A stretch of DNA of 53,860 nucleotides from Nocardioidaceae bacterium (GTDB taxonomy: Bacteria > Actinomycetota > Actinomycetes > Propionibacteriales > Nocardioidaceae), in the NCBI GenBank assembly GCA_030447865.1, contig JAUJOD010000008.1:1-53860 (forward strand). Reading direction: 5' to 3'. Under the pieces are notes generated by a model. It did not search any database. It worked only from the letters and a program-made list of their open reading frames with translations, and was not told the origin of the DNA. This document shows, piece by piece, positions 1 to 53,860 of this stretch. Each line of letters starts with the position of its first letter. The stretch's first letter is position 1. The translations under genes and the position numbers were made by a program.

Positions 1-56
1 AACAGTTCCCGAGTCTCGGCTTGGCATGTCCCGCGACCAAACAACGCAACAGAGCC
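1..56 (-). mobile_element. Terminal end of an IS6-family element (partial, runs off window)
   Basis: On the minus strand a sequence starting GGCTCTGTTGCG at position 56 closely matches the left end of the complete IS6 element at 9559 (GGC..TGTTGCG.TGT.TG.TCGCGG). This is the typical IS6 terminal inverted repeat. The element lies leftwards, outside the window, and interrupts the recombinase reading frame that begins at 166. No transposase can be seen in the 56 bases present. Confidence 0.6.
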
Positions 57-166
57 GTACAGGTGTGTGTCTGGCCGGTGTACCGGGCAAGGTAAGACAC
101 GGCCGCGAGCTGGGCGGGTGTCATAGCGTCGGGCTGGAACGGCAGCAGCGCGGTGGTTGACGTCAT
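57..166 (-). pseudogene. Tyrosine recombinase/integrase, N-terminal fragment
   Basis: An ATG at 166 (minus) opens a frame of about 36 residues beginning MTSTTALLPFQP and continuing with an LAAVSYLARYTGQT-like stretch. From memory this resembles the N-terminal SAM-like (core-binding) domain of actinobacterial tyrosine recombinases, which typically have ARYSGRT followed by a YAxxLRxxFxWC helix. The frame is lost exactly where the IS6-type terminal repeat starts at 56, so the catalytic domain is missing. It would be the remains of an island or element integrase. The match rests on a short segment, so the family call is moderate. Confidence 0.45.
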
Positions 167-409
167 CTAGGGCCTCGCTGGCGATCTGGGGCCAAGCCCC
201 AGCCACGGATCGCCGCACACACGGTGAGGCACCTCCTGGCGACGCTAGCCCGCGCTCTCTGGCGCAGCACCCGGCGTCATTTCCACGCGACCGGCGGGCG
301 GACGCGCCTTCTCAAAACTCGTCGCGGCAAGTCCGACGTTCAGTGGCAACATGTCTGCGCACTTGGACGCGATTGACCCTTGCTGAGTGGCGAGCGAGAG
401 GATGTTGCG

Positions 410-1165
410 GTGAACTTGGAGTGGAGTGGTGTAGGGAGAGGGTTCGAGTACGCGGCAGCCTTCGTCGCCGTGGGTGGCGCGGTACTTCTTGCCATAAGGC
501 TGGCTCGCAAGACTTGGAGATACACCCTCGGCCAACGGCGGGTGCAGCAGGACACGGTCGACCAGCTGGCTTGTGGGAGCAGTCGCGTCTTCGTTGACTC
601 ACTCCTCGGCGCACCTCAATTCATGACCGCAGACGATGACCTTGAGACAAGTGCCTACCGACTTGCTGGGTGCTGGGTAAGTGTCGTTTACCGCGGCAAT
701 ACCGTCGTGTCCTTTAGTGTCACCGTCACTGATAGACGTCTGTGGATTGACGCCACCCGTCTGAGTCACGCTCAGCTGAGCAGCCCGCCCGTGAGGTGGT
801 GGTCATTTTCTGACGCGGTGCAACTGGGTCGCACAGCCATTCAACAGGTCGATGGAGGAGTAGACGAGGCCTCGTGGGTGGGTGCACGACGAACGGGCCA
901 CGTGCGTCACTACTACTTCGGAAATCCTGGTGTCTATCAGCACTACTGGCTGTCGTATAACGATGCCGGTGCAGGATCGCTCATCCCCGAAGAACTCGAG
1001 GGTGCCGCCGTACTTCGGGGCCGGTTCGGCGATTCTCCGCCTCCGAGCAGGTCAACGGCTAACACCCTGACTGTCGTCGCGGACTTCAAGGTCGTAGACC
1101 GCGTCACGCAGGAGTGGCGGTTCGGGGTCGATTTAGACACCGTTCGCCTCCGAGCAGTCGACTGA
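410..1165 (+). CDS. Membrane-anchored hypothetical protein (ETEC_3214-like?)
   Basis: The protein has about 251 residues from the GTG at 410, which has a GAGAGG purine stretch upstream; an in-frame ATG at 380 lacks this spacing. One hydrophobic segment near residues 13-32 (FEYAAAFVAVGGAVLLAIRLA) is followed by a basic KTWR stop-transfer patch, giving a single-pass anchor with a cytoplasmic body. Within the body an LGAP motif precedes an alternating beta-strand region (VSVVYRGNTVVSFSVTVTD). This recalls the ETEC_3214 family, in which an LGxP motif precedes a V-x-FxVT strand; that assignment is from memory and weak. No catalytic motif is visible. It is divergent from the minus-strand methyltransferase and lies near other conflict-type genes. 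Confidence 0.6.
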   Translation: MNLEWSGVGRGFEYAAAFVAVGGAVLLAIRLARKTWRYTLGQRRVQQDTVDQLACGSSRVFVDSLLGAPQFMTADDDLETSAYRLAGCWVSVVYRGNTVVSFSVTVTDRRLWIDATRLSHAQLSSPPVRWWSFSDAVQLGRTAIQQVDGGVDEASWVGARRTGHVRHYYFGNPGVYQHYWLSYNDAGAGSLIPEELEGAAVLRGRFGDSPPPSRSTANTLTVVADFKVVDRVTQEWRFGVDLDTVRLRAVD

Positions 1166-1592
1166 GCCGCGTGGAGCCCTCGGCATGGGGACTGCGGCTT
1201 AATCCCACATTTTGCTAACTTGCTAACTTGCGCTCCGGCCTCCGCGCCAAGGCGGCCCACGAGAGCACCACGCGCGCGAGAGATTTCGCGGCGGTATGAC
1301 TGTCCGTCCGTGCACGCGCATCGGGGATGTGGTCAGACGCTCCGCCCCGGCGGCAGCATGGTCAAACGCTTTCTGACGCCCGCGGGTGAGGAATGGACAA
1401 GGGGATGACCCGAGTCGACGGTCACGCGACGGAGAGGCGTACGTGCGGTCATGGCGGAGGGCCGCAACTACTACTTTGATGTCCAGGCACAGTCGGTCAG
1501 GGTGGGTGATCAGTGAGGATTCTTTCGCCATCGGATCGTGATCCCGGCAAACAGTTGAAGTCAGCGCCTGCAGGGGGCCTGCGTGACGAGTC
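1166..1592. other. Intergenic stretch without a convincing gene
   Basis: Short overlapping frames on both strands are rich in Arg, Pro and Ser and show no recognisable domain or good ribosome binding site. A small direct repeat (TTGCTAACTTGCTAACTTGC) lies near 1212-1231. This stretch separates two convergent genes, but no clear hairpin-plus-T-run terminator was found. Confidence 0.4.
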
Positions 1593-2564
1593 TCATGGCA
1601 CTCTCTCGAATACTTCAACGAAGGAATAGCTTTGGTCCTTTGTCCCAATGCCTTCGAGTTCCAGTCTGGCCAGACCGACGTCGTGGGCCTCCTTCGATAG
1701 GCCGAGTGGATTTACGGGGTTGGTACGCAGAGCAAGCCTTTGGCCATGCACAATCAGGGCGTAGTACGGATTGAGGTGGGTGTACACCGGATTGATGTCG
1801 GCAACAATCAGTCGTCCCTTGGGATCAAGCAGTCGTGCTAGCGCACCCAAGTCGGGAGCGGCTGGCATTGACGACAGAACCAGTGACATCAGGACGACGT
1901 CGAAGGTTCGTCCATCGAGTCTCTCGTGGACGGCGTGGATGTCTTCAATGATCACGTCCGCATTCTTGCCTAGTGCAGTCCCCCGGAGGTTTTCCTGAAA
2001 CTGCTTCACCATCGCCGCTGAGAAGTCGATGTAGGTCCAGTGAATGTCGGGCTCGTCGAAGAACTGGGTGGCAATCTGTCGCCCAGTCCCGCCACCAAGG
2101 TCAAGAACGCGGAGTGGATCGCCAAGTGAGCGGGCCCCCTTGATGCGGGTGACCACCGCCTGGTGGGTTCTCAGGAGATCTGAGGAGTTCCGAAGGTCGT
2201 AATTGGTCGCGATCGCGTCATAGAACGCCATGGAATCGTGCACGCTAAACTCGTGGTCAAAAGTCGGACCGCCGGTTGGCGGCGCCGCCAGCGAGCGACG
2301 TGGATCCATGGGAATCTGGGCCTGCGTGACTTGTTCTTGAATGGACGATCCGGCGCGGTTGGGCGGGTCCTCAGCGTTGGATTCAGTCTTGGGGGCCGCG
2401 CTGGGTCCAATTCGGGGTGGCCAGAGGGAGACCTCACGTCCCTGATACGCGGCGATAATGCCGGCGATTGAGAACGCAACGAGCAACGCGAGGAGAACCG
2501 CGAGACCCACACCTCCAAGCGCGTCTAGCAGGCCTCCGAGAAATTGCTCCACTAGGCGCTCCAA
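1593..2564 (-). CDS. Membrane-anchored class I SAM-dependent methyltransferase
   Basis: The protein has 323 residues. Residues 18-40 (VGLAVLLALLVAFSIAGIIAAYQ) form one transmembrane helix, followed by a GREVSLWPPRIG segment and a low-complexity linker of about 50 residues. The C-terminal domain (about 105-320) has class I methyltransferase signatures: motif I LDLGGGTGRQ at 154-163, a YIDFS acidic loop at 178-182, an EDIH segment near 207, and FDVVLMSLVLSSMPA at 221-235. The substrate cannot be told from sequence; it looks like a small-molecule type (UbiE/Methyltransf_11-like) rather than a DNA methylase, since no target-recognition domain is seen. A TM helix followed by a W-P-P-x-I-G linker recurs, as I recall, in membrane-tethered effector proteins near defence genes. 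It is convergent with the gene at 410. Confidence 0.8.
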   Translation of the reverse strand: MERLVEQFLGGLLDALGGVGLAVLLALLVAFSIAGIIAAYQGREVSLWPPRIGPSAAPKTESNAEDPPNRAGSSIQEQVTQAQIPMDPRRSLAAPPTGGPTFDHEFSVHDSMAFYDAIATNYDLRNSSDLLRTHQAVVTRIKGARSLGDPLRVLDLGGGTGRQIATQFFDEPDIHWTYIDFSAAMVKQFQENLRGTALGKNADVIIEDIHAVHERLDGRTFDVVLMSLVLSSMPAAPDLGALARLLDPKGRLIVADINPVYTHLNPYYALIVHGQRLALRTNPVNPLGLSKEAHDVGLARLELEGIGTKDQSYSFVEVFERVP

Positions 2565-3064
2565 TGCTATGTTCCGCAGATGCCAGGGGGCCGCCCGGCC
2601 TGCGTTCGATCGACGGTGGGGGACAACTTAGCGGCCTGTCGGCGACGTTGTCTTGGTGCGCGGGCACCAAGGCGGCGTTCTGGAGTAGCGCCTCCGGACG
2701 GGTCTTCTGGGACGCCGGGACATCACCACGCCAGTCTGCACCAATTCCGCAGGTTGGTTCCGGCTGCGGGACAGGGAGGACCAGATCGATCGTCGGGCGT
2801 TGAGCGGCCCGCGCTGACAGCTCCTGCCCAGTCACACCGGTGAAGCCGCCGGCAAACACCGCCCGGCCATCGACTCACCCAGCCGAGGTCGGGGTGGTCG
2901 CGATCACCCTGGACACGTCCGACGACGGATTCGCTTCGGACACCACGCCACAGGACTCGACTGTGCGCGAGTGCACAGGACACAGCGGCGTCCGATGCGG
3001 TACAGGTAGGTGCAGCGCGATTCGATGCGGTTCGCCGCAACCCCGCAGAGTCAAGCGATCGACC
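2565..3064. other. Intergenic stretch, possible decayed coding DNA
   Basis: Frames on the minus strand of up to about 140 codons exist but are Arg/Pro-rich, have no recognisable domains, and switch frame several times. The region holds the divergent promoters of the methyltransferase (minus) and the SIR2 gene (plus). No operator or inverted repeat stands out. Confidence 0.35.
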
Positions 3065-3075
3065 AGGAGGGAACC

Positions 3076-4446
3076 ATGACTAGCGGCGATCCACGAAAGG
3101 AAGAGCTGCAAAGGGCAGTAGCGGGAAAGCGTGCCCTCATCATCGCCGGGGCGGGCGTATCGCTGATGGCAACAGGGGGCGAGACCGCTGCCGGCTGGAA
3201 CGGGCTGTTACTCAATGGGATCGAGCGCTGTCGCTCTCTCGGTGAACTGTCTCATGTCGATGCCGCGCGCCTTGAAGCCGACGTTAAGAGCAATGACGTG
3301 GATTCCATGATTGCCGCCGCTCAGGAACTGCAGAACCACCTGACCGACCTGTCAGGTGGTCACTTTCGCAAGTGGCTAGAGGCCACGGTGGGTTCCCTAA
3401 GGGTGAGCCATCCAGGAGTGCTTCGGGTCATCGCAGATCTGGACGTACCAGTCGCGACCACCAACTACGACGACCTCCTCAGCGACCAGATTGGTGGGCG
3501 GGCCGCCACTTGGAAGGACACGCCTGCCATCCAGCGCATTGTGCGAGGAGACGCACGAGGCGTGATGCACCTGCACGGCAAATGGGACGCACCCGACAGT
3601 GTCGTCCTCGGCGTCGACAGCTACGTGACGGTCATCGGCGACAAGGAGTCGCAGGAGATCATTCGAGCCCTTTTTGCGTCCAACACCGTCATCTTCGTGG
3701 GCTTCGGCGCCGGATTGAACGATCCCAACTTCTCCGGCCTCCGCTCATGGTGCCGGGATGTTCTCCACTCTACGGACTACCCCCCAACCCTTCTGGTGCG
3801 CAACGATCAGGTTGCGGATGCTCGTCGAGAATTCCGCCCGGACGGCTTTCAGGTTCTCGGCTATGGCGACGCCTACGAGGACCTGGAGTTGTATCTGGCC
3901 GACCTTCGGCCTCCGGCTGGGAGGGATGACCATCCAAAGACCTACAGCTGGTCTGAACTGAGTCCGATGCTTGGACGATTGCAGCGCCGGATCCGGAGGA
4001 ACTTCAGCCCGCAGGCGGTTCTTGCGCTGTCGGGCCCCGGCAGTTTCGCGGCGCAGTACTGCTTGAGTTTGGACCCTGCCGAGATTCCGATCCTCACGGC
4101 GGTGACGTTCCCAAAGAGCCCCCCTCGGAGCGCGAGCAACACATGGTTTCGAGAGCTCGCTGCTACCTGCAATTGGCATCACATCGAGTCGCGGAAGTGG
4201 GACGTCTTTCTCCCCAACGTCCTTGGCGAGCTACCGCTAGGCACACGCGTACTCATCTTTGATGACCGCACGGTCGGCGGGAACGTCCAGCGCATGGTGG
4301 CAGAATGGCTGGAGAGCGCTGGACATGAAGTGCGCAGAGCCGCCCTCATCGTCCACCCAGATGTCGCCGATGACGTGGACTGGTACGAGGAGGAGACCGA
4401 GCATGATTTCAACTTCCCATGGGGAACTCGGCGTGGACGATCTTGA
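3076..4446 (+). CDS. SIR2-like NADase/deacetylase domain fused to PRTase-like domain
   Basis: The protein has 456 residues from the ATG at 3076, chosen because AGGAGG sits at 3065-3070. Residues 15-280 are a SIR2-like domain: GAGVS at 25-29, TTNYDDLL at 128-135, HLHGKW at 165-170 and FVGFGAGLNDPNF at 207-219. These match the GAGxS, TxNYDxL, catalytic-His LHG and Gx(S)xxDPN motifs of defence SIR2 proteins, most of which deplete NAD+. Residues 300-456 look like a type I phosphoribosyltransferase fold: VLIFDDRTVGGN at 392-403 fits the PRPP loop (hydrophobic, D-D, then T-x-G-G) and FPWG at 447-450 fits the C-terminal hood. SIR2 effectors in phage defence are well known; this fusion partner is not one I recognise. 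The next gene starts inside its 3' end. Confidence 0.85.
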   Translation: MTSGDPRKEELQRAVAGKRALIIAGAGVSLMATGGETAAGWNGLLLNGIERCRSLGELSHVDAARLEADVKSNDVDSMIAAAQELQNHLTDLSGGHFRKWLEATVGSLRVSHPGVLRVIADLDVPVATTNYDDLLSDQIGGRAATWKDTPAIQRIVRGDARGVMHLHGKWDAPDSVVLGVDSYVTVIGDKESQEIIRALFASNTVIFVGFGAGLNDPNFSGLRSWCRDVLHSTDYPPTLLVRNDQVADARREFRPDGFQVLGYGDAYEDLELYLADLRPPAGRDDHPKTYSWSELSPMLGRLQRRIRRNFSPQAVLALSGPGSFAAQYCLSLDPAEIPILTAVTFPKSPPRSASNTWFRELAATCNWHHIESRKWDVFLPNVLGELPLGTRVLIFDDRTVGGNVQRMVAEWLESAGHEVRRAALIVHPDVADDVDWYEEETEHDFNFPWGTRRGRS

Positions 4447-4837
4447 GGAGTTGGCAGCGGCCATCCAAAACGGTCTCGAGGCAGTCCAAGGCGCTCAGGC
4501 CGAGTACGACGTTGCCATGTGGGACATTGACGACCCCAAGTTTGCCAACCTCCGCCATATTCACGTCCACCTGTCGATCACTGTCGGCAAACTCGCACGA
4601 CTGATTGAGCCGCGCGACCATGACGCCTTCCACGAGCGACCCATCCCGGACTTACCCTCTGAGGACATCGCACCCATCGTGGCCGACCTGCTGATGCACG
4701 CTGCGCAGATCGCAAACGTTTTGGGCCACAATCTGGGCGAGGACTTTCTTGCTAGGTATCGGCAGAACGCCGGTCGCTTCGCACCAGACTCTCGCTTGCG
4801 AGGCATGGGCTCTCAACAGGAGTCGGCTCCATCCTGA
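4403..4837 (+). CDS. Small helical protein, MazG-like by impression
   Basis: The protein has 144 residues from the ATG at 4403, with GAGGAGG at 4387-4393 as ribosome binding site. It overlaps the end of the SIR2-PRTase gene by 44 bases, so the two are translationally coupled. The chain is almost wholly helical. The helix around LRHIHVHLSITVGKLARLIEP and the later IVADLLMHAAQIANVLGHNLGEDFLARYRQNAGRF resemble the core helices of MazG-type nucleotide pyrophosphohydrolases, including the terminal N-x-x-RF signature. The usual ExxE metal ligands are not evident, so it could be an inactive or divergent member. As the obligate neighbour of an NAD-type effector it may be a regulator, a partner enzyme or an antitoxin; this is inference. 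Confidence 0.65.
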   Translation: MISTSHGELGVDDLEELAAAIQNGLEAVQGAQAEYDVAMWDIDDPKFANLRHIHVHLSITVGKLARLIEPRDHDAFHERPIPDLPSEDIAPIVADLLMHAAQIANVLGHNLGEDFLARYRQNAGRFAPDSRLRGMGSQQESAPS

Positions 4838-5018
4838 CATGCGCACCGAACGCCACGATCGCGAACCTTTAGGCCGCCGCAAGGGTTCCGATCCGTCGGT
4901 TAGTGGACGCTGCGGGTCGGCCCGGCGCAAACCTCGACGATAGTCCGCTTGGCGAAATGATGCAGGGATGCGCAAATGATCTCTGGCGATGAACCTGTTT
5001 ATGGCTCCTGCCTGACGG

Positions 5019-5357
5019 TCAACTCGCGCTCTCGCTGGGACTGGAGGTTTGGCTAGGCGCCTCGCTCGGGCCCTCGCCCCCGCCTCCATCGCCCCCACCG
5101 ATGACCTCGGGCAAGATGGCCAGCGCGAAGCCGCCAATCATCAAGATGACGCCGAGAATGATCAGCTGTTGCTTCGGGCTGTCCCCCTCGATCAATTTGT
5201 TGATCCAGCCGATGATGGCGTCAATGATCTTCTCGTACCACTTGCGCTCGGGTACTTCATCAAGTCCGCGATCGGGCGGTTGCCAGATGATGCCAGCGAT
5301 CACGATGAGTACACCCAAGACGACCAGTAGGGCGCCGGCGACCACATTCCAGTCCAT
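5019..5357 (-). CDS. Small two-TM membrane protein
   Basis: The protein has 112 residues. TM1 spans about 5-24 (VVAGALLVVLGVLIVIAGII) and TM2 about 66-85 (LIILGVILMIGGFALAILPEV). Between them is a 40-residue amphipathic loop (KWYEKIIDAIIGWINKLIEG), and the C-terminus is a Gly-rich then Ser/Pro-rich tail (GGGDGGGGEGPSEAPSQTSS). No family is recognised. Reading frame quality is good (hydrophobic segments framed by charged residues), so it is probably a real gene. It is convergent with the SIR2 operon, with about 180 bases between them. Its role is unknown; small TM proteins in such clusters can act as membrane-disrupting effectors, but nothing in the sequence proves this. Confidence 0.6.
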   Translation of the reverse strand: MDWNVVAGALLVVLGVLIVIAGIIWQPPDRGLDEVPERKWYEKIIDAIIGWINKLIEGDSPKQQLIILGVILMIGGFALAILPEVIGGGDGGGGEGPSEAPSQTSSPSESAS

Positions 5358-5519
5358 GCCCGGACCTTATGTGCGACGAGGACTACTTGGCTACCGCGCG
5401 CATGGAGAACGCTGCCTACTTCGCGGCGCCTCCCGCAGCGCCGCGAGATTCGGTCGAGCGACAACTGAGAGCCAGAAGAGCGTCCGGATGATCAAGCCTC
5501 TCTTAGGAACGGGAGACTC

Positions 5520-5660
5520 AAAGTTCTCGGTCTGGACCCGGCGCCGGGTGAGTGTCTCGCGCCGGTCGGTGAACATCCGCAGCGCCTCGAGCTCACCGTC
5601 GACCTTCAAGACCCGCAGGCTGTGGGTGCGAACCGCGGCCACTGCGATCGAGTGCACAGT
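5520..5660 (-). pseudogene. IS110 transposase internal fragment
   Basis: About 45 residues (VHSIAVAAVRTHSLRV...RRETLTRRRVQTEN) align with the DEDD-domain end of the IS110 transposase at 7033-8334 (DAHAVAVVAARTQGLRV...RREELTRQRIQTVN). The frame around it carries no further transposase sequence. It is a degraded scrap of an older insertion on the opposite strand to the nearby full element. Confidence 0.65.
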
Positions 5661-5927
5661 GTTCATTGACTTGGCTGGCCTGAGCGCCTTCGACAACCAC
5701 GGTGGCCACGGTCGCTAACGTCGAACGAGCCTGCCTCGACTACCTCCTAGCTAGCAACCGAGTTCGATTGACGCACATGGACCGTCGTAGGTCGACCTGC
5801 CCAATGCAGCCGCGACGCCCCAGACGGTGTGAGTTGGACGGCGCATCGAAACTCGCTGGACCGGACTAGATGCCTTGGTCACACCAAATGCGACTTCAAC
5901 GGAGCGCGGGCCGGACACGGACCGCGC

Positions 5928-6131
5928 TCAGGCTGGCGCCAGAGGCTTCAATACGTGCGGTGCTAGGAGCAGCGGAGAGCCGTCCTCCTCACCTTCGTCG
6001 CCCAGGAGAACGACTCGTACGTGATTCGGGCGATCTGCGGGTCCCCAGATCTCAACGATGACTGCTTCACGATCGGCGTCAAGACCCCAAGGGATCAGCA
6101 CGTGCATGCCGACTGCCAGTCGAGTGGTCAT
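5928..6131 (-). CDS. Small hypothetical protein, likely partner of HEPN-like gene
   Basis: The protein has 67 residues. The ATG at 6131 follows the stop codon of the HEPN-like gene by one base (TGA-g-ATG) and has GGAGGAG just upstream, so it is the second cistron of a coupled pair. The sequence (VGMHVLIPWGLDADREAVIVEIWG...HVRVVLLGD) alternates short hydrophobic strands with turns and suggests a small beta-barrel of SH3 type. No family is recognised. Its position behind a possible RNase makes an antitoxin or adaptor role conceivable, though the toxin-first order is the less common one. Confidence 0.55.
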   Translation of the reverse strand: MTTRLAVGMHVLIPWGLDADREAVIVEIWGPADRPNHVRVVLLGDEGEEDGSPLLLAPHVLKPLAPA

Positions 6132-6132
6132 C

Positions 6133-6741
6133 TCATCTCCTCCATGGATCCGTACCTAGGGTTCCATGCAAGTGATCCCAGACCAAGTGGTCCATGGATC
6201 TGGCCATTCGATTGAGTACGGGAAGTCTCCCGCGCACCCATGTGACGGTATCCAAGGTGCCTGCGGCTCGCAGGTCCCGCAGCTCGCGTTGATTCCCATG
6301 GGCAACCGCGTTCCGCAAGCTGAAAAGCAGTGGCAGCTCCGAGCTATCCCGCGACGCCCAGGAGGAGTTGTGTCGGGCAAGGTCCATCGGGCTGAGGCCT
6401 AGGCGCGCAAAGTCCGACTTGATGGCCCTTAGGTCGGCGTTGCCACGATCGATCTGTCTTCCTCGTGTTAGCCCCTCGGTTATCAGTGGCACGAGATGTG
6501 AAGGGATTCCCGCACCGTTGATGAGGCGCTCAGCCGTGAGGTCGTGCAGGTCTCGCGTAAAACCTTGAAACTCGGCCACTGCAGTGACGACAAACGCGTG
6601 AGCCAGCGGCTTGCTCACGTCGAGCGGACGACCCGGCCCAGTCAACTCACCTGCCTCGGCATGCGCGCGGGTGACGACGCCAAGTACCTCGGCACGAGGG
6701 CCAAGCCAGCGTTGCAGTGGCTCAGATCGTGAGTAGGCCAT
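6133..6741 (-). CDS. HEPN-like protein (RNxxxH motif)
   Basis: The protein has 202 residues and is all helical. The diagnostic feature is SLRNAVAHGNQ at 141-151, in which R143-N-A-V-A-H148 fits the R-[NDH]-x3-4-H active-site motif of HEPN ribonucleases. The N-terminal helices (PLAHAFVVTAVAEFQGFTRDLHDLTAERL) fit the helix that precedes the second HEPN helix in RiboL-PSP/MAE_28990-type proteins. HEPN proteins commonly serve as RNA-cleaving toxins in defence and toxin-antitoxin loci. The gene is followed after one base by a 67-codon gene. The family call rests on one motif plus helical pattern; it could instead be a non-catalytic HEPN relative. Confidence 0.6.
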   Translation of the reverse strand: MAYSRSEPLQRWLGPRAEVLGVVTRAHAEAGELTGPGRPLDVSKPLAHAFVVTAVAEFQGFTRDLHDLTAERLINGAGIPSHLVPLITEGLTRGRQIDRGNADLRAIKSDFARLGLSPMDLARHNSSWASRDSSELPLLFSLRNAVAHGNQRELRDLRAAGTLDTVTWVRGRLPVLNRMARSMDHLVWDHLHGTLGTDPWRR

Positions 6742-7032
6742 GGTCGACGGTAGCGAATGTCGTAGTCACTACCCGTGATGTGTGAATCATTTGCGGCTAC
6801 TAGACGATTCCGTTAGGACCGACGTCGGGCCAGACTCGGTCTAGGTGCTCGGCGGGTCGCTCTCCTCGCGGCTGCCCACTCAGCCATGGGTGTGGCTCTC
6901 TACCGGTTTGCGTACCCGTCGGGTGCCGTGTCGAGGCGTGGCTCCAGAGGGGACTGCCCAGCTCGTAGTAGCAATGCCCGCCTCGCGTTCCCTGGAGGTC
7001 CACGACGGAGGGCGGCGAGTGCTTTGGCGAAG

Positions 7033-8334
7033 GTGTTCATCGGGGTCGATCCCCACAAGTTGTCGGTAACCATCGAGGTCGTCGACCACCGGGAGACGGT
7101 GTTGGCGACTGGTCGGTTCGGTACCGACAAGGCCGGCTACGCCGCGATGCGCAAGCACGTCGCGTCGTGGCCAGACCGGATCTGGGCGGTCGAGGGCAGC
7201 AACGGCGCCGGCCGCCCATTGGCGCAACGGTTGCTGGCTGACGGCGAGCATGTGGTCGACGTGCCCGCGAAGCTGGCCGCCCGGGCGCGGTTGTTCGACA
7301 CCGGCCATAACCGCAAGACCGACGCCCACGACGCGCACGCGGTCGCGGTGGTCGCTGCCCGCACCCAGGGGCTGCGGGTGCTGTCCTACGACGTCGAGCT
7401 CGAGACGCTGCGGATGCTGGTCGACCGCCGTGAGGAGCTCACCCGGCAACGGATCCAGACCGTCAACCGGCTGCAGCGGCTGCTTGCCGAGCTGACCCCG
7501 GGGCAGGCGAAGAAGGACATCACCGCCTTGCAGGCCAAGGCGATCCTCGCCTCGGTGCGGCCCCGGGACCTGGCCGGGAAGACCCGCCGCCGGCTCGCGG
7601 TCGAACAGCTCACTGAGCTGGTGGCGGTCGAGAAGAAGATCAAGGCCCTCACCAAAGAGCTCAAGGCGATGGTCCACGCGCGGGGCTCGACGTTGATGAC
7701 CCTGCCCGGCGTCGGACCGGTCGTCGCCGCAAGGATCCTGGCCGACGTCGGCGACGTGGCCCGATTCGCCGACCGCAACCGGTTCGCGTCCTGGACCGGC
7801 ACCGCGCCCCTAGACGCCTCGTCTGGGGAGCAGATCCGGCATCGGCTCTCGCGGGCAGGGAACCGGAAGATGAACCACATGCTGCACATCGCCGCCGCCA
7901 CCCAGATCCGGCTCGACACCGAAGGCCGCGCCTACTACCGACGCAAGCAAGCCGAAGGCAAGACCCGGATGGAGGCCATGCGCTGCCTCAAACGCCGGAT
8001 CTCCGACGCCGTCTACCACCAACTCATCGCCGACGCCCGCGCCGTGCAACAGGCCTCGGTCCAGGCGGGCCGGGGAGGGCACTGCGGGGCGTCTGAACAA
8101 TCCTGCGCGGTCGACCTGCCCCCGCACATCGACACTTCGGATCAGCCACTTCCCGGACCCGCAACACCGACGCTACCCCCACCCATCCGGCGTCAGAACC
8201 CCCACGCGGCCTCGACAGCCAGCCCTCCGCGCCGGCGCGCCGAAGCCGTCAAGATGGAGCGCCCCACCGGACGAACGACCTTGACGGCGACAAGCGCCGG
8301 CGCACCCTCAAAGGCGACGAGACCGCGGCCTTGA
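7033..8334 (+). CDS. IS110-family transposase (DEDD, Transposase_20)
   Basis: The start is the GTG at 7033 (VFIGVDPHKLSV); the frame is open further upstream but the upstream part has no transposase similarity. The RuvC-like DEDD domain shows GVDPHK (first Asp), AVEGSNG (Glu) and KTDAHDAHA (last two Asp). The C-terminal Transposase_20 domain shows TLPGVGPVVAARIL, SWTGTAPLDASSGEQ and the catalytic-serine region RLSRAGNRKMN. The protein is about 433 residues, longer than usual, with a Pro/Arg-rich tail after residue 340 that is probably spurious read-through into the element end. A second IS110-type element starts about 15 bases after its stop. The fragment at 5520-5660 derives from a relative. 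Confidence 0.9.
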   Translation: MFIGVDPHKLSVTIEVVDHRETVLATGRFGTDKAGYAAMRKHVASWPDRIWAVEGSNGAGRPLAQRLLADGEHVVDVPAKLAARARLFDTGHNRKTDAHDAHAVAVVAARTQGLRVLSYDVELETLRMLVDRREELTRQRIQTVNRLQRLLAELTPGQAKKDITALQAKAILASVRPRDLAGKTRRRLAVEQLTELVAVEKKIKALTKELKAMVHARGSTLMTLPGVGPVVAARILADVGDVARFADRNRFASWTGTAPLDASSGEQIRHRLSRAGNRKMNHMLHIAAATQIRLDTEGRAYYRRKQAEGKTRMEAMRCLKRRISDAVYHQLIADARAVQQASVQAGRGGHCGASEQSCAVDLPPHIDTSDQPLPGPATPTLPPPIRRQNPHAASTASPPRRRAEAVKMERPTGRTTLTATSAGAPSKATRPRP

Positions 8335-8348
8335 CACAGAGGGGAGCC

Positions 8349-9558
8349 GGTATGACTGTGAGGATCGCCAACGCAGCCTGAAGGTGCTGGGCTGTGGTTG
8401 GTGACGGCGGGTGTGACCCCCGGAATGACTGGCTTTGTGCCTTGCTGCGACCTGTCCGCTCGTGGTTACCGGCCCCGGCCCGGTTGGAGGAGCTGGCCTG
8501 ATCAGGAGCTTGACCACCTGGCGTTAGCGGCGCCGGATGTGTCTCATCACAGTCCTGCCGAGCCTCCGTCCCGGACCGGAACCACGTTCCGTCCGGCGAA
8601 GGAGAGAACGCATGAACAGTCTGACCGATCTGCGCGAGGTGGTCGATGTCGTCATCGGCGTCGACACTCACGTCCATACCCACTCCGCGGCCGTGGTCGA
8701 TGCTGCGACTGGTGGTGTCCTCGACGAGATCACCGTCGAGGCGACAGCCGAGGGCTATGCCGAGCTGGTGGAGTTCGCCAACAACCACGCGATGCTGCGG
8801 GCGTGGGCGATCGAGGGGACCGGTGGTCACGGCGCCGGTCTGAGTCGTCACCTGCTGGAGATGTCGGAGATCGTCATCGAGCTGGACCGCCCGAAGCGGG
8901 CTGCGCGTCGCAACGGCGCGAAGTCAGATCCGCTCGATGCGATCCGCGCTGCACGTGAAGCGATGGCTCGACTGCGGTTGGGAACTCCCCGCACCCAGGG
9001 CGAACGCCAAGCCCTGTCAGTGCTTCTGGCTGCTCGCCGCTCCGCGATCAACGCCTCCACCGAGGCCCAGCAGCAGGTCTTCAGCCTGGTCATCGCAGCA
9101 CCCGAACCCATCCGGGGGCAGGTTCCGCGGCCAGAAGCTTGCCGCGATGCTCAACACCGCCGCCAACCTGCGCCTGCACGCCTCCTGGGACACCGAGACG
9201 ACCAGCACCGTGGTGGCGCTGCGGACCTTGGCCCGTCGCGCGCACGCGATGCTGAAGGAGGCGCGCGAGTTGCAGAAGGCGATCGCGGTCATCATCCGCA
9301 GCTGGCGCCCTGACCTGCTCGAGGAGTTCGGCGTCGGACCGATCGTGGCAGCGACGGTGTTGTGCGCCTGGTCCCACCCTGGCCGTATCCACTCCGAGGC
9401 GGCGTTCGCGATGCTCGCCCGGCGTCGCACCAATCCCGGCGAACAGCGGCCAAGTCACCACCCGGTATCGACTCAACCGCTACGGCGACCGCCAGCTCAA
9501 CAACGCACTGCACACCGTGGTCCAGAGCCGAATCCAGTACCAGCCAGCCACCCGCGAC
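8349..9558 (+). mobile_element. IS110-type element, copy A, 3' end removed by IS6
   Basis: From CGGTATGACTGTGAGG at 8348 to position 9558 this stretch is nearly identical to copy B at 13902-15112 (constant offset of 5554 up to 9417). It abuts the 3' end of the preceding IS110 element. The match stops at 9558, where an IS6 left end begins; the missing 3' part does not reappear after the IS6, so a deletion accompanied that insertion. The first 263 bases are non-coding and correspond to the left end that carries the bridge RNA in IS110 elements. Confidence 0.85.
8612..9558 (+). pseudogene. IS110 transposase, copy A (frameshifted, truncated)
   Basis: The start ATG at 8612 has GGAG upstream. The first part has IGVDTHVHTHSA, AIEGTGGHGAG and KSDPLDAIRAA as DEDD ligands. 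The frame shifts by +1 at a run of five G at 9114-9118 (PEPIRG to RFRGQKLAAM), exactly as in copy B. It differs from copy B by one extra C at about 9418-9420 (GCTCGCCCGG versus GCTCGCCGG), which breaks the second half again. The C-terminus is lost at the IS6 junction. It cannot make a functional transposase as read. Confidence 0.85.
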
Positions 9559-10364
9559 GGCATTGTTGCGCTGTCTGATCGCGGTGGGCGGGAGACTGGT
9601 GCGGTGACTTCTTCAAGGTCGGCGACGGCGTTTGCTGGCTTCCGGTTTCCGCCGGAGGTGATCTCGGTGGCGGTGCGATGGTATCTGCGGTACGGGTTGT
9701 CGTATCGCGACGTCGAGGAGCTGCTCGCGAAGCGTGGCGTGGAGGTCGACCACGTCACCGTCTATCGGTGGGTGCAGCGGTTCACAACTGAGTTCGTCTC
9801 CGCCGCGCGTCCGCTCCGCCACGTTCCCGGCCGCCGGTGGTTCGTCGACGAGACCTACGTCAAGGTCGCCGGCCGATGGACATACCTGTACCGGGCCATC
9901 GATCAGTACGGACAGGTCGTCGACGTTTGGTTGTCTTCTCGGCGTGATCGGTCCGCCGCTAGGACGTTCTTCACCCGGGCCCTCGCTACTGGAAGCGTTC
10001 CTGTTGAGGTCACCACGGACAGCGCACCGGCCTATCCGCGGGTCCTCGACGAACTGATCCCCACCGCTCTGCATATCACGGGCCAGTACGCGAACAACAC
10101 CGTCGAAGCCGACCATGGCCGACTGAAAGCACGGCTACGACCGATGCGTGGCCTCAAGCGGTTCCGAACAGCGCGCACGCTGGCCGCCGGTCATGCCTTC
10201 ATGCAAAACCTCAGACGCGGCCACTACGAGATCGCTACCGACGTGCCAGCACAACACCGACTTCGGGCAGCCTTCGACGATTTAACCCTTGCCATCTGAC
10301 CAACACCACTTCGCGTGCCAAACCGGAGCAACGCTGCCAAGCCATCGCACAATGCAACAGTGCC
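9559..10364 (+). mobile_element. IS6-family insertion sequence, complete
   Basis: The left end GGCATTGTTGCGCTGTC at 9559 and the right end at 10364 (reverse complement GGCACTGTTGCATTGTG) form imperfect terminal inverted repeats, about 18 of 24 positions alike. The length of 806 bp is normal for IS6. No 8-bp target duplication is seen (CCCGCGAC on the left, GTTGACGG on the right), which fits insertion followed by deletion or recombination with another copy. IS6 ends occur also at position 56, and decayed IS6 pieces lie at 18.0 and 19.9 kb. Confidence 0.8.
9604..10299 (+). CDS. IS6-family transposase
   Basis: The protein has about 231 residues from the GTG at 9604, just inside the left end; the frame is open upstream only because it reads into the disrupted IS110 element. 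It has an N-terminal helix-turn-helix (LRYGLSYRDVEELLAKRGVEVDHVTVYRWV) and a DDE catalytic core with WFVDETYVKVAGRW (D), TTDSAPAYPRV (D) and ANNTVEADHGRLKARLRPM (E). This is the classic IS26/IS6 arrangement. Length and motif order are complete, so it is probably active. Confidence 0.92.
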   Translation: MTSSRSATAFAGFRFPPEVISVAVRWYLRYGLSYRDVEELLAKRGVEVDHVTVYRWVQRFTTEFVSAARPLRHVPGRRWFVDETYVKVAGRWTYLYRAIDQYGQVVDVWLSSRRDRSAARTFFTRALATGSVPVEVTTDSAPAYPRVLDELIPTALHITGQYANNTVEADHGRLKARLRPMRGLKRFRTARTLAAGHAFMQNLRRGHYEIATDVPAQHRLRAAFDDLTLAI

Positions 10365-10756
10365 GTTGACGGGCATTGGCGGCGCAAAGACGCGCGTCCT
10401 GGAACCCGCCGGATCGCTGCAGGAGCGTGCGGTCATCCCGTCAACGTGCGATCTGGCTTTACCGGGTCGTGCAAGCCAAAGAGTGTCACCAGGCCGCCGC
10501 TGTCCGTTTCCATCGCTGCGACAGGCACCGCCTGCCTCGTGTTCATGGTAGTAGTCCTCCAAGTCGTTCGGCCAGGAGTCACCGGGGTTCGCGTCCAGGT
10601 ATCGCACCTCCAAGTCGACTGTCCAGACGTGTCCTTCGGAGTAGTCACCCTCGTGACGCGGTCTCCGACGTTAACGGTTCCCCCGCGGACTCGACAGGCG
10701 AGCGCGATCCCTGGCGTGGACACAGCGACCGTCTCGACGACGTAGAGCTCGAACAC
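10365..10756 (-). pseudogene. Frameshifted, truncated small gene with translation-factor-like barrel
   Basis: The frame from the ATG at 10756 reads MFELYVVETVAVSTPGIA then LACRVRGGTVNVGDRVTR, resembling the beta-barrel domain 2 of EF-Tu-like GTPases (VxxRGTVxVGD pattern). Convincing coding sequence then continues in another frame (EGDYSEGHVWTVDLEV, then RYLDANPGDSWPNDLEDYYHEH), so a frameshift lies near 10655-10665. The 3' end is replaced by the IS6 right end at 10364. The two frames together look like one small standalone protein whose gene has decayed or been mis-sequenced. Confidence 0.5.
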
Positions 10757-11041
10757 CCAGGCATCCTGTCACTCGTCGCAGAGCGACGTACAAGCCGCAT
10801 TCGCACCCATATGTTCCTCGGCGCCGACAGGCGGCGCAAAGGGTTATGTTGACGGATGCCCGAGGTACCGGGGCGAGCCGTCAGCGAGCGGGGGGGATCG
10901 CGGTTGGCCTCAAGCCCACGGCGATCGGCGCACGACTGCACTTTCCCTCTGGCGTGTTGACAACCTCGCCTACGACTGTGGGAACGTAGGCGCGAGGGCG
11001 CGGTTAGCCGCGTCACAGCGCCGCGTGAGAGGTCTGAGTCC

Positions 11042-12628
11042 GTGACCCAGTTGCCCGAGCCGACTGCCCCGGCCGCACCGCACCGTCAGTGTTCACAATT
11101 GCAAGCGCCAGGTGCCGGCGACGACACCGTCAGCAGATTCATCCTGCATCTCGATGCAGAACCAGTGTTGCTTGACGACGCTGCACTGGCCACTGAGTTG
11201 AATGATCATTTGGCGGGACGCCTATTCAGCGCTGGCATTTTTCCGAATACTGCTGGCGAGCTCTTGCAAGCTCTTGAACAGGTTGACCCGTCGGGACCGC
11301 TCTCGCAGCACGGCTTCTTCCTCGTTGGCGAGGGTAGCCAGCTGCCGGCCGACGTCGAGGCCGACCGCAATATGCGTTTTTTGGTCACCGTTGGCCGTGG
11401 TCCGGAGGGAGCTGAGATGCTGGTCTCGGCCTTTCACCCTGATGAGAGCATCGTCGAGGTGATGGCCTGGGATCATCAGCGCGGCGGCTTCAACTACTAC
11501 CGCACGATGCAGGGCAGCAACGCCTGGGTGTTCGCCGGCAACTCGGCGCACGCGCTCGTCGCGCCGACTCGCGGTAGCGGTCCCTTCGAGAGTCATGTCA
11601 ACGGGAACGCTGTTATGAAAGAGCTCAAGGAACCGTGGGTGCACTGGCACTCGCCCCTGGCTGCGGTGCCGGCGTCGAGCTTGGCCGCCCAAGGCCTTGA
11701 CCGCCATCCGTGGGTGGGTCGACTTGACCCGGGCGGTGCGTACACGCTGGAGAATGTTGCGGTGAAGCCGGCGATTAGGCGGTGGTCCGCCGCTCGGGCC
11801 GCGGCTATCGCCGCCGGATCGTCCGTCGAGACGCCAGCGCGCATGCTTGAGCAGTTGACGGAGACCCTTACTGCCAACATCTTCTCCAGTCGTACGACGT
11901 TCGACTCGGCGGTCGGTGGCTCGACGCCTCAGATTGATCTCCCATCGACCTTCTTCGTTGACGAGGGCATGCTCGAGCTAGTCGGGTTGCCACGGCCGCC
12001 ACGCTTTTTGGTGTCAGCCTCGGTCTATGCGCAGACAGTCGAAGCACTTGACGTAACCATCACTGACGGCCGGTTGTTCACCCGCTCAAGCGACACGCAC
12101 TTCGCCTTCGTCGTACCTGAGCGTGCGTTCGAAGATGTTGCGACCATCCAGGCCGGCTTGACCGCCGGGTTGTTCACGCCACGCCTGATCGCCACACTCC
12201 TCATGGTCGACTTCCCGAACCCCATCTTCTCGGTGCGTCGCTCGACGCTTACGCGATATCTCGCGCTCGTCGATTGGACAGGTGCGGCTGAGGCTGACAG
12301 CGATGCCGTAGCTGACGCCATCCTGAATGCTTCGGCGGCGGCCAACGATGCGACGGCCGAAGCCGAGTTCGCGCGCAATTGGGCGGAAGGTGACAACTTC
12401 CTCGCTGCCTTCGGCGAGCGCCTCGCCGCCTACTACGGCGCGGTCACAGCGGCGTTGGCGAGCCCCGAAAGCTTCGCACAGATTTATCGCCTGGCGGAAT
12501 CTCGGCGCGGCGCCATGGAACTCATGCCGATCGCCGAATCCCGACTTCTGTTCCCGCGGAGCAACGTTTCGCCTATTCCTCGCGCCATGACGGAGATCGC
12601 CACCGTCGAGGAGGTGCCGACCGCATGA
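11042..12628 (+). CDS. Conserved-type hypothetical protein, first gene of two-gene operon
   Basis: The protein has 528 residues from the GTG at 11042. No catalytic motif, signal peptide or TM segment is visible. It is acidic and soluble, with an N-terminal alpha/beta region (GFFLVGEGSQLPADVEADRNMRFLVTVG, then FHPDESIVEVMAWDHQRGGFNYYRTMQ) and a largely helical C-terminus after residue 380. The segment WVHWHSPLA near residue 200 is rich in aromatic residues and His. Stop and next start overlap (ATGA), so both proteins are made together, probably in equal amounts. I do not recognise the family. Frame integrity over 1.6 kb in a region full of decay suggests it is under selection or recently acquired. 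Confidence 0.75.
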   Translation: MTQLPEPTAPAAPHRQCSQLQAPGAGDDTVSRFILHLDAEPVLLDDAALATELNDHLAGRLFSAGIFPNTAGELLQALEQVDPSGPLSQHGFFLVGEGSQLPADVEADRNMRFLVTVGRGPEGAEMLVSAFHPDESIVEVMAWDHQRGGFNYYRTMQGSNAWVFAGNSAHALVAPTRGSGPFESHVNGNAVMKELKEPWVHWHSPLAAVPASSLAAQGLDRHPWVGRLDPGGAYTLENVAVKPAIRRWSAARAAAIAAGSSVETPARMLEQLTETLTANIFSSRTTFDSAVGGSTPQIDLPSTFFVDEGMLELVGLPRPPRFLVSASVYAQTVEALDVTITDGRLFTRSSDTHFAFVVPERAFEDVATIQAGLTAGLFTPRLIATLLMVDFPNPIFSVRRSTLTRYLALVDWTGAAEADSDAVADAILNASAAANDATAEAEFARNWAEGDNFLAAFGERLAAYYGAVTAALASPESFAQIYRLAESRRGAMELMPIAESRLLFPRSNVSPIPRAMTEIATVEEVPTA

Positions 12629-13629
12629 CCACACCGTTCTTCGGCCCGCCTGGCCAACTTGACGAACTAGACGCTGATGCACTCACCGACTGGTCGAACC
12701 TCATGAGCATGCACCTTGACGGGTTTAGCAAGACTCACAGTCGTTTCTTTAACCCGGCTGCTGGCGACGCGCCCGCCAAGCACCAACGTCATTCAGTCGT
12801 TTGGGCCGCATCGCCGGCACGCCTGGCGCATGATCACACGGACCCTCAGCGCTGGGCTAAGGCCGACCAGAGTCGCGATGAGCAGGATGAGTACTGCGAG
12901 TGGCGGGTGACACGAGATGATGACGGAAAGTTGACCGCCGTCGAGTTCTCGACTGAGACGCCGGACTACTGGGCGCACATCGCAGAGGTGAACACCCCGC
13001 TGCTGCTTGACCTCTATCATGAGTTCGTTGACCCGCAGGTGCTTGAGGATGACTTGTTTGTCCCGGATGCCATGTTCGGCCGCCGTTACGCTCCTAATAA
13101 CAAGTGGAACGACGCGACCAGCGAAGGCATTGCACACCTACGGCAGACGAATAACAACCTCCGCGCTGCTATTGACCTAGTTGCGCAGGCGACCGTACAA
13201 CGGACCAAAGATGGTCGAAGGGTGAACGATCGACGTGAACTCGTCAGTTGCGGTGGCCTTGGAGACGGACGTCGCAACTCTGATCCTCAGATCGCGCATG
13301 TCATCAACGATGCTGTCTTCGCCGGTTCGGCAGTTTCGCTCGCGAATCCGCTTGGTCTATACATGGAGCCGCTTCAGACCCAGAGTTTTGCTACGCCAGA
13401 CGGGGCCGACCCAGCGATGTTCTGGACTCCGCTACGGGGCGCAAGCGGTCATGTCGTCAGGGCACGCTTTGCTGTACCCGGCGGCCTCGGCTACGTTCTT
13501 GGCGATTTGAGGGTTGATGGCAGGCCGCTGCAGTTCGGGACGCAGGTCGCTGACAAGTTGCCGATCCGGGTTGATGCGCTGCTGGCGCCATCAACGAAAG
13601 AGATGCAGGTTGTGCCCTGCGTCGCCTGA
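12625..13629 (+). CDS. Hypothetical protein, second gene of two-gene operon
   Basis: The protein has 334 residues; its ATG at 12625 overlaps the upstream stop. Recognisable blocks are EWRVTRDDDGKLTAVEFSTE, PDYWAHI, a YAPNNKWND...GIAHLRQTNNNL block, CGGLGDGRRNSDPQI and VSLANPLGLYMEPL. From memory these blocks recur in an uncharacterised bacterial and fungal family (WRVxRDxxGxxxxVEFTxExPEYW, NKWNTTxGIMHL, DPGRNSDPTI, LANPVGLYI), with function unknown to me. No TM or signal peptide is seen. The C-terminal VRARFAVPGGLGYVLGDLRVDG looks like a beta sandwich. It is probably the partner subunit or substrate-handling protein of the 528-residue product. Confidence 0.75.
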   Translation: MTTPFFGPPGQLDELDADALTDWSNLMSMHLDGFSKTHSRFFNPAAGDAPAKHQRHSVVWAASPARLAHDHTDPQRWAKADQSRDEQDEYCEWRVTRDDDGKLTAVEFSTETPDYWAHIAEVNTPLLLDLYHEFVDPQVLEDDLFVPDAMFGRRYAPNNKWNDATSEGIAHLRQTNNNLRAAIDLVAQATVQRTKDGRRVNDRRELVSCGGLGDGRRNSDPQIAHVINDAVFAGSAVSLANPLGLYMEPLQTQSFATPDGADPAMFWTPLRGASGHVVRARFAVPGGLGYVLGDLRVDGRPLQFGTQVADKLPIRVDALLAPSTKEMQVVPCVA

Positions 13630-13902
13630 GCTGAGTGCTTGCGTCATTCAATACTGCCTCGGGCACGTGCGAGGCGTCATCCAATTAGAAGGCTTTGGCG
13701 ATGCTGGCTTGTGCTGCTGGTCGGGACGGCCTGCACGGCCGGCTATTTTCTTGTACTCGGCGACGGGCGCGGCGTCTCAGTCGTGACCGTCGACGAAGTT
13801 CAGTTCGGTTGCTGGACCAATCAGGCAGGTCGCTTCGCGGACGCGAGATGTCGTCGGCATCGTTGCCGGGGGGTGTCCTCGATCAGCCGCGTCATAGTGG
13901 GC

Positions 13903-14165
13903 GGTATGACTGTGAGGATCGCCAACGCAGCCTGAAGGTGCTGGGCTGTGGTTGGTGACGGCGGGTGTGACCCCCGGAATGACTGGCTTTGTGCCTTGCT
14001 GCGACCTGTCCGCTCGTGGTTACCGGCCCCGGCCCGGTTGGAGGAGCTGGCCTGATCAGGAGCTTGACCACCTGGCGTTAGCGGCGCCGGATGTGTCTCA
14101 TCACAGTCCTGCCGAGCCTCCGTCCCGGACCGGAACCACGTTCCGTCCGGCGAAGGAGAGAACGC
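13903..14165 (+). ncRNA. Presumed bridge-RNA region of IS110 copy B
   Basis: This is the 263-base non-coding left end between the element boundary and the transposase start. Established knowledge: IS110 elements transcribe a structured bridge RNA from this left end, which base-pairs with target and donor DNA. Here the region has several short GC-rich inverted repeats (for example GGCCCCGGCCC with CGGCGCCGG-type partners) but I have not folded it. Copy A carries the same sequence at 8349-8611. The call is by position, not by a confirmed structure. Confidence 0.35.
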
Positions 14166-15240
14166 ATGAACAGTCTGACCGATCTGCGCGAGGTGGTCGA
14201 TGTCGTCATCGGCGTCGACACTCACGTCCATACCCACTCCGCGGCCGTGGTCGATGCTGCGACTGGTGGTGTCCTCGACGAGATCACCGTCGAGGCGACA
14301 GCCGAGGGCTATGCCGAGCTGGTGGAGTTCGCCAACAACCACGCGATGCTGCGGGCGTGGGCGATCGAGGGGACCGGTGGTCACGGCGCCGGTCTGAGTC
14401 GTCACCTGCTGGAGATGTCGGAGATCGTCATCGAGCTGGACCGCCCGAAGCGGGCTGCGCGTCGCAACGGCGCGAAGTCAGATCCGCTCGATGCGATCCG
14501 CGCTGCACGTGAAGCGATGGCTCGACTGCGGTTGGGAACTCCCCGCACCCAGGGCGAACGCCAAGCCCTGTCAGTGCTTCTGGCTGCTCGCCGCTCCGCG
14601 ATCAACGCCTCCACCGAGGCCCAGCAGCAGGTCTTCAGCCTGGTCATCGCAGCACCCGAACCCATCCGGGGGCAGGTTCCGCGGCCAGAAGCTTGCCGCG
14701 ATGCTCAACACCGCCGCCAACCTGCGCCTGCACGCCTCCTGGGACACCGAGACGACCAGCACCGTGGTGGCGCTGCGGACCTTGGCCCGTCGCGCGCACG
14801 CGATGCTGAAGGAGGCGCGCGAGTTGCAGAAGGCGATCGCGGTCATCATCCGCAGCTGGCGCCCTGACCTGCTCGAGGAGTTCGGCGTCGGACCGATCGT
14901 GGCAGCGACGGTGTTGTGCGCCTGGTCCCACCCTGGCCGTATCCACTCCGAGGCGGCGTTCGCGATGCTCGCCGGCGTCGCACCAATCCCGGCGAACAGC
15001 GGCCAAGTCACCACCCGGTATCGACTCAACCGCTACGGCGACCGCCAGCTCAACAACGCACTGCACACCGTGGTCCAGAGCCGAATCCAGTACCAGCCAG
15101 CCACCCGCGACTACGTCGCCCGCCGCACCGCCGAAGGCAAGACCAGCCGCGAGATCAAACGCTGCCTCGCCCGCTACCTCGCCCGCTACATCGCCCGCGA
15201 CCTCTACCGCTTACTTGAAAACACGGCCGCAGCTACTTGA
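14166..15240 (+). pseudogene. IS110 transposase, copy B (one frameshift)
   Basis: The start ATG at 14166 follows GAAGGAG. The N-terminal DEDD part shows IGVDTHVHTHSA, AIEGTGGHGAG and KSDPLDAIRAA. A +1 shift at five G residues (14668-14672) is needed to join it to the C-terminal part, which has EEFGVGPIVAATVL, SEAAFAMLAGVAPIPANSGQ and RYRLNRYGDRQLNNAL (serine region weakly conserved). The stop at 15240 is at the expected length of about 357 residues. The same shift occurs in copy A. Either the shared ancestor was already broken, or the shift is tolerated by recoding, or both copies share a sequencing artefact at the G run. Confidence 0.8.
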
Positions 15241-15354
15241 CGAAGCATAGGAGCGTCGCGGCTGACCTTGGGCGGCTTGGTGCCCTCCGCTCGCCCTGGC
15301 TCCGGTTCACAGCATATTTGTCATGTTGACGGGTGAGGGTCAGCGTTGGCCGGG

Positions 15355-15670
15355 CTACGGGAGCACGCTGGGGTTGATTCTGACGGCCTTGCACATGTTC
15401 TCGATGTGGTCTTCGTCTATGGCCCGTAGGAACTCCATGCACCGGCGGATCTGGCCGTGGACGGCGCGAGCGTCGAGCACCTCTACCGTCTCGCTTCCCT
15501 CGCCATGGGAGTACCGGTTGCAGAAGTCGTAGACATCTCGGAACGGCTCGTCCGCGTCGGCTTGCACGAGCACTTCCAACTGCTGCATGAAGTCGGAACG
15601 GTGGGGTGCCTTGTAAGTCGCGAACACCTCACTCTTGCGAGCTCCACTCAGCTCAAATGAAGAGCCGGAG
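15355..15670 (-). pseudogene. C-terminal fragment of an AAA-type ATPase
   Basis: About 100 residues at the end of a minus-strand frame read FELSGARKSEVFATYKAPHR...EPFRDVYDFCNRYSHGEG...RRCMEFLRAIDEDHIENM. The FxNxYSH signature followed by a helix and a terminal EFLxxID..H segment resembles the C-terminus of OLD/Abi-type AAA ATPases from defence loci. No Walker motifs lie upstream; sequence beyond about 15670 does not continue the protein. It is a remnant. Confidence 0.5.
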
Positions 15671-15891
15671 GGGTCCCCGGGCCGGCAAGATTGACTTACC
15701 GTTCGATCTCGCTCACGAGCGCACGGGGGACTCCCTGCGGGAATGGTGACACGGGCCGGCGCAGAGACGTGCCCGCGTCTGAGAGCGGCAGAGCCTGCGC
15801 GCACCAATCTACCCACTTGGAAGCAGTTGCGAACTGAGCATTCTCAGCATCAGGGGTTTCCGTGCGATACTGCGTCCTGTCGGCGCGGCGC

Positions 15892-16185
15892 TCAGGCGTA
15901 CGGCGAGCACTTCTGCAGTACTAGTTGTTCCCCTTGGCAGACTCGATGCAGTGCACGGAGCACTGCTCGGACCGCTGCCTCGGGATCGCTTGATCGCAAC
16001 GGACGTGGATGACTCGTCGGCCGCCGCAGCATGACGGTGATTTCGTCGTCGCCAAGCCAGTCGCCTGGCTTGGCTGATTCCATCGCCGCAGCGCTACCGC
16101 CAAGAGCCTTCGAGTCCATTAGCACGTGCCACTCGATAAAGAGAAGCTGCAGCACCCATATCGCTTCTTTGGGAAGCTGTCTCAT
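15892..16185 (-). CDS. Hypothetical protein
   Basis: The protein has up to 97 residues from the ATG at 16185, or 75 from an internal ATG (MDSKALGG). The segment EAIWVLQLLFIEWHVLM is hydrophobic, followed by GDWLGDDEITVMLRRP. No family or motif is recognised and no strong ribosome binding site is seen. It may be a real small gene or another fragment. Confidence 0.3.
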   Translation of the reverse strand: MRQLPKEAIWVLQLLFIEWHVLMDSKALGGSAAAMESAKPGDWLGDDEITVMLRRPTSHPRPLRSSDPEAAVRAVLRALHRVCQGEQLVLQKCSPYA

Positions 16186-16383
16186 CGAAGCTGGAGCTAC
16201 GTGTCGCGGTCTTGGCGCCGCTCATTACCTCATCGCGGGTGTGGACCGGAGCCGACAGCGGGGACACGCCCTCTGCCTGGTTACCGTGGAAACGTGTTCA
16301 AGAAGCGCAAGAGCAACAGGCGACGTCCAGGAATGCAGCCTGGTCTACCGGGGAACTCGCCGACGTTACGGTCGCAAGGCAGC

Positions 16384-17275
16384 ATGAGCGCCGGCGTCGA
16401 AGGGTCGCGCCACATCGGGGTTACGTATGAGATGTTGCTGGCCGAGGTCGGGCCCCGATGGGGACCGGTTGGAGCAGCGCTCCTGGCGAATCATCGTCGG
16501 CGGATCGATCAAGTGAGAATGTTGACCACTGACCACGACATCTTGATCAGGGCGATCGGGCAGAGCGTTGGGCGGCTCCAGTGGCTTGCGCGTATTCCTG
16601 ATCTCCATCCCGAGTTGGTGCATCTTCTCGAGACAGCCACTAAGGACCTAGAACATGGTGTCGAGTCGATCCTGACAGAGCGAGATCCCCGCTCGCTCGA
16701 TGTGTCTCGACACCTTATGGAGATTGAGTCGCTGTTACGGCTGTTTGCCCGAGAGCCTCGGGAATTGGAGGAATGGGTTGACATTGAGCCGCATCTTCGC
16801 CACGGTGCCTACGGGTTCGGCAAACTCACTCAGCGCGAAGGAAGGGCTAGAGGGATTCCGGACGACCAGGTTCTGCCCGAGCGAACGAGTATGCCAGCCA
16901 CAGTATCGCTGTTCATCCGACGCCTTCCGATGAACATCCCGCGGCAGCGACGATCCTCTCTCCGGTCTATTTGCAGATCTCGGCGACCTTCTTCAACACG
17001 GCGTGCGCGTCTACAATGCATGCCTAGACGCCCTGGATGCCTACTTGCACCCCGACGCTCCGATGCCGGATATTCCACATCCAGCGGCGCCGGACGTTGA
17101 CCGCGCTGGCCGCCTCCTCGTCCGGTTCAATGACCGGGTTGGTTTCTCGAACGAGGCCCCCATGTCGATACCGCGAAAGCATGTGCGGCCACGCGACGGC
17201 ACAATCGCGGCGCAGCGCCATAGCCAACAGCAGCCTCCCACCGACCCAACAAACCCCACCCATCCCCTTCGCTGA
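16384..17275 (+). pseudogene. Helical protein gene broken by two frameshifts (DUF5677-like?)
   Basis: The frame from the ATG at 16384 reads MSAGVEGSRHIGVTYEMLLA and continues helically (HLMEIESLLRLFAREPRELEEW, then GAYGFGKLTQREG) to about 16880. Convincing sequence then moves to a second frame (NEYASHSIAVHPTPSDEHPAA) and, near 16960, to a third (SGLFADLGDLLQHGVRVYN, then ACLDALDAYLHPD). Together they form one protein of roughly 290 residues with an EYxxHSxAxHPxP block that recalls DUF5677-type helical proteins; this is a weak resemblance. Two independent frameshifts point to decay or poor sequence here. Confidence 0.55.
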
Positions 17276-17483
17276 GTGCCGGGATGCGTACCAGTCGGGT
17301 GATCAGAGATAGACCGATCGGTACAAGAGCAGTTTTGCTGCGCCTCATCAACGCACATTGTCGTCCACCGCATCAACTGGCCAGAACTCTTGATCTATCC
17401 ATGATGGGGGTGCCAGTCTGATCATTTGAAAGTAACCGTTTCACGGCCTGACCGAGAGCAACATCGAACCAGTCCTTCTATCG

Positions 17484-17927
17484 GTGATCGTGTTGGTCGG
17501 CTTCGCGCTTGTCTTCGTCGCGCCGCTCGGCGGCACTGACCCCATAGCAGTGATCGAGGCGAGGACAGTGTTCGTCCAATCACTCCTCAGCGTCGTGGCC
17601 GGACTGTTCGGAGCAGCGACAGGCTTCTACTTCGGCGCAAGCCAAGCCAAGCCAGTCGCTGACCCAGGAGGTCACGAGGGCCTGCACCCGAAGCCGTCGA
17701 GGAGCGGCCTGTCAGGGATGAGTCTAGCCGCCGCCGTAGGGCTGGCGCGCAACCTTCGGGCGTGGTTTCGCCGATGTCGATTAGCCGTGGGGCCGACAGG
17801 CGGCCATGGCGCCCGCCGCCCATGCCCGCCCCGACTCCTCGAGGACAACACCGACGGTCTGTCCGAGAAGCGGTGTGAGCGACGGTCCTCATCGCAGTGG
17901 TTCTCTGCCTTGGGCGCAATGACGTAG
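17484..17927 (+). CDS. Small membrane protein, probably truncated or degraded at 3' end
   Basis: The convincing part is the first 55 residues: two hydrophobic helices (IVLVGFALVFVAPL and TVFVQSLLSVVAGLFGAATGFYFGA) joined by a short polar loop. This is the pattern of small phage- or island-encoded membrane proteins ending in FYFGxS. Coding character appears to extend a few codons upstream of the start (LTESNIEPVLL), so the true start may lie before 17484 or be lost. The remainder is Arg/Pro-rich and may be read-through into non-coding DNA. Function is unknown. Confidence 0.4.
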   Translation: MIVLVGFALVFVAPLGGTDPIAVIEARTVFVQSLLSVVAGLFGAATGFYFGASQAKPVADPGGHEGLHPKPSRSGLSGMSLAAAVGLARNLRAWFRRCRLAVGPTGGHGARRPCPPRLLEDNTDGLSEKRCERRSSSQWFSALGAMT

Positions 17928-18019
17928 TCTGACGGTCGACTGAGTGATCTGGTCTCGGTAGGTCGCACGACTAGAGCCGACAAGCAGAAGCCGGAAGCGG
18001 TCCAAGCGCGAAGTTGGAC

Positions 18020-18125
18020 ACTCCTTCGCATTGGTCGCAGCCCGGCCTTGAGCCGGCCGTGGTCGCATTCGACACGGTTGTTCTCGTACTGGCCGGTGTT
18101 ATGCCTTGATCATCCGCAGGTTGAT
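18020..18125 (-). pseudogene. IS6 transposase scrap (first of two similar copies)
   Basis: About 85 bases match the fragment at 19946-20020, including the codons for a TGQYENNRVECDHG-like stretch of the IS6 DDE domain on the minus strand. A shared tail (CATCCGCAGGTTGATC) follows in both. The two scraps are direct repeats flanking the transposase gene at 18323-19555. Confidence 0.6.
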
Positions 18126-18322
18126 CAGGGCTCAGCCACGTCGCCGAGCTCCGCGCAGGACGAGGTGAAGATTCGGTCTGTGAGATCTGGAGCCGCGAGC
18201 ATCAGCGAGTCTGGTGCTTTGGTGCGGTGGTGACAGGGGACTCAGATAGCGCGTCCTTATGCGCGTCCTTATCGTCCCCGTCCAACGTTGTCCGGTGCCC
18301 TCCACCGACCCGTCCACACCGC

Positions 18323-19555
18323 TCACCACCTGCGAAGATGTGGACCTCTCTGGATCTTCCGGGACTCACTGCCGGTACCTGGGGGCTTGGAGCGGGGCGC
18401 CTTCTTGGCTTGGGCGAGTGTTTCGAGCTCGCCGGTCAGAGCGAGGATCTGCCGGGAGAGGGCTGCGGGCTTGAGGCGCTTGAAGGCGGCGTTCATGGTG
18501 ATGATCGACTGCCTGCGGATGTCGTCGTGGGCGATGGCTCGCTGGTGCGGGGTCGCCGCGGTGTCGTGCCGCTTGGTGACCTTGGCGCCGGTGCGTTGCT
18601 TGAAGACCAGTTTCTGCTGGGGCAGGAAGTAGTTGGCGAACACGGCGTCGAGGTCCCAGATCTCGTTGAGTTTGGCGAGCTCGGCTGGGGTGTCGTAGCG
18701 GTAGTAGCCGACCAGCTCGCGCACCCTCGCCCAGTTCTTCTGTTCCACGTGCGCGCCGTCGTTCTTGTTGCCCGGACGGGACCGGGTGAAGGTGACCTCA
18801 TGGTCGATGCACCAGCGCAGCAGTTGGTCGTTGATGAATTCGCTGCCGTTGTCCGAGTCGATCCCGAGGATGGGGAATGGGAAGGAGGCAACGACGTGCT
18901 CGAGGGCCTCGAATACCCACCTTTGTGCCTTGTTGCGCACCGACCGGTTGACGGTCCAGCCGGTGGCGATGTCGGTGACTGTCAAGGTGAAACAGAACTC
19001 CCCGGCGGCGTTGCCGCCCTCGTGGCCGACCAGGTCGATCTCGACGAAGCCGGGCACCGCGTCGTCCCATTCAGCCCAGGTGCGTATCGGGATCTGGGAC
19101 TTCAGCAGGCTGCCGGGCTTGGTATGGGATCGACCTCGCGGCATCATCCTGGCCCGCTCGCCAGCCAACCGACGGTCGATCGTGGCGGCGCTCATCTGGC
19201 ACAGCTGAGCCGCCTCCTCATTGGTGAGGATGAGCTCGCCGTCGCGGCGCAGGATCGGTACCAGCACCGGCAGCATCGGCGCCAACCGCTTGCCTGCCGG
19301 CGCGCGTAGCACCGCCCAGCATGTGATCAGCGCGGCGATGACCCGCGGCCCGTAGATGGGCCGCCGCGGCGTCCGCGGCCGGGCAACCTTCAGCATCAGC
19401 GTCTCCCGCAGCGCCGCTCGCGCGTAGTCACGATGCCAGCCAGTCAACTCCACCAGCTCATCGAGAATCTGAGACTTCCTGGCCCGATCCCCCCGGGCGT
19501 AGTACCGCGCCTTCTCCTTGGTAACAGCCTTGCGTTCACTCATCGACAGACCCAT
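18323..19555 (-). CDS. DDE transposase with integrase core (rve-like)
   Basis: The protein has 410 residues. An N-terminal helical DNA-binding part (KSQILDELVELTGWHRDYARAAL) is followed by an RNase H-fold catalytic core: FVEIDLVGHEGG (first D), LGIDSDNGSEFIND (second D) and GAHVEQKNWARVRELVGY (E). The family is the ISNCY/IS481-like group often named integrase catalytic domain transposase; I cannot fix the IS family. The frame is intact. The related N-terminal piece at 44236-44712 shares the VTGWSRDNARRRL-type start. Two direct repeats upstream (19603 and 19639) are candidate transposase-binding sites at the element end. Confidence 0.85.
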   Translation of the reverse strand: MGLSMSERKAVTKEKARYYARGDRARKSQILDELVELTGWHRDYARAALRETLMLKVARPRTPRRPIYGPRVIAALITCWAVLRAPAGKRLAPMLPVLVPILRRDGELILTNEEAAQLCQMSAATIDRRLAGERARMMPRGRSHTKPGSLLKSQIPIRTWAEWDDAVPGFVEIDLVGHEGGNAAGEFCFTLTVTDIATGWTVNRSVRNKAQRWVFEALEHVVASFPFPILGIDSDNGSEFINDQLLRWCIDHEVTFTRSRPGNKNDGAHVEQKNWARVRELVGYYRYDTPAELAKLNEIWDLDAVFANYFLPQQKLVFKQRTGAKVTKRHDTAATPHQRAIAHDDIRRQSIITMNAAFKRLKPAALSRQILALTGELETLAQAKKAPRSKPPGTGSESRKIQRGPHLRRW

Positions 19556-19602
19556 CGCTTAGGCGTAAGCCCCAAGATGAGCCGCCCCAGTGATGACACA
19601 CC

Positions 19603-19654
19603 GCTACGCGGAGGTTTTCAGGTGAGGCAACGTATCGGGCTACGCGGAGGTTTT
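19603..19654. repeat. Two 16-bp direct repeats at the end of the DDE element
   Basis: GCTACGCGGAGGTTTT occurs at 19603-19618 and 19639-19654, each followed by a GTGAGKCAACG-like segment, giving a 36-base period. They lie about 50 bases upstream of the transposase start, where subterminal transposase-binding repeats are expected. Confidence 0.6.
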
Positions 19655-19799
19655 GGGTGAGTCAACGCGGGCCGTTGACAAATGGACTGCTGAGTGCATT
19701 ACTGCTCAGGCGGTCGTCCCTTGCGGGTATCTGTGGCCCGCCTTGGCCACGCACCAAGCACTTGCCGCCGACGTAAACACGGCTTGGGTCATATGCGGC

Positions 19800-20066
19800 T
19801 ACCCAAATGGGTTGGGCATCACCGCCGGCCAGCCGGAACGAGGGCGTGGCGTCGACTGCCAGCTGTAATGGCCGCGGCCAAGATTCTGGATGAACGCGCG
19901 TCCCCCGGTCATCACACCCGTCGTTCGATGGGTCTTCACTCCGCATTGGTCGGAGCCCGGCCTTGAGCCGGCCGTGGTCGCATTCGACCCGGTTGTTCTC
20001 GTACTGGCCGGTGTCATGCATAGCAGCAGGAATGTCACTGACTGCCGGTGCGCGCGTGCAATCCAC
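19800..20066 (-). pseudogene. IS6 transposase C-terminal fragment
   Basis: The minus-strand frame reads TGQYENNRVECDHGRLKAGL, matching TGQYANNTVEADHGRLKARL of the intact IS6 transposase at 9604-10299. A second frame then continues with GGRAFIQNLGRGHYSWQS, matching AGHAFMQNLRRGHYEI. The DDE glutamate is kept, but the first two Asp motifs are missing and at least one frameshift is present. It is a decayed end piece of an IS6 element distinct from the intact one. Confidence 0.75.
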
Positions 20067-20188
20067 GGCTCCCGACTAGTTGCAGGTAGCTCCGCCCTTG
20101 CTCATCCGCAGGTTGATCCGACGAGGTGAAGATTTGAACCGCCCTGGATCTCCCGGAGGGTGCTGATCCAGCAAGGGAGACTCGGATT

Positions 20189-20515
20189 ATGTCAGCACCG
20201 AGGAAGTACGACGAGGAGTTCCGTGACAGGGCGGTGCGTATGTACCGCGACCGGCTGGCCGAGCCGGGTGAGTCGAAGCTTGGGGCCCGCCGGCATGTTG
20301 GCTCGCTGTTGGACCTCAATCAGGCCACGCTGCGCAACTGGATCGAGGACCGTTACACCGTCGATGGCACCAGGACCGGATCGACTCGGGGCAGTGAGTC
20401 TGAAGAGATCCGGTCGCTGAAGAAGCGGGTGGCCGAGCTTGAACGGGCCAACGAGATCCTCAAGACCAGCGCCGCGTTTTTCGCTCAGGCGGAGCTCGAC
20501 CGCCGACTCAAGTGA
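20189..20515 (+). CDS. IS3-family OrfA (copy 1)
   Basis: The protein has 108 residues from the ATG at 20189. The N-terminal helix-turn-helix reads RKYDEEFRDRAVRMYRD...LGARRHVGSLLDLNQATLRNWI, and the C-terminal leucine-zipper-like helix reads EEIRSLKKRVAELERANEIL. Its stop overlaps the GTG start of orfB (GTGA), so the two are coupled; IS3 elements normally also make a frameshifted OrfAB fusion. It is identical in sequence to OrfA of the copy at 37564. Alone, an OrfA usually acts as a repressor or DNA-binding subunit. Confidence 0.9.
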   Translation: MSAPRKYDEEFRDRAVRMYRDRLAEPGESKLGARRHVGSLLDLNQATLRNWIEDRYTVDGTRTGSTRGSESEEIRSLKKRVAELERANEILKTSAAFFAQAELDRRLK

Positions 20516-21141
20516 TCGTCGACTACATCGAGTCCTACCGGGACCGGTTCGGCGTCGAGCCGATCTGCACCGTGCTGTCCGAGCACGGCTGTCCGATCGC
20601 GTCGTCCACCTACTACGAACGCCGCCGGTGCCCGGTCACTGCGGCTGAGCTCGAGGACGCCTACCTGGCCAACGCGCTCTTCACGCTGTGGGACCAGGAG
20701 TGGCGGGTCTACGGGGCCCGCAAGCTGTGGCACACCGCCCGCAACGAGGGCCTCGACGTCGGCCGGGACCAGGTCGCGAGGTTGATGCGGCTGGTGGGCA
20801 TCCAGGGTGTGGTCCGCGGCCGACACCGCACCGTGACCACCCGCTCGGACCGGGGCGCGCCGCGGCACCCGGACCTGGTGGGACGGGCCTGGGACGCCCC
20901 GACGGCGACCGACGAACTGTGGGTCGCTGACTTCTCCTACGTGTGGACCCTGGCCGGGTTCGTCTACGTGGCCTTCGTCGTCGACGTCTACTCCCGCCGG
21001 ATCCTGGGATGGCGGGTCAGCGGCTCGATGCGGACCCAGCTGGTCCTCGACGCGTTCCACCAGGCCCTGCACGTGCGGCACCGCGACGACGGTCATTGGA
21101 CCAGCCAGGGTCTGATCCACCACTCCGATGCCGGCTCGCAA
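20512..21141 (+). pseudogene. IS3-family OrfB, N-terminal part (copy 1)
   Basis: About 210 residues match the intact OrfB at 37887-38822, including the first catalytic Asp (LWVADFSYVWTLAG) and the second (GLIHHSDAGSQ). The sequence stops matching directly after GSQ at 21141, where the hairpin unit begins. The catalytic Glu region of its own family is missing. A few substitutions separate it from the other copy (for example TRSDRG versus TRPDRG). Confidence 0.85.
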
Positions 21142-21211
21142 GGCGGATTCAACTGGTCGTCCCATACCGCACCTCCTGATCGAGGTGTTGCGACGACCAG
21201 TTGAATCCGCC
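21142..21211. repeat. 70-bp hairpin with 20-bp perfect inverted repeats
   Basis: The left arm GGCGGATTCAACTGGTCGTC at 21142-21161 and its exact reverse complement at 21192-21211 enclose a 30-base loop, itself holding CACCTC...GAGGTG. From memory the arm resembles terminal repeats of actinobacterial IS30-type elements (ATTCAACTGGTCGT). It may therefore be the two ends of an IS with all internal DNA deleted, a minimal MITE-like unit. It sits exactly between the two transposase halves. Confidence 0.8.
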
Positions 21212-21536
21212 CAGTACACCTCCATCCGCTACACCGACCGGCTCATCGCCGCCCGGCGCCAAGGCCTCGGTCGGCAGCATCGGCGACTCCTACGACAACG
21301 CCCTCGCCGAGTCGGCAATCGGCCTGTTCAAGACCGAACTCGTCTACTCGCAAGGCCCATGGCGCGGCCTAGACGACCTCGAGCTCGCCACCTTGGAATG
21401 GGTCGACTGGTTCAACCACACCCGGCTGCACTCAGCCCTCGGTCACCGGCCACCAGCAGAGATCGAGAACGACTACTACCGTGACCTGCAAGACCCCTTC
21501 GAGCAACCGCTCGCGGGAGAACCCATCGTGCACTGA
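21212..21536 (+). pseudogene. C-terminal part of a different IS3-family OrfB
   Basis: The sequence begins QYTSIRYTDRLIAA in one frame and continues, after an extra C in a CCC run at 21252-21254, as AKASVGSIGDSYDNALAESA, then IGLFKTELVYSQG...WVDWFNHTRLHSALGHRPPAE. These are the end of a DDE domain (the E in DNALAESAIG) and the C-terminal WxxWFNxxRLHSALG motif of an IS3 OrfB from another subgroup. The N-terminal part of that transposase is absent. Confidence 0.85.
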
Positions 21537-21591
21537 ACCCGGGGCGGTTCAATCACGGGTCAAGCTCCACGTGCCAAGCGTCCGCCTTAGC

Positions 21592-23262
21592 CCCGGTCTT
21601 TCATGAGGGTGGCGCGGTCGGCGGGTCGTCGGTTTGATCGTGGCCGGGGCGGCGTGAGATGACGTCGGGTACGACGCTTGGCCGGCTGGCGCTGCCGGGC
21701 TGCGGTTCTCCGGGTTCCTCGGGTGGTGGCGGATGGGTGGTCAGGCCGGTTGTGGGATGGCGGCGATGTTGGCGAAGACCGCGACGATCGCGGCCGCCCA
21801 TGGCCAGGAGTCCGGGATTCTCAGCCGTCGTCGTCGGGCGCTGTGGGTGTGGCGGGCAGGGAGGTGGAGGAACCGGTAGCGCAGCGCTTTCGGCTCACAT
21901 GCGGCGAGCGCCGCGGCGTCGCCGGTGAGGGCGAGAAGTCGGGTCCAGGCGGTCAGGTCAGCGGCGAGGGCGGTGGCCATCAGCCAGGCCTGGTTGATCG
22001 CGAACTCCCGCGAAGGGAACCGGCCGAGGCCGGTGTCCTTGGCGTGCCGGATCCGGTCCTCGACGCGGGCGTGGGCACGGTGTCGGGCTTCGAGGAACGC
22101 AAGCTGACCGGTGCTGGTGTTGGTGGCGATGGCCTGGTAGCGCCAGCCGTCGGCCTCCTCGAACAAGCAGAGCTGGGCGCCGGGGTGGGGGCGTTCTCGA
22201 CGGACGATGACCCGCATCCCTTCGGGCCATGAGGAGAGGTCGAGCAGGCCGGTCAGTTCCGCCACGTCGCCGACCTCACGGATCCCGCCGTCGGCATCGG
22301 TGGCGGGTGTCCATACGTGCTTGGGGACCAGCTTGATGGCTTCGCGGACCGTCTCTGTGATCGCGTAGCCGACGCTGTACTCCACCCGGCGGCCGCGGAT
22401 CTTGCCTTGCTCGGTGAGCCAATCCAGCAGCTTGTGGGAGGCGCCGGCGCCGTCGGCCCGGATCAGCAGGGCCTTGCGATGCACGGCCGGGATCTGGGCG
22501 ATCGCGTCGGTGAGCACCCTGATGTGGTCCGTGGCGGTGTTGGAGCCGGCCTTCCCGGTGCGCAGCATGCCGCTGAGAAACTCACTCGTGTTGTCACACC
22601 ACACGCCGAGGGGGTGAAACCCGAGGTGCGCTTGAACGTGGGCGCAGCGTTCTCTTTCTCGCTGTGCGCAATCACGATCGTGGCATCGACATCGAGCACC
22701 ACCGTCGCGCCGAGGTCGGTGCCGGCGACCTTGCTGGCCGGGATCCCGTCGGGGTTGGCTGCGAGCTGGGACCAGACATGGCGGCGGACCCGGGCACGAG
22801 CGGCAGCGATCTTCTTCAACCGCGCTGGCGTGACCTCGTCCAGGGTGCGCCACACCGTCGGCGGCGACGCCACCGCACCGAGCACCGACGATTGGTGCCG
22901 AAGAACGTCGATGTCGGCGATCGCCTCACCACCATCAGCGATCATCGTCGCGACGTCGACCAGGACCCGGCCGCGATCATGAACCGGGGTGAACGAGCGC
23001 TGCGCCATCGCCTTGGACAACTCGGCCGTGAGGCCGACGCGATCGGCCAGGAGACGGAGCCCGACGCTGCCCGGCGTGAGCCACCACGCCGGTCCCGTCA
23101 CCGCTTACAGACAAGCCGGCCGACCACGAAGTACGCTTCACCTACGGAGTGCCTTCCACGCTGGAGATCTTGGGACTGTCGCAAGTCCAAGTCTCTCCTG
23201 CTGGGCAGGCACTTCCGTGTTTCTACGCGCCAATCACGCCTGCGAACCGTGAACGATCCGGG
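21592..23262 (-). mobile_element. IS1380-family element
   Basis: The boundaries come from two observations. The last 55 bases (23208-23262) recur as an exact inverted copy at the right edge of the window (53806-53860), ending at the same CCCGGATCGTTCACGG motif. The left end at 21592 (CCCGGTCTTTCATGAGG) is a good imperfect inverted repeat of that motif. The length of 1,671 bp is normal for IS1380. The flanks TTAG and CTAG are similar but not identical, so a clean 4-bp target duplication is not shown. Confidence 0.7.
21741..23101 (-). pseudogene. IS1380-family transposase, one frameshift
   Basis: The start at 23101 gives a helical N-terminal part and the first catalytic segment VVLDVDATIVIAHSEKENAAPTFK. 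At 22620-22622 one base is missing in a GGG run (minus strand), moving the frame from TSGFTP to GFHPLGVWCDNTSEFL. The second part has LLIRADGAGASHKLLDWL, a Trp-rich strand (ADGWRYQAIATN) and RVEDRIRHAKDTGLGRFPSREF...NQAWL, the conserved C-terminal block of the family. Apart from the single base the gene is full length (about 453 residues), so it may be active in reality if the base is a sequencing error. Confidence 0.85.
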
Positions 23263-23640
23263 CTAGAACCATCCCCTAGTTCACATGGGCCTCTTGGCGC
23301 GTCCTGCACAACAGTTTCCCAGATGGATTTTCAAAAATTTTACTTTGCAGGTAGGGGTCGACGGACGGGGATGATGACACTCTGGCGCTCGCGCTGTTCC
23401 GGCAGGCAAGTTGACCTCGACTCAAATCGCCTTCTCACAACTCCGCGGTAGGCGCTTAGGGCGGTGCCTGACGTCTTCCATCATGGAGTGTGTGCCGTCA
23501 GACACGCGCGTCCTTCTGGGCGAAAGGACGCAACGACGCTGAACTCGATACGTCGATCGAAGAGTCGCCGTCGACACGTGTCGGCGGCACTCCAACTCTG
23601 TGCAGATCTGGCGCCTGAAAAGTGAACGGTTTCGGGCAGT
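23263..23640. other. Intergenic stretch with a short hairpin
   Basis: No credible gene is seen. It contains a relatively A/T-rich patch (ATTTTCAAAAATTTTAC near 23325-23342) and a hairpin at 23507-23530 (GCGTCCTT paired with AAGGACGC) without a T-run. It separates the IS1380 end from the IS21 end. Confidence 0.4.
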
Positions 23641-25656
<2,016 letters not shown>

Positions 25657-26149
25657 ACTCCCATCGTTGAGTGCTCACTTTTCACCGCCGAAACTGTCCA
25701 GTTTTCGAGCGCCGTCGACAGCCCGGCGCCCCGATGATGCGTTGACACGGTCAGTCGGCATGGTCATGAACGATGGGAGTGCCGCGCCGACTAACTACGA
25801 TCGAAGGTTTCACCGTGCTTCCGACGCAACGGCTCGCCAGCTCTGACAGTGACGCCGGAAGAGCGAGGGGAAGAAGGGCACACCTCTTGCATTTGCCGCG
25901 CCAGCCTCCCCACTCGGCCCATGAGCAGTTCGTAGTCGAGGTGGCGAGGTCCGTAGCCGAGTTCTCAGGTCTCTCGACCTGTGTCGACGCGGGGTGTCCA
26001 GCCGGCTCCTCTCTCACCACAGCACGTAAGGTGTCGATCGCTCCATGGCACGTCCGAGCGTCGGCGGGGCTGAAGTTCAGCGCAGTCAGGGACGAGGTGT
26101 TCGCGTGGCACCACACTGATCCCCTTCGCCGGCGGCAGTGACGACCTGG
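25657..26149. other. Intergenic stretch between IS21 and the five-gene operon
   Basis: The first part holds the IS21 right end (TGCTCACTTTTCACCGCCG, partly mirroring TGAAAAGTGAACGG at the other end near 23617). The rest has frames of about 120-180 codons on both strands, none with a clear domain. One plus-strand frame (25773-26141) ends in a 4-base overlap with a GTG at 26138 that is open into the SIS-HAD gene, but its sequence is not convincing as a protein. Confidence 0.35.
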
Positions 26150-26296
26150 CGAGGGTTCACGAGGTTGCTCGCCGCCCAGACACCGGGGCGCTGGTGCGGC
26201 CGGCCCGGTGCAGTCGACGGTGACCCACCCCTTCTCATCGAGGTCACGGCCGAGACCAACCCTCAGGTTGTCGCTCGGGACGAACCGCGGCGGCAC
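26150..26296 (-). pseudogene. Fragment of FAD/NAD(P) oxidoreductase (thioredoxin-reductase-like)
   Basis: The minus-strand frame reads RFVPSDNLRVGLGRDLDEKG followed by WVTVDCTGPAAPAPRCLGGE. The family end motif is usually GWVxVDxTGRTSVPGVWAAGN; here the TGRTSxPGVWAAGN part is garbled and the frame ends. It is a short remnant of an oxidoreductase C-terminus just upstream of the five-gene operon and may mark where the operon inserted. Confidence 0.4.
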
Positions 26297-26308
26297 GAAG
26301 ATCTGTCA

Positions 26309-28204
26309 ATGGAGCGGGTCGGTCGGGCAACTGTCGGAGCGACGACCGATACTGCTCGGGTGAAGCCGCCGTATAGCAGCGAACTCGAAGGTTTGAATGC
26401 GACATACACTCGCGCTTTGGTTGCCGACATCGATCAGCTACGCGGCGCGATCCTAGATGTGGGCCGGGGCCCGGCGGTCTTCGTCGGATCGGGTGGATCG
26501 ATGGTTCTGGCCCATCTTGCCGAGCGTTTGCATGAGCACGTCTGCCGACAGCCAGCTCGCGCTTGCACCTCATTAGAGCTGCTGGACTTACCGCAACTCG
26601 AGCGGCGCGGTGCAATCCTCTTCTCCTCGAGCGCCAAGCACCCGGACGCCCACGAAGTGTTGGCAGCTTTCCGCAGAGGACGCTTCTCGCCAACGGCGCT
26701 AGTTACTCATCGGTCGAGGGTGGACGTCCAACAGTTAGCTAGTCCGGACACCCGGGTTGTCACGCTCGAGGATCTCGCTCAACCGGACGGCTTCTTGGCG
26801 ACCGGAAGCATCATACAGATCGCCACTCAGCTCTTCCGCGCGTACATGGAAGATCCGCAGCTTCCACGAGCGATCGACGTTGAAGCCGAGACAGACGAGG
26901 CGGACCTCCGCAACGAAGTACTAGTACTTACGCCGCCCTCCTTGACATGTGTCGCGGCAGACATCGAGATTCGGCTCATGGAGTCTGGAGTTGCCTGCGT
27001 GCAGGTCGCTGACTTACGAAACTTCGCCCATGGGCGGCACACCGGTTACTCAAGGCGGATCGAGGACACGACCGTCATTGTATTAAGCGACGCACGCTCG
27101 CAGGCCCTGGCCGAGGGAACGGTGGCTGCGATGCCCGAGGTGGCAGACCTGCGCCGCTGGCGCTGCGACTCCTCATGGGAGACGACAGTCATCAGTCTTC
27201 TCGCTCGCTCGATGCGTTTCATCGACAAGGTCGGCCGGCGTCTGAATGTGGATGTAGCTCGCCCCGCGGTACCGGCGTTCGGCCGGCGGCTGTACCGGCT
27301 ACCGCTTCGGCGGCGAATATCGCAACCGTTGGTCGGAGGGGTGGAGCGGAAGTTGCTTGCCGGTGGCGCAGGCCATGACGCGGCGGGTCGAACTTTCTAC
27401 AGGGAGGCGGCGTCTGCATGGTTGAACGAGTTCGGCAAGCGACGATTCGCTGGTCTGGTGCTGGATTACGACGGAACCGTCTGCTGGACGCGGCGGCGCT
27501 GGGAACTTCCGGACGAGCATGTAAGAAGGGCGTTAGAGATCCTTCTGCGGCAGGGTCTCGTGCTGGGGGTGGCGAGCGGACGAGGCCGGTCCTTGCACGC
27601 CGACCTAAGACGATGGGTGCCGGTGCAGCATTGGGCGCAAGTAGTCGTCGGTCTCTACAACGGAGGGGTGCAGCTTCGACTCGACGAGGATCTTCCGCGG
27701 CTTCGCGAACCCACGGCTTGGAGTCGGGCAGTAACGTCCGCTGTTGGTGATGCGCCGGCCGCCTGGCGGCTTAAGGTCGATGAGCGGGGCGTGCAGGTGA
27801 GCGTCAGCGTGGCAACTGGCGTGCTGCATCACGGCCAGTTGGCAACGTTGTTGCAGGCTCGGTTAGCGGAGGCAGGCGTTGAGGCGCAGGTGGTAGCCTC
27901 AGGACACAGCGTCGACATTCTCGAACCGGTAAGCAGCAAGACGTCCGTTGCCGACGCAGTCGAGCGCCGTGCTGGCGGGGTTGTACTCGCGATTGGTGAT
28001 CAAGGGCAGCTTGGGGGCAACGACCATGCGCTGTTGGCCAGCACCTCGTCGTCTCTCAGCGTGGATCGGTGCTCGGCCGACCCGTTGACCTGCTGGTTCA
28101 TAGGCAGTGGGGAGTACGTGGGGCCTGACCTCCTTAGGCGATACATCAAGTCACTGCGAAAGCGCCGGGGTGGCTTTGCGATGACTGGGGCGGAGATCTC
28201 GTGA
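26309..28204 (+). CDS. Tandem-SIS sugar isomerase-like domain fused to HAD phosphatase
   Basis: The protein has 631 residues from the ATG at 26309; a GTG at 26360 (VKPPYSSELEGLN) is an equally possible start. Residues 50-180 are a first SIS domain (VFVGSGGSMVLAHLAERL, ILFSSSAKHPDAHEVL). Residues 200-300 are a second, with the active-site-like block DLRNFAHGRHTGYSRR at 236-250 as in GlmS/AgaS isomerases. Residues 375-625 are a HAD hydrolase: DYDGT at 386-390, SGRG at 423-426, K544 in SSKTS and GDQGQLGGND at 563-572, with a C2-type cap between. It should isomerise and/or dephosphorylate a sugar phosphate; the substrate is unknown. The stop overlaps the next start (GTGA). First gene of a five-gene operon. 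Confidence 0.82.
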   Translation: MERVGRATVGATTDTARVKPPYSSELEGLNATYTRALVADIDQLRGAILDVGRGPAVFVGSGGSMVLAHLAERLHEHVCRQPARACTSLELLDLPQLERRGAILFSSSAKHPDAHEVLAAFRRGRFSPTALVTHRSRVDVQQLASPDTRVVTLEDLAQPDGFLATGSIIQIATQLFRAYMEDPQLPRAIDVEAETDEADLRNEVLVLTPPSLTCVAADIEIRLMESGVACVQVADLRNFAHGRHTGYSRRIEDTTVIVLSDARSQALAEGTVAAMPEVADLRRWRCDSSWETTVISLLARSMRFIDKVGRRLNVDVARPAVPAFGRRLYRLPLRRRISQPLVGGVERKLLAGGAGHDAAGRTFYREAASAWLNEFGKRRFAGLVLDYDGTVCWTRRRWELPDEHVRRALEILLRQGLVLGVASGRGRSLHADLRRWVPVQHWAQVVVGLYNGGVQLRLDEDLPRLREPTAWSRAVTSAVGDAPAAWRLKVDERGVQVSVSVATGVLHHGQLATLLQARLAEAGVEAQVVASGHSVDILEPVSSKTSVADAVERRAGGVVLAIGDQGQLGGNDHALLASTSSSLSVDRCSADPLTCWFIGSGEYVGPDLLRRYIKSLRKRRGGFAMTGAEIS

Positions 28205-29286
28205 AGTCAGAGCTGGCTGAGGAGTTACTCAACCGTTTGATGGGTTGGGACCGCGCGGCGTTCCAGGAAAAGGTCCGCCGGCTGGAGGCGCTGGCGTCAT
28301 ACAAGTTCGATGAGTACGGCAACTTCCGGCCGGGAGTCAAGTTCTTCGAGAGTCTTGCGGCGTGGCTCGACCAGTTCGACCGACCGGGGGAGCGGGCGAC
28401 AGCCCTCGACTTCGTGCTGGACCGCCTAATTTTCATCTCCGCCGCCGAGATGTCGCACCTAGTCGAACTCGTCTACCCGGACCATATCGAACCGGTGCTT
28501 CAACGGCGGGTGGCCGATGAGCTTGAATGCTCCCCATATGCGATCTCGCGCATCGCGAACGACGACGCGTTCTCGATCCTGCGCCGTCGTTCGTTGATCT
28601 TAGGGGCCTCCGACGGCGCTCGGCTGGATCGTCTGCGACGCTCAACCCCATTTCTATCGCACGAGCAGTTCTTACAGAGCAGCGAACCACCGATCGACCT
28701 AATCGCCCCGATGCGGGACAAACTCGAGGAGGCGCTCGACCAGAGCAAGCTAGAGGCCCAGAAGACGTTCGGACATATCTTCTTGGTAGACGACTTCGCG
28801 GGATCGGGCGAGACGATGCTTCGTAAGAAGGACGGCGAGTTCAAGGGAAAGCTCATCAAGCTGAACACTGCGATTGGTCAGCTCATAGACAGCGACTTGG
28901 TGGCAGCGGACGTCGAGGTCACGATCGTCATCTACGTCGCGACCGAGCAGGCGCACAAACACCTCGATGACGTGCTCGCGGCGAGCTCCTTACCTGAGTG
29001 GGAAGTGCGCATCGTGCAAACGCTGCCGTCGTCGATCCGCGTTGATCGGCAGGATCGAGCAATGGCGGAATTGGCCGAGCGCTACTACGACGAGGTTATG
29101 AGCGACGAGCACAAGGGCCGCGCGCCGCTGGGATACGCCGGGTGCGCGCTCCCGGTCGTGCTTTCGCATAACACGCCGAACAATTCCGTCTCCTTGCTGT
29201 GGGCGGACACGACCCAGGAGGCCGATAGCTTGAATCGCCGCGCGTTGTTCCCCCGGTACGAGCGCCATCATCGCGACCGCCCATGA
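28201..29286 (+). CDS. Phosphoribosyltransferase-like protein
   Basis: The protein has 361 residues from the GTG at 28201, overlapping the upstream stop by 4 bases; it likewise overlaps the next start by 4 bases. The central signature HIFLVDDFAGSGETML (residues 192-207, VDDFAGSGET at 196-205) is the PRPP-binding loop of type I PRTase folds. The C-terminal HNTPNNSVSLLWADT (323-337) and ALFPRYERH (348-356) are, from memory, hallmarks of a defence-associated PRTase-like group whose reaction is not known. The N-terminal 150 residues are helical. It could transfer a ribosyl-phosphate group onto a base or a macromolecule, or bind a nucleotide as a sensor. The coupling to SIS-HAD and kinase genes suggests small-molecule chemistry. 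Confidence 0.82.
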   Translation: MKSELAEELLNRLMGWDRAAFQEKVRRLEALASYKFDEYGNFRPGVKFFESLAAWLDQFDRPGERATALDFVLDRLIFISAAEMSHLVELVYPDHIEPVLQRRVADELECSPYAISRIANDDAFSILRRRSLILGASDGARLDRLRRSTPFLSHEQFLQSSEPPIDLIAPMRDKLEEALDQSKLEAQKTFGHIFLVDDFAGSGETMLRKKDGEFKGKLIKLNTAIGQLIDSDLVAADVEVTIVIYVATEQAHKHLDDVLAASSLPEWEVRIVQTLPSSIRVDRQDRAMAELAERYYDEVMSDEHKGRAPLGYAGCALPVVLSHNTPNNSVSLLWADTTQEADSLNRRALFPRYERHHRDRP

Positions 29287-31238
29287 GGTCATACGTCAAC
29301 CCCTTCCGTTCTCGCACGTCCGAGCAGGTGGCTCAGCAAGGGCTAGATCGCTACCTGCGCACGTTTGGCGCCGACGCGCTGGATCTCCTACCAGACGAGT
29401 TGTGGGAGCGGCCGCTGATCATCCGCAGCGCTCCCGGTGCCGGAAAAACGTCTCTGTTAAGGGCGGTTAGCGCTGAAGCACTTCGGGGTCTTTCGCGCCG
29501 GCGCTCGGGTCATGAGGACCTGATTGGGCGGCTGCAATCAATTGGAGCATTGGACGTGAACGGCCAGCCGGCCGTACTTGGCTTCCGTGTCCCGCTCGTC
29601 AGAGACTTTCGCGGCATCATCGACTTGGAGACCGAACCGGCCGCTGCTCAGCGGACGTTCTTGCGCCTGCTCGACGCCCGAATAGTCGCCGAGTTCTGTG
29701 ATGCCATCGAACGGCTCGTCGATGTCGATGAGGGCTCAGCGTTGGACGCGGTAACGCTCAAGGCCGAGGGCGCGGGTGAAACCTCGCTCGCGCGCCTCGG
29801 TGGGGAGCAGGCGCAAGACATGCGTCGATGGGCACGCCAAACGGAGGAGGATATCCTCGATCGGCTTGATTCAGTTCTGCCGCGAAGCGATCACCTGGAC
29901 GGCCACGCAGCCCTCTACAGCCTTCGGGCGCTGAGCGGCGTGCAATTGATGGTTGGCGGCGAGCCAAGTCCCCTGCGGCCGCTACTGCTGCTTGATGACG
30001 GCCAGGAACTCGCCCCCGCCCAGCGGAAACTGCTGCTGGACGCCTTCCATGATCGAGAGTTGCGCCTGGCGCGGTGGTACACCGAGCGCTACTCAGCGAT
30101 GGAGCCCGAGGATCTTGTTGGCGATGGGGAGCCGCGGCGTAACAGTGTGCCGGTGTGGCTTGAGCGGGAGGCGGCCCGGATGGGCGCGGTTACCCGACGT
30201 GGGACCAAGACCCGCCAGTTCGAGAAGTTGCTGGCAGACATCGCCGGCCGTCGCGCCAACCGGCTGTTGCTCGAGTACGACAACGTCGACTTGGAGTTCG
30301 TGCAGCTACTTGACGCTGACGGGGGCGACGAGCTCGTGCCCCGGGCCGAGCGGGCGGTGGCGACGATCCGCGACCGGCTGCTCGCCGAGAGTCCTGCTAG
30401 CGATCGCTACTCGAGGTGGTTCGCCGACGCGGATGCTCTAGGCGCACTCGATTCTGCCCGTCGGTGGCGCGAACTTGAGATCGTCATCGCCCGAGACCGT
30501 GACCGAGTTCAGCTGGGGCTTTTCGAAGTACAGCTCAACGACGATGAACGCAAGACACGCTCGGACGCCGCCATTCGGGAAGCCGCGGACCTGTGGCTGC
30601 GACGGGAATTCGGGCTCCCTTTCTACTGGGGCTCCCAGCGCATGGCCAAGCTCTCAGCGGAGAACATCGAGCAGTACCTGAAATTGAGCGCGGACATGTT
30701 CGATGAAATGCTCGCGGGCATCACGCTGCGGCGAGGTGCTGCAGTCAGTCGACTGCGCCAGGATGCCGCCTTGACATCAGCGTGCGATCAATTTTGGGCT
30801 GACATCCCGGATCGCCGGATCGGGGGACGAGCGATACAGCAGCTGCTGCGCCACGTTGCCAAACTCTGCCGTGCCGAGACATATCGGCCCAAGGCCCCGT
30901 ATGCCCCTGGTGTAACCGGAACTGCGCTGAGCATGCGGGACCGAGCGAGGCTGCTCGACCCCGACCTTCGTCAACGGATGCCGGGGGCTCCTGAGTTGTT
31001 CGCTGCGTTGCATGGAGCTATCGGCCATAATTTGCTGCGATCGCGCAAAGATTATTCCGTGAAGAACGAGCGGTGGATGGTTCTGTACCTCAACCGTCTG
31101 ACGTGCGTCCGCTATGGCCTGCCGCTTGGCTACGGTGGGTTCCGCGAGAAAGCACTCGAGGAGATGTGTCAGTGGATGCTCAGCGACACCGAGGACGTCA
31201 CGGAACCTACCGTCCAGGAGTCCCTGTATCTCGTCTGA
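29283..31238 (+). CDS. P-loop ATPase, ORC/CDC6-like AAA+ type
   Basis: The protein has 651 residues from the ATG at 29283 (ATGA overlap with the PRTase gene). An NPFRSRTSEQ block at 6-15 precedes Walker A RSAPGAGKTSLLR (48-60) and Walker B LLLLDDGQEL (234-243). The large helical C-terminal half (280-651) has no recognised enzymatic domain and may be a sensor or oligomerisation region. From memory the NPFxxRxSE start with SAPGAGKTSLLR is typical of standalone bacterial ATPases annotated as ORC-CDC6-like, which occur in defence-type loci. A likely job is an NTP-driven switch or sensor for the metabolite-handling enzymes beside it. No HTH or nuclease is evident. The next gene starts inside its 3' end. 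Confidence 0.82.
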   Translation: MRSYVNPFRSRTSEQVAQQGLDRYLRTFGADALDLLPDELWERPLIIRSAPGAGKTSLLRAVSAEALRGLSRRRSGHEDLIGRLQSIGALDVNGQPAVLGFRVPLVRDFRGIIDLETEPAAAQRTFLRLLDARIVAEFCDAIERLVDVDEGSALDAVTLKAEGAGETSLARLGGEQAQDMRRWARQTEEDILDRLDSVLPRSDHLDGHAALYSLRALSGVQLMVGGEPSPLRPLLLLDDGQELAPAQRKLLLDAFHDRELRLARWYTERYSAMEPEDLVGDGEPRRNSVPVWLEREAARMGAVTRRGTKTRQFEKLLADIAGRRANRLLLEYDNVDLEFVQLLDADGGDELVPRAERAVATIRDRLLAESPASDRYSRWFADADALGALDSARRWRELEIVIARDRDRVQLGLFEVQLNDDERKTRSDAAIREAADLWLRREFGLPFYWGSQRMAKLSAENIEQYLKLSADMFDEMLAGITLRRGAAVSRLRQDAALTSACDQFWADIPDRRIGGRAIQQLLRHVAKLCRAETYRPKAPYAPGVTGTALSMRDRARLLDPDLRQRMPGAPELFAALHGAIGHNLLRSRKDYSVKNERWMVLYLNRLTCVRYGLPLGYGGFREKALEEMCQWMLSDTEDVTEPTVQESLYLV

Positions 31239-32307
31239 GCCATTGGGCGCATCCTCTACTCATCAACGACGGCGCTTTCGATGAAGTTTGGGCCCGACCA
31301 CGCGAAGATTCGGTGCTCTTCGTTGTCGGATCGGGATTCGATCCGCGCGCTGTCACGGTGCTAGAGCGCCTCACCGCAGCGACGACGCGGCGGATCGACG
31401 GCTTGCTGATTGAGCTACCCGAGGGAACCACCGACCTGGCCGTTCGATCAATAGCGCGGACTAATCGGGAACGAATCGGGAATCTCGTCGAGCGCGGCGG
31501 TGGCGCGCTCCGTTCGCAGGGGTTGCCGGAGTACAACGACTCACGTTCGCTAGGGCGCCTCATCAGCCGCGAATTCCAAGAGGCCGGCATCCTGGACGCA
31601 TACGGAGAGGTAGTTCTTGAAATCTCGGCGATGCCGAGGTCGGTGTTCTTCCCGCTCATCCGTGGGGTTCTCGAACGCTCTCACCTTTCCGACACCGACT
31701 CGCGGCGGTGGTCGGGTGATCTTCATGTGGCGGTATGCGAGAACCCCGAGGCCGACGAGAGTGTCCTTGAGGAGGGCACAACCCCCATGGCGCCGATTGG
31801 AGGATTCGCGGGTGGTCGAGGCGAGAAACCTACAACGACCATCTGGGTACCGGTGCTCGGTGAACGCGCCGCGGTGCGAGTCAGGGCGCTATACGAGGAG
31901 CTCGAACCTGACGAAACCTGTCCGGTTTTGCCCTGGCCCTCGCGCGACCCTCGTCGCGGCGATCGGCTGATGCTTGAGCACCGTCGGCTCCTGTTCGAGG
32001 ACATTCGTCTTGAGCCCCGTACGTCATCTACGCTGCGGAGCGCAACCCCTTCGACCTCTACCGAACTTTGGGCGCGCTGCACGAGCGTTATTTGCAATCA
32101 CTTCGTCCGTTGGGCACCGTCGGCATGGTCCTATCATCTCACTCGTCCAAGCTGCTCTCCGTGGGTGTCCTTCTTACCGCCTACGAGCACAATCTTGTCG
32201 TCCAGCACGTCAGTCCCGGCTCGTACGGCCTTCACGAAGGCGCGGTGGACCTGCGCGACCGCGACGAGATTTACGATGTTTGGCTAACTGGGGAACCATA
32301 CCGATGA
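31172..32307 (+). CDS. Rossmann-like protein of unknown family, with one-base frameshift
   Basis: The GTG at 31172 is chosen because GAGGAG at 31158-31163 lies 8 bases upstream; this overlaps the ATPase gene by 67 bases. The N-terminal part has VLFVVGSGFDPRAVTVLERL, a nucleotide-binding-like strand-loop-helix, and VVLEISAMPRSVFFPLI, a hydrophobic strand then an acidic/Ser motif. After LFEDIRLEP the frame breaks at CCCC (32015-32018). In the -1 frame the protein continues naturally: YVIYAAERNPFDLYRTL, LHERYLQSLRPLG, SSHSSKLLSVG. One more C restores about 378 residues, so either the run was mis-called or the gene is mutated. Its end overlaps the kinase start (ATGA). I do not recognise the family; the fold resemblance to CARF-like sensors is only an impression. 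Confidence 0.7.
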
Positions 32308-33356
32308 CTGAACGTCCGTCGATTGTCTGCGCGGGCTACATGCCGCTTGATGTGATCCGCACCAGTAGGGGCATTCTGAGCCGACAAGCGGGTGGCACTG
32401 CAGCGAACGTTGCCGCCATCCTTGCCTTCTTCGGCTGGCGTTCAGTTCTCGCCGGTCGTTCCGGTGACGACCCGGCAGGAGATTCTCTCCTGACTGACCT
32501 GAGCGATGCGGGCGTGGACGTCGGGCAGATCCGCTGCGCGCCACAGACGCTCACCCCCCGCCTGGTCCATGATGTGCGTCCGGACGGGCACTTCTTCAAC
32601 TACAGGTGCCCGGATTGCCTGTCTAGTTTCCCGAGCAGCAGACCACTTACCCTTGGCGACGCTGCGAGCTGCGCAGTGGCGCACCCGGCGCCGGGGGTGT
32701 TCTTCTTCGACCGCGCTAATCCTGGGACGGTCTATCTCGCAGAGCACTACGCGGGTCAAGGCAGCGTCATCGTCTTCGAGCCGTCCGTGCCCGCTAACGC
32801 CGCGCTGCTCGGGCGAGCCGCGGCCGTCGCCCATGTCATCAAGCACAGCGATGACCGCTCGGTCGGTGGGCTGGACGACTTGCACGTCAGTCCGCGTCCC
32901 GGACAACTGCGTATCGTCACACACGGAGCCGAAGGACTTGAGTTGCGAGTCGGCGCAAGCCGACGTCGACGGTATCCGGCTATTGCCACACTTGCGGTCG
33001 ACACTGGCGGCGCCGGCGACTGGACGACGGCAGGCTTCTTGGCGAAGGCCGCGCGTCGCGGTCAACTTGCTCGAGGGGAGCTCGACGACGCGTTGCGCTT
33101 TGGACAGGCACTTGCGGCCGTTAGCTGCGCGGCGATTGGGTCTCGCGGGCTGATGAGATTGACGCGGGACTCGGTGATGCGGCGCGCGCGCGCGGTGCTA
33201 GCCGACGGCGGGCTGGCCTCCAAACCGAGAATCCCGGACCCGAGCCCACTGATACGTGTGCACGGCGCATGTCCTAGTTGCCTGATGCCGCTTCGCGATG
33301 TGGCACAACGAGACGAGCCGGTCACCCCGACCTCTGAGCCTGCTTTCCAGTCGTAG
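32304..33356 (+). CDS. PfkB/ribokinase-family kinase with two CxxC pairs
   Basis: The protein has 350 residues from the ATG at 32304. PfkB signature 1 appears as GGTAANVAAILAFFGW (30-45) with GRSGDDPAGD after it; signature 2 appears as DTGGAGDWTTAGFLAK (233-248), with the anion-hole GAGD and catalytic Asp D239. It should phosphorylate a sugar or nucleoside using ATP. Two features are unusual for the family: RCPDC at 101-105 in the substrate-lid region and GACPSC at 321-326 in a C-terminal extension, together a possible zinc site. Last gene of the operon; no clear terminator follows before IS debris at 33.4 kb. Confidence 0.87.
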   Translation: MTERPSIVCAGYMPLDVIRTSRGILSRQAGGTAANVAAILAFFGWRSVLAGRSGDDPAGDSLLTDLSDAGVDVGQIRCAPQTLTPRLVHDVRPDGHFFNYRCPDCLSSFPSSRPLTLGDAASCAVAHPAPGVFFFDRANPGTVYLAEHYAGQGSVIVFEPSVPANAALLGRAAAVAHVIKHSDDRSVGGLDDLHVSPRPGQLRIVTHGAEGLELRVGASRRRRYPAIATLAVDTGGAGDWTTAGFLAKAARRGQLARGELDDALRFGQALAAVSCAAIGSRGLMRLTRDSVMRRARAVLADGGLASKPRIPDPSPLIRVHGACPSCLMPLRDVAQRDEPVTPTSEPAFQS

Positions 33357-33439
33357 TTTCATTCGGTCCGACGCCATTGAGCAGGTGACGACACAGCAGA
33401 CGTGCTGATCGAGCTCCGACTGACTGGCACGACTCCTCA

Positions 33440-34200
33440 CTTCGTCCGCCACGGCCACCAGTAGTGGGGCTTCGACGCTTCATCCGCAAGCGACAACGGT
33501 GTCCACGGCAAAACCGGCTCTTCCCAGTTCAGCATGGTTGGGGGTCTGGCCGCGGGTAGTGCCGGTAGGGACGTGATCCGTCGGCGGCGAGGAGGATCCG
33601 GATTTCGGTAGTTATTGAAGTTGCAGAAGCCGTGGGTTATTGAAGTTGCGGAAGCCGTGGGCCAGGCGCCGGGTCTTCTCGATGACGCCGTTGATGGCTT
33701 CGGTCTCGCCGTTGGACACCCCGCCGGTGGTAGGCCAGTATCTCGTTGCGCCACTGGCGCAGGGTCTGTCCGGCCGAGTCGAGCGACCTCCTTGATCTGG
33801 CAGGTGTGCAGGGTGTCGAGGAGTTTGGTGGCCAGCTCGACCTCGCCGGCGGGGTCGCCGTCGGGTAGGTGTCCAGGCGTTCGCGTTGACGGTCGGTCAG
33901 GTGTTCGATGCCCGTCAGTAGGGTGCGGCGGATCCGGTAGAGCGGGTCGTCCTTGTGGCCACGGCGTCCGAGGGTGGCCTGCTGGACGCGACGGCGGACC
34001 TCGTCGAGGCGTTGCCGGCGAGTTTGACGACATGGAACCCGTCGAGCACCGTGACCGCGTCGGGCAGCTCGCCGCGATCGCAACTGGCGTAGCCACGGAA
34101 CGGATCCAGTGCGGCGTATTCGATGGTGACGGTGACCTCGACACCCTGCTCGGTCAACCAGTCGGCGTTGGCCCTCCCCGAGCGGCCCTGGACCGCGTCG
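33440..34200 (-). pseudogene. ISL3-family transposase, heavily decayed
   Basis: Pieces in three frames on the minus strand form an ISL3 core: ALDPFRGYAS and LPDAVTVLDGFHVVKLAG, then DEVRRRVQQATLGRRGHKDD and PLYRIRRTLLTG, then ERLDTYPDG-like and LRQWRNEILAYHRR. These match the DDE_Tnp_ISL3 domain order, but at least four frameshifts separate them and the N-terminal zinc-finger part is missing. It is a dead insertion directly downstream of the five-gene operon. Confidence 0.75.
33611..33660. repeat. 25-bp tandem duplication
   Basis: GTTATTGAAGTTGCAGAAGC plus CGTGG at 33611-33635 is repeated at 33636-33660 with a single A to G change. It lies inside the decayed ISL3 transposase and interrupts its C-terminal coding sequence; a slipped-strand duplication is the simplest explanation. 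Confidence 0.85.
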
Positions 34201-34480
34201 ATGAGGCGGCATGCAGGCAGCCATGCTCGTCGCCCTCGATCTCGAGGTGCTCGGCGAACCGGACTCTGGCGTATTGCTTAGGTTCAAGGAGTCGATGCAA
34301 CACCAGCCTGTGGGGCTGAGCGTAGCTGGTTGAAGGCTTCGGCTGGGTTCTGCCACTCAAGGGTTTTCCTCGGTCTGCTGTTGAGGGTGGCGGCGTGCCA
34401 AGCCACGATCTTTTGGGCGAACACGTCGACGATGAAGGTGCATAGACAAACCCTGCCCAGGTCCGGCAGTAGACATCCCA
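34200..34480 (-). pseudogene. Mosaic of IS3 OrfB and IS30 transposase scraps
   Basis: The minus-strand frame reads CTFIVDVFAQKIVAWHA, typical of an IS3 OrfB core strand, and then directly LNSRPRKTLEWQNPAEAFNQL, typical of the C-terminus of IS30 transposases (NxRPRKTLGWxTPAEAL). The two belong to different families and are fused at WHAATLNSR. Sequence towards 34200 is degraded. It is a recombined debris patch between ISL3 and IS110 remains. Confidence 0.65.
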
Positions 34481-34493
34481 CGCCAGTCAGGTG

Positions 34494-35716
34494 TCAAGCA
34501 GCTGCTGCTTCGTCCTCCTGTTTCAGAGCCGGCCAGGCGGCGTGCTCGTCCCAGGGCTGGTCGTTGGTGACGCACCACCACATTCGGCCGATGAGCTTGT
34601 TGGCGAGGTTGCGCAGGGCGGCGTTGTGGTGGTCTCCGATGGCTCGCCGATGGTCGTAGTGAGCACGCGCTCCAGGTGACCAGGTGAGGGCCGCGAATGC
34701 CCACCAGTGGCACGCGTCGCCGAGACGTTTGTTCCGGACCTTTCGAGCTTTGACGTAGTGCGAGCGGCCGGACGCCTTCGTCACTGGTGCGGTGCCAGCG
34801 AAGGCGCGGACACCGTTCAACGAGGTGAAGCGTTCTGGGTCGTCGCCGAGCTCGGCCAGCACGCGGGCAGCCACAACTGGTCCAAGGCCCGGCGCGGAGC
34901 GCAGGACGGGCGCGAGTGGATGGGCCTCGAACTCACGTCCCAGTTCGGCTTCGAGCGCGTCGACCGAGGCGCGCATGGCGTCGATGATCCCGACCAGCCC
35001 CTGACGGCCAGACCGAGCGCTACCTCGACGCGTTCGGGCTGCCTGAGCGCGGGGGTCTTGAGGTCGGTCAGGATCTGGTCGACTAGTGCTCGGTCATTGC
35101 GGCGCCCGCACCTGTGCAGCAGGCTCTCGACGCGTCGCCGGGTCAGCTTCGCGGCCGTGGCAGGCGTCGGTGCTGCCTGGAGCACGGTGGTTGCCGCGTG
35201 GTGCTTGAGCTTCGGAAACGCCTCGATTGCTTGGGGCTAAAACTCCAAGAGCACCGACCGGAGCCGGCTGATCGTCTGGTGCAGCGCCCAGATGGCCTCC
35301 TGGTGCTGGCGCGCCAAAGCCTTGATCGCCAGCGCGTGCTCGATGCTGGCCGGCAGGGGCCGATGCATATGCAGATCAGTGCGCAGGATGTTGGCCAGCA
35401 CCACGGCGTCCCCGGGATCCGACTTCCCGCCGGCCTGGCCGTGTCGTTCCCGGTAACGTGCCACCGCTCTCGGATTGATCGGATAGACGGTGAAACCAGC
35501 GCCGGCCAGGGCAACGACAAGCAGGTTCTTGTCGGTTTCCATGGCGACCTGTGTGTCCTCAGGGCAGCCGCCATGCTCCGCGATGAGTTCCACCAGGGCG
35601 GTGAATCCCGCCACGTCCCCGCCGATGCGCGACCGGGCAAGGACCTTGCCCTCGGCGTCGACGAGCGCAACATCATGATGGGCCTCGGCCCAGTCGATCC
35701 CGCAGGTGATCGTCAT
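34494..35716 (-). pseudogene. IS110-family transposase with nonsense codon and frameshift
   Basis: The start ATG at 35716 has GGAGGAG upstream. The DEDD domain is intact: TCGIDWAEAHHDVALVD, VAMETDKNLL and GGKSDPGDAVVLAN. The frame meets TAG at about 35237 where EFYPQAIEAF would be expected (EF*PQAIEAF), continues in the same frame, then shifts near 35010 (GWSGSST versus GLVGIIDAMRAS). The C-terminal part has LRSAPGLGPVVAARVLAELG, AFAGTAPVTKASGRSHYVK and RKVRNKRLGDA. It is unrelated in sequence to the IS110 copies at 8-15 kb. Confidence 0.85.
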
Positions 35717-36015
35717 GTCACTCCTCCTTTGTCTCAGCGGTCGAGCTCTGGGCTGTGGCGGCGACCTAATGGAAGCGCTCGAGGCGCGGCATCTCACAAG
35801 CCATTCACGAACCCAGGTGGCCGGCAGGGTCACCGTCTACGTTGAGACCTCGGTCGAGTCGGTGAAGTCATGGGAAGTGATCACCTGCAGGCAGCCTGCG
35901 GCAGATCAAAGCCATCGAGGCGATCGCTCGTGGTGTCTGGCGCCGTTGACGGCTGGCACAGACGGAATCGTCGTAGTGCTCAGGCTGGTTGCTCGACGCG
36001 ATTAGGCTCGTCGTT

Positions 36016-36183
36016 ATGGCCGATGATTTCGAGCCCTGCCGAGTGTGTGGTTCAGCGGTGCAGCTCAAGACAGGCACTAGCCGGCGTCGCTTAAGGAAGG
36101 GTGCAGACACGCCCGCACAGGCACGGAAGTGCACTAATCCGGAGTGCCCCACGAACAGTCGACGACCTCGTGGTGCCCCGTAG
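36016..36183 (+). CDS. Small zinc-ribbon-like protein
   Basis: The protein has 55 residues from the ATG at 36016 (MADDFEPCRVCGSAVQL). Four cysteines (CRVC at 8-11 and CTNPEC near 41-46) fit a zinc ribbon with an Arg/Lys-rich loop between. No good ribosome binding site is seen and no family is assigned. It might bind nucleic acid or be a short stand-alone ribbon of the kind common in actinobacterial accessory DNA. Confidence 0.5.
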   Translation: MADDFEPCRVCGSAVQLKTGTSRRRLRKGADTPAQARKCTNPECPTNSRRPRGAP

Positions 36184-36287
36184 CGGCGACGAGCGCGATG
36201 CGCCCTTTAGGCGCAGCCGCTGGGCGGGTAGTTTCTATGCGATGAGACCCGTTGCCGATGCGCGCGAGGCTCGGTGTCTCTGAGGGT

Positions 36288-36833
36288 ATGGAGACTTGGA
36301 CGTTAGTCGTTGCGCTGCTTGGACTTGTCGCCGCGCTGTGCTCGCTGGCTTGGCAGGCGTGGACGTTCATGGCCTCCGGAGCGCGAGTCGCTGCTGTCCT
36401 GATGGTCGGTGGCGCAAGAGGCCGCACCTGGGGGACTGCGCCATTGAAGGACGGCTGGCAGCGCGGCGTCCGGGACTTTGAGCTGCAGGGTTGCACCCCC
36501 GTGCTAGGGGTTACGGCGACGAATACCGGCAGGCAGGCAGCGACGATCAGGGGGTTCGGAACCTGGGCAGACACCCGGACAGATGAGTTCGGGACGCTGG
36601 GCGCAACGCTGGGCCAGCGTCTTCGTCATCGGCTCGAAGCGAACGACGAAGAAACTTGGTTCTTACCCTTTACTGAGATCACGGAATTTCTTGATCTTCT
36701 CCCCTTTGAGCCAACGCGCATCGGCATGGAAATCTACCTGGGGAACGGTAAGACGGTGCGAGCGCCGGAATCTCTGCTCGTTGCGGAGCTGGCGCCGTGG
36801 CGCAACCGACCGGACGGGGAAGCGGGCGGATGA
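36288..36833 (+). CDS. Single-pass membrane hypothetical protein
   Basis: The protein has 181 residues from the ATG at 36288, with GAGGG just before it. Residues 4-26 (WTLVVALLGLVAALCSLAWQAWTFM) are a membrane helix; the remainder is a soluble beta-rich domain (GVTATNTGRQAATIRGFGTWADT, FLPFTEITEFLDLLPFEPTRIGMEIYLGNGKTVRAPE). This layout, an N-terminal anchor plus an Ig-like sandwich, is frequent in small actinobacterial island proteins of unknown role. A strong terminator follows 50 bases after the stop. Confidence 0.7.
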   Translation: METWTLVVALLGLVAALCSLAWQAWTFMASGARVAAVLMVGGARGRTWGTAPLKDGWQRGVRDFELQGCTPVLGVTATNTGRQAATIRGFGTWADTRTDEFGTLGATLGQRLRHRLEANDEETWFLPFTEITEFLDLLPFEPTRIGMEIYLGNGKTVRAPESLLVAELAPWRNRPDGEAGG

Positions 36834-36885
36834 CTCACACGTCTGAGGGGTTGAGATTTCTCCCCTAACTGGGCCGGCCCAACGA

Positions 36886-36930
36886 AAAGTGACCCCGGCA
36901 TCCTTGCCTAACGGGGGTCGCTTTCTTGTG
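36886..36930. terminator. Bidirectional rho-independent terminator
   Basis: AAAGTGACCCC at 36886-36896 pairs with GGGGTCGCTTT at 36914-36924 over 11 positions (one G-T wobble), with a 17-base loop. It is followed by TTTCTT on the plus strand and flanked by AAAA on the other side. It sits between the end of the membrane protein gene (36833) and the end of a minus-strand gene remnant (36937), so it can serve both. Confidence 0.8.
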
Positions 36931-36936
36931 ATTCGC

Positions 36937-37076
36937 TCAGCCCTGCTGCATCTCCGGCATGAACTGCCACAATGCCTCGCTCAGTTGCCAACGCGAAACC
37001 GCGGCGTTGAGCACCACGAGCCGCTCATCCGGCAGCCACAGAACCTTCCACGGCATGTCACGTATCCACGCCACGG
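36937..37076 (-). pseudogene. C-terminal fragment of a gene cut by IS21
   Basis: About 46 residues (TVAWIRDMPWKVLWLPDERL, then VVLNAAVSRWQLSEALWQFM) run in a minus-strand frame to a stop at 36937. Upstream of 37076 the frame enters the IS21 left end, so the N-terminus is missing. No family is recognised. The other half was not found beyond the IS21 right end. Confidence 0.5.
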
Positions 37077-37563
37077 TGTCCGTGGCCATGAAAAAGTCCC
37101 CACTGGTGGCCGAGTCTGAGTCCCCGGTTTTGGCCAACTGAAAGTCCCGCTCTTCGTTCGTCGTGTCGCACGAACCGTTAGGGCCCTGCGTGGTGACGGT
37201 GGCGGTGCCAACCAGCCACACGTCAACCACGCAGGGGACTCCATTGAAGAACGCGAGGGAACGTATGGACGTTATTGCCGCCTATCGAGACGTCGGCAGT
37301 TATCGGGGTGCGGCCGTGATCTGCGGGACCACCCACAAGACCGTGAAGCGGATCATCAAGCAGCACGAGGCTGGGTATGTGCTGGCGGAGAGGGTCGCTC
37401 GGGTCCGGAACTACGACGAGGTCGCTGATCTGGTCGCTAAGCGGGTCAAGGACACCAGGGGGCGGATCTCGGCCAAGAGGCTGCTGCCGGCGGCGCGAGC
37501 AGCCGGTTATGAACCGCTCTGGATCTCCCGGAGGGTGCTGATCCAGCAAGGGAGACTCGGATT

Positions 37564-37890
37564 ATGTCAGCACCGAGGAAGTACGACGAGGAGTTCCGTG
37601 ACAGGGCGGTGCGTATGTACCGCGACCGGCTGGCCGAGCCGGGTGAGTCGAAGCTTGGGGCCCGCCGGCATGTTGGCTCGCTGTTGGACCTCAATCAGGC
37701 CACGCTGCGCAACTGGATCGAGGACCGTTACACCGTCGATGGCACCAGGACCGGATCGACTCGGGGCAGTGAGTCTGAAGAGATCCGGTCGCTGAAGAAG
37801 CGGGTGGCCGAGCTTGAACGGGCCAACGAGATCCTCAAGACCAGCGCCGCGTTTTTCGCTCAGGCGGAGCTCGACCGCCGACTCAAGTGA
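37564..37890 (+). CDS. IS3-family OrfA (copy 2)
   Basis: The protein has 108 residues: an HTH (YDEEFRDRAVRMYRDRLAEP) plus a C-terminal coiled-coil helix (RSLKKRVAELERANEILKTS) used for dimerisation. Its stop overlaps the OrfB GTG (GTGA). Just before the end is a GTTTTTC stretch from which the -1 frame is open into OrfB, so an OrfAB fusion by slippage is possible; the heptamer is not perfect. It sits 54 bases inside the left terminal repeat. Confidence 0.92.
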   Translation: MSAPRKYDEEFRDRAVRMYRDRLAEPGESKLGARRHVGSLLDLNQATLRNWIEDRYTVDGTRTGSTRGSESEEIRSLKKRVAELERANEILKTSAAFFAQAELDRRLK

Positions 37891-38822
37891 TCGTCGACTA
37901 CATCGAGTCCTACCGGGACCGGTTCGGCGTCGAGCCGATCTGCACCGTGCTGTCCGAGCACGGCTGTCCGATCGCGTCGTCCACCTACTACGAACGCCGC
38001 CGGTGCCCGGTCACTGCGGCTGAGCTCGAGGACGCCTACCTGGCCAACGCGCTCTTCACGCTGTGGGACCAGGAGTGGCGGGTCTACGGGGCCCGCAAGC
38101 TGTGGCACACCGCCCGCAACGAGGGCCTCGACGTCGGCCGGGACCAGGTCGCGAGGTTGATGCGGCTGGTGGGCATCCAGGGTGTGGTCCGCGGCCGACA
38201 TCGCACCGTGACCACCCGCCCGGACCGGGGCGCGCCGCGGCACCCGGACCTGGTAGGCCGGGCCTGGGACGCCCCGACGGCGACCGACGACCTGTGGGTC
38301 GCTGACTTCTCCTACGTGTGGACCCTGGCCGGGTTCGTCTACGTGGCCTTCGTCGTCGACGTCTACTCCCGCCGGATCCTGGGATGGCGGGTCAGCGGCT
38401 CGATGCGGACCCAGCTGGTCCTCGACGCGTTCCACCAGGCCCTGCACGTGCGGCACCGCGACGACGGTCATTGGACCAGCCAGGGTCTGATCCACCACTC
38501 CGATGCCGGCTCGCAATTCACCTCCGTGGCGTTCACCGCCGAGCTGCTCCGGGCCGGGATCGCCGGCTCGATCGGCACCGTCGGCGACGCGCTGGACAAC
38601 GCGCTGTGCGAATCGACCATCGGACTATTCAAAACCGAGGCCATCGACGACGGCGGACCCACCTGGACCGACCGATCCGCCGTCGAGTGGCAGGTCGCCC
38701 GCTGGGTCCACTGGTACAACACCCGGCGCCTTCACAGCTCGATCGGCTACCTGTCACCGGTTGAGTTCGAACACCAGCACCGGCAGGCTACAGAAACGAC
38801 CCCCGACTCGGAGGTCGCCTAA
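37887..38822 (+). CDS. IS3-family OrfB transposase (copy 2)
   Basis: The protein has 311 residues from the GTG at 37887. An HTH_21-like region (YGARKLWHTARNEGLDVGRD, then QVARLMRLVGIQG) precedes the DDE core: DDLWVADFSYVWTLAG (D), LIHHSDAGSQFTS (D) and DNALCESTIGLFKTEAI (E). The C-terminal WVHWYNTRRLHSSIGYLSPVEFE block is typical of the family. All motifs are intact, so it is the likely active source of copy 1's 5' part. Confidence 0.95.
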   Translation: MIVDYIESYRDRFGVEPICTVLSEHGCPIASSTYYERRRCPVTAAELEDAYLANALFTLWDQEWRVYGARKLWHTARNEGLDVGRDQVARLMRLVGIQGVVRGRHRTVTTRPDRGAPRHPDLVGRAWDAPTATDDLWVADFSYVWTLAGFVYVAFVVDVYSRRILGWRVSGSMRTQLVLDAFHQALHVRHRDDGHWTSQGLIHHSDAGSQFTSVAFTAELLRAGIAGSIGTVGDALDNALCESTIGLFKTEAIDDGGPTWTDRSAVEWQVARWVHWYNTRRLHSSIGYLSPVEFEHQHRQATETTPDSEVA

Positions 38823-40071
38823 CCAACCACCCTCCGCCAATCCCAGGGCGGTTCAGTTATGCCGGGTCGGCACGGAACTTCCGCCGGCTGGTGTCCGATG
38901 CGAAGCGGGCCTGGCGGCAAGGACATCCGCGTGGCCGACGGCCCGGTGTGTGGGCGCCGGGAGAGACGTTGATCATCGATTGGGGTGTCCTGGGCGGTGT
39001 GCATGTGTTCTGCGCCGTATTGGCCTGGTCGAGGTTCCGGTTCGTCAGGTTCGCCGCCGACGAGAAGGCAAGTACGACGCTCGGGTTTCTGGCCGAATGC
39101 TTCGAGGAGCTCGGTGGGGTCCCGAAGGTCGTACTGGCGGATCGGATGGGCTGCCTGAAAGCCGGCGTGGTCGCCAACGTGGTGGTGCCAACCCCGGACT
39201 ACGTCCGGTTCGCGACCCACTACCGGTTCCGGCCTGACTTCTGCGAGGCCGCCGACCCTGAGTCGAAGGGGATGGTGGAGAACCTGGTCGGCTATGCCAA
39301 ACATGACCTGATGGTCCCGCGGGCACCGTTCACCGACCTGGTCGCCGCCAATGAGGCTGCTGCTGTGTGGTGCGCCGAGGTCAACGCTGCTACTCATTCG
39401 GAGATTAGCGCCATCCCAAGAGAGCGGCTGGCGACCGAACGCGGCCTGCTCGCCGAGCTGCCGTCGCTGCGACCTGAGTTCGGTGCGCGGCCGACGACCA
39501 GGAAGGTCGACAAGCTGTCTTGCATCCGGTTCGCCTCGGGCCGCTACTCGGTCCCGAACCGGCTGATCGGCAAGACGGTCACCATTCTGGTCGACGACCG
39601 GACGCTGAGGGTCCTCGAGCCGCTCAGCGGGCAGGTGTTCGCCGAACACACTCTGGTCGCACCGGGTGAGACCTCCATCGTTGATGACCATTACGGCGGT
39701 CCACGCCCGGACAAGCCTCGCCGCGCAGCACGGCCCAAAACGGCTGCGGAGAAGGCGTTCCTGGGATTGGGGCCGGTTGCAGAGGCGTTCTTGACCGGTG
39801 CGGCCGCTGCCGGGGTCACGAAGCTGACCAGCGAGATCAGCGAGATCCTCATCCTGCAAGCAGCCCACGGAACCGAACCCCTGCTGGCCGCCCTGGAGCG
39901 GGCGGTGACGTTCGGCCGGTGGCGAGCCGCCGACGTCCGTTCCATCCTCGCCGCAGCAGGGGCCGCACCCACTCCGCGTCCGGCCGGCGACGCATTGGTG
40001 CTTACTCTGCCGAGGGTGCCGACCCGGTCGCTGGATGCCTACCGGATCGACCAGGAAGGAGGTGACCCCGC

Positions 40072-40851
40072 GTGACTGCGACGACGCCACCGCCGTTGGC
40101 TGCAGACCTGACCGCGGGGTTGAAGCGGTTGAAGATGGCCGCTATGCGACGGCTCGCACCCGAGCTGTTGGTCACCGCTAAGACTCAACGGTGGAACCCC
40201 GAGGAGTTCCTGCGGACCCTGGTCGAGGCCGAGATCTGTGCCCGCGACGCCTCCAACGCCCGCACCCGACTGCGTCAAGCCACCTTCCCGGTCACCAAGA
40301 CACTCGAGGACTTCGACGTCACCGGCTCCTCGATCCCCAAGGCAACGTTCGACTACCTGAGCTCACTGGAGTGGATCAGGGCTGCGGAGAACGTCTGCAT
40401 GATCGGACCGGCCGGCACCGGCAAAAGCCACGTCCTCGTCGCCCTCGGCATCGCCGCGGTCGAAGCAGGGCACCGGGTCCGGTACTTCACCGCCGCCGAC
40501 CTCGTCGAAACCCTCTACCGCGGCCTGGCCGACAACTCCGTCGGACGCGTGATCGACACCCTGCTCCGCAACGACCTCGTCATCATCGACGAGCTCGGCT
40601 TCGCACCACTCGACGACACCGGCACCCAACTGCTGTTCCGGTTCGTCGCCGCCGCCTACGAACGCCGATCCCTCGGCATCGGATCGCACTGGCCGTTTGA
40701 GTCCTGGGGACGATTCCTACCCGAACACACCACCGCCGTCAGCATGCTCGACCGGCTACTGCACCACTGCCACACCGTCATCACCGACGGCGACTCCTAC
40801 CGGATGAAACAAGCCCGAGCACGAGGAGGAACCAAGATCAAAACCAGCTGA
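40072..40851 (+). CDS. istB: IstB-like ATPase of IS21 element
   Basis: The protein has 259 residues; its start overlaps the istA stop (GTGA at 40072). Walker A is CMIGPAGTGKSHVL, Walker B is LVIIDELGFAPLDD, and the C-terminal region reads SMLDRLLHHCHTVITDGDSYR. Sensor I is unusual, SHWPFESWG in place of SNLxFxxW. The gene is intact although its istA partner is broken, so this copy cannot move by itself unless complemented. Confidence 0.94.
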   Translation: MTATTPPPLAADLTAGLKRLKMAAMRRLAPELLVTAKTQRWNPEEFLRTLVEAEICARDASNARTRLRQATFPVTKTLEDFDVTGSSIPKATFDYLSSLEWIRAAENVCMIGPAGTGKSHVLVALGIAAVEAGHRVRYFTAADLVETLYRGLADNSVGRVIDTLLRNDLVIIDELGFAPLDDTGTQLLFRFVAAAYERRSLGIGSHWPFESWGRFLPEHTTAVSMLDRLLHHCHTVITDGDSYRMKQARARGGTKIKTS

Positions 40852-40940
40852 ACAACCACGAAGAGTGGGGACTTTCAGTTGGCCACCAGCGGGGGCCACG
40901 AACTGGCCGTTGACACACGCCGACGTCGAGGACGTCGAGT

Positions 40941-42166
40941 TCCCCCGTATGGCGGACACCTTGATAGCGGGATCGCTGGTCCCGCGGCGAGGATGTCTTC
41001 ATGTCAGGAGTTCGGAAGCGGAAGAGTTACTCTCCGGCCTATCGGCGGGAGGCTGCTCATCTGGTCATCGATACGGGGCGAACCATCGCGGTGGTGGCGG
41101 GAGATCGGTGTCGGTGAGCAGCAGCTGTTGGGCCGGTGGGTCGCGGTCGAGCGGTCACGGTCTGATGACCCGCCGGGGGCGTTGGACGCCGATGAGCGGG
41201 CCGAGCTGGAGCGGCTGCGGGCGCCTGAGCTGCGGATGGACCGGGAGTTCCTGAAAAAAGCGGCGGCCTTCTTCGTGACCGAGAACCAGAACCGGTAGAC
41301 ATACCGGGTCATGGACGCGGAGAAGGCCGACTACGAGATCAGCCGGATGGCGCGCTGCTGGACGTGTCGCGGTCGACGACTGGGTCGGGCGACAAGCGGC
41401 TGGGCCGTCGCCCGCGCGCGGCGGGATGCGCTGGCGGTCAAGATCAGGCGGTTCCATGCCGACTCCGACCAGGTGTACGGGTCCCCGAGGAGGCCGATCT
41501 GCGCGAGGACGGTGAGACGGTCTCAGCCAAGACCGTGGCCAAACTGATGCGTCAGCACCAGATCGTGGGTATCAGCCCTCACCGCGTTCACCCCGGTCAC
41601 CACACTGGCGAGGCCGACCCGCACCCGGTGCGATCTGGTCAAGCGTCGCTTCGACCGCGGACGGCTCAACGCCGTGGACCTCCGACATCACCTATCTGGG
41701 CACCGACCAGGGTGGCTGTACCTGTGCGCCGTCCGCGACGGCTGCTCGCGCCGTGTCATCGGCTGGGCGATCGCCGACCACCTGCGCACCGACCTGGTCG
41801 AAGAGGCGCTGCGGATGGCGATCACGTTGCGCGGCACGCTCCCCGACCGCGTCGTCTTTCACGCCGACCGGGGCACCCGTACACCTCGGCCCAGATCGCC
41901 GAGGCCGCCACCGAGCTCGAGGTGCTGCGCTCGATGGGCCGCACCGGGGTGTGCTGGGACAACGCCGCCGCCGAGACGTTTTGGTCGACGCTGAAGACCG
42001 AGTTCTACGACCGTCAAGGCCGAAGCACGGCGCGCCGTCGGTGCGTGGATTGAGGAACGCTACAACCGGACCCGCCGGCACTCCTCGATCGGCATGATCA
42101 GCCCAGTACGGCTGACCACCATCAGACGGCACAAGTCGCCTGACCGCGTGTCCGTCAGACGGGGTG
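40941..42166 (+). mobile_element. IS3-family element, indel-riddled sibling of the copy at 44723
   Basis: The left end TCCCCCGTATGGCGGACACC and right end (GTGTCCGTCAGACGGGGTGA) match those of the intact copy. Across about 1.2 kb I count some sixteen small indels (mostly losses of 1-14 bases) but only about two or three substitutions relative to that copy. The CGTCGAG motif occurs on the left flank (40933-40939) and just after the right end, possibly a trace of the target. Confidence 0.8.
41001..42135 (+). pseudogene. IS3 OrfA/OrfB remnants, many frameshifts
   Basis: The OrfA start (SGVRKRKSYSPAYRREAAHL) breaks at a 2-base loss after VVA. OrfB is split into pieces such as MDAEKADYEISRMARC, VAKLMRQHQIVGISPH, GCSRRVIGWAIADHLRTD and MGRTGVCWDNAAAETFWSTL in different frames. 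The DDE residues of the last two motifs can be recognised but never in one frame. Its intact counterpart is at 44784-45976. Confidence 0.88.
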
Positions 42167-42198
42167 AGCGTCGAGGTCTGGCAGCGGGTCGGTGGTCA

Positions 42199-42405
42199 TC
42201 AGTAGACGCTGAGATCGGCATCGTCGGCCAGCGCGATGAGCTGACGCGCCAACACCCGAGCATCGCCTGTGGTGAGACTGATGCACACCGCCTCGCTGTC
42301 AGCGTCCCTGACGTCGAGGCCGATCGTGGGACAGTTCTTGTAGCCATGCTTTAGTGAGTCCTGCGACAAATGGAGCGCCCATCCGCCACCGCCAGGTCGC
42401 CACAC
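42199..42405 (-). CDS. Small hypothetical protein or fragment (DUF6907-like end?)
   Basis: The minus-strand frame of 68 codons reads GWALHLSQDSLKHGYKNCPT and then VSISLTT-like GDARVLARQLIALADDAD. The final helix with ARxLARQLxALADxA is of the kind that closes actinobacterial DUF6907-type proteins. There is no evident start codon context and the gene may have lost its 5' end. Confidence 0.35.
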   Translation of the reverse strand: MWRPGGGGWALHLSQDSLKHGYKNCPTIGLDVRDADSEAVCISLTTGDARVLARQLIALADDADLSVY

Positions 42406-42639
42406 GTGACCCGTGATGGCGTCACGAATCTCGCCAAGCCGTTCCTCGCCACCGCCGCGAAAATGCTGGCGGGCGCTGTCCCAGTCGTGGGTCTCGGTGA
42501 ATACCGTCGGAGATGGTCAGCGGTGCACCAGGTCGGACAGAAGGGGTGGGCTGTCGGCGTACGACCTCACGTGTCGGCCTGAGTACGACCTGGCCTGTCG
42601 GTCTCGGCGGGTGTGACCATGGCATGGGTTCACCTCCGG

Positions 42640-43040
42640 TGACTAGGTTGAGGCGGTCTTTGAGTCGGTAGCTCGGCCCGTTGATGTTCAAGACGTCGCA
42701 GTGGTGCAGGAGTCGGTCGAGGATAGCGGTGGCGAGGACGTCGTCGCCGAGGACGCCGCCCATTCGGTGAAGGATTTGTTGCTGGAAGACCATGTTGGCT
42801 TCGGCTCGGTCCAAGTCCCGCCGCTACGAACGCGGCACCATGCCGGTGGCTTCGGCCGCGCGGAGTCGGGCGGACTAGGTCGTCGAGGGTGGTAACCACC
42901 AACTCCAGGCCTACCTGAGGCCATCAGTGCTCATCGTCGGCCTGGCCGTCGCCGCCTGCCAAGCCGGGTGCGTCAGGCCGAGTTTGGTGGCGCGTCGCGG
43001 ATCCGGTCGGTGGTCAGGGTGCTCACTGGTTCTCCTTGCG
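42640..43040 (-). pseudogene. IstB remnant of a third IS21-type element
   Basis: Pieces on the minus strand resemble IstB: LGDDVLATAILDRLLHHCDV followed by LNINGPSYRLKDRLNLVTGG is the usual C-terminus, while the N-terminal piece (GLTHPAWQAATARP) and a central VVTTLDDLVRP segment lie in other frames. The Walker A region is missing, so this is an internal deletion as well as frameshifting. It follows the istA remnant in the usual order. Confidence 0.65.
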
Positions 43041-44236
43041 GTCGTGGGTGTCTGTGTCAGCAGCTGGGCGTAGTGGCTCAGCGGGCGGCAGGCGACGGTG
43101 ATGTCGTGCCGGCGGACCACCAACGCCGACAGTGGCTCGATCCCGTTGCTGTGTGGGTCAGCGGTCCTCAGGCTTGGACTCGTGGGGCTCGAGGGTGGTG
43201 GAGCGGGTGTGCCCGTCCGGAAGCCCGTTCCAGTGGGTCTCGTCGACCACCCAGGAGCCGCGGGTGGCGGCGCGGGCGCGGGTGGCCAGCCAGCCGCCGC
43301 CGTCGACGCCGAGCGCCCGGATGGGTGACCCAGACCCGTCGGCGCCATGGTGGAGGGCGACCTGGACGCGTTGTCCGGCCCGTACAGCGCGGGCGGGCAC
43401 CGAATAGGAACTGGCCTCGAAGCAGACCAGGCAGTCCTTGCCGACCCGGCGCAGGTGCTTGTCGGTGACCAGGTAGGGCTGGTCGGGAAGCGGCAGCAGT
43501 GCCGCCCGGTCGGCCTCGGCGCGGATCCCGATCACCTGGCCGTGGGTGCGGTGGACCTGGGCGCGGCGGATCGGCAGCCAGAACGCGAACGCGCCGTCGA
43601 GCTCGGCGATCGAGTCGAAACTGCGTCCGGCGATGACGTGGTCGCGGACGATGTTGACCTGTCGCTCGACCCGGCCCTTCCCGGTGGGTCGGTAGGCGGC
43701 CGGCCAGTACGTCGATGACGAACCCGTAGTGCTCGGCGAAGGCTACAGCCTCCGGGTGCAGCGGCACCGCCACCCGCGGCGCGATATGCCGGCGGATCAC
43801 TGTCTTGGTGCGGTCATAGACGATCGAGGCCGGCGTTCCACCGAAGTGCGCGAACGCCCGCCGCTAGCAGTCCCAGAACGTGGCCAGGTCCATGCTGGTG
43901 GTGAAGCAGCAGAACGGGTCGCGCGAGTGCGACAACGTCATGTGGAACGAGTACACGTTCGGAATGTCAACGTGGGCGAGCAAGTCGCCCCGTCCCCCCA
44001 GTCGACTTGGGCCTGAGCGCCCGGCACCACCTCGAAGCGGCGGTGGCAGCCCGGTCAACGGGTTCTCATCGTGCTCGACCAGCTCCGCCAAGATCCGCGG
44101 CCGGACCTCGGCCAGAAACATCTTGACCCGCTGATAGTTGCCGGTGAACCGATGCTCGGAGACCAGCCGTTCCTGGATCACCGTGCCCTTCAACGTCACA
44201 TCGGCGCGCAACCAGGACTCGATCAGCGGCACAACG
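43040..44236 (-). pseudogene. IstA remnant of a third IS21-type element
   Basis: From 44232 down, the minus-strand frames give LVSEHRFTGNYQRVKMFLAE, DLLAHVDIPNVYSFHMTLSH and SRDPFCCFTTSMDLATFWD (stop), then TVIRRHIAPRVAVPLHPEAV, VIAGRSFDSIAEL-like text, and finally IGIRAEADRAALLPLPDQPY with SSYSVPARAVRAGQRVQVAL. This is the complete IstA order: HTH, RNase H core and C-terminal barrel. Several frameshifts and an in-frame stop make it inactive. Many breaks are short deletions, like those in the neighbouring IS3 remnant. Confidence 0.7.
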
Positions 44237-44712
44237 GGTGATCAACCGCGGCTGAGTGCCTGTCCGTAAGTATCTGGCCGAGGACTCGCCCTGGGTCCCC
44301 CCGACCGCGCCCGCGCCGCGGCGGGCAGAGTGCCCCAGTCACAGCCGCACTCGCGGCCGATCCCGGCATAGGAAGCGCCCGCGGCACGCAGGGGCGCCCG
44401 CATCGAAGCCGCGAGGTACTTCCCGCACTGCCCACCCGAGGCCGCCCAGACCCGTTGAAGCACCTTGAGCGCGCCATAGGAATACCTCGGCGCCCGCGGC
44501 TTCCGGGGCGTCTTGGCGACCTCTCGCCCCGGCCCGGGCGGCTTGCTCGCGGCCGCGACCAGTCGGCGTCGGGCGTTGTCACGCGACCACCCCGTGACCG
44601 CCACGACCTGGTCCCAGACCAGACCCTTGTCCTTCTTCGAACCCCGCGCATACACCCTCGCGTACCTGCTGGTGACCTCGGCACGAGACGCCACCGACAA
44701 CGCACTCCTCAT
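44236..44712 (-). pseudogene. N-terminal part of an integrase-core transposase
   Basis: The ATG at 44712 gives MRSALSVASRAEVTSRYARVY, then DQVVAVTGWSRDNARRRLVA and YSYGALKVLQRVWAASGGQC. It is similar in layout to the first 110 residues of the transposase at 18323-19555 (ELTGWHRDYARAAL, then IYGPRVIAALITCWAVLRAP). The catalytic core is missing; the frame runs into IS21 debris at about 44240. The IS3 at 44723 inserted just upstream of the start. Confidence 0.7.
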
Positions 44713-44783
44713 ACCGTGGAGTTCCCCCCGTATGGCGGACACCTTGATAGCGGGATCGCTGGTCCCGCGGCGAGGATGTCTTC

Positions 44784-45086
44784 ATGTCAGGAGTTCGGAA
44801 GCGGAAGAGTTACTCTCCGGCCTATCGGCGGGAGGCTGCTCATCTGGTCATCGATACGGGGCGAACCATCGCGGTGGTGGCCCGGGAGATCGGTGTCGGT
44901 GAGCAGCTGTTGGGCCGGTGGGTCGCGGTCGAGCGGTCACGGTCTGATGACCCGCCGGGGGCGTTGGACGCCGATGAGCGGGCCGAGCTGGAGCGGCTGC
45001 GGGCGGAGAACGCTGAGCTGCGGATGGACCGGGAGTTCCTGAAAAAAGCGGCGGCCTTCTTCGTGACCGAGAACCAGAACCGGTAG
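44784..45086 (+). CDS. IS3-family OrfA
   Basis: The protein has 100 residues: HTH (SPAYRREAAHLVIDTGRTIA, then VVAREIGVGEQLLGRWV) and a C-terminal zipper (ERLRAENAELRMDREFLKKA). The end of the gene contains the slippery run A6G at 45042-45048, which allows synthesis of an OrfAB fusion. The start ATG at 44784 lies about 60 bases inside the left terminal repeat. Confidence 0.93.
   Translation: MSGVRKRKSYSPAYRREAAHLVIDTGRTIAVVAREIGVGEQLLGRWVAVERSRSDDPPGALDADERAELERLRAENAELRMDREFLKKAAAFFVTENQNR
45042..45048 (+). promoter_or_regulatory. Programmed -1 frameshift site (A6G)
   Basis: AAAAAAG lies in the orfA frame as ctg-aaa-aaa-gcg. Shifting back one base opens a continuous frame (LKKSGGLLRDREPEPVEAYR) that leads into orfB without a stop. 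This is the standard IS3-family signal for the OrfAB transposase. Confidence 0.8.
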
Positions 45087-45100
45087 AGGCATACCGGGTC

Positions 45101-45976
45101 ATGGACGCGGAGAAGGCCGACTACGAGATCAGCCGGATGGCGCGGCTGCTGGACGTGTCGCGGTCGGGGTACTACGACTGGGTCGGGCGACAAGCGGCTG
45201 GGCCGTCGCCCGCGCAGCAGCGGCGGGATGCGCTGGCGGTCAAGATCAGGCGGTTCCATGCCGACTCCGACCAGGTGTACGGGTCCCCGAGGATCTTGGC
45301 CGATCTGCGCGAGGACGGTGAGACGGTCTCAGCCAAGACCGTGGCCAAACTGATGCGCCAGCACCAGATCGTGGGTATCAGCCCTCGCGCGTTCACCCCG
45401 GTCACCACACTGGCGGGGCCCGACCCGCACCCAGTGCCGGATCTGGTCAAGCGTCGCTTCGACCGCGGACGGCTCAACGCCGTGTGGACCTCCGACATCA
45501 CCTATCTGGGCACCGACCAGGGGTGGCTGTACCTGTGCGCCGTCCGCGACGGCTGCTCGCGCCGTGTCATCGGCTGGGCGATCGCCGACCACCTGCGCAC
45601 CGACCTGGTCGAAGAGGCGCTGCGGATGGCGATCACGTTGCGCGGCACGCTCCCCGACCGCGTCGTCTTTCACGCCGACCGGGGCACCCAGTACACCTCG
45701 GCCCAGATCGCCGAGGCCGCCACCGAGCTCGAGGTGCTGCGCTCGATGGGCCGCACCGGGGTGTGCTGGGACAACGCCGCCGCCGAGACGTTTTGGTCGA
45801 CGCTGAAGACCGAGTTCTACGACCGTCACCACTGGGCCACCAAGGCCGAAGCACGGCGCGCCGTCGGTGCGTGGATTGAGGAACGCTACAACCGGACCCG
45901 CCGGCACTCCTCGATCGGCATGATCAGCCCAGTACGCTTCGAAGCTGACCACCATCAGACGGCACAAGTCGCCTGA
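45101..45976 (+). CDS. IS3-family OrfB transposase
   Basis: The protein has 291 residues from the ATG at 45101, but it is probably made mainly as an OrfAB fusion through the slippery site upstream. The N-terminal region (ARLLDVSRSGYYDWVGRQAA) is followed by the DDE core: NAVWTSDITYLGTDQGWLYL (D), VVFHADRGTQYTS (D) and WDNAAAETFWSTLKTEFYD (E). The C-terminus has YNRTRRHSSIGMISPVRFEA. All motifs are intact. It is the undamaged sibling of the remnant at 41001-42135. Confidence 0.95.
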   Translation: MDAEKADYEISRMARLLDVSRSGYYDWVGRQAAGPSPAQQRRDALAVKIRRFHADSDQVYGSPRILADLREDGETVSAKTVAKLMRQHQIVGISPRAFTPVTTLAGPDPHPVPDLVKRRFDRGRLNAVWTSDITYLGTDQGWLYLCAVRDGCSRRVIGWAIADHLRTDLVEEALRMAITLRGTLPDRVVFHADRGTQYTSAQIAEAATELEVLRSMGRTGVCWDNAAAETFWSTLKTEFYDRHHWATKAEARRAVGAWIEERYNRTRRHSSIGMISPVRFEADHHQTAQVA

Positions 45977-46165
45977 CCGCGTGTCCGTCAGACGGGGTGA
46001 GCCTCAACCGCACCACGCTCACGGTTCCGCGGGCATTCCTGCGTGAGGCACCGAGAGCGTTTCGCGGGCAGTTTTCGTGAGTCTGGTCGTTCTCTAGACA
46101 GGACGGCGGCCCGTGGTTACGGTGTGCGGAACATTCCGGCATCTGATGTATCGGGGGGTCTAGTC

Positions 46166-49100
46166 ATGCGTCGCAGCAAGCGGTGGATTGGCGTGGTGTT
46201 GGGGTGGGCGGTGCCGCTCTCTGGGTTGGCGTTCGTCGCGCCGGTGGCGGCTGCGGTGCCCGCGCCATCGGCGGAGCCGGAGTCGGTGGTGGCTCCGGTG
46301 GGGTTGGAGCGGCCGGATCCGGTGTCGGCGATGGTCACCGCACAGTCCAGCGATGCGCCGGTGGAGGACTTGTCGCAGCGGACGTCGGACACCCAGGTGT
46401 TCGCGAACCCGGACGGTTCCTGGTCGACCGAGATCGCCTCGGGCCCGGTCCGGGTGCAGCGGGAGGACGGGTCGTGGGCGGACCTGGACACCGGGCTGGC
46501 GCAGAGCCGTGATGGCAGCTGGTCGCCGCGGGTGTCGCTGGTGGAGGTGGAGTTTTCCAACGGCGGGCAGGACCCGTTCGCGGAGTTGACCGCGAGGGAC
46601 GGTTCGAGTGTGCGGTTGCGGTGGCCGCAGGCGTTGCCGGCGCCGGTGGTGGCTGGGTCGACGCTGACCTATCCGGGGGTGGTCGCTGGCGCTGACCTGG
46701 TGGTGGAGGCGTTGCCCAGCGGGTTCTCGCACTCGATCGTGCTGCACCAGGCGCCGGTCGGTCCGGCGGTGTACCGGGTCGGGGTGGAAACCGACGGCTT
46801 GGAGGTGGTGCAGGAGCCTGGCGGTGGGTTGTCGGTGCGCAAGCCGTCGGGGCGGGAGGTGGCTTCGGCGCCGGTGCCGTTGATGTGGGACGACAGCGCC
46901 GGCCCGGGTGAAGTGCCGGATCAGGTGTCGCCGCTGGAGGTGGCGGTGCAGACCGACGGCGGCGCCACCGAGTTGGTGCTGGCCGCTGACGAGCAGATGC
47001 TGGCCGACCCCGCGACGCAGTTCCCGGTGACGATCGACCCGTCGTTCGTGACCGGCCCGAGCCGGGACACCTGGGTGATGAACGCCGACTACACCACCTC
47101 TCAGTACGCCTCCACAGAGTTGCGGGCGGGTTCCTACGATGGCGGTGGGCACCGGGCCCGGTCGTTGATCCGGTTCGACGTGTCGGCGTTGCGGGGCAAG
47201 CATGTGCTGTCCGCGGCGATGCGGTTGCGTAACTACTACTCCGGATCCTGCAATTCGGGGGCGATCGGGGTGCGGCGGATCACCGAACCGTGGACCGCGG
47301 ACAACCTGACCTGGGGCAACCAGCCGCCGGCTGATGGGGTGGTGGACGAGTTCCTCCCCGCCTACGGCTACACCGGTTGCCCGGACGCGGGGACCGCGTC
47401 GTGGGACCTGCAGTCGATGGTGCAGGGGTGGGCCGACGGGCGGTTCGGCAACTACGGGGTGCTCGTACGGGCCACCGACGAGACCAGCGTCTACGCGTGG
47501 CGGAAGTACCGGTCGAGTGAGTTCACCGACAAGGCGGTGCAACCGAAGCTGGTGGTCACCTACAACTCCTATCCGAACATGGCGGGGACGCCGTCGCTGT
47601 CCCCGGTTGTCGGGTCGGCGAGTAGCGGGCTGGTGACCCGCAGTACCACCCCAACCCTGGCTGCGACCGTCTCGGACCCCGACGGCGGGAAGCTGCGCGG
47701 ACAGTTCCGGATCAAATCGGGTGGGGTGCTGATCTGGTCGAAGGCCTCGGCGTTGGTGTCGTCGGGGTCGACTGCGTCGGTGGCGGTGCCGTCGGGGGTG
47801 CTGACCCATGGCGGCTCCTATGTGTTGGAGGTGCTCGGCGACGACGACACCGACGTGTCGCGGCAGTTGGCTTCGACCAGTTTCACCGTGGACACCAAGG
47901 CGCCGGCGGCACCTGGAGTCAGCGCGACCGAGTTCGTCGACGGGCAGTGGAAGGACGTCCCGCCGGCGTCGAACACGTTCACGTTCTCCTCCACGGCCGG
48001 GGACGTCACCTCGTTCAGCTACGCCAAGGACGGTGGGGCGTGGGCGGGTAAGGCGGCCAGCAGCTCTGGCACGGCGAGCATCGACTGGGCCCCGCAGAAC
48101 GGCGCGCATTCGTTGAGCGTGAAGGCGGTCGACAAGGCCGGCAACACCAGCGCCACGACCACGTTCCGGTTCGGGGTGGGGGGCGCGGAGTTGCGGCTGC
48201 CGCTGGACGGGGACCGTTCCACCTCGACGTTCGACGTCGCCGCCACCGCACCCGGTGGTGCCACCGGGGCTTCGTTGCAGTGGCGGCTGGCCGGTGACAG
48301 CGCGGCGGTGTGGACCACGGCTAGCGGGACGGTGTCGACGCAGACCGGTCAGCCGTGGACGGGGGAGGTCAGCGACAGCGGTACGGCGTCGCTGGTGCAG
48401 CAGGTGCTGTGGGACTCCACCAAGGAGCCGGGGGTGCCGTCCCTTGGCTTGTTGCAGCTGCGGGTGTGCTTCGACTACTCCAACGCGTTGCGCCGCTGCT
48501 CCCCGAAGAAGCAGGTGCACACCGTGCCGCACGCGTTCGGCTCGTCGTTCCCCACCGCCCCGGTGGGCCCGGGTGAGGTGGGGTTGTTCACTGGCGAGCT
48601 GCGGGTCCCGGCGGTCGACGTGGAGGAGTGGACCGCTAGCGGGTTGTTGTCGCTTGGCCGCTCCCACCTGTCGTTGGGCGGACCCACGGCGGGGGCGGCA
48701 CGGGTGTTCGGGCCCGGTTGGGTGGCCGACCTGGGCGGCCCGTCGACGGGTGCCGCCGGGTTGGTGGTGGTCGACCGCACCGCCGAGGATGGGTCGGTGG
48801 TGCTGCAGGCGCCGTGGGGGGAGTCGTTTGTCTACCAGCACGCTGACGGGGGCCGGGGGGCGCAGCGCACCGGGAAGTACCTGGGCGTAGGGGAGACCGG
48901 CACGTTCGACGACCGGCTCACCCTCAGCAGCGGGGGGTCGGGGGCGGCGACACACACGCTCACCCTGGTCGAGTCCGACGGCACCAGCACCGACTGGGAA
49001 CGCACGGGCGGTAGCTGGCGGTTGGCCCGGGTCACAGAGCCGGCGCAGATCGGCACCACCCGCTACGCCTACAACGGCGAGGGGTTGGTGTCGTGGATCT

Positions 49101-52100
49101 TCGCCCCCGCCCCGCCCGGGGTGGCGTGCAGTGCGACCAGCCAAGGCCCGGGCTGCCGGGCGTTGCACCTCGCCTACACGCTCGTGGCCAGCGAGCCGCG
49201 GTTGGCGTCGGTGGACCTGATCGGCTACGACCCGAAACCGGACGCCGCGGGCCGCCCAACCAGCGCAGCGGGCATGTCATCGGTGACCGTCGTCCGCTAC
49301 GCCTACGACACGACTGGCCGGTTGGCGGCGAGTTGGGATCCCCGGTTCGGTGACGGCACGCAGGCGTTGCGGACCAGATACAGCTATGAGGTGGTCGGCG
49401 GCAAGACCCGATTGGCGGCACTGACCCCGCCGGGTGAGGCGACCTGGACCTTCGGTTACGACGACACCGGAAGGTTGACCAAGGCCACCCGGCCACAGCC
49501 GAGCGGGTCGGGGACCAGCACCTGGTCAATCGGCTACCAGGTGCCGACCGGCGGCATCGGGCTGCCGGACCTGCGACCGACCGCGACCACCGCGTGGGGG
49601 CAGAACGAGGGCGACGCACCGTTGGTCGGTGCCGCGGTATGGGCCCCCGATCGGGTGCCGGCTTTCCCGCCGACGAGCGAGGACTACGGGTACGCGTCGC
49701 TGTTCTACTTCACCGCCGAGGGGCGCACCACCAACACCGGCGGCTACGGGGCCGGGGCGTGGCAGATCGACACCGGCTGGTACGACGAACACGGCAACCT
49801 GGTGCGCGCGCTCAGCGCCGCTAACCGGGCGGCGGCGCTCAGCGACCCCGTCGAGTCGGCCACGGCGGCGGAGGAGCTGTCATCGTTCACCGTCTACGAC
49901 GCCGACGGCACCCGTATCGAGCAGGAGTGGGGCCCGGGCCGGGAGCTGGTCCTCGACGACGGCTCGACCATCATCGGTCGCGACCACACCAGCTACCGCT
50001 ACGACGACGAAACCACCGACGCCCAGCTGCTCGCCGGACGACCCGCCGATTCCCCGCCCGGGGGTTTCGACCTGGTGGTGCTGGCCGAACGCTCGACCAC
50101 CGACACCGCCCGGGAAAATGTCTTCGACACCAAACGGGTGCGCTACGGGTACGCGCCCGTGGTCGCCGGGGACGGCAACGGGTGGGTGCTCGGCACTCCG
50201 ACCACCACCAGCACCGAGTTGGGCGACGGGTCGTGGTCGGTGCAGACCACCCGTTACGACTCTGAGGGCCGGTTGATCGAGCTGCGCCAACCCGGTGGGA
50301 AGGCCGACGCCAGCGGCGCGGGCAACGACCCCAAGTCGCACCGCATCGTCTACTACACCGCCGACTCCTCCGCTGCCGACCCAGCGTGTGCCAACCAGCC
50401 CGCGTGGGCCGGGTTGGCATGCCGTAACGGACCCGCCACGCAACCCGCTTCGGGGAAACCGTTGCCGATCGCTTGGACCACTGGTTACGACTACCTGCTC
50501 AACCCCGTTCGGGTCGAGGAACGTTCCGGCGACCTCACCCGCACCACGGTCTTGGTCACCGACGCCGCTGGGCGTGTCACCCGGCGCAGCCTGCAGGTCG
50601 TGAACGCACCGATGGGTGATCAACCGGTACCCGATGTGAGTTACGCCTACGACGCGGCCACCGGGCAACTGATCTCCCAGGCGGCGGGTGGCGAGAGCGT
50701 TGAAGTCAGCTACGACTCCTGGGGACAGGTCACCCGGTACACGACCAACACCACCGGCGGCCCCAGCAACACCGCCACGACCACATACGACCCGGTGGGG
50801 CGAATCCAGACCCACCACGACGGCAAGGGCACCTACACCTACACCTATGACGGGGTCGACGCGAGCGGGCGGACCGAACGGCGCGGCCTGGTGACAGCTG
50901 TCGACGTGGGCCTGCCCAACACCGCCGTGCTGAGAGTCGCCTACGACGGCGACGCTCGACCAGTGCAACTGGCCTACCCTAACGGGACCACCGCGCAGTG
51001 GGTGCACAACAGCGCCAGCGATACCACCGGACTGATCTATACCCAAGCCGCCGAACCGCTGCTGGCGTTCACCGCCGCGGTCGACCGGGACGGGCGGATC
51101 CGAAACACCACCAGTCCCACCTCCGAGCAGAGCTATCGCTACGACCCGTTGGGCCGGCTCACCGCGGTCGCCGACACCTACCAAGGCCAGTGCGCGATCC
51201 GCGACTACCGCTTCGACGCCGACTCGAACCGCACCGCCGTCACCACGCACCCCGCCGCCGCCGACGGGAGCTGCAGCACAACCACTAGCGGCCAGATCGA
51301 CAGCTCCACTTTCGACGACGCCGACCGGATCACTGACCCCGGGTACAACTACGACAACCTTGGCCGCACCCGCACCGTCCCGGCAGCCGACACCGACCAG
51401 CCCACCGCCGGGCAACTTGAGGTCGCCTACCACGCAAACGACATGGTGGCTGCCCTCACCCAGCCAGGCATTCCCGACGGTGCCGGCGGCACCACCGCCA
51501 AGACCAAGACATTCCTCCTCGACGCCGCCGACCGGATTCGGAAAGTCGTGGACACCACCAGCGGCATCGGGGAAACCCGCCGGATCGTTAATCACTACGC
51601 CGACACCAGCGACTCACCAGTCTGGACCGCGACCAGCCATGACAGCGGCGCAAGTTGGAGCTGGGAGCGCAACATCACCGCCCCCACCGGCGACCTCGCG
51701 CTCATCCAAAGCAGCGACGGCACCAGCCAACTGCAACTGGCCAACCTACACGGTGACATCGCTGCGACCACGGACGCAAACACCACCAGCGGGATCAACA
51801 CCTACCACGAAAACACGGAATACGGGCAACCCCGAGACGACATCCCTGACCAACGCCGCTATGGCTGGCTCGGCGCCCATCAACGCTCCACCGACACCAT
51901 CGGCGGCCTCACCCTCATGGGCGCCCGCCTCTACAACCCGGCAACGGGCCGGTTCCTCTCGGTCGACCCGATCGTCGGAGGGACCCCCAACGCCTACGTT
52001 TATCCGCCCGATCCAGTGAACAATGTCGACCTCGACGGCCTGAGGTGCCTGTGCGGGCCGGGGGTGTGGGGCTCGCTGGGCGGGAGAATCACCGTTCCAC

Positions 52101-52441
52101 GCTCTGGCTTCAGACCAGTGGACGCCCGTCCCTACCGGTTCCCAAGCAGGACGCGAGCCGAAAGGATGCGGCAGAACAAGGATCGCGGGGATGCATTCGA
52201 AAAGGCGATGAGGGCCAGGCTAGAGAGGTCCCATGGGAGGGGGAATGTCTGGAAGCCCAGCTCGATTTGGACGCCGCATGGTTGGCGATCTCCAGACGCT
52301 GCAGTGCTTAGCCACGGCCGGATTACGTATTATGAATTCAAGACGGGCGCGTCTCGTTATCGATACAACCAAGCGGAGAAGGATCGCTGGATCGAGCGGA
52401 ACAAGGGAATAAAGACAATTGTAGTATGGCGGTGGGGGTAA
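46166..52441 (+). CDS. Secreted Rhs/YD-repeat polymorphic toxin with REase-fold nuclease tip
   Basis: The protein has 2,091 residues. The start ATG at 46166 gives a Sec signal peptide (RRSKRWIGVVLGWAVPLSGL, cleavage near VAAAVPA, about residue 30). Residues 295-470 resemble a DNRLRE domain (DTWVMNADYTTSQYASTELR, then SLIRFDVSAL, TWGNQP). Ig-like segments follow, then from about 830 YD/RHS repeats (for example YDTTGRLAAS, YDPVGRIQTHHD, YRYDPLGRLTAV). The Rhs core ends GARLYNPATGRFLSVDPI...DPVNNVDLDG near residue 1958. The variable C-terminus (1959-2091) has GDAFEKAMRARLE, SPDAAV and YYEFKTG, the E...D...ExK pattern of PD-(D/E)xK nucleases. A contact- or secretion-delivered DNase toxin is the likely role. 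The next gene is the probable immunity gene. Confidence 0.88.
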   Translation: MRRSKRWIGVVLGWAVPLSGLAFVAPVAAAVPAPSAEPESVVAPVGLERPDPVSAMVTAQSSDAPVEDLSQRTSDTQVFANPDGSWSTEIASGPVRVQREDGSWADLDTGLAQSRDGSWSPRVSLVEVEFSNGGQDPFAELTARDGSSVRLRWPQALPAPVVAGSTLTYPGVVAGADLVVEALPSGFSHSIVLHQAPVGPAVYRVGVETDGLEVVQEPGGGLSVRKPSGREVASAPVPLMWDDSAGPGEVPDQVSPLEVAVQTDGGATELVLAADEQMLADPATQFPVTIDPSFVTGPSRDTWVMNADYTTSQYASTELRAGSYDGGGHRARSLIRFDVSALRGKHVLSAAMRLRNYYSGSCNSGAIGVRRITEPWTADNLTWGNQPPADGVVDEFLPAYGYTGCPDAGTASWDLQSMVQGWADGRFGNYGVLVRATDETSVYAWRKYRSSEFTDKAVQPKLVVTYNSYPNMAGTPSLSPVVGSASSGLVTRSTTPTLAATVSDPDGGKLRGQFRIKSGGVLIWSKASALVSSGSTASVAVPSGVLTHGGSYVLEVLGDDDTDVSRQLASTSFTVDTKAPAAPGVSATEFVDGQWKDVPPASNTFTFSSTAGDVTSFSYAKDGGAWAGKAASSSGTASIDWAPQNGAHSLSVKAVDKAGNTSATTTFRFGVGGAELRLPLDGDRSTSTFDVAATAPGGATGASLQWRLAGDSAAVWTTASGTVSTQTGQPWTGEVSDSGTASLVQQVLWDSTKEPGVPSLGLLQLRVCFDYSNALRRCSPKKQVHTVPHAFGSSFPTAPVGPGEVGLFTGELRVPAVDVEEWTASGLLSLGRSHLSLGGPTAGAARVFGPGWVADLGGPSTGAAGLVVVDRTAEDGSVVLQAPWGESFVYQHADGGRGAQRTGKYLGVGETGTFDDRLTLSSGGSGAATHTLTLVESDGTSTDWERTGGSWRLARVTEPAQIGTTRYAYNGEGLVSWIFAPAPPGVACSATSQGPGCRALHLAYTLVASEPRLASVDLIGYDPKPDAAGRPTSAAGMSSVTVVRYAYDTTGRLAASWDPRFGDGTQALRTRYSYEVVGGKTRLAALTPPGEATWTFGYDDTGRLTKATRPQPSGSGTSTWSIGYQVPTGGIGLPDLRPTATTAWGQNEGDAPLVGAAVWAPDRVPAFPPTSEDYGYASLFYFTAEGRTTNTGGYGAGAWQIDTGWYDEHGNLVRALSAANRAAALSDPVESATAAEELSSFTVYDADGTRIEQEWGPGRELVLDDGSTIIGRDHTSYRYDDETTDAQLLAGRPADSPPGGFDLVVLAERSTTDTARENVFDTKRVRYGYAPVVAGDGNGWVLGTPTTTSTELGDGSWSVQTTRYDSEGRLIELRQPGGKADASGAGNDPKSHRIVYYTADSSAADPACANQPAWAGLACRNGPATQPASGKPLPIAWTTGYDYLLNPVRVEERSGDLTRTTVLVTDAAGRVTRRSLQVVNAPMGDQPVPDVSYAYDAATGQLISQAAGGESVEVSYDSWGQVTRYTTNTTGGPSNTATTTYDPVGRIQTHHDGKGTYTYTYDGVDASGRTERRGLVTAVDVGLPNTAVLRVAYDGDARPVQLAYPNGTTAQWVHNSASDTTGLIYTQAAEPLLAFTAAVDRDGRIRNTTSPTSEQSYRYDPLGRLTAVADTYQGQCAIRDYRFDADSNRTAVTTHPAAADGSCSTTTSGQIDSSTFDDADRITDPGYNYDNLGRTRTVPAADTDQPTAGQLEVAYHANDMVAALTQPGIPDGAGGTTAKTKTFLLDAADRIRKVVDTTSGIGETRRIVNHYADTSDSPVWTATSHDSGASWSWERNITAPTGDLALIQSSDGTSQLQLANLHGDIAATTDANTTSGINTYHENTEYGQPRDDIPDQRRYGWLGAHQRSTDTIGGLTLMGARLYNPATGRFLSVDPIVGGTPNAYVYPPDPVNNVDLDGLRCLCGPGVWGSLGGRITVPRSGFRPVDARPYRFPSRTRAERMRQNKDRGDAFEKAMRARLERSHGRGNVWKPSSIWTPHGWRSPDAAVLSHGRITYYEFKTGASRYRYNQAEKDRWIERNKGIKTIVVWRWG

Positions 52442-52986
52442 TGAGGGCGGCCGACAGTTGCGACGGTCTGGTTAAGAAGGCAGATATCATTTCTGGGCTG
52501 GGCCCGTACGTTCGTCGGGCACTGAAGCCGTGGAAACCGAAAGGAACCCGCCGAGGCGCGTGGCTGTTGACGTTAGAAAACGGTGACAAGTTAAAGGTTT
52601 TCATCTCTTCGTCGAAGTACGGCCCGAGCGAGGGGATCGGAAACCATTTCAGCATCACCCATGAGTTCGACATACACCACATCGATGACTGGAAATTGCC
52701 CGTGGCTCCCGCGAGCATGTTCATGTATCACCTCACTGACGAAGACTGGTCCCGGTGCCTCGAGATCGATCGCGCGGTGGTGCGGAAGATGAACCCTGGA
52801 ACGAGTGGCCCGACATACGAGGATCGTAAATTCCTAAGCCGTCCTATGACCAAAGACGATTTCCCAACATTGCGCGTCTATGACCGAGAAGACATCGACC
52901 GGTGGGGTGAGTTCATCGAGGCCACGCTCGGCCGCGACCTGAGCGGGTGGCTCGACTCCCTCAGGCGCGCCGGCTGGAGCGGCTGA
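52441..52986 (+). CDS. Probable immunity protein for the Rhs toxin
   Basis: The protein has 181 residues from the ATG at 52441, which shares its A with the toxin stop (TAATG), so translation is coupled. No signal peptide or TM is seen; it is soluble. The N-terminal half is beta-rich (RRGAWLLTLENGDKLKVFIS, then NHFSITHEFDIHHIDDWKLP) and the C-terminal half is helical (MTKDDFPTLRVYDREDIDRW). A/T content is higher than in the toxin core, as is common for toxin-tip and immunity cassettes that exchange horizontally. The immunity role is inferred from position alone. Confidence 0.7.
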   Translation: MRAADSCDGLVKKADIISGLGPYVRRALKPWKPKGTRRGAWLLTLENGDKLKVFISSSKYGPSEGIGNHFSITHEFDIHHIDDWKLPVAPASMFMYHLTDEDWSRCLEIDRAVVRKMNPGTSGPTYEDRKFLSRPMTKDDFPTLRVYDREDIDRWGEFIEATLGRDLSGWLDSLRRAGWSG

Positions 52987-53511
52987 ACCCCCCGATCCGA
53001 CTCATGCGACGTACTAGCAGGCCGACAGATCTCGACCCGCCCATAGGGTCGCAGGGTGACTGAGGTCGAGATCGGTCGCGGCCACGCCCCCGGTTACGTC
53101 GAAAGTCAAACGCGATCAGGTGACGTCCGCCGGGCAGGCTCACAAAGGCCACCCAACCCGCTTCCTCGTCGACATCGGCCGGCCGGAGCTCGGAAATCTC
53201 ATCTACGTCCGCAAGAAGGACGAGCTCTCCGTAACCGATATCGCGGTTCGACCTGATGCTGGCGACCAGCTCGGCCTCGTCGTTTAACAGAATCTCGACC
53301 GGCTGGCCGGGGCGCAGCATTGCGAGTGCCTTCCTAACCGGCCCGATAGATTCCGGCCCACCCCGCCGCTGCACCTCGGGACCCAGAAGACATCATGCAT
53401 ATTCTGGAGAACGCTCTCCCCGAACTCGTCGCTTTCCCTTGTCTCAGCAACGAGGTGGCCCTCAGCACGCTCGTCCTCCGGGGCCGCTTCCTCGCCGGAG
53501 TTCTCGATCAT
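52961..53511 (-). CDS. Acidic hypothetical protein, broken by one-base frameshift
   Basis: The ATG at 53511 (MIENSGEEAAPEDERAEGHL) lies five bases after the Cas2-like gene ends. The frame runs to NMHDVFWVP and breaks at GGG 53378-53380 (plus strand). In the next frame it continues VQRRGGPESIGPVRKALAML, PGQPVEILLNDEAELVASIR and LLADVDEISELRPADVDEEA. With one more C in the run it would be a single protein of about 183 residues with a small beta-domain in the middle. No family is recognised. Its 3' end overlaps the end of the convergent immunity gene by 26 bases, so the true stop may lie earlier. Confidence 0.55.
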
Positions 53512-53515
53512 TGAG

Positions 53516-53785
53516 CTACAGGTTGTCCTTGAGCCACTTACCGCCGGACTCCGGAATCCCGTACCAGGCGCCCACGCCCGCTGACTGCACGACGAGGACC
53601 TGGTCGTTCGAGTCGATGTGATTAAGGATTCCGTCGCGCAACTCAGACGCAGCCAACGACGTGACAACCACCCAAGTGCTGTCCAGGTGGTGCCACCAGT
53701 TGTTATGCGACTTCAGATACTCGAACAGTTCCGAGTACTGCTGGCCCGGTGCGTTCAAATCGTAGCTGACGATAAAGGACGCCAT
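53516..53785 (-). CDS. Cas2/VapD-like ferredoxin-fold small protein (SinR-family type)
   Basis: The protein has 89 residues from the ATG at 53785. The pattern SFIVSYDLNAPGQQYSELFE, WWHHLDSTWVVVTSLAASEL, DSNDQVLVV and WLKDNL fits a group of small stand-alone proteins that share the ferredoxin-like fold of Cas2 and VapD (an hhhSYDLN first strand, with the Asp in the position of the Cas2/VapD catalytic Asp). NCBI often labels these SinR family. Known relatives are mRNA-interferase-like or of unknown function. It is not part of a CRISPR locus here. It precedes, by five bases, an acidic protein that could be its partner. An IS1380 end lies 20 bases upstream of its start and may alter its promoter. 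Confidence 0.7.
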   Translation of the reverse strand: MASFIVSYDLNAPGQQYSELFEYLKSHNNWWHHLDSTWVVVTSLAASELRDGILNHIDSNDQVLVVQSAGVGAWYGIPESGGKWLKDNL

Positions 53786-53805
53786 GCCCCGACGGCACCC
53801 GTTAA

Positions 53806-53860
53806 CCCGGATCGTTCACGGTTCGCAGGCGTGATTGGCGCGTAGAAACACGGAAGTGCC
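53806..53860 (+). mobile_element. End of a second IS1380 copy (partial, runs off window)
   Basis: These 55 bases are the exact reverse complement of 23208-23262, the transposase-upstream end of the IS1380 element at 21592-23262. In this orientation a transposase would lie on the plus strand beyond the window. The identity stops at CCCGG, which marks the element boundary. Confidence 0.75.

Follow-up and report, generated by a model that had tools for sequence, protein, structure and literature searches.

The locus described here raises the question of what could bring a sugar-phosphate isomerase and phosphatase, a phosphoribosyltransferase (PRTase), an ORC/CDC6-like ATPase, a putative sensor and a PfkB kinase together in one operon. 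In the window (the whole 53,860-nucleotide stretch of Nocardioidaceae bacterium DNA that was analysed), the five genes occupy positions 26309-33356 of the plus strand without gaps (Table 1), and all of the motifs quoted in the initial annotation (DYDGT, GGND, VDDFAGSGET, APGAGKTS, LLLLDD, GGTAANVA and DTGGAGDW) are present. The overlaps of 4, 4, 67 and 4 bases that it gave are partly wrong: the 67-base overlap between the ATPase gene and gene 4 reflects a choice of start site, the TTG at 31235 (TTGA, 4 bases) lying closer to the start used by homologues. With the PfkB ATG at 32304 (ATGA) providing the last 4-base overlap, all four junctions are 4-base overlaps once a frameshift in gene 4, which the initial annotation overlooked, is bridged. 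Overlaps are also frequent in related loci where the genes are adjacent (SIS-HAD/PRTase, 32 of 54; PRTase/ORC, 56 of 75; ORC/CARF, 43 of 72; CARF/PfkB, 17 of 32, with start codons picked by a simple rule), and the operon is conserved far beyond chance.

Table 1. Genes of the operon and the evidence for their assignment.
Feature	Coordinates	Strand	Evidence
SIS-HAD fusion: N-terminal double SIS phosphosugar isomerase, C-terminal HAD phosphatase	26309..28204	+	PDB profile matches, AF2 fold, module HMMs
PRTase-CE phosphoribosyltransferase	28201..29286	+	GTG start; PF24390; PRPP-type motif VDDFAGSGET
ORC/CDC6-like P-loop ATPase	29283..31238	+	PF24389; Walker A
Tandem-CARF protein (CARF6), one frameshift	31235..32307	+	PADLOC CARF6; two-frame module-HMM matches
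PfkB sugar/nucleoside kinase, CxxC pairs	32304..33356	+	ATG at 32304; PF00294

The first gene, whose reading frame is open upstream to 26138, encodes a protein for which a Pfam scan gave neither a SIS nor a HAD match. Among PDB entries, a profile search nevertheless found phosphosugar isomerases, the match having an E of 2.5e-5, as well as a HAD protein with an E of 1.2e-4, and an AlphaFold (AF2) model with a pLDDT of 90.7 was matched by Foldseek to the isomerase domain of GlmS (E 8e-11) and to NagB-II (2e-10), as expected of a double SIS fold, and also to phosphomannomutase (E 1.6e-8). The module HMMs for SIS (1e-116) and HAD (2e-84) recognise the window protein strongly, the window sequence being included among those from which they were built. 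The HAD-IIB hydrolase model TIGR01484 scored 16.6 bits, below its cut-off of 41.8; membership of the C-terminal domain in the HAD superfamily is supported by the PDB profile and Foldseek matches to the model. The kinase at the other end of the operon exceeds the PF00294 cut-off by a wide margin (83.8 versus 25.8 bits), has the GG..N and GxGD motifs, the latter kept in all 55 sequences including that of the window, and has fructokinase, the 1tyy sugar kinase and ketohexokinase as its closest solved relatives. The earlier reading of these genes as a sugar isomerase/phosphatase and a kinase thus agrees with both folds and profiles.

Between these enzymes lie the PRTase and the ATPase, adjacent to one another and above both curated cut-offs for the PRTase-CE/ORC-CDC6-like pair (PF24390, 80.9 bits against 27, E 1.8e-22; PF24389, 34 bits against 27, E 1.8e-8). 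The PRTase is also labelled PRTase_III-A by PADLOC (1.7e-19), had no solved relative up to E 10, and retains the sequence DDF in 80 of 81 proteins including the window's, the DD of VDDFAGSGET presumably being the PRPP-binding acidic pair. The window ATPase has the Walker A motif, which all 75 of 75 homologues share in the form G.GK[TS]. The Walker B region is less uniform, with a DD seen in only 67 of these 75 proteins. An actinobacterial locus (L104) resembles this pair in that a PRTase-CE gene is followed by a P-loop ATPase-like protein (by eye). It differs in that its PRTase is only distantly related (E 2e-8 against the module HMM), the neighbouring ATPase has no match to the module ORC HMM at E 1, a DNA methyltransferase-like gene (by eye) lies upstream, and there is no CARF, SIS, HAD, PfkB or NADAR HMM match in the 3.9 kb fetched. 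A search for PRTase-CE gave three matches over the cut-off in 396 actinobacterial genomes, that of the window's own genome included; matches in 40 further genomes were all weak and were taken to be ordinary PRTases.

Gene 4, which had been described as an unknown Rossmann-like protein, was assigned by PADLOC to CARF6 (E 1.3e-54), as were all 39 of its relatives, although it had no Pfam match and no convincing solved relative by sequence. The window copy carries a single frameshift near 32015, which divides the gene into a first part from 31235 to ~32026 and a second, in another frame, from ~32017 to 32307, and the module HMM matches two stretches in these different frames (5e-52 and 1e-27). 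On a reading of the frames, the ORF with its end at 32287 leaves the correct frame in its C-terminal part, and from ~32015 the conserved CARF sequence runs on in the second frame to a stop at 32305-32307; because its CARF gene is frameshifted, the window copy of the module may be inactive. The fold was modelled on an intact relative (L020, 376 aa), for which the best structural match is the type III CRISPR effector Can1 (Z 14.9 over 245 residues), followed by Csm6, Cdn1, Card1 and Can2 in VIA-align, a procedure that re-aligns Foldseek's own candidates and places CARF proteins on top. In plain Foldseek, the head of the list was taken by domains of transporters and KaiC with a TM of ~0.2, rows that were judged spurious, and the CARF proteins came lower (Can2, rank 31; Csa3, rank 45; Csm6, rank 47). 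The family assignment and the model together indicate that gene 4 is a tandem-CARF protein. Like Can1, it is predicted to hold two CARF-type Rossmann domains in one chain, but the rmsd of the superposition (14.4) indicates that their arrangement differs, and the modelled protein has no fused nuclease domain; an effector must act in trans.

The same genes recur far outside this organism. When 72,556 plasmids were searched, the ORC and CARF queries each retrieved 17 records, and the two sets were identical; the SIS-HAD query retrieved the same 17 and one more, and the PRTase query the same 17 and two more. Among 84 anchored genome and viral loci, 47 had enough flanking DNA for gene content to be scored, and SIS-HAD, PRTase, ORC-ATPase and CARF are together in all 47. 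These are accompanied by PfkB only in 26 loci, by a YbiA-like NADAR protein only in 11 and by both in 10; none lacks both. The hosts belong to 13 named phyla of bacteria, with a single archaeal MAG in addition, and the same gene order is often kept in unrelated hosts. The recurrence of the five genes together, which the initial annotation had set as its check, is thus borne out, and the set neither fails to recur nor is confined to a known biosynthetic cluster; a sixth frequent member, the NADAR gene present in 21 of the 47 loci, had been missed. On plasmids, no nucleotide-level relatives of the module were found. The distribution is at the same time sporadic: of 39 genomes among the window's relatives, only its own gave a CARF match, and of 394 genomes in its class only two did, the second being another genome with a weak match.

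Within the module, two co-inherited units can be distinguished. Protein distances among PRTase, ORC-ATPase and CARF are correlated with r of 0.94-0.96, and those of SIS-HAD and PfkB with r of 0.95, while the correlation of NADAR with the triad is ~0, in keeping with an exchangeable part. Furthermore, on each of two plasmids the triad is present twice, in diverged forms (CARF identity 27-28%), beside one SIS-HAD/PfkB/NADAR set, an arrangement to be expected of units linked by a diffusible metabolite. The NADAR proteins resemble YbiA closely (E 1e-29) and the NADAR of 8bau more distantly (4e-12), and NADAR domains act as ribosyl N-glycosidases (PMC9503650). The likeness of the module to NADAR systems (YbiA; DarT-DarG-like with NADAR) lies in this optional member, which a module HMM scan did not find in the window operon and which cannot be an obligatory eraser, since 26 of the 47 complete loci do without it. 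The sole recurrent gene seen adjoining NADAR encodes a small HTH protein. The idea that NADAR and PfkB replace each other was rejected: no complete locus is without both, but the tree shows just one change in PfkB, which amounts to a single event.

CARF sensors are readers of cyclic oligoadenylates made by Cas10, and the presence of one shifts the likeness of the operon from Ter-associated systems, proposed earlier as the nearest relatives, towards CARF/CRISPR-type signalling. The module might accordingly be an effector that eavesdrops on the cyclic oligonucleotides of type III CRISPR or CBASS elsewhere in the cell. In that case the PRTase would be an accessory effector of type III-A, and the sugar genes would be ancillary. 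Both PADLOC labels, PRTase_III-A and CARF6, point this way, as does a fold shared with cA4/cA6 sensors. The window genome (97.8% complete), however, has no match to either of the two cyclase families searched, the Cas10 palm and SMODS (PF18144 only), a difference from type III accessory systems and from CBASS alike. Across 46 module genomes, strong matches number 8 for the Cas10 palm and 5 for SMODS, with a union of 12; inclusion of all matches over the cut-offs, weak ones among them, raises the union to 24, which, with two cyclase families covered, leaves some probability to an outside source of cyclic nucleotides; 34 genomes have no strong match to either. In the sole genome where both could be placed, the module and the cyclase-family match are on the same contig, ~2.1 Mb apart (L033). 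Since most module genomes have no strong match, the CARF ligand is probably something other than a Cas10 or SMODS cyclic oligonucleotide; since the sugar arm is present in all of the complete loci, it is not ancillary. We regard eavesdropping as unlikely.

A second alternative takes the set to be a mobile biosynthetic or catabolic pathway for an unusual phosphoribosyl or sugar compound, whether natural product or nutrient, with the ATPase and CARF protein as regulators or enzymes. Most module genes do have metabolic folds, and in Streptomyces a PRTase-CE/CARF-like pair lies inside a cluster of phosphonate type that also encodes PEP mutase, inositol monophosphatase and glucose-6-phosphate isomerase. 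This points to small-molecule chemistry, which suits the conflict reading given below as well. The CARF partner of this pair matches only itself among plasmids, and a search with the pair across 295 genomes taken to be of the Streptomyces group gave matches in 38, all of them short weak stretches that are presumably ordinary PRTases. On a Rhizobium plasmid, a SIS-HAD relative adjoins sugar ABC-transport genes, and the stretch fetched holds no triad; together with the Streptomyces pair, this means that ordinary metabolism can be the role of parts of the module. Within 7 kb of four loci each there are also ORFs that look by eye like ABC- and RND-type transporters, but no transporter gene belongs to the conserved set. 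To our knowledge, an ORC/CDC6-like ATPase and a CARF protein are not usual in catabolic operons, and the sporadic distribution and plasmid residence likewise count against such a pathway, which we consider improbable.

Residence on plasmids is itself open to a different explanation, in which the module would be an addiction or exclusion device whose toxin is the PRTase or its product, whose antidote is supplied by SIS-HAD, PfkB and NADAR, and in which the ORC and CARF proteins act as triggers on plasmid loss or the entry of a rival. Some of the 17 module plasmids carry the module beside repABC or conjugation genes; a make-up of two units, with duplication of one of them in some cases, would suit such a device, and several loci hold broken copies, as might be seen during the loss of a toxin. 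Its occurrence on very large, chromosome-sized contigs as well (4.8 Mb in L033 and 3.3 Mb in L044) argues against this, and we give the idea little credence. That the module is mobile is supported by 9 of the 17 plasmids, which are predicted to be conjugative or mobilizable, and by its neighbours, among which are genes for integrase, type IV coupling, type I methyltransferase, Fic and BrxL. In a comparison of gene content, 109 neighbour proteins matched 142 PADLOC families compared with 73 for 109 control proteins, a count of families in which one methyltransferase can match many, made on a hand-picked neighbour list against controls that also held a restriction/methylation set. The neighbourhood is thus only moderately defence-like. 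Four IMG/VR contigs carry the module. A phage-encoded origin was discarded, neither ORC nor PRTase having a match in 50,697 phage records, an absence that fits a host-side system and is no sign of an arms race.

Ter-associated cassettes for nucleoside-like metabolites bring HAD and PRTase enzymes together in one conflict-type operon. The window operon also joins these two activities and differs by the addition of CARF, SIS and PfkB; no Ter or ATP-grasp match was found among 15 window proteins scanned with Pfam, so the earlier statement that this is not a standard Ter cassette holds. A literature search, with incomplete coverage of work on CARF proteins, type III accessory genes and prokaryotic immunity, yielded no account of the whole gene set. 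Taken together, the five or six genes have the look of an immune-type system, so far undescribed, that would produce or remove a signal molecule of its own.

The reading that we favour, with about even confidence, is that of a widespread, mobile and self-contained conflict system, probably directed against phages or plasmids, in which the PRTase, gated by the CARF protein and the ATPase, is coupled to the sugar-phosphate arm. The ATPase, as a switch or detector of invaders, and the ligand-bound tandem CARF would together control the PRTase, which would transfer phosphoribose from PRPP to form a nucleotide-like compound. NADAR, where present, the HAD and SIS domains and PfkB might then hydrolyse, dephosphorylate, isomerise or rephosphorylate this compound or its sugar; if flow through the sugar arm runs in this direction, the arm would set the level of the compound and prevent self-harm. 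Growth arrest through an abnormal nucleotide or a drain on PRPP is proposed as the output because none of the five operon proteins matched a nuclease family. The CARF ligand may itself be made or consumed inside the module. More tentatively, and with considerably more doubt than belief, we suggest that the messenger is a PRPP-derived phosphoribosyl compound produced by the PRTase, read by the tandem CARF protein without any nucleotide cyclase and erased by the sugar-phosphate/N-glycosidase arm.

A six-gene copy of the module is present in Caulobacter vibrioides T5M6 (L079), a strain of a laboratory species for which standard phages exist. If the suggestion is correct, a PRPP-derived messenger would constitute a further route to an immune second messenger beside those of Cas10, CD-NTases and TIR domains. 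In every complete locus, the CARF6 clade goes together with an ORC-like ATPase and with enzymes of PRPP and sugar-phosphate type, and the module thereby makes the question of what CARF6 proteins sense directly testable, with an answer that could reveal a further class of second messenger.

Reading of the ORFs of the window, which is the whole of contig C1 (53,860 bases) of a 3.12 Mb, 97.8% complete genome, bears out the five-gene operon of the initial annotation, as do Pfam scores above cut-off for its PRTase, ORC/CDC6-like ATPase (ORC) and PfkB kinase (Table). Genes 1 and 4 received no assignment in the Pfam scan. Gene 1 is the SIS-HAD fusion that had been proposed, with a double SIS part: in a profile search of the PDB it matches phosphosugar isomerases at E 2.5e-5 and a HAD protein at E 1.2e-4, and in its AlphaFold2 model (pLDDT 90.7) the SIS half resembles the GlmS isomerase domain (E 8e-11) and NagB-II (E 2e-10) and the HAD half phosphomannomutase (E 1.6e-8), with a score of 16.6 bits falling short of the curated HAD-IIB cut-off of 41.8. 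For the PRTase, no PDB relative was found up to E 10.

Gene 4, first described as an unknown Rossmann-like protein, is instead a CARF protein, FRAMESHIFTED in the window copy, as identified by PADLOC CARF6 (E 1.3e-54; CARF6 models are matched by 39/39 relatives) and by the fold of an intact Acidimicrobiaceae relative (L020); Pfam gave no convincing match. The L020 model (pLDDT 90.1) has two Rossmann-like domains, and among re-aligned Foldseek candidates Can1 ranked top (Z 14.9, 245 residues, with an rmsd of 14.4 across both domains), followed by Csm6, Cdn1, Card1 and Can2; plain Foldseek placed unrelated chains on top, with Can2 at rank 31, Csa3 at 45 and Csm6 at 47. Can1 is a cA4-activated nuclease with tandem CARF domains. 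The module HMM for CARF matches the window in two different frames, and the gene, judged from its sequence, is interrupted by a single frameshift near 32015 that adjoins a run of four C and may therefore be an assembly error; the reading frames of the remaining four genes are open. Split or doubled HMM matches in L008, L009, L019, L028, L041 and L081 suggest broken copies at these loci. If CARF is taken to begin at TTG 31235 and to end with the stop codon 32305-32307, each of the four operon junctions is an overlap of 4 bases, against the 4, 4, 67 and 4 bases reported initially.

Table. Positions and matches of features in the window and in related loci
Feature	Position	Strand	Match or remark
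Methyltransferase-domain protein	1593-2564	-	PADLOC mad2, E 7e-13
SIR2_2-domain protein	3010-4446	+	E 4e-15; PADLOC weak: Dsr1, LmuA, ThsA
Small ORF	4433-4837		overlaps SIR2_2 gene
Transposase-like ORF pair	8612-9313/14166-14867		identical first 60 residues
Transposase-like ORF pair	20189-21204/37564-38822		identical first 60 residues
Transposase-like ORFs	23641-25535		presumably IstA/IstB-like
Five-gene operon	26309-33356	+
PRTase			Pfam PRTase-CE, 80.9 bits (cut-off 27)
ORC ATPase			Pfam ORC-CDC6-like, 34 bits (cut-off 27)
CARF HMM match	31226-32026		5e-52
CARF HMM match	32017-32304		1e-27
PfkB kinase			Pfam PfkB, 83.8 bits (cut-off 25.8)
Transposase-like ORFs	34494-35833		presumably IS110-like
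2071-aa protein	46226-52441	+	CBM96, Ig-like, RHS repeats
Small ORF at contig end	53516-53785	-	start Cas2/VapD-like by eye; no match in Pfam or PADLOC
Two triads, one SIS-HAD/PfkB/NADAR set	L006 7829-18480; L008 1-12036
PRTase-CE gene, actinobacterium	L104 1-3756
PRTase-CE and CARF-like pair, Streptomyces scopuliridis plasmid	L147 7947-9859		NZ_CP109092.1
SIS-HAD relative, R. ruizarguesonis plasmid	L149 5068-6762		start missing

With a conserved PRTase pattern as anchor, 84,980 genomes of bacteria and archaea were scanned and 180 relatives confirmed, of which the best 80 were analysed together with 4 further loci from IMG/VR (84 in total); since the pattern and the HMMs were built from module members, PRTases in other settings are under-sampled. 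After exclusion of the 37/84 loci whose sequence extends under 4.5 kb to the left of the PRTase or under 7.5 kb to its right, SIS, HAD, PRTase, ORC and CARF were all present in 47/47, with PfkB only in 26, a YbiA-like NADAR protein only in 11, both in 10 and neither in 0. The window's exact order is found in 20 of the 47. Across all 84 loci, ORC occurs in 84, SIS and HAD in 80 each, CARF in 75, PfkB in 54 and NADAR in 38, and 8 have neither PfkB nor NADAR. The 80 genome loci come from hosts in 13 named phyla of bacteria, from an archaeal MAG of the Nitrososphaerota and from two hosts without assignment, and as many are MAGs, single host rows may be contaminants. Among the window's relatives CARF is rare, being found in 1/39 genomes, its own, and in its class in 2/394 members, the second being a weak match.

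The recurrence of the five genes together is also upheld by tblastn against 72,556 plasmids, where the ORC and CARF queries each match the same 17 records, the SIS-HAD query these and one more, and the PRTase query these and two more. By annotation of all 17 records, PfkB is present in 16 (R. lentis is the one without), and NADAR in 8; 8 show the five genes in the order of the window, one of them with an extra NADAR. Eight of the plasmids are predicted to be conjugative and 1 mobilizable; a plasmid addiction or exclusion device is an improbable reading of this set. Of the three extra records (L147, L148 and L149), L148 holds a PRTase without other module parts. Outside the plasmid set, the actinobacterial L104 presents a different setting for PRTase-CE, with P-loop-ATPase-like and DNA-methyltransferase-like neighbours (both by eye) and no CARF within 3.9 kb. 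In L149 the SIS-HAD relative follows genes for sugar ABC transport and an aldose epimerase, with no PRTase-ORC-CARF triad in a stretch of 12.7 kb, and this neighbourhood is a lead to the sugar substrate. In L147 the PRTase-CE (26% identity, pairwise E 5e-27) and CARF-like genes (HMM E 3e-9; hhalign probability 96, 121 columns) overlap by 4 bases within a phosphonate-type biosynthetic cluster containing PEP mutase, aconitase, an HMGL-family enzyme, two PhyH-family proteins, inositol monophosphatase and glucose-6-phosphate isomerase; none of eight neighbours tested matched an ORC, SIS, HAD, PfkB or NADAR HMM. A PRTase/CARF pair is therefore able to serve small-molecule chemistry, possibly a new biosynthetic role; that the whole module is a mobile metabolism gene set seems unlikely.

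Correlation of pairwise distances across loci (300 permutations) points to two co-evolving units, the triad and SIS-HAD/PfkB, with NADAR as an add-on. Correlations are 0.94 (PRTase-ORC), 0.95 (PRTase-CARF) and 0.96 (ORC-CARF) within the triad, 0.95 for SIS-HAD-PfkB and 0.64-0.86 between the units; NADAR gives 0.00-0.06 against triad or SIS-HAD (n=34-36; values at least this high arose in 74 to 138 of 300 permutations) and 0.80 against PfkB (n=16), and 0/300 permutations were as high for PfkB-NADAR and all non-NADAR pairs. On the PRTase tree (60 rows) there are 6 changes of NADAR against one of PfkB, and NADAR-only loci form one clade. Plasmids of R. tumorigenes and S. meliloti each combine two diverged triads (identity 27-28% for CARF, ~24% for ORC) with a single sugar arm, an arrangement suggesting that something diffusible connects the units.

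From their motifs the module enzymes look active: counting the window, the PRTase retains DDF in 80/81 and SDG in 81/81, HAD GRG.S in 75/75 and D[YFW]DGT in 71/75 (D-x-D in the other four), SIS GSGGS in 68/75 and PfkB GxGD in 55/55, and in the other loci NADAR has EHAYQ.GK in 37/38 and ORC Walker A in 75/75 and, around Walker B, a DD in 67/75. The nearest solved relatives of PfkB are fructokinases, the sugar kinase 1tyy, which is an aminoimidazole riboside kinase, and ketohexokinase; NADAR is closest to YbiA (1e-29). Most PfkB members in the family alignment have CxxC pairs, in many cases a CPxC inside the protein and a CxxC at the C-terminus; several members from alphaproteobacteria (L047, L050, L073, L083) show them in reduced form. 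The pairs suggest that zinc is bound in a structural role, which would be unusual for a PfkB kinase.

By inspection, transposase-like ORFs flank the operon, and the contig, with its repeated transposase-like ORF pairs (Table), is rich in insertion sequences. Recurrent neighbours at other loci, judged by eye, are a small HTH protein (14 loci; NADAR in 12/12 of those listed), serine recombinases (7), genes resembling type I RM (5) and transporters of the ABC and RND types (4 each). At E 1e-10, 109 proteins hand-picked from the 208 nearest neighbours matched 142 PADLOC families, against 73 for 109 of 123 control proteins from 14 stretches of module genomes, these being counts of families rather than proteins, with the first 25 of each list read by name. 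In Pfam, the neighbours included type IV coupling proteins, integrases, Fic and one BrxL, and the controls transporters, along with a restriction enzyme and a cytosine methylase; this lends moderate support to a mobile, defence-like setting. On the window contig, the SIR2_2 gene is probably a second defence gene, the mad2 match probably reflects merely a shared methyltransferase fold, and the 2071-aa product is possibly a polymorphic-toxin-type surface protein.

Since PRTase-CE and ORC-CDC6-like (Pfam) and CARF6 and PRTase_III-A (PADLOC) are catalogued, others have already come across parts of this neighbourhood. A CARF classification reportedly published by Makarova in 2020 may list the set, as may a survey of type III accessory proteins and a 2020 J. 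Bacteriol. paper on immune components. A full-text literature search found no description of the whole set, and it is not described in passages of PMC9503650, PMC7824862, PMC4012209, PMC7159879, PMC12839542 and PMC13092281.

The window genome has neither a Cas10-palm nor a SMODS match. When 46 module genomes, some incomplete, hand-picked from 81 (the window and the 80 genome loci) were searched for these two families, strong matches (Cas10 E under 1e-13, SMODS E under 1e-9) occurred in 8 and 5, respectively (union 12); genomes with any match above the curated cut-offs numbered 17 for Cas10 and 10 for SMODS (union 24), and weak matches to Cas10 are probably GGDEF cyclases. With strong matches in 12/46, Cas10/SMODS enzymes are in most carriers an improbable source of the CARF ligand as a cyclic oligonucleotide, and outside cyclic-nucleotide signalling read by CARF appears unlikely.

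PRTases couple a base or amine to the ribose-5-phosphate of PRPP, SIS enzymes are isomerases of sugar phosphates, HAD takes phosphate off and PfkB puts it on. NADAR enzymes cleave ribosyl N-glycosides (PMC9503650). Together these activities suggest a set for writing and unwriting a phosphoribosyl compound. The reading we favour, at an even chance, is that the module is a conflict system, for which we infer the direction of flow, the ligand and toxicity: its PRTase would be gated by the ATPase and the CARF protein, and the level of the PRTase product may be tuned by the sugar arm.
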